A DNA stretch of 41,233 bases from Planctomycetota bacterium (GTDB lineage: Bacteria; Planctomycetota; Planctomycetia; Pirellulales; Pirellulaceae): positions 1-41,233 of the forward strand of contig JAGWWZ010000020.1 of assembly GCA_018970165.1 (NCBI GenBank), written 5' to 3'. This document shows positions 1 through 41,233 of this stretch, piece by piece. Under the pieces are notes generated by a model. It ran no database searches. It saw only the letters and a list, made by a program, of their open reading frames with translations, and had not been told where the DNA came from. The position numbers were made by a program, and so were the translations under genes. How positions within the stretch are numbered: the first letter of the stretch is position 1; every line of letters starts with the position of its first letter.

Positions 1-329
1 CCATTGTCATAAAACCACTCGGCGGCCGCTCGAACCAACAATCCCACCTCCCAGTGTCCGGTGTGATATCCAAGCGCAATCGGCCGACCACTTTCCGCGC
101 GCATTCCTCCCTGAGTGCTGAGCAACAGGAATTGCGGACCGAGCATCTTCTGCAGATCCCATCCCATCCCCGCGTTTTGAGTCCATCCGAAAAGATCGCC
201 GCTCGACCAGGTTCGCAGCATCTCGTCGGTCAACGGCAGGGAACCGCTTGGCCCCTCGCCCGAGGATTCCATCGCGATCTCGGGGCCGACATTCTCAAGA
301 AAGCGGTTCAGTTCAAATGCAGAGGCCAT
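1..329 (-). CDS. Sugar-acid dehydratase, YjhG/YagF (D-xylonate dehydratase) type, N-terminal part, cut by window edge
   Basis: Only the first ~109 residues lie in the window; the frame is open to base 1. It reads from ATG at 329-327. The stretch GSLPLTDEML, then SGDLFG, then NAGMGW, followed by LLLSTQGG and later GYHTGHWEVG, matches the beginning of E. coli YjhG/YagF, in which the same blocks occur in the same order. That family belongs to the IlvD/Edd Fe-S dehydratases and converts D-xylonate to 2-dehydro-3-deoxy-xylonate in the cytoplasm. The Fe-S ligand cysteines would lie outside the window and cannot be checked. The start is 10 bp after the stop of the PVC haem protein upstream on the same strand, so the two are probably co-transcribed. 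Exact substrate (xylonate or another aldonate) is inferred from the family. Confidence 0.85.
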   Translation of the reverse strand, partial: MASAFELNRFLENVGPEIAMESSGEGPSGSLPLTDEMLRTWSSGDLFGWTQNAGMGWDLQKMLGPQFLLLSTQGGMRAESGRPIALGYHTGHWEVGLLVRAAAEWFYDN

Positions 330-339
330 GCAGAGACGC

Positions 340-3300
340 TTAGGGTTTGGGTGTATGGGACTTGAGAAAACCGATCAGCGATGCGAATTCCGAATCGCTG
401 AGCAGCTCTTCGAAATTGCCAGGCATCAACGAAAGTTTGCTGATCCGTTCGGCTTCGACTTCGTCGCGAGCGACACGTTGTGATTTGCCCGTTTGGTCGA
501 TGATTTCCATGGAGTCATTCCGACGATCGATGACGAGCCCCGAGTAGGTCTCGCCGCTATGAGTCAGCACATTGGTGATACGAAAGGCTTCATCGACATT
601 GCGATTCGGCCACAAGATATCTTCACACAGTCGCTCTACCGTGCGAGTGATCGCGCCGTCGAGTTGCGGGCCGATGACTTTCCCTTGACCGGCCAATTGA
701 TGGCACGCTGCGCATCGCTCTTGGAATACGCGGGCACCTACTGCGATATCAGGCGAGAGGGCTGTCACTGCGGTAGCTTTGGCCTGTACCACTTGCGCTC
801 GTGCGGTGTCGCTCTCCCCCTCGGGCTTGAGCGTAGCCATCCGGTCTTGATCCTCAGCAGATAACCCTTCCCACCATGTTGGCGGCAGCGTGCGAAGAAC
901 CTCCTTGGACATCGCTCCGCCTCGCATCAGGGACTCCATTATCGGGATAGCGGTGCGATACTTCGACCAGCGAAGGACCAAATCCTCTTGAGCGGTTGCG
1001 TTGGAACGACGGCAGTATTGCTCGGCAATCCATCGCAGCGTTTCCGGATTGAGTTCCTGCCACCTCCACGAGAATCGCGGCAACGAGCGAGCAACTCCGG
1101 TTGCATCCGTTATCTTCGGTTCGATATCGAGGAGGTCCTCCCATCCCTGAGCGACAACACATTCCATCAATTCCGCGACAACCGGTTGATCGTGCCCGAT
1201 CATTCCCTTTTGCAAAGCGGTTCGGCAGGCAGGATCCACCACCGACCGCTCAAGCCAGGACGTCCAACGATCGCTGATGGCCGGTTTCGACGCATTGTCG
1301 CTATTCGATCCGAGCGCAGGTCCAAAACAACGAACCATTCTCAATAGCTGTTCGAATACTTCGCGCTGTGGACCTAGTCCTAATCCAGGTTGCGAAAAAC
1401 CGCCGATTGCAATCCAGGCATACGCATCGTGCCCATCACCGTCGACGACTTGCAGTCGCACGGTAGAGCCTCGATACTTCGATAAATCAACGGTGATCTT
1501 CTTCGCGATATCGCTTCGTGGAGGATAGTATCGAACGATCTCCTTCCAATCCTTGGTTCCTGGGTTTTGCAATAGAAGTCGAACGAAATTCTGCTGCCGA
1601 TCCGGCTCGTTCGGTAAGCCGTTGTGGCCTACGACCCAGAATTCCAACTCGCCCGATGCGATCCAGGAACTGCTCGTCCACGTTCCTTGGTATCGCTCCC
1701 CTAATCCGATGGAACTCCATACTTCGAGAGTTGCCGGACTCTCGTTGCTTATCGTTTCACGGCTTCGCGTTTGCACAGGCCATGCTCGATCATCTCGCCC
1801 GCGATTTGCCTGCCCCGTCCAGGTTGAAAGAGATACTTCAGCAAATTGAGTCTTCCAATCGGCCATCGCTTCCTCAATCCCTTGCTGCCCCATGGCAACA
1901 AACTGCGGAGATAGCTTACCGGTTCGACTTCTCTGCGCTTCCCCGATCAATAGGATCTGTTCCTTGCGGGCGGTGGCGTCGGGCAAAATTTTTTCAAGCA
2001 AAGCCAACACGCGTGGAATTTCATTTTCACCTGCAATCGTAGCCACGTGCAGCAACGTATCCTTCACCCAGGATTCCGGCGATCTGTCGCTAAACTGATT
2101 TGCGTGTTGTTCCAAAATCGCCAACGTCCACAAAGCTGCTTTAGGACTGCGAATTCCCCCCAAGATCTTGACCCATTCGGTCGGCGCAGGTCCTTTGTCT
2201 GAATTGCTGACAACTTCCAAAGGGATTTCATTTCGACCATCATTTTCGGTTGCGCGTTTTGCGATATCTCGCATCGCGATCCAATGGCTTTGGCTCAAGA
2301 TCGGATCGAACGAACCATCGACTTTTCGCAAACTTTCGGCGAGTACGCGAATCGATTCCATGGAACCGTACTGGCCGAGATACTCGACTGCCCGCAATCG
2401 GTGCAGTGCTGCGACCGTGTCCTTGGCATCCGAGGGTTGCTCGAGACGACGTTCCGCCTGTTCGACAGACTCGATTGAAAGGGTCCTCTGTGAAGTCTGT
2501 GGCAACTTCGGCGCATCGACTTGTTCAGATTCTCCAGTCCAACGGATCCGCCATATTCGGCCGCTGGTGCGATCGCGGTCGGGGTGGTCGAGGGGAACTT
2601 CGTAATGACCGATGATCTTGTTGTAGAAGTCTGCAATGTACAAACATCCGTCGGGACCGAATTGCAGATCAACTGGTCGAAACCATGGGTCGTCGCTGGT
2701 GAGCAGGTCTGGCATTTCGAACGCCTTGGCAGTGGCCCCCTGATAGTTGATTCGGTTGCGATTGATGCGGCATGTCATCACATTGCCACAAAACAGATCG
2801 CCTCGGAACGCTTTTGGAAAGATCCCTCGGTTGACGATGGCAGCCCCTGAGATCGCAGTACTTCCATGCAGGTGATCCATCATCGGCGGTACAAATCCAA
2901 GGCCATCATCCGGCCGACCGAAGCTTGGGTAACATGCTCCTCGAAGCAGTTGCGTCAGCGGCTTGCTGTGGCAGTCGGCCGTAAACCAATTGCCGTACTC
3001 GTCCCGTGTCATGCCGAACGGATTGACCTGTCCCTGTGTGTACTGTTCGACTCGCGAGCCATCGGGACGGAATCGAAACGTGTTTCCCGACACCAATTCG
3101 ATCGCATGTCCATCCTGGCCCGTGACGCGAGAGATATTGTTGAATCCATGACAGGCATAAATCCAACCATCACCACCATCGCGGAGGGCGTTGACCATAC
3201 CATGCGTATCGCGCGACGTATCGAACGGCCCGAGCACAACCTCGCGGGAATCGCATTCGCCGTCTCCATCGGTATCCCTTAGACGCAAAATGTTTGGAAT

Positions 3301-3756
3301 GGAAAATACGAGACAGCCATCGTCGTAGGGCAGGATGCCAATGGGAATGTTGAGGCCATCGGCGAATCGACGCTTCGTTTCAAACGATCCGTCGCCATCA
3401 CGATCCTCCAGGACCATGACTGCATCTCCGGGACTGGATCCGTCCTTGGACGGAAACGGATACAGTACGGATTGGGTCATCCACAGTCGCCCCTGGACGT
3501 CGAACGCGAGGTTCATCGGTTTGGCGATCTCAGGCTCCGAGGCCACTAACTCGACGACAAACCCATTGGGTACGTGAAAGCCTACCAGTTCTTCCCGAGG
3601 CGAACGCCAGGCGGATTCACGGATGGTTTGCCCGAACCAATTTGTCGGCGAGGTGGGTTCCATCGGCCGCCAGTCCTCTTCGGCGTAGCCGATGATCGAT
3701 AGCCCCATCAATGTCCAAATTGCGACCCATGCGGTCGCGAGTCCGCTGCGGTACAT
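340..3756 (-). CDS. PVC-type haem-binding protein: sugar-dehydrogenase-like propeller with C-terminal CxxCH cytochrome domain
   Basis: A large exported protein (1,138 residues from this start). The start at 3756 gives a clean signal peptide (short Arg-containing head, hydrophobic core, cleavage near GYA-EE); an in-frame ATG at 3795 adds 13 residues and is less signal-like. The N-terminal half has repeated Asp-rich propeller-like blocks (EDRDGDGSFETKRRFADGLN, DTDGDGE) and the DRTSGRIWRI block that closes the PVC membrane-bound dehydrogenase domain. A helical repeat-like middle follows, then a beta-rich segment encoded at about 1380-1725, then a C-terminal haem domain with CAACH at bases 700-714. 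The haem domain ends in the family block LSLMPG before the last helix. Known members are periplasmic and presumed to oxidise sugars or alcohols, but substrates are mostly unknown. It lies 10 bp before the dehydratase and is divergent from a paralogue. Confidence 0.88.
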   Translation of the reverse strand: MYRSGLATAWVAIWTLMGLSIIGYAEEDWRPMEPTSPTNWFGQTIRESAWRSPREELVGFHVPNGFVVELVASEPEIAKPMNLAFDVQGRLWMTQSVLYPFPSKDGSSPGDAVMVLEDRDGDGSFETKRRFADGLNIPIGILPYDDGCLVFSIPNILRLRDTDGDGECDSREVVLGPFDTSRDTHGMVNALRDGGDGWIYACHGFNNISRVTGQDGHAIELVSGNTFRFRPDGSRVEQYTQGQVNPFGMTRDEYGNWFTADCHSKPLTQLLRGACYPSFGRPDDGLGFVPPMMDHLHGSTAISGAAIVNRGIFPKAFRGDLFCGNVMTCRINRNRINYQGATAKAFEMPDLLTSDDPWFRPVDLQFGPDGCLYIADFYNKIIGHYEVPLDHPDRDRTSGRIWRIRWTGESEQVDAPKLPQTSQRTLSIESVEQAERRLEQPSDAKDTVAALHRLRAVEYLGQYGSMESIRVLAESLRKVDGSFDPILSQSHWIAMRDIAKRATENDGRNEIPLEVVSNSDKGPAPTEWVKILGGIRSPKAALWTLAILEQHANQFSDRSPESWVKDTLLHVATIAGENEIPRVLALLEKILPDATARKEQILLIGEAQRSRTGKLSPQFVAMGQQGIEEAMADWKTQFAEVSLSTWTGQANRGRDDRAWPVQTRSRETISNESPATLEVWSSIGLGERYQGTWTSSSWIASGELEFWVVGHNGLPNEPDRQQNFVRLLLQNPGTKDWKEIVRYYPPRSDIAKKITVDLSKYRGSTVRLQVVDGDGHDAYAWIAIGGFSQPGLGLGPQREVFEQLLRMVRCFGPALGSNSDNASKPAISDRWTSWLERSVVDPACRTALQKGMIGHDQPVVAELMECVVAQGWEDLLDIEPKITDATGVARSLPRFSWRWQELNPETLRWIAEQYCRRSNATAQEDLVLRWSKYRTAIPIMESLMRGGAMSKEVLRTLPPTWWEGLSAEDQDRMATLKPEGESDTARAQVVQAKATAVTALSPDIAVGARVFQERCAACHQLAGQGKVIGPQLDGAITRTVERLCEDILWPNRNVDEAFRITNVLTHSGETYSGLVIDRRNDSMEIIDQTGKSQRVARDEVEAERISKLSLMPGNFEELLSDSEFASLIGFLKSHTPKP

Positions 3757-3936
3757 GCACCAACTCGAAAGCGAGAGAGTATGTTGAAAATGCATCTTGA
3801 GAGGTGGGATTAACGTGTGGCGGGTGAATGGATTTTCGGGTCGATTCGCTAGAAAACGAAACCATAGGTATCGTAATGTCCGTCGTACCGCTCCGTCGAG
3901 TATGATTGATCCCGTTATTCATACCAGGGAGTCCCC
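3757..3936. promoter_or_regulatory. Divergent intergenic region between two PVC haem genes
   Basis: This 180-bp gap (141 bp if the left gene starts at 3795) must hold the promoters of both flanking genes. On the plus strand a TATGAT hexamer lies at 3901-3906, 30 bp before the start codon, but no convincing -35 box is found 16-18 bp before it. No clear operator palindrome was seen. The promoter role is inferred from gene orientation. Confidence 0.4.
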
Positions 3937-6900
3937 ATGAAACCCGAAATCCCAGCCCTTGTCATCACTCTCTTTGCCGTTGCAGTTGGTTTTTCTTCGG
4001 CTCAAGAGATCTACGATTCACAGCCCGAAACCGTACCGAGAATGGCGGCAACCGACGTTGCTGCGACTGCGAGGCTTCCAGAGGGTTTCCGCATGCAGGT
4101 GGCTGCGGCCGAACCCCTCGTCCAGCAACCGATCGCGATGGCTTGGGATTCGAAAGGTCGGTTGTGGGTCGCTGAGAACAACACGTATGCCGAATCTGCC
4201 AAAAGGCTGGATCTGGATCTCAACGATCGTATCGCGATCCTCGAAGATACCGACCAGGATGGGGCTTTTGACAAGCGGACGGTCTTCTACGACAAACTCA
4301 AGCAACTGACCAGTATCGAGGTTATCGACGGTGGAGTGTTTGCGTTGGCTCCTCCCAATCTCTACTTCTTTCCCGATACCAATCGCGATGATGTACCCGA
4401 AGGAATTCCACAGATTTTGGTGAGCGGCTTCAACACCAACATCCGACATAATTTCGCGAATGGTCTCCGCTTCGGTCCAGATGGTTGGCTCTATGGCAGA
4501 CACGGGATCCTGGGTGCATCGGACGTGATTGCGCAGGATCGGATGAGTACCGAATTGGCTGGGTACCCGACTCGACCTGCCGATCGGCCCTTGCCTAGAT
4601 TCCTACCGCCAGGAGGTCTGGCTATCCCGGGTACGATCGCCTTGACTCCAGGTATGAGTCCCGTCGTGCCCCCGATTCGTTTGACATGCGGAGTATGGCG
4701 ATACCATCCCCAAAGCCAAGTGATCGAGATGGTATGCGAGGGGACCACCAACCCGTGGGGTATGGATTGGGATGCGCATGGCAATTTGTTTTTCATCAAT
4801 ACCGTGATCGGCCATCTGTGGCACGCGATCCCAGGCTCCCATCTGCAGCGAATGTACGGCGAGGATTCTGATCCCTACGCGTTTGAACTCCTTCCCCAAA
4901 TTGCGGATCATGTTCACTGGGATGCAAAAGGCGAGGATTGGCGGGAGACTCGCAAGGGGCCTCCGAGCAGCGGCACCGACCAGGCAGGAGGCGGCCATGC
5001 TCACAGCGGGATGATGATTTACCAGGCCGATCAATGGCCCGTCGAGTATCGCAATCACCTGTTCACACTCAACCTGCACGGAAGACGTATCAATCGAGAA
5101 CAGTTGGATCGTGTCGGCGCTGGATTTGTCGGTAGGCATCAACCCGACATGGTCTTCTGGTCTGATCCTTGGTTCCGCGGTATCGAGTTATCAACCGCGC
5201 CAGATGGAACCGTTTATGTTCTGGATTGGTCGGATATCGGTGAGTGTCACGAAGATGATGGCGTGCACCGAACCAGTGGTCGGATCTATCGCATCGCGCA
5301 TGAGTCTCCCATTGCGCAGGATGCCTCGCGTTCTCTGTTCTCCTCCGAGGTACTTGCAGGCAAGCAATCCTCGAAGACTGTGATCTCGCACAGCGACTGC
5401 GTGAAGATTCTCCAACACCCCAACATTTGGTACGCCAGAGAATTGTGGAAAGGGCTTCAATTCAACCGCCTCTCCCTAGATGAAAACAAAGAGCTTTACG
5501 ACTTGGCATTGAGACCTAAGAAGCCAAATGGTGAGTCAGCACCGCCCACGGTCGATCCAATCACCCTACAACTCAGGGCTCTATGGACGTTGCATGCCTC
5601 GAATCGCTTGAGGGAAGATCACTTGTTCAGGATCCTGCAAACGAAACAACATGAATCGGTTCATGCCTGGGCGATTCGATTGATTGCAGACCGACTTGAT
5701 TACATGGCGGAGGCCAAGCAAACCGAAGCGGAGGCGGAGATCGTCGACATGCTCGCTTCGAAACCCATTACAGAAATTAGCCCGCTGGTCCGGCTCTACA
5801 CCGCGGCGCTCCTACCCAAGTTCACGAACCAGCAGTGGCGCATTGCAGGCATGTTGATCAAAAGCGAAGACCTCGCGTCCGATCGGGATTTTCCGTTGGT
5901 ATTTTGGTACGGGACAAAAAACCTGTTAGCAGACAACCCAATGCGAGCGGCTCGAATGGCCGCTGAAAGCTTAATCCCCAAAGTGAACGAACTGTACCTG
6001 CGCCGATTCGCAGCGGAAGGAAAAGATACTGAGGAGGCGACTTCTTTCCTCGTATCGAACGCTGGCCAGCGAGATAATGCCGCGTGGCATGCTGCGGCGG
6101 TTAATGGATTATGGGAAGCGTTGCGAGGGCGAACTCGTATTGCAGAACCTACTGCTTGGAAACAACTCGCCGTTCGCGCTGCCGCTCATCCTGATTTGGA
6201 GATTCGTGAGAAGGGGATCCTCCTCCAAGCGGTCTTCGGGGGAAATGATTCGTCGCAAGCGTTGATCGGTCTGGCCGAAAGCTCACAGTCGACTCCATCG
6301 TCCCGCCGCGCAGCCATTGAATCTCTTGGAAGAATCGACGATGCCTCTGCCAGAGAGGTACTTTGGCACATGGTGGCCGATCCCAACCTGGGTGGTATCG
6401 CTGCCGAATCGCTTGGCACGAATCTGAGCGCTGACGATGCCAATCGGTTGCTTGGCATGTATGCGGACGCGCCGCCATCGAGCAAGTCGGGAATCGTCGT
6501 TGCGATGGGCAAGCGACGGGATTCCTTACCGATTCTCCTCGATGCGATCGAACGCAAAGTCATCCCGAGTGCCAATATCGATGCAGCAACTTGGCGTCAG
6601 TTTGCCCTGCTCGCTGATTCGGATTTGCTGAACCGAGCCAAGACAATCAATCCAGCCATCGGCGTAACGGCCGACCAGGAACGCACCATCCAGGAATGGG
6701 AACAGGTTTTCAATAGCGATCGATTAGTTCGAGCCGATGCATCGAATGGTCGAGCACGATGGAACACACTTTGTGCCCAATGCCATAAACTTTTTGGCGA
6801 AGGAGGTGCGAATGGCCCGGAATTGACCGGTGCCCAGCGTAGCAACTTGAGATACTGGCTCGAGAACGTCCTGTTCCCCAGCGCCATTGTCGCTGAAAAC

Positions 6901-7149
6901 TATCGTGTCACCGCTTTCCAAACAGCCGATGGACGGGTGGTTACCGGAGTGCCACTCACAGAAACAGAGGATGCGATCACTATCCAAACCGCCACGGAAA
7001 AAATCACGCTAGAAAAGCCTGAGATCGTTCAACGAAAACCCTCTTCGCTTTCCCTGATGCCAAGCGGTATTCTCGATCCTCTCTCGGAACAGGAACGAGC
7101 GGATCTATTGAAATACCTGATGAGCCCCGTCCAAGTACCCGCAAAGTAA
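3937..7149 (+). CDS. PVC-type haem-binding protein, second copy, with C-terminal CxxCH cytochrome domain
   Basis: A 1,070-residue exported protein. Residues 1-23 form a signal peptide ending FSSA-QE. The start is supported by AGGGAG 7 bp upstream. The propeller-like part has EDTDQDGAFDKRTVF, then NGLRFGPDGWLYGRHG, and ends with HRTSGRIYRIA near residue 453. A HEAT-like helical region spans roughly 480-900. The haem site is C946-A-Q-C-H950, followed by GPELTG and the terminal LSLMPSG block. Domain order is the same as in the divergent neighbour, but this copy lacks the extra beta-rich insert before the haem domain. Family knowledge places it in the periplasm as a c-type cytochrome-linked dehydrogenase; the substrate is unknown. 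It runs 11 bp from endonuclease III, an unrelated function, so any co-transcription is probably incidental. Confidence 0.88.
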   Translation: MKPEIPALVITLFAVAVGFSSAQEIYDSQPETVPRMAATDVAATARLPEGFRMQVAAAEPLVQQPIAMAWDSKGRLWVAENNTYAESAKRLDLDLNDRIAILEDTDQDGAFDKRTVFYDKLKQLTSIEVIDGGVFALAPPNLYFFPDTNRDDVPEGIPQILVSGFNTNIRHNFANGLRFGPDGWLYGRHGILGASDVIAQDRMSTELAGYPTRPADRPLPRFLPPGGLAIPGTIALTPGMSPVVPPIRLTCGVWRYHPQSQVIEMVCEGTTNPWGMDWDAHGNLFFINTVIGHLWHAIPGSHLQRMYGEDSDPYAFELLPQIADHVHWDAKGEDWRETRKGPPSSGTDQAGGGHAHSGMMIYQADQWPVEYRNHLFTLNLHGRRINREQLDRVGAGFVGRHQPDMVFWSDPWFRGIELSTAPDGTVYVLDWSDIGECHEDDGVHRTSGRIYRIAHESPIAQDASRSLFSSEVLAGKQSSKTVISHSDCVKILQHPNIWYARELWKGLQFNRLSLDENKELYDLALRPKKPNGESAPPTVDPITLQLRALWTLHASNRLREDHLFRILQTKQHESVHAWAIRLIADRLDYMAEAKQTEAEAEIVDMLASKPITEISPLVRLYTAALLPKFTNQQWRIAGMLIKSEDLASDRDFPLVFWYGTKNLLADNPMRAARMAAESLIPKVNELYLRRFAAEGKDTEEATSFLVSNAGQRDNAAWHAAAVNGLWEALRGRTRIAEPTAWKQLAVRAAAHPDLEIREKGILLQAVFGGNDSSQALIGLAESSQSTPSSRRAAIESLGRIDDASAREVLWHMVADPNLGGIAAESLGTNLSADDANRLLGMYADAPPSSKSGIVVAMGKRRDSLPILLDAIERKVIPSANIDAATWRQFALLADSDLLNRAKTINPAIGVTADQERTIQEWEQVFNSDRLVRADASNGRARWNTLCAQCHKLFGEGGANGPELTGAQRSNLRYWLENVLFPSAIVAENYRVTAFQTADGRVVTGVPLTETEDAITIQTATEKITLEKPEIVQRKPSSLSLMPSGILDPLSEQERADLLKYLMSPVQVPAK

Positions 7150-7160
7150 TCCTCGAAATC

Positions 7161-7811
7161 ATGAATCGCAAAGAGCGAGCGAGTATCGTTCATCAACGCC
7201 TGAATGAACACTATCCAGAGACCGACGTTCCGCTCGATCACCAGGATCCCTATACGCTCCTCGTAGCGGTCGTCCTCAGTGCCCAATGCACCGACAAGAT
7301 GGTCAATCGAGTAACTCCCGATCTCTGGAAATTGGCTGACAATCCGCACGCGATGAGTCGGCAACCGGTCGAGAAGATTCGCAAGATTATCCAACCCTGC
7401 GGCTTAAGTCCCCAGAAGTCGAAAGCGATACGTGAACTGTCGAAGATTCTTGTGGAAGAACATGACGGTATCGTACCCCAGTCATTCGAGGCGCTCGAGA
7501 AGCTTCCCGGTGTAGGTCATAAGACCGCGTCGGTTGTCATGGCCCAGGCATTTGGTGTCCCCGCATTTCCCATCGATACGCATATCCATCGATTGGCACA
7601 ACGATGGGGATTGACGAATGGTCGTTCGGTGGTGCAAACCGAGAGGGACTTAAAAGCGCTGTTCCCTGAATCGAGCTGGAACTGCCTTCATCTGCAGATC
7701 ATTTTCTACGGACGGGAACACTGCACAGCTCGCGGATGCGACGGAACCGTGTGTGGGATCTGCCGAGAATTGTATCCCAAACGAAGAAAGCCAGTCGCCG
7801 CCAAGAAGTGA
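7161..7811 (+). CDS. nth: Endonuclease III, base-excision DNA glycosylase/AP lyase
   Basis: The protein (216 residues, normal length) removes oxidised pyrimidines and cleaves the abasic site. The helix-hairpin-helix LPGVGHKTA contains the catalytic lysine (K121), and the general-base aspartate is D139 in FPIDTHIHR, equivalent to E. coli K120 and D138. LLVAVVLSAQCTDKMVN near the N terminus is the family's opening signature. The C-terminal cysteine cluster is unusual: C188, C193, C198 and C201, spaced C-X4-C-X4-C-X2-C, whereas the classical 4Fe-4S site is C-X6-C-X2-C-X5-C. Four cysteines are still there, so a cluster may form with altered geometry. The gene begins 11 bp after the PVC haem gene and ends inside a hairpin. 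Confidence 0.93.
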   Translation: MNRKERASIVHQRLNEHYPETDVPLDHQDPYTLLVAVVLSAQCTDKMVNRVTPDLWKLADNPHAMSRQPVEKIRKIIQPCGLSPQKSKAIRELSKILVEEHDGIVPQSFEALEKLPGVGHKTASVVMAQAFGVPAFPIDTHIHRLAQRWGLTNGRSVVQTERDLKALFPESSWNCLHLQIIFYGREHCTARGCDGTVCGICRELYPKRRKPVAAKK

Positions 7812-7823
7812 ACGACTGGCTTT
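7787..7823 (+). terminator. Terminator-like hairpin overlapping the end of nth
   Basis: AAAGCCAGTCG at 7787-7797 pairs perfectly with CGACTGGCTTT at 7813-7823 (11 bp). The 15-base loop contains the nth stop codon at 7809-7811. The trailing run is only TTT-G-T, so intrinsic termination would be modest. It lies between convergent genes (the next gene ends at 7971) and, being symmetric, could act on both strands. Confidence 0.6.
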
Positions 7824-7970
7824 GTAGACACAGTCCTTAAGAGCGATCATCGCTGATATCTCAGCCTCGAACAGCTGTCTCTCTCAATACGTGCCACCCA
7901 CGAATGGCACTTATCAACTTATCAAGCACTGCTTCCATCGATCGGGTGTTGACGAGGCAGGTTTCAGATC

Positions 7971-8963
7971 CTATGCCGCGTCCGTTAGGGAAGCCAGTTC
8001 CACGTTTTCGGCATGCGTGCCCACCGAGGTACCTATTACCTCGTCGATCAGAAATAAAGGCCGGCCTTTGCACTGATCATACATACGACCCAGGTATTCG
8101 CCCATGATACCAAGTACCATGAGTTGCACACCTCCGATGAGACCAACGCTCGCCATCACACTCGCCCATCCGGCGATCGTCGAGCCGCCCAGCCAGCCAA
8201 CAATTGCGTAGAGGAAGGTAAGGAAGCCGAAGGCCGAGACCGCAAGCCCCAGCGAACTAGCGATCTTTAAGGGACGCGTCGAGAAGCCGGTCACGGCGTC
8301 GATGGCAAAGCGGATCATCTTTCGTACGGGATACTTCGTTTCGCCGACGGCCCGAGGAGCACGATCGTAAAGCAAGGGAACCTGTTTGCCACCGATCCAA
8401 CTGATCATCCCGCGAATAAATCGGTGCTGCTCGGGCATCGCCATCAGCCGGTCAAGCGTTCGCCGCGACATCAATCGGAAGTCCCCGGTGTCCCGTGGAA
8501 TCGATACCTCGGAGAGTCGCGAGATGATCCGATAGAACAGCGAAGCGGTTGCTAGTTTGAAGAATGTTTCACCCTCGCGGCGGCGGCGTTGGCCATAGAC
8601 CACATCTGCGCCGTCATTCATTCGTTGCATCATTTCGGGCAGCAGTTCCGGCGGGTCTTGCAAGTCTGCATCGAGGATCAGGATCCGCTCGCCGCGGCAA
8701 AGTGATAACCCAGCGGTTAACGCGAGTTGGTGCCCGTGGTTGCGAGCCAGATTCACGACCACAACGGCCGAGTCCTCGGCAGCCAAGCGCCGCATCACTT
8801 CCCAGGTATCGTCCCGCGAGCCATCATTGACCAGGATGATTTCGTGAGGAACGCCGACCTGCTTGCAGATAGACGAGACTCGCGAATGAAACTCGTTCAG
8901 TCCTTCGGCTTCGTTGAAGCAAGGTGCGACAACGGAAAGATAGGGGGCAGGCTTGATTTTCAT
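7971..8963 (-). CDS. GT2 polyprenyl-phosphate glycosyltransferase with two C-terminal membrane helices
   Basis: This 330-residue enzyme has the layout of the GtrB/ArnC/dolichol-phosphate-mannose synthase group: a cytosolic GT-A domain beginning LSVVAPCFNEAEGLNEF, a nucleotide loop VNDGSRDDTW, the metal-binding DADLQDPPE (about residues 98-106), and GETKYPVRKM before two hydrophobic helices at about 235-300 that anchor it in the membrane. Such enzymes load a sugar onto undecaprenyl phosphate for use outside by a GT-C enzyme. ATG 8963 is preferred because GAAGG lies 8 bp upstream; an ATG at 9008 would add 15 residues without a clear site. The next gene upstream is a GT-C-like membrane protein, the expected partner. 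The sugar cannot be read from sequence. Confidence 0.88.
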   Translation of the reverse strand: MKIKPAPYLSVVAPCFNEAEGLNEFHSRVSSICKQVGVPHEIILVNDGSRDDTWEVMRRLAAEDSAVVVVNLARNHGHQLALTAGLSLCRGERILILDADLQDPPELLPEMMQRMNDGADVVYGQRRRREGETFFKLATASLFYRIISRLSEVSIPRDTGDFRLMSRRTLDRLMAMPEQHRFIRGMISWIGGKQVPLLYDRAPRAVGETKYPVRKMIRFAIDAVTGFSTRPLKIASSLGLAVSAFGFLTFLYAIVGWLGGSTIAGWASVMASVGLIGGVQLMVLGIMGEYLGRMYDQCKGRPLFLIDEVIGTSVGTHAENVELASLTDAA

Positions 8964-9017
8964 CGTAGAAGCCTTCGCTTGTTTCGTGAAAAGTTTCAAC
9001 CCGTTCATTTACTTTCT

Positions 9018-10841
9018 TCACTTTCTCGCTGTGTCATCGCGGAAACTTACGACCCTTTCAGGGTCGTCTACTCGCCTCAATTCGTATTGCGGACCTAGTA
9101 TGGGGTCGTTGTATACCAGAGTCGCTCGGTATTGCGCATGCAGCGCCGCGTGAATAGCCTGAGGCTTCTGCGGACCACAAACCGTCGAAAAACTCGTAAC
9201 CAATAGAGCCTCATCGGCATCCCAGATACGGTCTATCACCACTCGATACTTTAGTTCCAGTGCACGGTCAATGTGATCGGTTATATGTTTCGCGTGTTCC
9301 TGAGGCGTATGACTGGGATTGCGGACGGCATCGTTGATCAGGTAGAGGGGCGCGGCCAAACTTTCCTCATGACGTGGCGGTTCGTCAAGCGTGGGGGGGA
9401 AGGTTTGTGGCTGCTTCCACTCCACGAACCGCCACGTAATATAGCCATCGAATCCATGACTGACGAACACCGTGTCCTTCAGGTCGAACTTCTCCTTTAC
9501 CCGGACCAGTGCCTGAATATTCTGCGTATCGAGGCCGCGGTGCGGCCAGAACTCGTTCACGTTGTAAGCGAGAGGGAGCAGACTTGCACAGAGAAACGCT
9601 GCTGCTCTATACCGGCTTCTTAGAGGCTCTGACCCTAACACGAGCGCACCGAATAGAGCCCAACCAGAGGCTAGCCATGCCATCACATTGATCTGCATCT
9701 GCGGATCTTGCGGTTGGGTGTAGAGGTTCATCACCTGACCGCAGAACAATGTGCCCCCCAGACTGGAGAAGGCGACACGGTACCGCGCGTCCTTTCTGTT
9801 GCGCCAGACCTGCACGACGAACGCGACCGCCAGCAGACCGATGACCGCAAGACCAACGGAGAGTTGGAGATTCTGGTATGAGTTCAGTTGACCGCCGTGA
9901 AGATTGTGCCCACCGAGCAGCGACTGAGCAACACCAGCCCGGAGGAATGCGATCTTCTCGATGCGGAATCCGCCCCAACCGCTGCCAATTCCCTTCCCGG
10001 TCCAAACGATAGTACGGAAACAATCCGTAAACGTAGCGGGCATGCCAGGCTGTCCGCGAGCAATGAGTGCGGTGCATGCAACGGTCAGGAACACAGACCC
10101 GAGGAAGACGCCTGCCCACTTCAGTCGTTGGGTCCAGCGCCCCGGCAACATCAGGCATGCTAGGGTCAGGGCTGGCAATGTCGGGAACAACACGCGCCAC
10201 TCAAACAGCCAGGAGATCGTAAACAGAATGCCCACGCTGGCAATGCGCAACCTCGATGGTCGGTCCCACGTGGCTACTGCCAGCGCCAGTGCGGCGGCCA
10301 GCCAAGCGTAGCTCGCCATGATGTCCTCGTTGATGATCGACAGCAGCAGGAAAAAGCCGCAGCCCATTTGGAACAGAGAGCCGCCCCAGGCTAGAAGGCG
10401 CGACCGTGTCAACGCGGCGATCAGGAAATGCGTGCATGCTAAGGCCATAGCCCCGTAGAAGGCGTTCAGGTATGCCATTCGCTTCCATACCGGTCCGAGC
10501 GATTCGGGAAGGAAGGTGCGGATGACGAATCCGTGCCCCGGGAAATAGAGCAAGTTTGATGGATCGAGGCTACGATCCGGTGCAAGCTCCACCCACTTGG
10601 CGACAGGCTCGCTCTTCCAAAGGCCGTTGGTTGTCTCCAAGTGCGCATTTTGTAAAAGCGAGATTAGGGTGGAGAAGACGGCCAAGCCGATGCCGAACAC
10701 TAATAAACAGTCAAGTAGTGCGGGAGTATCCACACGCAGCTTGGGCTGTGAAGAAGCCTCTTCGGTCACCTGCGTCGTGTTGCCAACGAGTCGCATAAGT
10801 AAGGGCATCGAGAACCTTGAGAGGTTTCGCTCGAGGGGCAT
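9018..10841 (-). CDS. Polytopic membrane protein, GT-C glycosyltransferase-like
   Basis: A 607-residue protein with about ten to twelve hydrophobic segments between residues ~45 and ~450 and a soluble C-terminal part of ~170 residues. I do not recognise a defined family. The long first outer loop (LDPSNLLYFPGHGF region), followed by regularly spaced helices, resembles GT-C sugar transferases that use polyprenyl-phosphate sugars, and its neighbour is exactly such a donor-making GT2 enzyme. ATG 10841 is chosen because AGGAAGGA sits just upstream; the longer frame begins at a GTG at 10904 with no good site. The classical acidic catalytic motif of the first loop is not clear, so the transferase role is an inference from topology and context. 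Confidence 0.62.
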   Translation of the reverse strand: MPLERNLSRFSMPLLMRLVGNTTQVTEEASSQPKLRVDTPALLDCLLVFGIGLAVFSTLISLLQNAHLETTNGLWKSEPVAKWVELAPDRSLDPSNLLYFPGHGFVIRTFLPESLGPVWKRMAYLNAFYGAMALACTHFLIAALTRSRLLAWGGSLFQMGCGFFLLLSIINEDIMASYAWLAAALALAVATWDRPSRLRIASVGILFTISWLFEWRVLFPTLPALTLACLMLPGRWTQRLKWAGVFLGSVFLTVACTALIARGQPGMPATFTDCFRTIVWTGKGIGSGWGGFRIEKIAFLRAGVAQSLLGGHNLHGGQLNSYQNLQLSVGLAVIGLLAVAFVVQVWRNRKDARYRVAFSSLGGTLFCGQVMNLYTQPQDPQMQINVMAWLASGWALFGALVLGSEPLRSRYRAAAFLCASLLPLAYNVNEFWPHRGLDTQNIQALVRVKEKFDLKDTVFVSHGFDGYITWRFVEWKQPQTFPPTLDEPPRHEESLAAPLYLINDAVRNPSHTPQEHAKHITDHIDRALELKYRVVIDRIWDADEALLVTSFSTVCGPQKPQAIHAALHAQYRATLVYNDPILGPQYELRRVDDPERVVSFRDDTARK

Positions 10842-10950
10842 GCTATTCCTTCCTTTCTTCTCGCGATTAAGGTCACCGGGAAAACCTTGTCTGAGCGAGC
10901 TCACATTTTCATGTTTCAGAACGGACCCCTCTTTACCTATTTCTTCTAAA

Positions 10951-11727
10951 CTACGTCAATACCGGTTTCGGCTTTAGGACCATCATGAGTGACGTTCCTG
11001 GTACGACAGACGGCAGAAGTCGGGATTCAAGTTCGAGCCATCGCGCCATCAAGCCGTGTACGGCAACCGCTGCGCCCGTCGGAGCGGCGATCGATGTTGC
11101 CCGCCCTCTCCCGATCCACTTGAGCATCAAAGCTGGCCAATACAGAGAACGAAAAAGATAGCTCTGCCGTCGAATCTCGAAACGTGCCGGATTGAAAAGC
11201 TCGCACGCATTTTCGAAATCATAGCGTTTGTAATGACCGTAGTGCTCGTCATAGTTCGACCAGAGTTCTTGACGAGCGGGGACTGTCACAATGATCGTAT
11301 GGACCTTCTCAAAAGCATCCACCAAGCCGTCAAGAAAACTGCTTGGCGACGGCAAGTGTTCCAAGACGTCAAGCAAAAGAAGAACGCCGACGTTCCGGCG
11401 TGTTTCCTGGGGAAGCGAAACGGCATCCGTATCGAAATGAAGGTGGGGAGCGATTCGCGTCGAGATCGGATTCGCACGCCCGAGTTCACAGCCGAGAACT
11501 TCCATTCCTCGTTCATAGAGATAGTCGAGCGTGATACCACGGCCACAGCCAACATCGACAACCAGAGACGGCTTCGCAAAGGAAACGGCTTCTTGGATGG
11601 TGCGATGGATCGTTCGATTACGAGCTACAGTCCAGTAATGGCGCTCGATCCCATCCGGATAGGGATCGGAAAAGCCTTGTTCACTAAAGGCGGTTGGATG
11701 ATGAAGGTCGTGAGCGGAAGTGACCAT
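10951..11727 (-). CDS. Class I SAM-dependent methyltransferase
   Basis: A 258-residue Rossmann-fold methyltransferase. Motif I is LVVDVGCGRG (residues 55-64), the acidic end of strand 2 is GCELG, and LLLDVLEHLPSP matches the motif IV/post-IV region of the Methyltransf_11/23 group. Beyond residue ~150 comes YDEHYGHYKRYDFENACELF, a block often seen in methyltransferases of glycan loci. The start has AAGGA 7 bp upstream, and the gene follows another methyltransferase by only 10 bp, so the two are very likely translated from one message. The methyl acceptor is unknown; a sugar or lipid-linked glycan is inferred from the locus. Confidence 0.85.
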   Translation of the reverse strand: MVTSAHDLHHPTAFSEQGFSDPYPDGIERHYWTVARNRTIHRTIQEAVSFAKPSLVVDVGCGRGITLDYLYERGMEVLGCELGRANPISTRIAPHLHFDTDAVSLPQETRRNVGVLLLLDVLEHLPSPSSFLDGLVDAFEKVHTIIVTVPARQELWSNYDEHYGHYKRYDFENACELFNPARFEIRRQSYLFRSLYWPALMLKWIGRGRATSIAAPTGAAVAVHGLMARWLELESRLLPSVVPGTSLMMVLKPKPVLT

Positions 11728-11737
11728 GCTTTGTCCT

Positions 11738-12559
11738 TCAGGCTTTCTCTCCCCACATCACCATATTCCAGGCGAGGCGGCGAACGCCGGGCGTGCGGGT
11801 CAAAAGTCCATCAAAGGCAGCGAACGGTTTCCACCACCACAGCGTGCTTTCGCTTTCCTTCAAGATGCGCTTCCAATAGCGATCTTGGTTGGGATGCAGT
11901 CGATCGATCAAGTAATACTTCAGAAAAAGAGTCAAGGATGAGATCCAGAACTCTCGATGCTGAACCTTCTTAAAGTACTTGCCAGCTGTTTTTAGATCAT
12001 CGAAAGTCAATGGAGATTCGTCTTCGGTACGGACCTGTGTGGCCATCTTGCGATAGACGTTGATAATCGGGTTGTAAGCCAACGGGTCCCATGTAAAGAA
12101 CTTGCCGCCTGGCCGCAACACTCGTTGCATCTCTGAAAAGAATTGTTCTTTATCGGTCACGTGATGCACCGTGTTGGCGGAAAAGACAATATCGTACGAG
12201 GCATCCGGAACGCTCAATCGCTCTCCGGCCGAAACAACGCCATGAAGGGACACACCGTGATGTTTCCCCAGGCGAAGAGCAAAGTCGACCATGCCCGGTG
12301 AGATGTCCATCGTGGTCACTTCCGCCCCTTTCAAGGCGAAGTAGACCGAGGTTTCCCCAAGCCCGGCTCCAATGTCGAGCAATTTCTTACCTCGCAAATC
12401 CCCCATCTGTTCAAGGCAGAAGCGATTCTCGAATGCAGTCGGAGCTTCGAATGCCTCGCGCATGGCTACGTCCTCAACACGCGTACTACTGGCCCAGGCA
12501 TCGTGGAAATCTACTTCTTTGCCGTGGATGTGTTCGTTGGCGATATTGACGGTACTCAT
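11738..12559 (-). CDS. Class I SAM-dependent methyltransferase (Methyltransf_11 type)
   Basis: A 273-residue enzyme. Motif I is LLDIGAGLGETSVYFALKG (from residue 60), followed by VTTMDISPGMV for the SAM ribose contact and FSANTVHHVTD and VLRPGGKFF for motifs IV-VI. The C-terminal third is rich in aromatic residues (YYLIDRLHPNQDRYWK, STLWWWKPF) and may form the acceptor lid or a membrane-facing surface. The start is supported by AAAGG 8 bp upstream. It is the first gene of a tight methyltransferase pair. The acceptor is not evident from sequence; ubiquinone-type substrates are possible in principle but the glycan context argues for a sugar. Confidence 0.87.
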   Translation of the reverse strand: MSTVNIANEHIHGKEVDFHDAWASSTRVEDVAMREAFEAPTAFENRFCLEQMGDLRGKKLLDIGAGLGETSVYFALKGAEVTTMDISPGMVDFALRLGKHHGVSLHGVVSAGERLSVPDASYDIVFSANTVHHVTDKEQFFSEMQRVLRPGGKFFTWDPLAYNPIINVYRKMATQVRTEDESPLTFDDLKTAGKYFKKVQHREFWISSLTLFLKYYLIDRLHPNQDRYWKRILKESESTLWWWKPFAAFDGLLTRTPGVRRLAWNMVMWGEKA

Positions 12560-12712
12560 GTGGACGCCTTTGTTCCCCGATGCTAGGTGTTGGATGTAAC
12601 TATCCCAATAAAAATCGTTGACGAAGTCAATATCGCATTAAGACGCAAGCCACTTGGCTAGTGTGGCCATCTTCCCTATGGAAGTCGAAGAGGGGATCTC
12701 GCAAAAGTGCTG

Positions 12713-13759
12713 CTATTTCCCTCCATCAATTTGGCGGTAAAACCATGGCGAGTCTTTTTCGAATTCCTCAATGTACTTCGCATAACCACCAGCCAGCTTT
12801 TTCGGAGCGGCTTGCCGAAGAAGTTCGGACATCCCTTCATCGATTCCAATCAATGGACTTAATGAATCACGGTTATGCAGAAGGATCTCGGCAGCGCTGT
12901 CAGGCTGCCCGAATAACGAGAACAAGGCAGCCAACTTGAGCAGTTTCTTCGGAGATCTCATTCCGGAGGTTGCGAACTCGGGTGCAGCTAAATCTCGTAA
13001 ATACAGAGCATCTCCTTGAAAGGGTCTACCGGTCCGACTTTGGGCAGGAAAATCATAAATGTAAGGGCAAGGAAGCGCAGCCATCGAGTAACGCCGGAGC
13101 GACAAGTCGAACAGTTCGAAGCCGGCTTTCCGCATCATACGATCGACGTTGTGGAACGTATTCACGTTGGGCTCCTCGGAGCCAAAAAAATTGACTTCAA
13201 TTCCAACGCCGATGACTTTTCTAGATTCCAGGATCGGCTGGATCGAACGCAAGATGAGTAGATCCGCTCCATCGACATCGATTTTGATGAAATCAATGTC
13301 ATCGATCGAGTTTTCCTCAACAAATTCCGGAAGAATGATCGGCTTCTTTGGATTAGCCAACTGCGTCTGCTGCCACAAGTTGAGCCTAAGCTTTTCTTCA
13401 TCCGTTGCACCCTTCATCGCGGCCGAACGAATTTCCAAGGTCTTGCAAACACTGAGGCGATTCCAGGGTGATCGGTCCCAATACGAACCAGTCTCCATCA
13501 ACTCGGAACCCGGGCAATCCGATGGGACACCGACAAATCCTGCAACAAATTTCACATGTCGATTTTCTTCTTGTTCATTCAGTCTTCGAATGTCGGCAAG
13601 GTTGGGATCAAATCCAAAGGCGCGCAATGCCCCTCCGAAATTTCTCCAACCGGAATCGAGACCTCCACTGCATCCCACATCGAAAACAGTGAAGAAGTCT
13701 GGAGCAAGTGATTTTGCTGCAATCTTCGGAAATGATGCATCGGATACCATACCTTCCAT
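12713..13759 (-). CDS. FkbM-like methyltransferase
   Basis: A 348-residue protein with an FkbM-type core. The SAM motif is FDVGCSGGLDSGW (about 26-38) followed by AFGFDPN; DDIDFIKIDVDGADLLILR is the signature strand of FkbM enzymes. The glycine pattern in motif I (VGCSGG) is less regular than the usual VGAN-G. A C-terminal tail of about 85 residues after RPFQGDALYLRDLA is helical and of unknown role; it mentions no recognised domain. AGGAG 8 bp upstream supports the start. The gene lies 86 bp after the giant fusion protein, which itself carries two FkbM domains. FkbM enzymes are O-methyltransferases; the sugar acceptor here is inferred from the locus. Confidence 0.8.
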   Translation of the reverse strand: MEGMVSDASFPKIAAKSLAPDFFTVFDVGCSGGLDSGWRNFGGALRAFGFDPNLADIRRLNEQEENRHVKFVAGFVGVPSDCPGSELMETGSYWDRSPWNRLSVCKTLEIRSAAMKGATDEEKLRLNLWQQTQLANPKKPIILPEFVEENSIDDIDFIKIDVDGADLLILRSIQPILESRKVIGVGIEVNFFGSEEPNVNTFHNVDRMMRKAGFELFDLSLRRYSMAALPCPYIYDFPAQSRTGRPFQGDALYLRDLAAPEFATSGMRSPKKLLKLAALFSLFGQPDSAAEILLHNRDSLSPLIGIDEGMSELLRQAAPKKLAGGYAKYIEEFEKDSPWFYRQIDGGK

Positions 13760-13845
13760 CGAAACACTCCTCGGCGTAATTTATAGAATGAACTCTTTCG
13801 TTCCGGCAACAATCGCTGGAAAAATCGGGGTTACTCGCACCGGAG

Positions 13846-16800
13846 TTAGCATTCGTCCGCACACTGAGGCGATTTCTGAATGGTCCCATCATGCCCGCCA
13901 TCAATCTGTTCAATCAGACAGATCTTTTCGCGGGGGACTGCAACCACGTTGTCAGAGTAGCTTCCCTCTCGTGCAACCACCAACTTTCCAGTTACCGAAT
14001 CAAAATTGTAGATGCAATACTCACCTGACTCGATTAGTTCCGCGACATCGGAACAGGAGCTTCCTTGAAGTCGAAGGGATGCATCATTCATCTCCATCAG
14101 TAGAACCGGACGAAATCGCTTCAGAGTTTCGAGGGCGCCTCGCAGCACTCGCTCCTCTGCACCTTCGACATCGATTTTCATCAGATCGATACGATCCATC
14201 GTATGAGCGGCGAAATAGCAATCCAACGTGATGAGAGTTGCCGTTTGTGTTCCATCCTGGTTCACTTTGTGAGCGAAACCGCCAAGGGTGTTTTGCCCTT
14301 CGTGACCGTACTCGCAGAGCTTGAGGATGGCTTCACCATCTATGTCAGCGACTCCCTTGATTTCCACGGTAACATTTGTCGCTTCATTGAGTTCGAGATT
14401 CCGCAGCAATCGATCCGCTTCGCGTTGGCTTGGTTCAAAGGCAACAACTCGACCATCCTCGCCGACACGATCGGAAGCAAAGACGGAATAGAATCCTTCA
14501 TTGGCTCCGATATCGATGAAGTTCATTCCCTTCCGGAGAAAGGCATTCAGGAAGAAGAACTCATTAGGATCGATCACACCGGACACGTAAGTTGGTAAGC
14601 TCATATCGTTACCCAAATACAGGTGCAATCGAAGATGATCGTACCACTGGAACAAGAGGGGCTTCGTTAACTTCCGTTCCTGGAAAACGCTGAAGAGAAT
14701 TTGGCGGAAACAACTGGCGAGAGACCGGTCATCGGCATAGCTACCAAAAGACCAATGACTCTTACGTTGTATGACGCTTTTGGCTGCTTGGGATTGGGCG
14801 AGGGAAACCAAATGATCCGGGTGCATTCCGAGCAGCGTCTTCCTCAAGACTTGTTCGTCCTGAGGCGACTGAAGGGGGGATGCGTTGCATTCGTCTTGCG
14901 GCCAGGGGTCGAGCTGAAAGAAGAGGAGATTCTCCTCCTGGCCATGGGTTTGGGACTGCTCGGAAACGAGAGCGAACCCACGACTTGCCAGATACGCGAT
15001 GATCTCATGCTTAATTGCAGCGCCGATATAGAGTTGTTGTACTGTAGTCGTTACTTCCAACTTGATCTTTCGGACATCCTTAATTCGATCGCCGAGTGAT
15101 TTGACCACGGAAAAATCACCCCCTTGAGCATCGATTTTCAAAAAATCAACATGCTGGATGCCGAGCCAGTTCATGACATCATCGAGCCGCATCACGGGGA
15201 CCATGATCTGCGTAGCGCGCGATAGGACTTCACCGCCGATCCATTGTTGACGCGCCGATTCGTCCATGGGAAGTATTGAGCTGGCTGCGGAGAATGCGTT
15301 CAAATGGAACTCGGTTAATCCCGTCTGCTCCCCGATAGCGATCGGGAGAATCTGAAAGTTTTGGAGACGTTGAAACGTCTGACTCGCCAGTGCGATGTTC
15401 GGTTCGAAGGCGATGACTCGCAGGTTGGGATTCGCTTCTGCCTTGGCAAACGATGTCTCACCCAAATGGGCGCCGACATCCAACCAGGTACCACGATCCG
15501 TTACCGGCACAGCGCACTGGAGCAAACATGGATTCTCGCTCAATTGGCAGTTGGTCAATCGCGATTTCGCACCGACGAAAACAGCACGGTAGAGTTTTCT
15601 AGGTGACGGTGCGATCCAATTTTGCTCAAAGTCGTGATGGTTGGGTTGAGTTACCGTTTGGTAGGCAAACCCCATATGTCGCCGCAATTCACTCATCACC
15701 CAGGATCGGGTGGGTCGGCAACCCATACCGGTGAAGGCTTGGTTGACGACCGAGGCAGGTTCTGCTTCGGGATGGAGCTCCTCCTCGTCGCCGGGTGTGA
15801 CACACGTTTCGAGCAAGATCATTCCGTCGCAGATGGCGGCGAGTCTCCGCAGAGCATTCGAGGGATTGGTCAAATGGTCGAGGGTGCCGTAGCAGTACAC
15901 GACATCGAATCGTCCCAGGTGGGACAGGTCGGAATCGGCGTCCAGGTTTACCAACGCGGTCTTGCGGTGCGGATACCGCCGCTTCGCTTCGTCGAGATTC
16001 TCTGCCCTAGCCTCGGCAAGCAATACGTCGCATCCCTGGCTTTCGAAAAAGCAGGTATGCAAACCGATTCCACCTCCGACTTCGAGGACTCGTTTGTTCT
16101 TGAGATCCAGACCGAGGGAGGCCAGATGGCAGAGTCTCGCTTCATTGATCGCGAGGGCTTCGGGTGTGAGAAAGACGTCGAACGATGGCGGGCTTGGATG
16201 CTCGGCCGTGATTCTTTCGGAGTGCGTTTCGGGTGCCGATTCGGGGAAAGTTATCTCAGTGGGTTGATCGAGCACGCTTGTTGCCTCAATGGAGATCGGC
16301 AACACCTCGCTTCGCGTCTTCCCAGGAATCTTCATCCTCTCCAACTTCCGCTGCTTGACTCCGCTCGTGGCGTAGGACTCAACAGTAGAAGGATTCTGAA
16401 ATTCGGTGGATCGGTCGATGCGTCGAGTCTGAATGTTACGAACTTCGAAATCGTGGGATCCCGAGGTCCACATACGGATTTCTAAGCTGGAACTCTTCTC
16501 GCATTCGAAATCGATGTCTACTTTGCCATCAAACAATTCCTGTTGGCTCAGTCGGCGTTTGGCGATCACTTGATCTCCAAGAACCAATTTGATCTTTGCA
16601 TGACCTTTGAGTCGGTCTCTCAACTGGGTTGCGCGGAGGATCCGTTTGCATGCCAGTTCGAGTGACACCTGAAATTTGCCTCGGCTTATGGGCAAGTAAG
16701 GACCATACATGACCAGACCTGGCTTCCTGGCTGCGGTGGAGATTACTTTGTTCTGTTTCATTCCGGCTTCGCCGACGCGCATGAAATCCAGCCATGTCCC

Positions 16801-18306
16801 CTCTTGGCTAACCGCAGGTCGCTTCACGACAAAGCCCTGGCGGATCCGGGAACTGAACGGTGTTCTGGCAGTGTGCAAGCAATGGTTGGTAATCGATTCA
16901 AAGGCATTGTGGATGGCGTTCACGACGACGAATCGTCGGGGCAAATGACCCGCGTTCAAGTGATTTTGCTCGAACTCGACCAACTCCAAGAAAGAGTTTC
17001 GAATCGCCTCAAGTAGTTTCTCGGCTTTGTTGGGATCTTGATCTGCGGCGAAGGGGTTGTAGTCGAAGATCAAGGCGTCAACTTGACTATTGAGCTCTTC
17101 GAGGGAATCGACATGTTCACCGGCCAGTTTGGTCCCGAGAGTGTCGCAGTGGGGTTCGAAAACAAGAAGTCGGGATTCGTCATCAATTCTCGACCAGATT
17201 GTGGAGAACATTTCAAAGAGTTCAGGGTTACTGCCAACCCAACCAATAGATATGCGAGGGGGCGCGTTGACGAAGATATCTGCAAGGAATGGCAGAACAT
17301 GCGCGGCGCTGTAGGTGACCTTATCGTATGTTTCTCGCACGTAAGCGGAATATGTGGGAACGAGTTGCGGGGTGTGAATACATGCGCTGATACCAGCCAT
17401 GTAGGCACGATCACGCCCATGATTGAGGCTGATCTCTTCGACCTCTACATCAGCTAGACCCCAAGAATCGGCTTGTTCAGGAATGTACGGCGTAAGAACA
17501 TCATCAATAAATGTCTTAATATCGTTTTGGACACTGTCCTTGCGGTGCATGGGAGTGACTTGCCGCGTGTGGTCGCAATGATAGCCAAAGACATGGTCGA
17601 GCAGATCTTTCGTCTCGCCGTAGAAAAGATTGAGTCGTTTTGCAATATTGGAATCGACGTGCCATCCCAAGAGCATACCTTCGTGGAAAGCATGAATCTT
17701 AAAGAGGTCTTCGCGATCCATGAGTTGGAAATCCCCGGGAGCATCGAAGCGGATACACTCCGCCCCTGCAACGATCTCGTTGAGGTGTGCAACACGCGAC
17801 CATGTTCGGATTGCATCGATGGTTTGTTCGGGTTCGAGTCGATTGAAAGTTTCCCAAAACGTCTCTGGGATTTCGAAGCGAGGCAAGTGGTAGAGACCTC
17901 GCGGCAGATTATCGACATACATCGATAGCGATTGCTCGTGATGGGGTACAAAGATCATGTCGGTGTTGGTCGACAGAACCCAACGGTTGGCGGGATTCGA
18001 TCGTCGTACGGCGACGTTTCGCGCGATCGGCTCAAGGGCAATCAAGTGCGATTTTTCGCGAAATCGTTCGTGCATCCAAGGGCGAACGCGAAGAATACGC
18101 AATCGTTTCTTCGCATGATCGGTCAGCGTATCCTGGATGGCCTCGGGGAATGTTGGGAAGTCATCGGGACTGTTGTAGTCGACAAACAACAACTCATCAT
18201 CGTCGTGGGTCAACACCTGCGAAATGCAGTTGATGCTCAATGCAGCCCGCTTGTGAAGGTTGTAGCCGTAATTATCGTTCCTACCATACAGAATCACCGA
18301 GATCAT
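13846..18306 (-). CDS. Giant fusion: GT2-like glycosyltransferase + Rossmann-like segment + beta-sandwich + three methyltransferase domains
   Basis: A 1,486-residue protein. Residues 1-300 form a GT2-like domain starting MISVILYGRNDNYGYN with VLSTNTDMIFV as the likely metal/nucleotide-binding strand. Residues 350-500 look like a second alpha/beta fold (ISIGWVGSNPELFEMF, LLVFEPHCDT). Residues ~530-635 are beta-rich (MYGPYLPISRGKFQVSLEL, VDIDFECEKSSSLEIRMW), perhaps carbohydrate-binding. A low-complexity linker (~636-715) leads to a class I methyltransferase (~735-915; VLEVGGGIGLHTC, YCYGTLDHL), then FkbM domain 1 (~938-1135; WLDVGAHLGETSF, DFLKIDAQGGD) and FkbM domain 2 (~1210-1460; FIDIGANEGFYSVFA, DLMKIDVEGAEERVLRG). 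ATG 18306 is chosen because AGAGGA is 8 bp upstream; the longer frame runs into ugd. It probably builds and multiply methylates one glycan. No stop or frameshift interrupts it. Confidence 0.85.
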   Translation of the reverse strand: MISVILYGRNDNYGYNLHKRAALSINCISQVLTHDDDELLFVDYNSPDDFPTFPEAIQDTLTDHAKKRLRILRVRPWMHERFREKSHLIALEPIARNVAVRRSNPANRWVLSTNTDMIFVPHHEQSLSMYVDNLPRGLYHLPRFEIPETFWETFNRLEPEQTIDAIRTWSRVAHLNEIVAGAECIRFDAPGDFQLMDREDLFKIHAFHEGMLLGWHVDSNIAKRLNLFYGETKDLLDHVFGYHCDHTRQVTPMHRKDSVQNDIKTFIDDVLTPYIPEQADSWGLADVEVEEISLNHGRDRAYMAGISACIHTPQLVPTYSAYVRETYDKVTYSAAHVLPFLADIFVNAPPRISIGWVGSNPELFEMFSTIWSRIDDESRLLVFEPHCDTLGTKLAGEHVDSLEELNSQVDALIFDYNPFAADQDPNKAEKLLEAIRNSFLELVEFEQNHLNAGHLPRRFVVVNAIHNAFESITNHCLHTARTPFSSRIRQGFVVKRPAVSQEGTWLDFMRVGEAGMKQNKVISTAARKPGLVMYGPYLPISRGKFQVSLELACKRILRATQLRDRLKGHAKIKLVLGDQVIAKRRLSQQELFDGKVDIDFECEKSSSLEIRMWTSGSHDFEVRNIQTRRIDRSTEFQNPSTVESYATSGVKQRKLERMKIPGKTRSEVLPISIEATSVLDQPTEITFPESAPETHSERITAEHPSPPSFDVFLTPEALAINEARLCHLASLGLDLKNKRVLEVGGGIGLHTCFFESQGCDVLLAEARAENLDEAKRRYPHRKTALVNLDADSDLSHLGRFDVVYCYGTLDHLTNPSNALRRLAAICDGMILLETCVTPGDEEELHPEAEPASVVNQAFTGMGCRPTRSWVMSELRRHMGFAYQTVTQPNHHDFEQNWIAPSPRKLYRAVFVGAKSRLTNCQLSENPCLLQCAVPVTDRGTWLDVGAHLGETSFAKAEANPNLRVIAFEPNIALASQTFQRLQNFQILPIAIGEQTGLTEFHLNAFSAASSILPMDESARQQWIGGEVLSRATQIMVPVMRLDDVMNWLGIQHVDFLKIDAQGGDFSVVKSLGDRIKDVRKIKLEVTTTVQQLYIGAAIKHEIIAYLASRGFALVSEQSQTHGQEENLLFFQLDPWPQDECNASPLQSPQDEQVLRKTLLGMHPDHLVSLAQSQAAKSVIQRKSHWSFGSYADDRSLASCFRQILFSVFQERKLTKPLLFQWYDHLRLHLYLGNDMSLPTYVSGVIDPNEFFFLNAFLRKGMNFIDIGANEGFYSVFASDRVGEDGRVVAFEPSQREADRLLRNLELNEATNVTVEIKGVADIDGEAILKLCEYGHEGQNTLGGFAHKVNQDGTQTATLITLDCYFAAHTMDRIDLMKIDVEGAEERVLRGALETLKRFRPVLLMEMNDASLRLQGSSCSDVAELIESGEYCIYNFDSVTGKLVVAREGSYSDNVVAVPREKICLIEQIDGGHDGTIQKSPQCADEC

Positions 18307-18362
18307 GTGAAATTCCTCTATTTCCAAAGACCGCTTGGATAAGCTATCGGTTCGATGCGAAA

Positions 18363-19763
18363 TCAAGCGGCGATTGTCCGACGCTGGGGCTCGCTTCCTC
18401 GTACGCACGTCGATCGTCCGGGAACGATGTGTTTCGCCAATGCGGACTTCACCGAGTCCGATACAACGCCCCATGGGTCAACGACCACGCGGGCGCGATC
18501 TTCCTGACAGAAGGCTTCACGCGTCAGCGCCGCGTACTCAGGCGATGGCGTCATCACCACAACCACATCCGCGAGATTGATCGCATCTTGCGCGGACTGG
18601 GCGAAACGCACCTTATCGCCTAGCTTTTGCTTCGCACTCTCAGCGGCGATCGGGTCGAAGGCCACAACCGCGTGGCCAGCATCCGCAAGGATCTCGGCCA
18701 ACATCACTCCTTGAGAAGCCTCCACGACAGGCGTGTGCGGCTTGTATGACATGCCGAGAATCGCAACGCAGCCGTTTTCCGGAAGAGACAACTCCACGAT
18801 GTCCGTCATTCGAACCAACTGGTGATCGTTGATTCGATCGGTCGCTTCGGCCAAATCGCATCGGACGCCTAGCCGATGCCCGAGTGCCACAAAGGCCTTG
18901 TTGTCGCGCGGGAAGCAAGGGCCACCATAACCGACAGCGCTCTTGATGTACTTCTTGCCGATCCGACTGTCTGCGCCGATCGCATTGCTCACCACGCTCG
19001 CATCCGCCTGGGGAAGATGATCGCACATCTCGGAAATCATGTTCGCGTACGAAATCTTAGTCGTTACAAACGTATTGACGGAAATCTTCGTCAACTCAGC
19101 ATTTACACAATTCATTCGATGAATCTCTGGGTTCGACTGCGTGGATGCCGTGTAAATTAGTTCGAGGATGTCACCCGCCTTTTTGTCCGACTCGCCGATC
19201 AAGATCATATCGGGGAAGAGCATGTCGCGGATCACGGAACCCAACGCGATGAACTCGGGGTTGTAGCACAAACCGAGGTTCTCCCCAACCTTGCGCCCCG
19301 ACGCCGATTCCAATGCGTCGCGAATCTCGCCATCGGTCGATCCAGGCATGACAGTCGAAGTGACAACGACGAGGTGGTATTCCTTCTTCGCTCTCAATGC
19401 GAGACCGATTTTCGCTACCGCATCGACTACATACTTGTTTGTGAAACAGTAATCCGAACCGCTTGGAGTTGGCACAATCACGAAGGTCACATCCGAATGA
19501 CGAACAATTTGAGCGAAGTCCGTCGTTGCGGTGATCCGTTCGCGATTCCTGTCGATCAGTTCCTGCAGGCCCGGCTCTTCCACCGGCGCTCGCCCCTCGT
19601 TGAGGGCAGCCACAAACTGCTGGTTAATATCCAAGCCGATGATGTCAAAGCCCTTCTCCGCAAAGACCGCTACCATCGGAGAACCAAGCTTACCTAAGCC
19701 AACGACGGAGAGTTTTGGACGATTCCCTCGGTCTGCAATTTGGGCTTGAAAAATCTGTTTCAT
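18363..19763 (-). CDS. UDP-sugar 6-dehydrogenase (UDP-glucose / UDP-ManNAc dehydrogenase family)
   Basis: A 466-residue cytosolic NAD-dependent enzyme that oxidises a UDP-sugar twice to a UDP-uronic acid. The dinucleotide motif is VVGLGKLGSPMV near residue 20; VIVPTPSG and STVMPGSTD are family blocks; the catalytic cysteine is C283 in GYGGPCFPRDNKA; the UDP-binding C-terminal domain begins near ILGMSYKPHTPVVEAS. ATG 19763 is preferred because AGGGAGGT lies 8-9 bp upstream and within a longer version starting at 19790. The gene is 56 bp before the giant fusion. Sequence alone does not separate UDP-glucose from UDP-N-acetylmannosamine as substrate, so no symbol is given. Confidence 0.92.
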   Translation of the reverse strand: MKQIFQAQIADRGNRPKLSVVGLGKLGSPMVAVFAEKGFDIIGLDINQQFVAALNEGRAPVEEPGLQELIDRNRERITATTDFAQIVRHSDVTFVIVPTPSGSDYCFTNKYVVDAVAKIGLALRAKKEYHLVVVTSTVMPGSTDGEIRDALESASGRKVGENLGLCYNPEFIALGSVIRDMLFPDMILIGESDKKAGDILELIYTASTQSNPEIHRMNCVNAELTKISVNTFVTTKISYANMISEMCDHLPQADASVVSNAIGADSRIGKKYIKSAVGYGGPCFPRDNKAFVALGHRLGVRCDLAEATDRINDHQLVRMTDIVELSLPENGCVAILGMSYKPHTPVVEASQGVMLAEILADAGHAVVAFDPIAAESAKQKLGDKVRFAQSAQDAINLADVVVVMTPSPEYAALTREAFCQEDRARVVVDPWGVVSDSVKSALAKHIVPGRSTCVRGSEPQRRTIAA

Positions 19764-19945
19764 GAAAATGAACCTCCCTGTTCGATGCATTGTCCCAAGC
19801 CGATTGCAGTATGCTCAATCAGCTTCCACGCCGGGTTCCTCCCAGGCGCGACGTACGGTAGCGATTTCCGGAAATCCAGGCAAGATCGGTTTTTTGCCGA
19901 AGACTGGGTAAACTGCGCACTTACCATCCGCCTGGGGAGGCATCG

Positions 19946-20725
19946 CTAAGAAAGCCCCGGGGTAAAGAGATAATCGTGGTGAGAAACCTGCCTAGCGGAG
20001 TAGCCATAATCACAGATTTTGCTCACTCGCCCGCGGATTGTCTCAGCGATTTCCGGTGGGGCGGTACGAATATCGTGCCCTCCCATGATTTCGACCACCA
20101 GGATCGGTCGATCGCGCTGCAGCGTCTCGGAGGCACCCTGGATGCACTCCAATTCGTGTCCCTCGACATCAATTTTCATCAGCCCGATGTTTTTTAGTCC
20201 GAGCGAATCGATCCGTACACCTCGGACAGGGAGATAGCCTTGGTGGTTCTCCTGACTAACCCCCGCTCCACCTGCATTTTCCCAGGTCAGGATACTCGGC
20301 ATATAAAACTCAGTCTCTCGATCAGATGCAGCTAGGTTGATGCACTCGATATTGGGGTGGTTTCTGCAGTTGTTTAAAGTTAGCGAAAAGATCTCGGGAT
20401 GCGGCTCCAGGGCATAGATTTTCTCGCCGTGTCTTGCTTGTTTTGCTAGCGCAATGGAATGAAGTCCCAGGTTTGCACCTGCATCGATCACATTCCGACC
20501 CACGGGAAAGTGGTCATGGAAAAGCTTCACGATATCGGCTTCCCAAACGGTTATTCCGTCGGTCATCCATTTGGAAATGCCGCTGTCGCTTGCGAGCACT
20601 TTTAGCTTGCCGTAATACGCATGCGAGACGTAAACAAACGGACCTTCATGCCGGCAGATGGCTTCTGTCGGATACTTGGCAAACCGGAGGGCCTTGCGGA
20701 CGGTTTTCATCAATCTTGAGGTCAT
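19946..20725 (-). CDS. FkbM family methyltransferase
   Basis: A 259-residue enzyme of normal FkbM length. Motif I is NVIDAGANLGLHSIALA (residues 78-94), the SAM-binding acid is in IYALEPHPE (103-111), and the signature LMKIDVEGHELECIQGA lies at 182-198, followed by PILVVEIMGGHD. AAGGA about 10 bp upstream supports the ATG. The gene follows a GT4 transferase by 12 bp and precedes the UDP-sugar dehydrogenase by 182 bp, so it belongs to the glycan locus. Methylation of a sugar hydroxyl is the usual role of these enzymes in polysaccharide loci; this acceptor is unproven. Confidence 0.9.
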   Translation of the reverse strand: MTSRLMKTVRKALRFAKYPTEAICRHEGPFVYVSHAYYGKLKVLASDSGISKWMTDGITVWEADIVKLFHDHFPVGRNVIDAGANLGLHSIALAKQARHGEKIYALEPHPEIFSLTLNNCRNHPNIECINLAASDRETEFYMPSILTWENAGGAGVSQENHQGYLPVRGVRIDSLGLKNIGLMKIDVEGHELECIQGASETLQRDRPILVVEIMGGHDIRTAPPEIAETIRGRVSKICDYGYSARQVSHHDYLFTPGLS

Positions 20726-20737
20726 ACTAATTTGTCC

Positions 20738-22141
20738 TTAGGACGGAATTTTTTCAATCCGAGTTGCCGGTGATGCATGCATCGCTCGCAGGGAGTGGTG
20801 TTTTTTTCGATCGTGGGACTCGCTGCGTTCGCTTCGTCGAGTCCGAGCCATCTCAAGCGATGTCGCTATCACCTTCTCAGCCGACTCTTGCCAAGTCGGC
20901 AATCGAAAATCTACGGGAGGCCAAACCGCTGGGAATTTCCCACCCTTCGAATACTCAACGAGCAGATGGGTCAACGAACGCGAGTCGCGAGGATCGAAGT
21001 ACGCACAATATGCACCGCCGATTTCCTGGTGCACCGGAATATGGGATGCAAACACGGGCGTTCCTCTTATGATCGATTCGGCGATCGGCAACCCAAACCC
21101 TTCTGCGAGCGATGGAAACACGACCGCTTTCGCGCGCTCATAGGCATAGGTCAACTCCGCGTCCGATAGATCCGTTACCAGGAGGATGTTCTTGCCGTAG
21201 CGAGGATGTCTGCGAATCCTGTCGGCAATCGCTTTTCCCTCCCAACCAACAATCCCGGCAATCAGAAAACGCGCGTCAGGTGCGGCATGGAAGACATCAT
21301 CAAAGATGTCGGCTAGCAAGCCCTGATTCTTCCGAGGCTCGATGGTCCCTACAGTCAGATAAGGACCATCCGGCGCCCTGTCGATAAAACGAACAATTTC
21401 AGGTCGCTGTACTGCTGTTGAACTAACTGCCTTGAAGTTCGATCCGTTCAAACATGCTCGCACTCGATTCTCAGCGATATGTTTGCGACCAAGTTTTTGC
21501 AACTTATCGCGACATTCCCCGGAAATCGTCTCCGAAACTCCCAGCACAAAGTCTGCACGACCAAGCGATTCATCCACCCAACGTTCGAAGATCGCGGTAC
21601 TCTCGGGGGATACCAACTCGGGATAACGCAGGGGAATAAAGTCGTGTTGCAAGACCCCCAGTGAAACTCCCTGCTCCATCGCCTTGTCAATCTCAGTCCA
21701 CATCGGCTCCGACCAAGACGAATCGGGTAACAGCAGAATATCACTGGAACGAAATGTGAATCGACTCTCGCTGGACTGCCTGCGCGCTAAGAAACCTTGA
21801 AGCTTGGAGAATTGCCTCCGCACAGATCGGCCGACGAATATCTTTTTCAGTCGATGTCCGAACCGCTCGATAGCCCCGTTCGGTATGCGTCGCTCAGGGA
21901 TCTTGAGTTCCCCTTCGTCTGACAAAGGAGCCAACTCGAAGAACCGTCCCGTGAATTGGATGGGGAGAAGCTCAACACCCCGCCTGTGAGCAGCGACCCG
22001 ACCGTGCTTCACCAGATTCCGTACCACGCGTTGGATCCCAGTCACCGCCGACGTCTTCATGGTTTGCGTGCAATCGACGCACAAACGCAGAGGTCCCTCC
22101 CAGCTTTGCTTGTGGTCCGCCGATTCGATTCCGCCTGCCAT
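20738..22141 (-). CDS. GT4 family glycosyltransferase (GT-B fold)
   Basis: A 467-residue transferase. The C-terminal nucleotide-sugar domain carries YLTVGTIEPRKNQGLL (around residue 262), LIAGIVGWEG, and the E-x7-E motif EGFGLPIAE at 347-355, all standard for GT4 retaining enzymes. The N-terminal domain starts with LCVDCTQTMKTSAVTGIQRV; the TGIQRVVRN phrase is common in O-antigen mannosyl- or rhamnosyltransferases. ATG 22141 is chosen because AAGGTGGG is 7 bp upstream; an extra 11 residues from a TTG at 22174 lack such support. It is the first gene of the minus-strand glycan run and is 12 bp from the FkbM gene. Donor sugar not determined. Confidence 0.9.
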   Translation of the reverse strand: MAGGIESADHKQSWEGPLRLCVDCTQTMKTSAVTGIQRVVRNLVKHGRVAAHRRGVELLPIQFTGRFFELAPLSDEGELKIPERRIPNGAIERFGHRLKKIFVGRSVRRQFSKLQGFLARRQSSESRFTFRSSDILLLPDSSWSEPMWTEIDKAMEQGVSLGVLQHDFIPLRYPELVSPESTAIFERWVDESLGRADFVLGVSETISGECRDKLQKLGRKHIAENRVRACLNGSNFKAVSSTAVQRPEIVRFIDRAPDGPYLTVGTIEPRKNQGLLADIFDDVFHAAPDARFLIAGIVGWEGKAIADRIRRHPRYGKNILLVTDLSDAELTYAYERAKAVVFPSLAEGFGLPIAESIIRGTPVFASHIPVHQEIGGAYCAYFDPRDSRSLTHLLVEYSKGGKFPAVWPPVDFRLPTWQESAEKVIATSLEMARTRRSERSESHDRKKHHSLRAMHASPATRIEKIPS

Positions 22142-22344
22142 GGTTGATCCCACCTTTACTTGTCCCCTTCCCAAAGCGAAAGGATGGTAGATTCTTCACT
22201 CGTCTTTCACCAAGAGCAATCTCACCATTTCCACGCCATGGGTATCGCTAGCAAAGAACTGACTCCCGAAGTGAGAGTATTGCGACATCTGAAACCCGCT
22301 CCGGACGCAAGGCCTTTACTGAGCAGGGGCTATCGACAAACCGA
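22142..22344. promoter_or_regulatory. Intergenic gap upstream of the glycan locus
   Basis: This 203-bp stretch separates the end of polX from the first gene of the nine-gene minus-strand run, so the locus promoter is expected here. I found no -35/-10 pair that stands out, nor an operator palindrome or a stable terminator hairpin. The assignment rests on position only. Confidence 0.3.
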
Positions 22345-24087
22345 TCAGTGCTTCTGTAGCCACGATCGCATCGCCTGGAGATCTCGGGTGTTGAGGACAT
22401 TTTCTTTGGAAAGCCCTCCCCGACGGGCGACGGAGACTCCGTACTGCATCAACGCCAGATTCGATAACGAATGGGCGTCGGTGTTGATCACCAACAACAC
22501 CCCCGCCTCCGCCGCGCTAGATGCCATGATATCGTTCAGGTCGAGTCGCTCCGGGTTGGCGTTGATCTCAAGGCACTTATCAAATTCCTTCGCGGCTTGG
22601 ATGATCGCGGCCAAGTCGATTTCATAAGGGTTGCGGCGACTGATTAAACGACCCGTCGGGTGCGAGATCGAATGGACGCTCGGATGCCGAATCGCCCCGA
22701 GGATCCGGTCGGTGATCTGCTCGCGCGACTGACGAGTACCGAAGTGGACACTCGCGGTCACCCAATCGGCTTTCTCGAGACATTCATCGCTCAAATCGAG
22801 CGACCCATCCTCGAGGATGTCGCATTCGATCCCTTTGAAGATATGAAACGAGCCATCGAGCTTCTTATTGATCGCGTCGATCTGGCGCCATTGAGCGATA
22901 GCCCGCGCATCATCGAGCCCGCGTGCGATGGTGACTCGTTTGGAATGATCGGTGATCGCAATGTAAGCCAATCCCATTTCCTGGGCGCGGGCAGCCATCT
23001 CCTCGATGGAGTTTTCACCGTCGGTAGCGGTGGTATGCATGTGCAAGTCGCCGCGAATGTCGGTTAGCTGGATCAAATTCTTGATTCGGTCTTTGATATC
23101 GACACCAAACTCGCATCGATTCTCTCGCAGTTCCGGTGGAATCCATGGGAGGCCGATGACGCGATAGACTTCTTGCTCATCTCTGCCGGCGACACGTCGC
23201 GTTTCATCATGCGTATCGAAAACGCCGTACTCGTTGACTTTCAAACCTTTGGACTTCGCGAGCGATCGGACATGAACGTTGTGCTCCTTGCTACCGGTAA
23301 AGTATTGCAAAGCCGCTCCCCACGCTTCTGGTTCGACCACACGCAGATCGATTTGGAAGGCATCTGAGATACGGACGCTCATCTTGGTATCGCCGCGGGC
23401 GAGTACTTCCTGGATCGCAGGAAACTCGGCGAAGCGGTCCATAACCTTTTTCGGGGATTGGCTCGTGACGAGGATATCCAGATCGCCGATGGTTTCTTTG
23501 CGTCGTCGATAGCTGCCGGCGAATTCGATCTGCTCGATCTCAGGGCAGTCCGCAAAGTGTTCGCGCAGGCGCGATGCGAGCGTGTCGGCCGCATCGATCG
23601 ACAATCTCTTCGCGGCCTTTTCGACGATGCCGAGGTTCTGCAGGATCGACGCCTGTGTCTTGGTGCCGAAACCTTTGATCGCAGCAACTGCTCCCTGTTC
23701 GCAGGCTTCGCGAAGAGATGTCAGATCGCAGATCCCGAGCTCTCGATACAGTGCCATGGCTTTCTTGGCACCAAGTCCCGGCACCCGCATGATGTCGCGA
23801 AGGGTCGTCGGGATCTCGGATCTTAGTTTTTCGAGTTGTGGCAGATGCCCTGTATCGACGATCACTTTCGATTTTTCGGCAAGTGTCGCACCGATTCCCT
23901 CAATACTGGTCAGATCGAAATCTTTGGCGATCAAGTCGGCGACCGGATCGGCGAGCGCTGCAATCGCCATCGCACCGTGCCGATAAGCTCGAATACGAAA
24001 TGGATTCTCACCGGATAATTCCAACAGATCGGCCATCTCTTCGAAGAGAGCCGCGAGTTCGTCATTGCGGATTCGATGTTTGGTCAT
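22345..24087 (-). CDS. polX: DNA polymerase X family with C-terminal PHP domain (polymerase/3'-5' exonuclease PolX)
   Basis: A 580-residue protein, the usual length for bacterial PolX, which fills gaps in base-excision repair. An 8-kDa-like domain and helix-hairpin-helix motifs (IEGIGATLAEKS, VPGLGAKKAMAL, IKGFGTKTQA) cover ~1-165. The polymerase palm has AGSYRRRKETIGDLDILV (190-207) with catalytic D202 and D204 and the third acid D247 in FQIDLRV. The PHP metal site is visible as DLHMHTTATDG (347-357), TDHS (379-382), H448, SHPTGR (475-480) and NTDAHS (535-540). ATG 24087 overlaps the stop of the upstream glycosyltransferase by 4 nt (ATGA); a longer frame lies wholly inside that gene and is rejected. 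Confidence 0.95.
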   Translation of the reverse strand: MTKHRIRNDELAALFEEMADLLELSGENPFRIRAYRHGAMAIAALADPVADLIAKDFDLTSIEGIGATLAEKSKVIVDTGHLPQLEKLRSEIPTTLRDIMRVPGLGAKKAMALYRELGICDLTSLREACEQGAVAAIKGFGTKTQASILQNLGIVEKAAKRLSIDAADTLASRLREHFADCPEIEQIEFAGSYRRRKETIGDLDILVTSQSPKKVMDRFAEFPAIQEVLARGDTKMSVRISDAFQIDLRVVEPEAWGAALQYFTGSKEHNVHVRSLAKSKGLKVNEYGVFDTHDETRRVAGRDEQEVYRVIGLPWIPPELRENRCEFGVDIKDRIKNLIQLTDIRGDLHMHTTATDGENSIEEMAARAQEMGLAYIAITDHSKRVTIARGLDDARAIAQWRQIDAINKKLDGSFHIFKGIECDILEDGSLDLSDECLEKADWVTASVHFGTRQSREQITDRILGAIRHPSVHSISHPTGRLISRRNPYEIDLAAIIQAAKEFDKCLEINANPERLDLNDIMASSAAEAGVLLVINTDAHSLSNLALMQYGVSVARRGGLSKENVLNTRDLQAMRSWLQKH

Positions 24088-25268
24088 GGCCTTGGCCTGT
24101 GAAGTACAGACAGGAAAATGTTGCTCATGGTTACAAGCCAGCGGTTCATGTCGTGATGGGTGAGGACATAGTCCTCTGCAGCACGAGTCCGCTCGAGCCA
24201 CGGATCGGGTGTGCGGAAACGATCTTGAATGGCGCGGCACAGCGAGGGCGCGTCCGCCGGAGGGACCAGGGTACCCAGCGGATACTCTCGCAATAGTTCC
24301 CCAGGGCCCTGCTGTGTATTGGAGGCCACCACGGGCGCTCCGCAGGCCATCGCCTCCAACATGGCGTTTGGCATCCCTTCGTAAAGAGAAGGCATACAAA
24401 ACAAATCGCAGCGTCGCATCATCGCATACGGGTTGGCGATATGGCCATACAAATAAACATGATCCTCGATCCTCAATGCTCGGGACTGTTCGCGCAACGA
24501 TTCATGTAGCGGACCATCTCCGGCGATGTGCAGATCCAGATCGGGGAGCGACTGGGTTGCTCGCTCGTCCAAGTATTGAGCGACCGCTTCGATAAGATAG
24601 CGATGTCCTTTTTCAACACTCAATCGACCAGCGGCAAACAGATGGACGCGATCGCTTCGAAACTCGATGTTGGTGGGCTTGCTATCGGCAAGCGTCTGTA
24701 TGCGCGGCAGATCGATCGGGCTGGGAACAACCTGAAATCGATCGCGAGGTATATCGTAGTATAGGGAAGCACTCTGCGCGGTTCCTGCGGCGACGGTCAA
24801 TAAGGCAGCGCTCTGGCGATAGGCTCGTGCCAAACGTCGTCGTTTGATCCAACGCCATTTATTCTCTGATCGCTCGACATCGAATTGGGGTGGCGAGACG
24901 ATAGTCGACACGCGTGGAACCTTTGCTTGACGCGTCGCGGGACCAGCGATCATGGTCATGTGGAACAGGCGGTCGTAGGTCAGGTCGATCCGCTCTCGCA
25001 AAAGTACCTGTCGCAAGTGGGCGATCTGCCAGTGGTGGATTCGCCCGGGCCAAGAAAGCTTGGGTGGGCGATGCTCATTCCAGAATGCGATGCGACGCAC
25101 ATCGCCCGGGATTTCGGATAAAAGTGCTCCTTGATCGTAGAGCAAATAGAGCATCGGATCGAATCGGGCTCTATCCAATCCGCGGAGCAGATACAACAAT
25201 TGCCGTTCACTCCCGCCGGGCTCCATAGACGAGGAGCACAACAGGATTCGAACAGGGCGAGGAGCCAT
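24084..25268 (-). CDS. GT4 family glycosyltransferase
   Basis: A 394-residue GT-B transferase. It begins VRILLCSSSMEPGGSERQL, the usual first strand and glycine loop; FAAGRLSVEKGHRYLIEA (211-228) opens the C-terminal nucleotide-sugar domain; LHIAGDGPL, LYGHIANPY and the E-x7-E motif EGMPNAMLE (297-305) complete the signature, with ACGAPVVASNTQQGPGELL after it. ATG 25268 is used because a longer frame to 25523 would run through the divergent cupin gene. The start is only 32 bp from the cupin start. It overlaps polX by 4 nt. It stands 3 kb from the main glycan locus; the product is unknown. Confidence 0.9.
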   Translation of the reverse strand: MAPRPVRILLCSSSMEPGGSERQLLYLLRGLDRARFDPMLYLLYDQGALLSEIPGDVRRIAFWNEHRPPKLSWPGRIHHWQIAHLRQVLLRERIDLTYDRLFHMTMIAGPATRQAKVPRVSTIVSPPQFDVERSENKWRWIKRRRLARAYRQSAALLTVAAGTAQSASLYYDIPRDRFQVVPSPIDLPRIQTLADSKPTNIEFRSDRVHLFAAGRLSVEKGHRYLIEAVAQYLDERATQSLPDLDLHIAGDGPLHESLREQSRALRIEDHVYLYGHIANPYAMMRRCDLFCMPSLYEGMPNAMLEAMACGAPVVASNTQQGPGELLREYPLGTLVPPADAPSLCRAIQDRFRTPDPWLERTRAAEDYVLTHHDMNRWLVTMSNIFLSVLHRPRP

Positions 25269-25300
25269 CACAAAGCAACAAGCTTTCGATCGAGGTAAAA

Positions 25301-25660
25301 ATGGAAGTCGTTCAACGAGATGATTGTACTGCATTTGTGACCAAAGACGGATCGGTGATCCGTGAACTGCTGGCTCATCGCAATTCATGCATTCGGAATC
25401 AAAGTCTGGCCGAAGCCACCGTTCCGCCGGGAACTCGCACCGCCGCGCACCATCATCCCAAGACGGAGGAGATTTATTACATCCTCGCGGGCAAAGGGAC
25501 GATGTTTGTGGGAGCCGAGTCACGGCCTGTTGCTCGCGGCGATGCGATCGCGATTCCGCCAGGCGCGGTCCACTGGATTGAAAACCAGGGGCCAGCAGAC
25601 CTAGTGTTCCTGTGCGCTTGCTCGCCTGGCTATGAGCATGCCGATACCGTTATGGCCTAA
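25301..25660 (+). CDS. Single-domain cupin protein
   Basis: A 119-residue beta-barrel protein. The first cupin motif is AAHHHPKTEEIYYILAGKG, with H50-H52 and E56/E57 as likely metal ligands, and the second motif is GDAIAIPPGAVHWIEN with H91. Length and motifs match Cupin_2 proteins, which include sugar-phosphate mannose-6-phosphate isomerase-like enzymes, dioxygenases and non-enzymatic metal binders; nothing here selects among them. GAGGT 5 bp before the ATG is a good ribosome site. It is divergent from a GT4 gene with a 32-bp gap, so their promoters must reach into the coding sequences. Confidence 0.88.
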   Translation: MEVVQRDDCTAFVTKDGSVIRELLAHRNSCIRNQSLAEATVPPGTRTAAHHHPKTEEIYYILAGKGTMFVGAESRPVARGDAIAIPPGAVHWIENQGPADLVFLCACSPGYEHADTVMA

Positions 25661-25696
25661 GCGAAGAATGACCGACAACCTGGTCTTGCTCGGCGA

Positions 25697-26100
25697 TCAA
25701 ACCTTGGGTTGCTGCTGGGTAGCGCAGTGGAATGCTCCCAGGCCCCAGATGAAGTCGGACGCATCGACACGAATGATATCCCGGTCGGGGTAGAGATCCT
25801 GGAGCTTCGCGGCGGCAGCATCGTCGGTCTCCCGATACCCGAACTCGGGAACAATCACGATACCGTTGGCTAAGTAGTAGTTGCAGTAACTTTCCGGAAC
25901 ACGCTTCCCCTGAATCAACCGCGGAGGGGGGTGACCAAGGGAACAATCTGCAACGATCGTTCCTGAGCATCGGTCATCCTTTCAAGGTGCTTCCGCTGCG
26001 CTGATAGCTTCGGAGCATTGCTGTCGTCGCTCGTAAACGAGATCGCGGAAACGACCAATAAGTCCGCTGAACATCAATTTGATCGAGATTGCACTCAACG
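25697..26100 (-). pseudogene. Decayed agmatine deiminase, C-terminal remnant with frameshift
   Basis: On the minus strand the last ~75 codons (from about 25920 to the stop at 25697) read VPESYCNYYLANGIVIVPEF and end WGLGAFHCATQQQPKV, the C-terminal block of agmatine deiminase/peptidyl-arginine deiminase enzymes, with the nucleophilic cysteine in HCATQQQP kept. Immediately upstream, another frame gives DLLVVSAISFTSDDSNAP and KHLERMTDAQERSLQIVPLV, the preceding block of the same family; the two are joined only by a frame change near the six-G run at 25926-25931. Upstream of about 26100 that frame has stops and the ~230 N-terminal residues, including the substrate-binding part, are absent. It would not make an active enzyme. 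A sequencing error could explain the frameshift but not the missing N terminus. Confidence 0.75.
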
Positions 26101-26225
26101 ATTGCGATGCTTTCCTCATGGTGGCTGGCATGGCGGATCGAGCGTTGATAGCGATGTTGAATCAGGAGAGACCAACGCCTACCGATAATCGATATGTTCT
26201 TTTTACGAGACGGCAAGTGACTGAC

Positions 26226-26906
26226 CTAGGAACCTAAGACAATCTTGAAGTTTCCGGTTGGGAGCGATTCCGACTTGGGATTCGCAGTGTCCAGCAACTG
26301 TGACTCCAAACCAATCGTAACGGCTTTGCGTTGTTCGGCCTTCAACTCCATGTAGAGACCGTCTCGCCGATTGTGTTCGGCTTGATTCTCGAAGTACATC
26401 TGCGTTACCAACTCCGATTGATTCGGGGGGGCGATTCGATAGTGAATGTGCGGTGTTCGAGCCGGGTACTTGCCAGGCTGAATCGTTCTAAAAGAAAACA
26501 GTCCGTCTTGCCCGGTCACGATCCGGGCCCAGTATTGAAAATTCGGGTCCATCGGTCGGTCGTTGCGGTCTTGCGGGTGATTGTATCGACCCGTCGCGCA
26601 GGCCTGCCATACCTCTACGATGACCTTGTTCAGAGGGCGGTCTTCCAGATCCACGACCGAACCGCGAACAATGATCTGCTCTCCATCCGCAACAGGAGAT
26701 TTCTCGTCTAAGCGAGTCAGATCCGCGTCGTAGTACTTCTGCTTGTCAATCTCAGGAATCGGATAGAACGGCCCCTTGGTCTGAGAAGGAGTTGGGAGCA
26801 GTCCATCGCTCCACCAAGGGTCAGCGAACGCCAGTCTCGGGATCGTAGCCCCCAGACCGCTTCCGATCAGGGCCTGCAGCAGAAATCGTCGACGCGATGG
26901 TGTCAT
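26226..26906 (-). CDS. Intradiol ring-cleavage dioxygenase with Tat signal
   Basis: A 226-residue protein of the catechol/protocatechuate 3,4-dioxygenase fold, which opens aromatic rings between two hydroxyls using Fe(III). Predicted iron ligands are Y108 (ATGRYNHP), Y147 (PGKYP), H153 and H155 (RTPHIHYRI), with R150 nearby as in protocatechuate dioxygenase. The N terminus is SRRRFLLQALIGSGLGA, a twin-arginine-type signal ending near LAFA-DP, so it is probably folded with iron and exported. The neighbourhood holds no ring-degradation genes (no pcaG, pcaB or catB), so it is not part of a recognisable catabolic operon here. The substrate is unknown. Confidence 0.88.
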   Translation of the reverse strand: MTPSRRRFLLQALIGSGLGATIPRLAFADPWWSDGLLPTPSQTKGPFYPIPEIDKQKYYDADLTRLDEKSPVADGEQIIVRGSVVDLEDRPLNKVIVEVWQACATGRYNHPQDRNDRPMDPNFQYWARIVTGQDGLFSFRTIQPGKYPARTPHIHYRIAPPNQSELVTQMYFENQAEHNRRDGLYMELKAEQRKAVTIGLESQLLDTANPKSESLPTGNFKIVLGS

Positions 26907-27203
26907 GATCGGAACTTTCGCAAAAGATGAACTTGAAGAAGCTTGTCGAACTACACAGGTATACGTCAGGCTCGACTATATGTCAGGGTCTGGTGTACAT
27001 CACTTCGGCGCACTGACTTGTTATGAACACATTGATACCGCCTTTGCTTTAAATCCTGCATGCGTTGGATCGTATCACATTCACGTTGAGATGCACAGGA
27101 GTTTGAGATCTGAGGGAGCTCTCAACCGGCTTTGTTTTTCGGTCGGGTAGACCTATCTGCGGAGCTTCTATCGATCCCTTTGCAGACGTCCTTGTCGAAT
27201 TAG
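26907..27203. other. Intergenic stretch, no gene seen
   Basis: A 297-bp gap between the dioxygenase start and the end of the membrane-protein gene. The open frame on the plus strand at 26905-27150 has no ribosome-binding site and a composition unlike its neighbours. No hairpin of note was found. It probably carries the dioxygenase promoter. Confidence 0.5.
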
Positions 27204-28328
27204 TTATCGGACGTAGAACGGCACGGGAGGAAGAAAGGCGTGTTGCAGCAGGATGCTCGCGGTCCCTTCCCACACGGCGAACTTCGCAAGATAGAGGAAG
27301 CCGATGTAGAAACTGAGTGCCATGACGAGAGGAATCCACGCGATCCAGCGAAGTGACCAATGACGATCTTTTGATCGCATGCGACTGCGGCGAAGGGCCC
27401 ATCCTGCCAAAAGCTTTGCAGGGAAAATCAGAGTTACAAAAAACAGCGACAAAACCCACCATAGTTCAGGCGGAATGACTTCGATGCGAAGCGGATACAG
27501 GGGAATCGACAGGACCACCAAGGCCAGCACCGAGATGAGAAACGCGAAGGGTGCGCGACGAAACGCGGTTCGTATGCCTTTGCGGTCAAACGCCGCGAGC
27601 AAGCGACCCTCACTCGCCATATGAATCGGCAGAAAGGGGAGATACATCAGCACCCACAGCATCCCCAAAGCCCCAACCAACCCGATCAATCCCAGGGGCC
27701 CGTTGTCGGGAGCCGCATTGTTCGGGCTGGTCAGCGAAAAGATCATGAGAATCGCAGGAATAGCCAGCCAGGCGACCGCCACGAGCGTCCCCAAAAAGCC
27801 GAGCTTCATGAGACGAAACAAATGCAGCGACGCGATCCAGTCCCAAAGTCGATCTTCCGCTTCTCTCCAAGTTTGCAAACGAAAGATGGTTTTCACAAAT
27901 CGGATCGGGGCTGGCCATAGAAAGTGCCACCATCTACCGCCGCGAAAGAGCGCCCACGCGGACCAAATCACCCACAGCACTGCCAAGACCTGGGCTCCGA
28001 ACCGCAAGCCCTGAGCTCGACCGGACCCCGGCTCGATCAATTCCGCACTGTATGCAAAGTCGGCGACGAGCCAAACAGGGAGCCATGTCAGCCCGATCCA
28101 AATCGCAGAGGAGACAATCGTTCCGGCGATCGCAGCTCCGGGAAAGCAACGGCTTGCGGGCATTCCGCGTGCAACTCGTCCGGAGGACTCTAACATGTAA
28201 CCCAGGCTGGCAAACTGCAGAATGGGGATCGTGGCGGCCACCGCTAGGACGATCACCAACGACAGCCCATTCCAGCAACCCCCTAAAAAGGCGCGAAATC
28301 CGTAAATAATGCGAGAAATCACATGCAT
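27204..28328 (-). CDS. Polytopic membrane protein of unknown function
   Basis: A 374-residue protein with about eight hydrophobic segments, starting MHVISRIIYGFRAFLGGCWN. ATG 28328 is chosen since GGGAG lies 4 bp upstream; the longer frame to 28499 gives a non-hydrophobic, Ser/Arg-rich head and crosses the promoter space of the divergent gene. Notable loops are LGYMLESSGRVARGMPASR after the first helix and RGGRWWHFLWPAPIRF in the middle. The first of these loops resembles the DUF4013-type planctomycete membrane proteins, but I cannot assign the family with confidence. Its upstream neighbour is the Tat-exported dioxygenase gene in the same direction, ~300 bp away. Confidence 0.75.
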   Translation of the reverse strand: MHVISRIIYGFRAFLGGCWNGLSLVIVLAVAATIPILQFASLGYMLESSGRVARGMPASRCFPGAAIAGTIVSSAIWIGLTWLPVWLVADFAYSAELIEPGSGRAQGLRFGAQVLAVLWVIWSAWALFRGGRWWHFLWPAPIRFVKTIFRLQTWREAEDRLWDWIASLHLFRLMKLGFLGTLVAVAWLAIPAILMIFSLTSPNNAAPDNGPLGLIGLVGALGMLWVLMYLPFLPIHMASEGRLLAAFDRKGIRTAFRRAPFAFLISVLALVVLSIPLYPLRIEVIPPELWWVLSLFFVTLIFPAKLLAGWALRRSRMRSKDRHWSLRWIAWIPLVMALSFYIGFLYLAKFAVWEGTASILLQHAFLPPVPFYVR

Positions 28329-28478
28329 TGACTCCCTTGGGGGCAGTATTCCTGTGCAAGTTGCAACACTTCCTCGCACCATCCAAATTCGCCCGCTTTC
28401 CGAAGTTCTGGAATTGTAACTTGGAAAAGGGGCAAAAAGTCCAGAGGGACCGAGTGCCGATTTCGCGGTTGGTCGCGT

Positions 28479-28506
28479 TTGCAACCCCTCCGACCGCAAC
28501 TAGTAT
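28479..28506 (+). promoter_or_regulatory. Weak promoter candidate for the TPR/DPF protein
   Basis: TTGCAA at 28479-28484 and TAGTAT at 28501-28506 are 16 bp apart and 44 bp before the start codon. Each matches the sigma-70 consensus at four of six positions. It lies in the 221-bp divergent gap 28329-28549. Confidence 0.3.
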
Positions 28507-28549
28507 ATAGAGCGATTGTACTGTTCCCTGTCTTTTTGGAATTGAACTC

Positions 28550-29245
28550 ATGCAACTTCGATTTACCCCTCTGGCTTTGCTACTTGTTGGGTTCGCAGCG
28601 ACGATGGCAGCGCGTGCTCAGGATCCGCTCGACGATGTGTACGGCCACGCCGTTCACGCTTACTACCGAGGCGACGTAGCCCGCGCTCAGGAATTGCTCG
28701 ATCAAGCAATCGCGGCTGGCAGCAAGGATCCACGTGCTTATTACTATCGCGGGCTCTGTCTTTCTGCTTTGGGTGGTGACACCTCTGCGGGCATGGCCGA
28801 TTTTCAGACTGCGGCAGATCTCGAGATCAACGGCCAGAAAGTCGTGAACGTTGGCAAGGCACTGGAACGGGTGCAAGGGGCTGCTCGTTGCGCGATCGAA
28901 TCGGTTCGACGAAGTGCACGCCTGGCATCGCGAGACAAGTATCTTCAAATGCAGCGTGCTCGATACGAGGAATCGCGAAGAGCTCCTGCCGTCGCACCTC
29001 GCGATTCGGATGTACCGCCGACCCCCGTACCCGCAGCGAATGATCCATTTGCTCCAGGCCTAGATCTCAACAAGGGGACTCCGACCCCGATGCCGGAATC
29101 GAACAAGCCTACTGCTCCTGCGACCAACGATCCGTTTGGCGATGCGCCCGGAGATTCGAACAAGGATGAGCCCCCTGCATCGGATGATCCGTTCGGTGGT
29201 AGTTCGGCACCACCCGCATCGGACGATCCGTTCGGCGGCAACTAG
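28550..29245 (+). CDS. Secreted TPR-like protein with C-terminal DPF repeats
   Basis: A 231-residue protein. Residues 1-23 form a signal peptide (hydrophobic LALLLVGFAATMA core, cut near ARA-QD). Residues 29-95 hold two TPR-like helix pairs (YGHAVHAYYRGDVARAQELL, then PRAYYYRGLCLSALGG). Residues ~140-231 are Pro/Asp/Ser-rich and disordered, with four DPF motifs at 165, 194, 213 and 226, the last two in a near-identical repeat. No enzyme motif is seen. Scaffold or binding function is the natural guess; partners are unknown. The gene stands alone, divergent from a membrane-protein gene and convergent with the next gene, with a shared hairpin at its end. Confidence 0.8.
   Translation: MQLRFTPLALLLVGFAATMAARAQDPLDDVYGHAVHAYYRGDVARAQELLDQAIAAGSKDPRAYYYRGLCLSALGGDTSAGMADFQTAADLEINGQKVVNVGKALERVQGAARCAIESVRRSARLASRDKYLQMQRARYEESRRAPAVAPRDSDVPPTPVPAANDPFAPGLDLNKGTPTPMPESNKPTAPATNDPFGDAPGDSNKDEPPASDDPFGGSSAPPASDDPFGGN
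29174..29238 (+). repeat. Two-copy 26-bp tandem repeat, period 39 bp, in the DPF tail
   Basis: Bases 29174-29199 and 29213-29238 match at 23 of 26 positions; all differences are T/C and sit in third codon positions, leaving the protein motif PASDDPFGG unchanged. This suggests duplication followed by selection on the protein. Confidence 0.8.
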
Positions 29246-29285
29246 AGCCTAGTAGTTCTAAGCTAACAACGCTCAGATACTCTAC

Positions 29286-29314
29286 AAGATCCATCGGTCA
29301 TTCCGATGGATCTT
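29286..29314. terminator. Bidirectional terminator-like hairpin
   Basis: AAGATCCATCGG (29286-29297) pairs perfectly with CCGATGGATCTT (29303-29314), a 12-bp stem with a 5-base loop TCATT. The stop codon of the minus-strand gene (29298-29300, TGA on that strand) lies in the loop. It separates two convergent genes. The T-run on the plus side is short (TTT). Confidence 0.7.
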
Positions 29315-30926
29315 TGCTTTGATAGGCAATGATACGGTAAGAGTCATCCATGGAGACTTCCATCGTCCATGTGTTTCGGTTGGGATAATCGATCAGGAGC
29401 TGCGGTAGCAGGGACTCGTCCCAACGCGCCCAAACGATTCGCGCATTTACGGGATCCGCGCCGTTGAAGACCCACTCGTGATGGAAGTCATGGCCGGGCG
29501 CATAACGAACGATGACCAGATGATTGCCTGCGCGTGCCAGCAAGTCTGCCTCAGCACTCGCTCGTTTCATAAACCATTGGCTCGGCGAGTTCGGATCCTG
29601 TGCCGCGGACACCACCATGCTACGAGTCGCCATCACCAATCCCAAGGCCTGCATTGCAACTAAGCCGAGCATGACCATCTTTTGCCTGCGAGAACTTTCG
29701 CCATGGATCTCTCGTTTGCTGCGTGCAAGAGTCATGAGTCCATAGTGCATCACCACGGCGCATAAGAGAATGGCTACCGGAATGAGTGGCGAAACATAAG
29801 TTGGAAAGAACCACGGGACACAGTTGATAATCGCCAGCGCGATCACCGCGGCCACGAGGATCACTCCGTACCGCTTACGCAAGCGAGGTGCGGCAACTAC
29901 CGCAAAGGGAGCGGTCACCAAGATCCAACCCCAGTTTTTCATCATGTGCCAAACGCGGTTACTCATCAGTCTCGCGTACCCGGGCCAGGATGCAGAAGCA
30001 GTATAGGATCCCATCGACCAGACGCGATGAAATTGAACTTGTTCCTGGAATCGATGCCCTAATGCTGGTTCATGAGGCTGCTGCCAAATAAAAACCGGCG
30101 CGACCCCATATTGTTCTTCATGGAGTTGGTAAGGGAGCTTCAGCCACGAGCCGGTCACGCGTTGATTGATGGTGCCCTGCAAAATGAAACCGAGTCCCAA
30201 CACGGCTCCCGCAGGTGCGATCGATTTCCAAAACGAAGCGTGAAGCAATCGACCCTCTCGCACCCAACCGATGGCCAACCCCATCCCCAAGATCGATGAG
30301 AGGAGGGCAACTTCAAAGGGTCGAGAAAAAATTCCTAGCACTAATCCGCATGCCACAGCTACGGGGGCAGGCCATGCCCTATTCACGCTGGATCGGTTCA
30401 TGCGAAGCATTCCACCGATCACGAACGCCATGGCCGCGATTGCTAACCATCCATTGGTGTACTCTTGAGACCATCCGGTTTGCCACATCGGATGCAGTGC
30501 AGCGAACATGCCAAACGTCCATGCCCATCGCTTGGGAAGAGCGGCGAGGAGCATCCAAGTTATCGAACAGCAAGCCAAGCCTGCGGCGAGCCATATGCCC
30601 GTGTGCCACTCGCCGAACAAAAGTTTCCCCAGCGCGAGCATCGCGCCCATGCCGATCGGAAATTTCGCGGCGTAAGTCGGCTCGACGATGACATGGAAGG
30701 TCTGCAACAGCTCATGCGAGGGCGGAGTCGGATTGCTGACTCGACCGTGCCAAAGCGTGTCGGCGACGAGCAGATTGCCGAAGTCGTCATGGAGATTGGG
30801 ATAGGGGGGCACCCATAGGGAAACAAGTGCCGCCACGAAAAATGCGACCACTCCCGGCGACAAACACAGGATCCATCGGAACACCCTTGGATGGAGCAAC
30901 GGATGCAGGAATGGATGTCGTTTCAT
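29298..30926 (-). CDS. Polytopic membrane protein, GT-C / ArnT-like glycosyltransferase
   Basis: A 542-residue integral membrane protein with about eleven helices and a short soluble C terminus. The first periplasmic loop contains PYPNLHDDFGNLLVADTLWHG: the adjacent acids (DD) in this position are typical of GT-C transferases of the ArnT/PMT clan, where an Asp is catalytic. A second region GWSQEYTNGWLAI and a C-terminal RYAPGHDFHHEWVFNGADP are also seen. ATG 30926 is chosen, 7 bp after the stop of the upstream GT2 gene; the alternative at 30962 overlaps it. Pairing with a polyprenyl-phosphate GT2 enzyme suggests lipid-linked sugar transfer to an outer-surface acceptor. The acceptor is unknown. 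Confidence 0.72.
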   Translation of the reverse strand: MKRHPFLHPLLHPRVFRWILCLSPGVVAFFVAALVSLWVPPYPNLHDDFGNLLVADTLWHGRVSNPTPPSHELLQTFHVIVEPTYAAKFPIGMGAMLALGKLLFGEWHTGIWLAAGLACCSITWMLLAALPKRWAWTFGMFAALHPMWQTGWSQEYTNGWLAIAAMAFVIGGMLRMNRSSVNRAWPAPVAVACGLVLGIFSRPFEVALLSSILGMGLAIGWVREGRLLHASFWKSIAPAGAVLGLGFILQGTINQRVTGSWLKLPYQLHEEQYGVAPVFIWQQPHEPALGHRFQEQVQFHRVWSMGSYTASASWPGYARLMSNRVWHMMKNWGWILVTAPFAVVAAPRLRKRYGVILVAAVIALAIINCVPWFFPTYVSPLIPVAILLCAVVMHYGLMTLARSKREIHGESSRRQKMVMLGLVAMQALGLVMATRSMVVSAAQDPNSPSQWFMKRASAEADLLARAGNHLVIVRYAPGHDFHHEWVFNGADPVNARIVWARWDESLLPQLLIDYPNRNTWTMEVSMDDSYRIIAYQSKDPSE

Positions 30927-30933
30927 GAGACGA

Positions 30934-32310
30934 TTATCGCACACGGGCCATCCGCAGCACACTCATCAGGAAACTGCTCGCTATGCACTGCACTCCGAGA
31001 GCGATCAGGCCGCTACCTGGGATAACCCAACGCATGGTTCGAGCGTAATCCAAAGCTCCAAATCCAGATTCGGCCCATGACCATGCAATCCATCCGATGC
31101 ATGCGATACCGATCCCGATCATGGCGCACGAGACAACGAGCAATCGTTCGAGTGGTAGTATGCGATTAAACAATGAGACCCAGCGGTTCTCCGGGAGGAT
31201 CCCTTCTGAGATCGCAAAAGTCTTAGCCAACATGGCACACCACACCCACTGCGATGCCACAAGAACCGATAGAGTTCCGATGAGTAGCGTATGCACATCC
31301 AAGGCCGCGCCCGCGATCATGAACTGCGGCAATGCGAGCAAGCAAAGAGCCAAACCAAAGATCGCAAGTAGTGCGCCAGGGAGCAGGAAGGTCCAACGTG
31401 GGCTCAAGAGCAAGAAGAAGCGAAGCGTGCGCCAACCATCTCGAAAGGTGCGCAGATGAGACCTCGAGTTGACGCGGCCATCGGGATGAAGCGTGATAGG
31501 AACTTCACCAATCTTCGCTCCGAACAAAGTCCCTTTGATGATCATTTCGGTAGCGAACTCCATGCCGGTACACCGTTGATCGAGACTTTGCTGCCACTGT
31601 TTACGAAACCCGCGCATGCCGCAATAGACGTCATGGATGGGTGTCCGAAACATCGTACGAACCAAGAACGACAAGGCCGGGTTTCCAAGCCATCGATGCA
31701 GCGGTGGCATGGCTCGAGGAAGGACTCTGCCCCCACCACTGGGTAGTCGGCATCCCTGGACGAGATCCTTCCCTTGGGTCAATTGCCGATAGAAGGGTTC
31801 GATCTGTGTAAAGTCATAGCTGTCGTCCGCATCTCCCATCAGAACAAATCGACCTCGCGCCGCCTGAATCCCACCCATCAGCGCCGAACCGTATCCTTTT
31901 TGCGACACGGCGATGACCCTCGCTCCGGCCTTTTCCGCTAAGTGTTGAGAACCGTCGGAACTGCCGTTGTCAGCTACGATTACTTCGCCTGGGATGCCGA
32001 GAGCTTCGATCGCGGTTCGTGCTTTGCGGACACATGATGCGACGGTATCCGCCTCATTCAGACAGGGGATCACGACCGACAATTCGAGTTCGGAGGATTC
32101 GAGCTTGGTTGTGGCGAATGGCTCGTTCGGCGGAACAGCGTACGGAGATCGGGAACCCGACAGCCATGCCTCGGCTCGGTTCAAGGAGGAATCGATTCGA
32201 GCTTCAAGCACCTCGTCCGAGAGGATTGCGATATCGATAGGTTCGGGATGGGAGGAGGCCAGCGAGGGCTTCTTCCCGGTCGGGATTCGCCGAGGGCGAG
32301 TGCGTTCCAT
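30934..32310 (-). CDS. GT2 polyprenyl-phosphate glycosyltransferase with C-terminal membrane domain
   Basis: A 458-residue enzyme. Residues 1-75 are a charged, probably disordered extension. The GT-A domain (77-240) has LSVVIPCLNEADTV, VADNGSSDGS and the metal site MGDADDSYDF with D160/D162; GMRGFRKQ and PITLHPDGRVNSRSHLRTF follow, as in dolichol-phosphate-mannose synthase relatives. From ~305 to the end there are about four hydrophobic segments, more than usual for this family. AGGA 8 bp upstream supports ATG 32310. It directly precedes the GT-C-like gene, giving the donor/acceptor enzyme pair. Sugar not determined. Confidence 0.87.
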   Translation of the reverse strand: MERTRPRRIPTGKKPSLASSHPEPIDIAILSDEVLEARIDSSLNRAEAWLSGSRSPYAVPPNEPFATTKLESSELELSVVIPCLNEADTVASCVRKARTAIEALGIPGEVIVADNGSSDGSQHLAEKAGARVIAVSQKGYGSALMGGIQAARGRFVLMGDADDSYDFTQIEPFYRQLTQGKDLVQGCRLPSGGGRVLPRAMPPLHRWLGNPALSFLVRTMFRTPIHDVYCGMRGFRKQWQQSLDQRCTGMEFATEMIIKGTLFGAKIGEVPITLHPDGRVNSRSHLRTFRDGWRTLRFFLLLSPRWTFLLPGALLAIFGLALCLLALPQFMIAGAALDVHTLLIGTLSVLVASQWVWCAMLAKTFAISEGILPENRWVSLFNRILPLERLLVVSCAMIGIGIACIGWIAWSWAESGFGALDYARTMRWVIPGSGLIALGVQCIASSFLMSVLRMARVR

Positions 32311-32565
32311 GGGGTATTCCTGCGAGAAACGGGCTCAAATGCTGCAGAAGCTTACTCCAGAAGATCATGACCGACCGGGGAATCACGGGCAAAGCTCCCT
32401 CCACATGGTGGCCGAAAGTTGCGATTGAATGGGTTGTAGGAACTGCAAAAGCACTTTCGCGAATGGCTAGTCGGATTTACGATTTAGCCCTTCCAACAGG
32501 ACTGCAGGGATCGGGAAGGATGGCACTTGCGACGAATACCGCAGGGACGGTGACTGGGGATCTGG
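32311..32565. other. Divergent intergenic region
   Basis: A 255-bp gap between the GT2 gene and the 1,388-residue orphan gene. It must hold both promoters, but I found no convincing -35/-10 pair or palindrome. Confidence 0.4.
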
Positions 32566-35500
32566 GTGAAGCACGAAAGACCTCAAGCCTGCAACGATGA
32601 AGATCTGCTTCAGGTACTTGGCTACCTGAATTTCTCGTCAGGCAAATCGGATCCGAAATTCTTGTCGACGATGAATCGTCTCTACGGTCGCGTGCTGGCC
32701 GGAGCGCCGGAACACTTTTCTCCGTACGCAGGGCTTCCACCATGGCTCATTCTTTGGAACGAGTTGCAGGATCACCTCAAGCGAGTCAGGTCGGATAAGG
32801 ATGCATTTCGGGAATGCGACCAGGCCGAGCATGTGATGCATTTGGTTTGGCAGGTCCTGCTTCCAGATTATCTCGACTACCACAGCGACTTGCTGTTTCA
32901 TCAAGAGCCCGAGGGTTTGTTCAATGGCTTGTTCTTGGGACGTGCCGTAGAAGCGGTCCTGCAACAGGGTGGTCCTTGGGAAGATGTTGGTCGCATTGTT
33001 TCGGGCGCGATTCGGCAGCTGAACGACTATGTGGGTTATCGGCCGGTCGCGGTCCTGGAGGGGCGGCGACTGGAACCCTATCCGCATGAGTGGCTTCGTC
33101 CCATACCACTTTACATCCGTGAGGTTGGTGTTGCCTACGGTCCGTACTACGACATCATCACACGCGCTCTGGATATACTTTGCGAGACATCGAGTGGCAT
33201 TCTGCGCGATGCGCAGTTCGATCCGAATATGCTCGATGAATTGGCCTTGGACCCGCGAGCGTACGATTTTGATCATCCCGTGAACAAGCGTCCGAATTAT
33301 TATTTCGGTCAGTGGGATCCGCATTTGATGGATCAAGCTGGCAATTACCGACGATTCGTTCTTCAACAGGTGACGATCGATGCCCTGCTAGCCCGAGTCA
33401 GACAGCACAGTGACATTCCGTACGAGCAATCGTTGGTCGAAGCATCGGTGGTACTCGTGGGGACCATGCTGATGGCATCGGGAATCTCGGGTGGATCGGT
33501 AAACGCGTTTTCGTCGAATACAACCTTGGTCGGTCTGTTGTCGACCATCGCGAATTATCGAGATACCTTTTACTCAGAGTTTCTCGATCGACTTATGGGC
33601 ACGCACCGCGAACGGTTGGTAGCGGAGGCTACGATTCGTCGGCAACCGCTCGGCGGTGCACGACAAGAGCTCAATACCAATCTAGCCCGCCTGCGAGCGG
33701 CCCAAGTTGAGCGAGTACAGTTGGCTCGTATCTTTGCACGCATGGGGAGTGCGACTGCTGCGAAAGACGAATCGGACGATGTTCACGTTCCATCGGCGAG
33801 AATTTTGTGCCGCATCGATTGCTTGTTGACGATCGGCAATCAGCAATTGCGACGAGAGGAATTGCAACAAGCATCGGAGATCCCAGATCAGATTTTCGAC
33901 TTGATCCAACGAGGGATCGAGTGCGGTGCGCTGGTTGATCCTTGGAACATACTCGGCTTCGCCGGTAACTTTCCGCGATTCATTGGGACCGATGCAACGG
34001 TCAGCGATGAACGGGTGCGGGAGCTGGTTCAGATCATGGAGCAGTTATTCGCGCTTCTTGCACGCGTTTGGCGGGAGGCTGCCGCATGCAATGATGCCCC
34101 TCTGTGCGAAGCAACCGAAGCTCGGTTCCGCCGCATCTCGCAATGGTGGCGCAAGTATGCAGCCCATGAAGTTAGCGATGTGCACGCGACCGATCCCAAC
34201 GAAACCCTCGAATCTTCGCAAATGGTCGCGCGAGCACTGCGATTGTGGAACCAAGGCGGGGTGGCCGCAGGGGACCTGAAATTCTGGACTCCACACGCAG
34301 AGCTGTTCGATTCACCCAAGGCCTATGCATTGGTGATCGAGGCACTGCTCGATCGCGGCGATTTTGTCAGTTGCATGGCGCTGCTTGTGCATTGGCTCAA
34401 CAGCGTCGATCGCGTCGGGTTGCAAAGCGGCAATACGTCGTTCTCCGATTTGGCCCGTATGTGGCTCGAACGATTGTTCGAACATTCCTACCCCTCATCT
34501 CTCAATGATTCGAATGACTTCCCTGGTCAGTGCGCCGAGAGCGAACACGTTCGAATGTGGGAGCTGGTCGAGAAATTCTTCGATTATCTCGAAGCCAATG
34601 GCGAATCCTTTTGGACACCTCCCCAGTTTCAACTGTCAACCAGCAAGAGCAAGAAGCGTCGATCCAAGGGAAACCCAGACGATGAGTCCACGTTCAATGC
34701 TGCCTGGGAAGGGGTCACTTACGAGGATAGCACCGATGATGGTATTGAGGGACCTCTCTTTGAACAAGATGATGGCACCAATGAAGAACTGAGCACCGAA
34801 TCAAAACGGATCGGCGAGCATTTAACGTTTCTGTCCGCCCTGGCACAAATGTGGAAACTGGTGGCTCAGTCAACGCAATTTCTCTCGCCACAGCAATCCA
34901 CTCCGAACACGCTCGATCGCAAACAACGCATGTTATCGGCGATCCATCGTTGGACGGATCAGTGCCTACAAAACCGCGATGGGCTGATCGAACTGCTGGA
35001 TCAAGTTCGAGGATTCGCGATCGCGAAGGGAGGTACCGATACCGACTCGATGACTCGCTATGATCGTCAGCGTGTGGTGAAAGAGTCGCTCATGGAACGG
35101 ATCCTCGCCTCAGCGGTCGAGACGGCGGTCGCGGGAAGAATGCTGCTCGGCTCACTCATCGCTCAATCCGAGAACCGGGACAGCGTTCAACCGCTATTGA
35201 TCAATCTACCGAACGATGAGTTGCTGACGGTAAAGCTGTATGGCGATATAATGGCCGGACACCGCGAAGCCGTCGACACATCGTTCAACGAATTTCTCGC
35301 CGCAATTCGAAACGAACGATTGCTGTATGTGTCGTTGGCTCGGGGGGGCGATCCCAGGGAAATCCTCGTGGCTCGGGTTCGGCGTCGTGCCTTGACCCAT
35401 CTGTTGACTTGGCTGCCCAGGCAAGGTTTCTACCTACAAGCCTGTCGCCTTGTCGATGCTGCGCGACATATGGAGCACCAGCACCCCGTGGGACACGGAG

Positions 35501-36732
35501 CCGTCACGGAATTCGATGAATTGTTTCAAAACGCGTTCAAGGCCATGGTGCGCGGGTTGATTCGCAATGCCTATCAGTGGCAAGCCTCATCACCCAAACC
35601 GAAACGAACCTCCCGTTTGAGATTGACCCAGTCCAACTTGGAGCGTCCGATCGATGCAAAGACTTGGCAGTCATTGGAACTTGACAACATCGTCGACCAA
35701 AACCCGCCGGAACCGGACAGCGAACTGCTTGTTCCATTGCTGGAACAACTCACGGAGATTCTGCTGTCGAGTTGGTTGTCCCATTCCCGCACTTTGCGTC
35801 TGAGCGTTCTCGAAACGGTTGAGGGAACGGCGACCTGGAATCAGTTATCGCAGTTCATTCAGAACTACGGTAAAGGGCTCTTTACCCAAGGTTTCCTGAG
35901 ATTGTCCAACGTTCGCGCGATCCTGCACCAAGGAGTGGGTTCATGGCTTGAAAACGCGATGATCAATCAGGACAGCGAAGAGATGCAGCCTTTGCTCGAC
36001 GCGATCGAACGCGGGGATATCAGCGTCGAAGAATCGCAACGCTGGTTGGCTATCGTTTTCGAAGCTATCATCGATCATTTCACCGAGTACAAAGACTACA
36101 ACAGCACCACGACGCAATCCGATCGCGGCGAGATGCTGTACATGTTGCTCGATTTCCTTCGATTGCGAGTCCGTTACGACCGCGTATGTTGGAATCTCAA
36201 ACCGGTATTCTGGGCTCATGAAGTGCTCGTTCACAATGGTTGTCAGCAATCGGCACAGCAGTGGCGACGAGCACTATCGGATCGCGTTTCGCGTGAAGCC
36301 GACATGTATTTGGAGAAGCTATCAAAGCTTCAAGAACAGTATGCGATGAAAATGCCTACGGTCGCGGATCGACTCAACGAACGATTCGTCAAGCCGATGG
36401 CGATCGATCGCATGCGAGCACTGATCCGGCCAGCGATGCGGCAACTGCGATCCAACGATCGCGAAGAGAGCCGGGCTTTTGAATTGCTCGTGCAGGAAGC
36501 CCATCTCATGATGCGCGAGCCGACAGGAGTCGGACTCGAAATTCCCGCTTGGCTGGTTATGATCGAAGAGGAAGTCGATCGAGTCGTTCACCAGCACATG
36601 CACATGCCCCAAGTGCAGCGGCTCGAACGCGCGGTACCGTCTATCCTGGTACCCCTCGAAGATATCCGGCGGCAACTGCAACAGGCCACCACGCAGAACA
36701 GAAACCTGCGAGCCCCCGGCAATAAGTCATAG
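32566..36732 (+). CDS. Very large orphan protein, unknown function
   Basis: A 1,388-residue protein that I do not recognise. No signal peptide or membrane helix is seen, so it is probably cytoplasmic. It is predicted largely helical. The N-terminal third has compact blocks such as LPPWLILWNELQDHLKR, GLFLGRAVEAVLQQGGPWED and PLYIREVGVAYGPYYDIITR. Around residues 690-735 a charged, low-complexity linker (SKSKKRRSKGNPDDES, later FEQDDGTNEE) separates two halves, suggesting two lobes. The start is GTG at 32566 with GGGGA upstream, the first possible codon after an in-frame TGA at 32551; an ATG at 32671 would remove the well-formed block FSSGKSDPKFLSTMNRLY. Function is not inferred. Confidence 0.8.
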   Translation: MKHERPQACNDEDLLQVLGYLNFSSGKSDPKFLSTMNRLYGRVLAGAPEHFSPYAGLPPWLILWNELQDHLKRVRSDKDAFRECDQAEHVMHLVWQVLLPDYLDYHSDLLFHQEPEGLFNGLFLGRAVEAVLQQGGPWEDVGRIVSGAIRQLNDYVGYRPVAVLEGRRLEPYPHEWLRPIPLYIREVGVAYGPYYDIITRALDILCETSSGILRDAQFDPNMLDELALDPRAYDFDHPVNKRPNYYFGQWDPHLMDQAGNYRRFVLQQVTIDALLARVRQHSDIPYEQSLVEASVVLVGTMLMASGISGGSVNAFSSNTTLVGLLSTIANYRDTFYSEFLDRLMGTHRERLVAEATIRRQPLGGARQELNTNLARLRAAQVERVQLARIFARMGSATAAKDESDDVHVPSARILCRIDCLLTIGNQQLRREELQQASEIPDQIFDLIQRGIECGALVDPWNILGFAGNFPRFIGTDATVSDERVRELVQIMEQLFALLARVWREAAACNDAPLCEATEARFRRISQWWRKYAAHEVSDVHATDPNETLESSQMVARALRLWNQGGVAAGDLKFWTPHAELFDSPKAYALVIEALLDRGDFVSCMALLVHWLNSVDRVGLQSGNTSFSDLARMWLERLFEHSYPSSLNDSNDFPGQCAESEHVRMWELVEKFFDYLEANGESFWTPPQFQLSTSKSKKRRSKGNPDDESTFNAAWEGVTYEDSTDDGIEGPLFEQDDGTNEELSTESKRIGEHLTFLSALAQMWKLVAQSTQFLSPQQSTPNTLDRKQRMLSAIHRWTDQCLQNRDGLIELLDQVRGFAIAKGGTDTDSMTRYDRQRVVKESLMERILASAVETAVAGRMLLGSLIAQSENRDSVQPLLINLPNDELLTVKLYGDIMAGHREAVDTSFNEFLAAIRNERLLYVSLARGGDPREILVARVRRRALTHLLTWLPRQGFYLQACRLVDAARHMEHQHPVGHGAVTEFDELFQNAFKAMVRGLIRNAYQWQASSPKPKRTSRLRLTQSNLERPIDAKTWQSLELDNIVDQNPPEPDSELLVPLLEQLTEILLSSWLSHSRTLRLSVLETVEGTATWNQLSQFIQNYGKGLFTQGFLRLSNVRAILHQGVGSWLENAMINQDSEEMQPLLDAIERGDISVEESQRWLAIVFEAIIDHFTEYKDYNSTTTQSDRGEMLYMLLDFLRLRVRYDRVCWNLKPVFWAHEVLVHNGCQQSAQQWRRALSDRVSREADMYLEKLSKLQEQYAMKMPTVADRLNERFVKPMAIDRMRALIRPAMRQLRSNDREESRAFELLVQEAHLMMREPTGVGLEIPAWLVMIEEEVDRVVHQHMHMPQVQRLERAVPSILVPLEDIRRQLQQATTQNRNLRAPGNKS

Positions 36733-36902
36733 GTTGAGTGTTCGATAAACTGCTCATACACAAGTGGAGCACAGTAGATCCGCTGTCCCCAGCTGCTCGG
36801 ATTTTGGTAGCCGTAGTGCGCAAACACTCGGATCGGAACCGAGGCAAACCCCGCCATCTCCTGCGCACTTCCACCCGGCTGCTCGCGCATCTCGGCTAGC
36901 AA
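36733..36902 (-). pseudogene. Possible short gene or gene remnant
   Basis: On the minus strand a frame opening at TTG 36902 (or ATG 36890) reads MREQPGGSAQEMAGFASVPI and then VFAHYGYQNPSSWGQRIYCA and VYEQFIEHSTYD, with codon use like a real gene (rich in G/C at third positions) and a sensible amino-acid mix. It lies outside any other gene until 36732, then runs into the orphan gene on the opposite strand where its composition becomes Cys/Arg-rich. Just upstream, a different frame begins at an ATG right after the MFS stop and ends at TAG where this frame starts, so a single frameshift might have split one reading frame. I do not recognise the family. It could be a decayed gene. Confidence 0.35.
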
Positions 36903-36981
36903 TGCGCAACGCGTCCGATCCCGATGATCCCATCAGCCACAATGCGTCCTCCGCGATTTCCGAATCTCATCGGCATGGCAT

Positions 36982-38373
36982 TCAGTGTGGTGCAGCAGCC
37001 GGTGCATCCGCATCGGTCGATATCGATTTGGGCGGGAAGAATGCGAACAGTAGCAGAATCGCTGCGATCGCAGATGCAGCGGCTGGAAAGAGCAGCAACT
37101 TGCTGTAGTCCGTGGTCGCATCCTCTCCCACTTGAGTCGTGTACTGATTGTTTAATGCTCGCCACGCAAATCGGGAAATGATCGGCCCAAGCCCAAAGAC
37201 CAGCAAGTTGAACAAACCCTGAGCACTGGTTCGTGCGTCTTTGGGAAATACCTTATCGACGAAGATGTAGAGTGTCGCGAAGAAGAACGCATAACAGATT
37301 CCGTGCATCACGTTTGCTGCCACGGCTAACCAGGGGACCCATGCCTCACCTGCGAGAGGGAAAATAGCAGCCCAAATCAGGAATCGTGCTGTGTGTCCGA
37401 ATACACCGATCGCCATGGTGTACCGCCAGCCCAAACGAACGAGCACAAAGGATAGGAAGAGCATGGTTATGATCTCGGCGAGCTGTCCGACAGTCATCGC
37501 TGCCTGCACCCAGTTCTGTGCGACCCCGACTTTTCCAATGTAGGTAAACGCAAAGAAGAAAAAGCCATCGTGCACAGTCGAGTCGATCGCGGTCACGATG
37601 AAGAGAATGATCAAAAAGGGATTCGCTAACAGTGTTTTCAGTGCTTCGACCCACGCCAGAGAGTTTCCTGCCTCAACATCTTTCTTGGGTGGCGTGTGGG
37701 GCAAACTCATGCTCAGCGCTGCCAATAGCAAGCTGGCGACACCGGCAGTGATGAACGTCCAACTTTTTCCTAGATCCAACGCTGCGCCTGTAAGCGGTGT
37801 TCCCATCGCCTTGCCAAGCCATTCGGTGATGCCGGACGTTTGTGCGAGGGAGGGGACCTCGGCCCAGTCGGTTAGGATGAAAATAAATGGCCATGCTGCC
37901 GCGATCCAACCAATGGTTCCCCACAAGCGGATCGGACCAAAGTCTTTCTGTGGATTGGTGGCTGCCGCAAAGAGAATGGTGTTCGTGACACTCATCGTAG
38001 GGACATAGAACAGACAGTGAACCGCCATGCATATGAAGAAGACCCAGAAGTTCGCCGTTGCTTCCGGATTGGCAGCCTTCTCCGCGAGGAAGTTTCGAGC
38101 GAGGAAACCGAAAGCCAACAGTGCGATCCCACCCACCAAGTGACTGAATCCAAGGAACCGCTCAGCGGCGAAGTTGCGATCGGCAAACTGATTGGCAAAG
38201 AACATCGCAAGGATGGCTGAGATTGGAAAGGCCATGTCCAGCATCATCGCTTGCCATGGTGCGAAACCGAGAACCCCTTCCCAATATCCGAAGCTCTGCG
38301 GCAACCAAGCTCCCCATATAAAGAACTGGAGAAACATCATGATCGACAATTGAAAACGTACAGCAGGAGTCAT
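36982..38373 (-). CDS. MFS transporter, nucleoside/H+ symporter-like
   Basis: A 463-residue, twelve-helix transporter. The first helix FLQFFIWGAWLPQSFGYWEGVLG, and FADRNFAAERFLGFSHLVGG after helix 2, and NPQKDFGPIRLWGTIGWIAA, are the pattern of the nucleoside:H+ symporter (NupG) family; the central loop (HTPPKKDVEAGN) and LYIFVDKVFPKDARTSAQGL in the second half also agree. It would take up nucleosides or related sugars across the inner membrane. ATG 38373 is preferred to the longer frame at 38457, which would add a non-hydrophobic Phe-rich head; no clear ribosome site is seen at either. It is divergent from the ATP-grasp gene. Confidence 0.82.
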   Translation of the reverse strand: MTPAVRFQLSIMMFLQFFIWGAWLPQSFGYWEGVLGFAPWQAMMLDMAFPISAILAMFFANQFADRNFAAERFLGFSHLVGGIALLAFGFLARNFLAEKAANPEATANFWVFFICMAVHCLFYVPTMSVTNTILFAAATNPQKDFGPIRLWGTIGWIAAAWPFIFILTDWAEVPSLAQTSGITEWLGKAMGTPLTGAALDLGKSWTFITAGVASLLLAALSMSLPHTPPKKDVEAGNSLAWVEALKTLLANPFLIILFIVTAIDSTVHDGFFFFAFTYIGKVGVAQNWVQAAMTVGQLAEIITMLFLSFVLVRLGWRYTMAIGVFGHTARFLIWAAIFPLAGEAWVPWLAVAANVMHGICYAFFFATLYIFVDKVFPKDARTSAQGLFNLLVFGLGPIISRFAWRALNNQYTTQVGEDATTDYSKLLLFPAAASAIAAILLLFAFFPPKSISTDADAPAAAPH

Positions 38374-38510
38374 AGCGTTCGCACGAAAGAAAAAAGTGAA
38401 CTTGCTTTGAACTCGAGAGTGTAATCCATTGGACGGGCAGGGGAAAGAAGCTAACACTCTCTCGAGCGAGCTAATTCAACCATACCCCGAGGCTTTCGAC
38501 GGCGCTCCGG

Positions 38511-38539
38511 TTGGGATTCAGCCGCGAAGTCCCTATAAT
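38511..38539 (+). promoter_or_regulatory. Sigma-70-type promoter for the ATP-grasp/alpha-E gene
   Basis: TTGGGA at 38511-38516 and a perfect TATAAT at 38534-38539 are separated by the optimal 17 bp. Transcription would begin near 38546, about 30 bp before the chosen start codon at 38577. It rules out the longer frame beginning at 38511, whose first codon would lie upstream of the transcript. Confidence 0.65.
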
Positions 38540-38576
38540 CCTCCGCGTCGCTTTCCTCCAGGACGAGTTGAATTTG

Positions 38577-41156
38577 ATGCCAGAGCCAACCAGCCCAGAG
38601 CAGGGCAATGCCGACGCTGAATTTATTGCAACTGCCCTTTCCGGTTATCGATGCCCGATGGGACATTACGATGAATTGATCGACACCAGCGGCCAGGTTC
38701 GCCCGGGATATCGTCGACTGCTGGGGCTCGAACCGGTTCTTTCCAGTCCGGAGATCGTCGTTCGCTGGAAGGCGACCAAGCAATCGCTTCGAGATAATCC
38801 CCCCCCATCGACAGGGCATTTGATCAAGTCAGGTATTCCTCACTCCTGGGAACTGGATCCGATTCCGTGTGTACTGGATTCCGATGAGTGGGCATCATTG
38901 GCCGACGGGCTTCGGCAGCGGATGCATCTTATCGATCTCGTTTTGACCGACATCTATGGGAAGCAGGTTCTCCTGCGCAACGGAGTGATCCCGCCAGCGA
39001 TCACCTACAGCGCTCCTTCTTACTTGCGAGCCGCGCGCCGAACCGATGGCGAACGTCGACGCATGTTGCACTTGTATGCTGCCCAGGTCGCACGCTCCGC
39101 TTCCGGAAAGTGGCTTGTCGTCGCAGATCGAACGCAAGGACCGAGCGGTTGCGGACATGCAGTCGAAAACCGCTTGGCGATGTCCCGACTGTTGGCGGAC
39201 GATTTCCAGTCGATGCGAATCGAACGCCTGGCGGGTTTCTTCGCTTCGCTGAGGCAGTCGATACAAGATGCCGTCCCAACCAAGGAAAAGAATCCTCGCA
39301 TCGCGCTCCTTTCCCCAGGGGTGCAAAGCCAAACTTATTTCGAGGATGCCTACCTCGCGCGTTATCTCGGATACAGCTTGACTCAAACCGCGGATCTTAC
39401 GGTGCGAGGTGGAGTGGTCTACCTGAAAACGCTCGGCGGCTTGGTCCGCATCGACGGAATCCTGCGACGCATTGCAGACATCAAATGCGATCCGCTCGAG
39501 CTGGATCCCACCGGTAACGAGGGGGTGCCGGGACTGACGCAGGCGGCTCGCGAGAATCGAGTCTTCATGGCCAATGCGATCGGTACCGGATGGGGCGAGA
39601 GCCCAGCCCTGATGGCTCTCTTGCCGAAATTGTGCGAACTCTTGTTCGGTGAACCTCTAAAGCTTGAGAGCATCCCCTCGTGGTGGTGTGGGGAGCCGGA
39701 ATCATTGGCCTATGTAATCGAGCACCTCGATCAATTGATCATTCGCAACGCGTTCGTGCGCCATTCCGCTCATCAAGTGATCGGTCGCGAACTGCAAGGG
39801 GCCGAACGAGATCGACTCGTGGATAGCATACGAGCTCAGCCGTGGTCTTTTGTAGCGATGCAACCGGTCCACTACGGGTACGCCCCAACGTGGGAGCATC
39901 ATCGCATCGTTGCTGGGCCAGCGGTGTTCCGATTCTTCGCCTGTTACCATCGAGGCAAGATCGAGGTGATGCCCGGCGGCGTCGCGCGCGTTGCCGAATC
40001 CGCCGACAAACTCGATGAAAGCTTGGTCTCTGGAAATATGAGCAAGGACGTATGGGTCATTAGCAAGGAGGTAGTTAAACCGATCAGTCTGTTGACGTCT
40101 GGAAAACAGTCGATGGAGTTGAAGCGATCGGCGATGGACTTGCCGAGCCGCGTCGCTGAGCATCTTTTCTGGTTGGGCCGATTCGCCGAGCGAGCAGAGT
40201 TCATGACACGGCATGCCCGCTACTGCACCAGTCAACTGACATCGGAACTGTCCAGCGAAGTACTCGGTTCGCACTGGCAAGTGGTGCGTGCCTTGGCGGA
40301 GAGCACTGGGCTAGAGAATGAAGCACCCGCCGACACCCCCGAGATCGCCATGCACACCATGCGTGGCGCTGTGCGCGATTTTCTTTTCGATCGCAGCAAA
40401 CACGATGGAATCGCCGCAGCCGTACAAGGGCTTCTTAGAAACGCAGAGAACATCCGGGATCGACTCAGTCTCGATTCATTCCAGATTATCAGCCGCCTCG
40501 ATTATTCCGTTCTCATTCCGTGGGCTAATCCACGGGATCGCATGGGAGATACACTGCTGATACTCAATCAAATCATCAGCTTGCTCTCCGCCTTTTCCGG
40601 ATTGGCTTCGGAAAGCATGACCCGCGGCCCCGGTTGGCATTTCCTGGATTTGGGACGGAGAATTGAACGGGGACAAAACCTGTTGCGGTTGATCGATAAT
40701 CTGCTCGTTCCTGTCCATCGCAATTACCGGCAACTGCTCCAGTCGATGCTCGACATTTGCGATAGCTCGATGACGTATCGATATCGTTACTTGATGAGCT
40801 ACGAAATCGGGCCTGTTTTGGACTTGCTGGTGGTCGATCAATCCAATCCGCGAGGACTGGCGTTCCAATTCATGCAGATCGTCTCCCACTTAGACGCCTT
40901 CAACGTCGGCGATAAGACGGAATTGGTACGGCAACGCAAGCGGATCACGGATTGTCGCGCTTCGCTCCGGTTGCTGGATCCAGACGCGATCGGAGATGTG
41001 ATCGTGCCGGATGAAGCAGGTCACCAGGAGCGCAAGCTGTTGCGAGACAAGGTTCACGATTACCTAACCGATCTGAGCGATCTGAGCGATTTCGTATCGA
41101 GGCGCTTTCTGACTCACACCGCGATTCGCCAGCTCGAAGACATGGTCAACCAATAG
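38577..41156 (+). CDS. Circularly permuted type 2 ATP-grasp domain fused to alpha-E domain
   Basis: An 859-residue protein. Residues 1-515 form the circularly permuted ATP-grasp (DUF404/DUF407 type): GHYDELIDTSGQVRPGYRRL near the start, YFEDAYLARYLGYSL and GGVVYLKTLGGLVRIDGILRR in the middle, IPSWWCGEPESL near residue 390. Residues ~520-855 form the alpha-E (DUF403) helical domain, opening LPSRVAEHLFWLGRFAERAE. ATP-grasp enzymes make carboxylate-amine amide bonds; this family usually stands beside transglutaminase-like peptidases and is thought to make a peptide-like product that is unknown. In many genomes the two domains are separate genes. The window ends 77 bp after its stop, so the expected transglutaminase gene, if present, lies outside. 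Confidence 0.92.
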   Translation: MPEPTSPEQGNADAEFIATALSGYRCPMGHYDELIDTSGQVRPGYRRLLGLEPVLSSPEIVVRWKATKQSLRDNPPPSTGHLIKSGIPHSWELDPIPCVLDSDEWASLADGLRQRMHLIDLVLTDIYGKQVLLRNGVIPPAITYSAPSYLRAARRTDGERRRMLHLYAAQVARSASGKWLVVADRTQGPSGCGHAVENRLAMSRLLADDFQSMRIERLAGFFASLRQSIQDAVPTKEKNPRIALLSPGVQSQTYFEDAYLARYLGYSLTQTADLTVRGGVVYLKTLGGLVRIDGILRRIADIKCDPLELDPTGNEGVPGLTQAARENRVFMANAIGTGWGESPALMALLPKLCELLFGEPLKLESIPSWWCGEPESLAYVIEHLDQLIIRNAFVRHSAHQVIGRELQGAERDRLVDSIRAQPWSFVAMQPVHYGYAPTWEHHRIVAGPAVFRFFACYHRGKIEVMPGGVARVAESADKLDESLVSGNMSKDVWVISKEVVKPISLLTSGKQSMELKRSAMDLPSRVAEHLFWLGRFAERAEFMTRHARYCTSQLTSELSSEVLGSHWQVVRALAESTGLENEAPADTPEIAMHTMRGAVRDFLFDRSKHDGIAAAVQGLLRNAENIRDRLSLDSFQIISRLDYSVLIPWANPRDRMGDTLLILNQIISLLSAFSGLASESMTRGPGWHFLDLGRRIERGQNLLRLIDNLLVPVHRNYRQLLQSMLDICDSSMTYRYRYLMSYEIGPVLDLLVVDQSNPRGLAFQFMQIVSHLDAFNVGDKTELVRQRKRITDCRASLRLLDPDAIGDVIVPDEAGHQERKLLRDKVHDYLTDLSDLSDFVSRRFLTHTAIRQLEDMVNQ

Positions 41157-41233
41157 CCTGAACTCTTCTATCAGGATCTTTTTCCGTGCCACCCACCTAT
41201 TTGCTTTTCCTCCCCTTTCTGCTACCCTGTTTT

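Follow-up and report, generated by a model that had tools for sequence, protein, structure and literature searches.

The fused gene and its neighbours

Positions 13846-18306 of the window (the whole stretch of 41,233 nucleotides analysed here) contain 1,486 consecutive sense codons followed by a stop, a frame that an ORF scan places on the minus strand; across the same interval the plus-strand frame contains many stops. The frame of the 1,486-residue protein described in an earlier note on this DNA thus stands, with the addition of the strand, which the note had not given; all window features described below are on the minus strand. The frame can be extended upstream as far as 18474, and the ATG at 18306 aligns with the start of the first of two corresponding genes in a relative (see below). 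From its N-terminus, and as read from the ORF, the Pfam matches and the alignment with that relative, the deduced product comprises a GT-A head, an alpha/beta segment, a beta-rich stretch, a linker, a class I methyltransferase and two FkbM domains.

The gene is surrounded by others that Pfam assigns to sugar transfer and methylation. Only 56 nt upstream lies a gene for a nucleotide sugar dehydrogenase of the UDP-glucose dehydrogenase type (18363-19790; Pfam and NCBIfam), and the same cluster also includes an FkbM methyltransferase (19946-20725) and a GT4-type glycosyltransferase (20738-22174). Downstream we found an FkbM-like protein (12713-13759), with a counterpart also downstream in the relative, two class I methyltransferase genes (11738-12559 and 10951-11727) and a GT2 (PF00535) gene (7971-9008), the product of which resembles polyprenyl-phosphate sugar transferases (PgfS and PRK10714 models, with scores below their cut-offs). 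The nine proteins scanned within 7971-22174, among them one of 628 amino acids without a family match in Pfam or NCBIfam, are all encoded on the minus strand, and the set looks like an ordinary glycan cluster. The Pfam match of the FkbM-like protein covers the later part of the domain alone (positions 102-173). Beside the glycan genes, 22345-24399 presumably encodes a PolX-type DNA polymerase/PHP protein, and no Rfam family was found at gathering score in the window or in the corresponding locus of the relative.

In the C-terminal half of the chain, a general class I methyltransferase occupies residues 708-900 (15607-16185), with Pfam matches to Methyltransf_23/12/25/11 at around residues 733-835, and both PF13489 (49.7 bits, cut-off 27) and PF08242 (44.8 bits, cut-off 30) exceed their curated cut-offs. 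It is followed by two FkbM domains (14974-15480 and 14029-14514), matched by PF05050 in two stretches of the whole protein (142.1 bits, cut-off 22.7), in separate searches of each segment (72.2 and 75.9 bits, E 7.5e-20 and 5.4e-21) and by TIGR01444 of NCBIfam (180.1 bits, cut-off 37.7). The FkbM family is marked by SAM motif I and by KID(V/A)(E/Q)G, which read WLDVGAHLG and KIDAQG in the first domain and FIDIGANEG and KIDVEG in the second. Pfam therefore confirms, segment by segment, the three methyltransferase domains proposed in the earlier note, one class I and two FkbM, and the SAM motifs that it considered intact are present at residues 740, 941 and 1263.

The two FkbM domains share only 26% identity and, in a tree with rows chosen by similarity to one or other of them, the first grouped with a sequence from another locus (L042; 96/81) and away from the second; the deep branches of this tree are weak, and the join to L042 is possibly a long-branch effect, according to a warning of the tool. 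Taken with the low identity, this grouping disfavours a recent tandem duplication, so that the joining of two different FkbM genes appears the likelier origin of the pair.

A predicted glycosyltransferase fold at the edge of GT2

The head covers residues 1-292 (17431-18306). The window sequence did not yield a direct family match: residues 1-640 retrieved no Pfam or NCBIfam model at E<=0.1 and no PHROGs match at E<=1, residues 1-330 no Pfam model, PF00535 (GT2) included, at E<=10, and NCBIfam searches of head sequences produced chance matches at most. Distant relatives were compared in an 18-row alignment of the window, the relative and 16 sequences from viral contigs, some of them near-copies of each other (two further near-copies, L095 and L096, were omitted). 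Ten of the 18 rows touch PF00535 at E<=1, the best at 7.5e-05, and the five PDB matches of the corresponding profile are all glycosyltransferases, at sub-threshold values (E 0.08-0.56). A profile of heads built without the viral sequences (A5) retrieved no glycosyltransferase from the PDB, which counts against this reading by sequence; it matched a ribosomal protein, an NADPH dehydrogenase and, at E 0.0012 and 0.0019, two rRNA-processing proteins. We rejected these matches because the rRNA-processing pair aligns to a variable middle stretch alone.

Structure prediction of the head gave a model with pLDDT 76.1 and pTM 0.82. Its best match in the PDB is the chondroitin polymerase K4CP (2z86/2z87; E 6.7e-08, probability 1.00), although at only 13-15% identity; K4CP contains two GT-A domains and is not known to carry a methyltransferase. 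There are 190 matches at E<=0.001, and the best 50 of these 190 are all glycosyltransferases, from families other than GT2 as well, with moderate superpositions (TM by query 0.32-0.58, rmsd 5.4-17.5); we take SpsA, RmlT, TarS, TarP and LARGE1, among these 50, to be glycosyltransferases, and the others were classed by title. On the strength of the PDB matches of the model and of the weak PF00535 matches of the relatives, we accept that the head has, by prediction, the GT-A fold of a glycosyltransferase and lies at the margin of GT2. The GT2-like head suggested by the earlier note is therefore retained as a predicted fold with distant relatives that touch PF00535, and not as a family assignment of the window sequence itself.

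The invariant columns of the 18-row alignment include N10, R20, N45, R101, N114, D116, G191, D192, F193 and D218. GT-A glycosyltransferases usually bind their metal through a DXD motif, and N114-T-D116 (NTD) stands in its place here; NTD would be the metal motif and D218 a candidate catalytic residue. The replacement of DXD by NTD, and the lack of a curated glycosyltransferase model matching the window sequence, would also fit a degenerate, non-catalytic fold that only binds the glycan, in which case the protein would be a purely methylating (capping) enzyme. We regard this as improbable, because D116, G191-D192 and D218 are invariant in the 18 rows and the head has the lowest dN/dS in the chain.

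Beyond the head, the chain continues with a conserved segment, residues 293-522 (16741-17430), which Azospirillum homologues also contain; residues 300-522 share 24-28% identity with them. The second alpha/beta segment of the earlier note is thus conserved, but it found no family in Pfam, in PDB profile searches or with hhalign. Cupin matches of residues 300-522 in the PDB profile search had E values of 0.46 or worse, and a DUF885 match in segment searches within residues 293-630 (E 0.0093) was below the cut-off and unconvincing. Likewise, hhalign comparison of residues 300-522 with the methyltransferase and FkbM profiles was negative, a weak test because the positive control, methyltransferase against FkbM, gave 33% with shallow profiles. 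Residues 523-630 (16417-16740) are predicted to be rich in beta strands, located at 538-630 with a pLDDT of ca. 47-68, in a low-confidence model (pLDDT 34 for the whole of residues 1-640, from two sequences). This stretch has little match to the Azospirillum proteins, and no Pfam match supports its reading as a beta-sandwich or carbohydrate-binding module.

Relatives of the N-terminal half occur in three settings. In planctomycetes, head homologues are proteins that either stop after the head or diverge beyond it. The N-terminal part was found in four of 396 genomes of the order, the window genome included, and a profile (A3) matched six of 392 genomes of the phylum, again counting that of the window; the other three and five matches extend at most over residues 2-153 and positions 2-150, respectively. 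Homologues of both the head and the second segment are 870-916-aa proteins from plasmids of Azospirillum brasilense, annotated as hypothetical (e.g. WP_237908268.1), which align with the window from residue 1 to residues 493-548 in blast comparisons, with 39-42% identity. These plasmid proteins share the two N-terminal elements with the window chain but differ in their C-terminal part, which showed no blast match to the methyltransferase and FkbM modules beyond a chance stretch of 14 residues; that this half is itself a methyltransferase was not supported (hhalign probability 0.7%), although the low score of the positive control makes this test weak as well. One such plasmid (L028:12001-17416) carries two adjacent paralogues of the N-terminal unit, 41% identical, both with a C-terminal part of ca. 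300 amino acids and both without a Pfam match at E<=0.1. Lastly, a profile of seven planctomycete heads retrieved 18 loci from viral contigs, 16 of which entered the fold alignment. Neither the window sequence nor A3, used as queries, found a head relative in viral contigs; the phage collection gave none either, and a planctomycete head used as a query against plasmids gave no match. These sequences outline a divergent GT-A family at the edge of GT2, distributed among planctomycetes, Azospirillum plasmids and viral contigs, for which the versions of Pfam and NCBIfam searched hold no dedicated model. One planctomycete head gene (L035:1-1962, minus strand) has its GDF motif set apart from the N-terminal motifs by long stretches that, judged by eye, look beta-rich.

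A relative with the chain split into two genes

The searches made retrieved a sole close relative of the chain, in the metagenome-assembled genome Prado165 (G025, locus L023 on contig C141; a second record, L004, is contained in L023 and both were counted as one). Among 60 relatives, and apart from the window's own genome, it is the only one that matches the chain outside the FkbM parts, nearly over its full length and in two pieces; likewise, a pattern-limited scan of a species-level genome collection, which may leave out near records, gave one relative. Here, an N gene encoding the head, the second segment and the beta-rich stretch is followed in the same frame by a C gene encoding the methyltransferase and the two FkbM domains, with four in-frame stops between them. 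The frame break that had been named as grounds for refuting the single chain is thus absent from the window and present in its relative. A dehydrogenase gene is also found upstream of the split genes, with one methyltransferase gene (L023:1630-2472) between it and the N gene that has no counterpart at that place in the window.

Comparison of window and relative by the Nei-Gojobori method gave dN/dS values of 0.042 for the head, 0.061 for residues 293-522, 0.126 for residues 523-630, 0.066 for the first FkbM domain, 0.162 for residues 1126-1215 and 0.115 for the second FkbM domain, while in the methyltransferase segment dS was saturated and dN was 0.13. Values of 0.04-0.16 in six of the seven segments indicate that both units are maintained. 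Since the relative encodes them as two genes, a single polypeptide is seemingly unneeded for function, and the fusion seems dispensable in the sister lineage.

The linker of the window, residues 631-707 (16186-16416), takes the place of the spacer and of the 5' end of the C gene in the relative, and is poorly conserved between both. At this junction 24 of 57 aligned positions differ, by scattered substitutions; a CGA in the window stands where the relative has its first stop, TGA, and an ACG where it has the ATG taken as the start of the C gene. The openness of the linker is weak evidence by itself, because 978 out of 20,000 random rearrangements of the bases in its 78 codons were also free of stops. 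It is very unlikely that two genes were joined in the window through a mistake of sequencing or assembly: although the assembly comprises 330 contigs, one of which makes up the entire window, the junction differs by these scattered substitutions and not by one indel alone, and the four in-frame stops of the relative are all absent.

The joint of the relative contains a 101-bp inverted-repeat element (G025:C141:4412-4512) with internal hairpins and an 11-bp terminal inverted repeat. Searches for this element gave 40 scored matches out of 96 candidates in the genome of the relative, some of them partial. The window genome has no match, and in three of the other 18 genomes searched the matches are mostly partial; the end pattern of the element occurs 52 times in the genome of the relative, compared to none for a control. 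To examine its flanks we took 20 copies from the relative besides that of the junction, mostly near full-length, and dropped one without a right flank, leaving 20 pairs with the junction. The 10 bp at both sides show an identity of 0.82 over the 20 copies, against a maximum of 0.57 in 500 shuffles, and the next 10 bases outward fall to 0.27, as for a target duplication, although three copies have poor duplications (L129, 3/10; L115, 5/10; L131, 6/10). At the joint itself the duplicates agree in 7/10 positions. By alignment, the window, which has no element there, contains a matching 10-bp empty site at 16408-16417, agreeing in 8/10 positions with the left duplicate and in 5/10 with the right. 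The repeat looks like a non-autonomous transposable element. Because the element and its duplication account exactly for the 111-nt length difference beside the joint, this difference is best read, from the sequence, as an insertion in the relative and not as a deletion in the window.

The order of events is less clear. The chain could be ancestral and the relative derived, with the element inserted at the junction of the two units and the C unit gaining its own start afterwards, and we hold this possible, if short of an even chance. It fits with the abundance of the element in the relative and its absence from the window genome, with the terminal repeat and duplication, and with the empty site of the window, through which the frame is open; this open site leans towards one gene before the insertion. 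However, the stops of the relative are also found outside the element, with a TGA at the left duplication, a TAA at the right one and a TAA downstream. Moreover, over the 57 nt that separate the site from the former start, substitutions are spread evenly over codon positions 1, 2 and 3 (8/7/9), and this lack of a third-position excess implies that the stretch is not clearly constrained coding sequence. These stops and this even spread lean towards two genes before the insertion. Azospirillum also contains relatives of the N unit without a C unit, and the element could have entered a spacer without any earlier fusion.

A further doubt concerns the product, since translation might restart inside the open frame and yield the N and C proteins separately, either instead of the full chain or alongside it. 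An internal ATG (Met658, 16333-16335), read from the sequence with a GGAG 3 nt upstream, is a candidate start for the C unit; the relative has an ATG at the aligned place and encodes two ORFs. We nevertheless consider a restart rather unlikely, because the window has ACG in place of the ATG that presumably starts the C gene in the relative, and the in-frame stops are gone, so that nothing forces termination.

Domain order, precedents and proposed function

Tandem FkbM pairs are as uncommon as the earlier note supposed. In 57 genomes of the order we found 137 PF05050 matches in 135 ORFs, only two of which, the window chain and one in G075:C11, contain two FkbM domains. Sixteen FkbM ORFs, the chain among them, exceed 500 amino acids, and a Pfam scan of ten others (E<=1e-5) identified two GT9-FkbM, one GT2-FkbM, one Wzy_C-FkbM, two TPR-FkbM and one FkbM-FkbM arrangement, and three without a second non-overlapping family. 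Thus, FkbM is fused to GT9, GT2 or a second FkbM in other members of the order (L069, L072, L078 and L075), but none of the ten combines, like the window chain, a glycosyltransferase, a general methyltransferase and two FkbM domains. The methyltransferase and first FkbM modules matched 18 of 117 genomes of the order, including its own, outside which no single match spans both. The domain order of the window was not found elsewhere among the 60 relatives, in the pattern-limited scan of the species-level collection or in the 117 genomes of the order. The multi-domain chain that had been proposed is hence upheld as one ORF with a glycosyltransferase-fold head and three methyltransferases, in an order that we found in no other genome searched. 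We found no paper on FkbM-glycosyltransferase fusions in planctomycetes. In all, glycosyltransferase-FkbM fusions are a known kind in the order, and the window chain is a new arrangement of modular glycan-assembly enzyme.

A viral-contig protein of 2,021 amino acids (L084:5959-12021) contains a head of the window type, two GT9 stretches, a methyltransferase and, at its end, weak GT2-like matches, along with a second head-like stretch judged by eye. As it joins the head with GT9 and a methyltransferase, this kind of fusion is already known, even if the order in the window is new.

Among the descriptions examined, the closest working precedent, by analogy, appears to be WsaE of Geobacillus stearothermophilus, described as an S-layer glycan enzyme with one N-terminal methyltransferase and two glycosyltransferases (PMC2943079). 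Compared by description, both join glycosyltransferase and methyltransferase modules in one polypeptide within a surface-glycan cluster, WsaE acting on one glycan (PMC2943079); for the window the likeness is at the level of fold and family and not of activity. The module order is not that of WsaE, a type in which methylation also terminates the chain, because the window has one GT-A head followed by three C-terminal methyltransferases, two of them FkbM (GT-MT-FkbM-FkbM). Likewise, ORF6 of Klebsiella O7 is described, in the part of the source consulted, as a multimodule O-polysaccharide enzyme that combines methylation and sugar transfer, with a methyltransferase-kinase and two glycosyltransferase modules; it differs by its kinase and methylphosphate cap, and that description mentions no FkbM pair (PMC11231755).

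We consider it fairly probable that the chain is a modular cytoplasmic enzyme of glycan assembly, in which the GT-A head adds a sugar and the three SAM-dependent modules O-methylate. Specifically, the head would move a sugar from a nucleotide-sugar donor onto a growing surface glycan, and the C-terminal modules would methylate hydroxyls of the same glycan; the polypeptide would join N and C units that are neighbouring genes in the closest relative, which may fix their stoichiometry and keep both together. This role is supported by the clustering of glycosyltransferase, FkbM, methyltransferase and sugar-nucleotide genes on one strand. From domain content and context we infer that every module is catalytically active, that hydroxyls of sugars are O-methylated and that the acceptor is shared, and the protein is probably cytoplasmic and translated in vivo as one chain. 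Against this proposal are a relative that manages without the fusion, the presence of NTD for DXD, the profile of heads (A5) that retrieved no glycosyltransferase, the moderate fold matches of the head, the unassigned fold of residues 293-630 and the internal ATG, which could give a separate C unit.

A more specific version, less probable than the general proposal though worth stating, would see the chain as a self-contained machine in which the head, of a type without a Pfam or NCBIfam model, adds a single sugar, which might be a uronate, and the three methyltransferases methylate it at different positions; the sister lineage has two genes with a mobile repeat at their joint. If this were true, nature would offer, in the fused machine and its split counterpart, a way to test the importance of the fusion. 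More generally, a set of enzyme modules that probably serves a single surface glycan occurs here as one gene and in a close relative as two, which makes it a testable case.

A uronate donor is suggested by the adjacent nucleotide sugar dehydrogenase alone, and is a guess because, when the neighbours of five out of eight planctomycete head loci were scanned (L025, L026, L027, L036 and L032), such a dehydrogenase lay beside the head gene in only one, L025, from another genome of the order. An epimerase-type gene is found beside the head in L026, L027 and L036, and in L032 the head is flanked by a methyltransferase on one side and by a protein without a match on the other.
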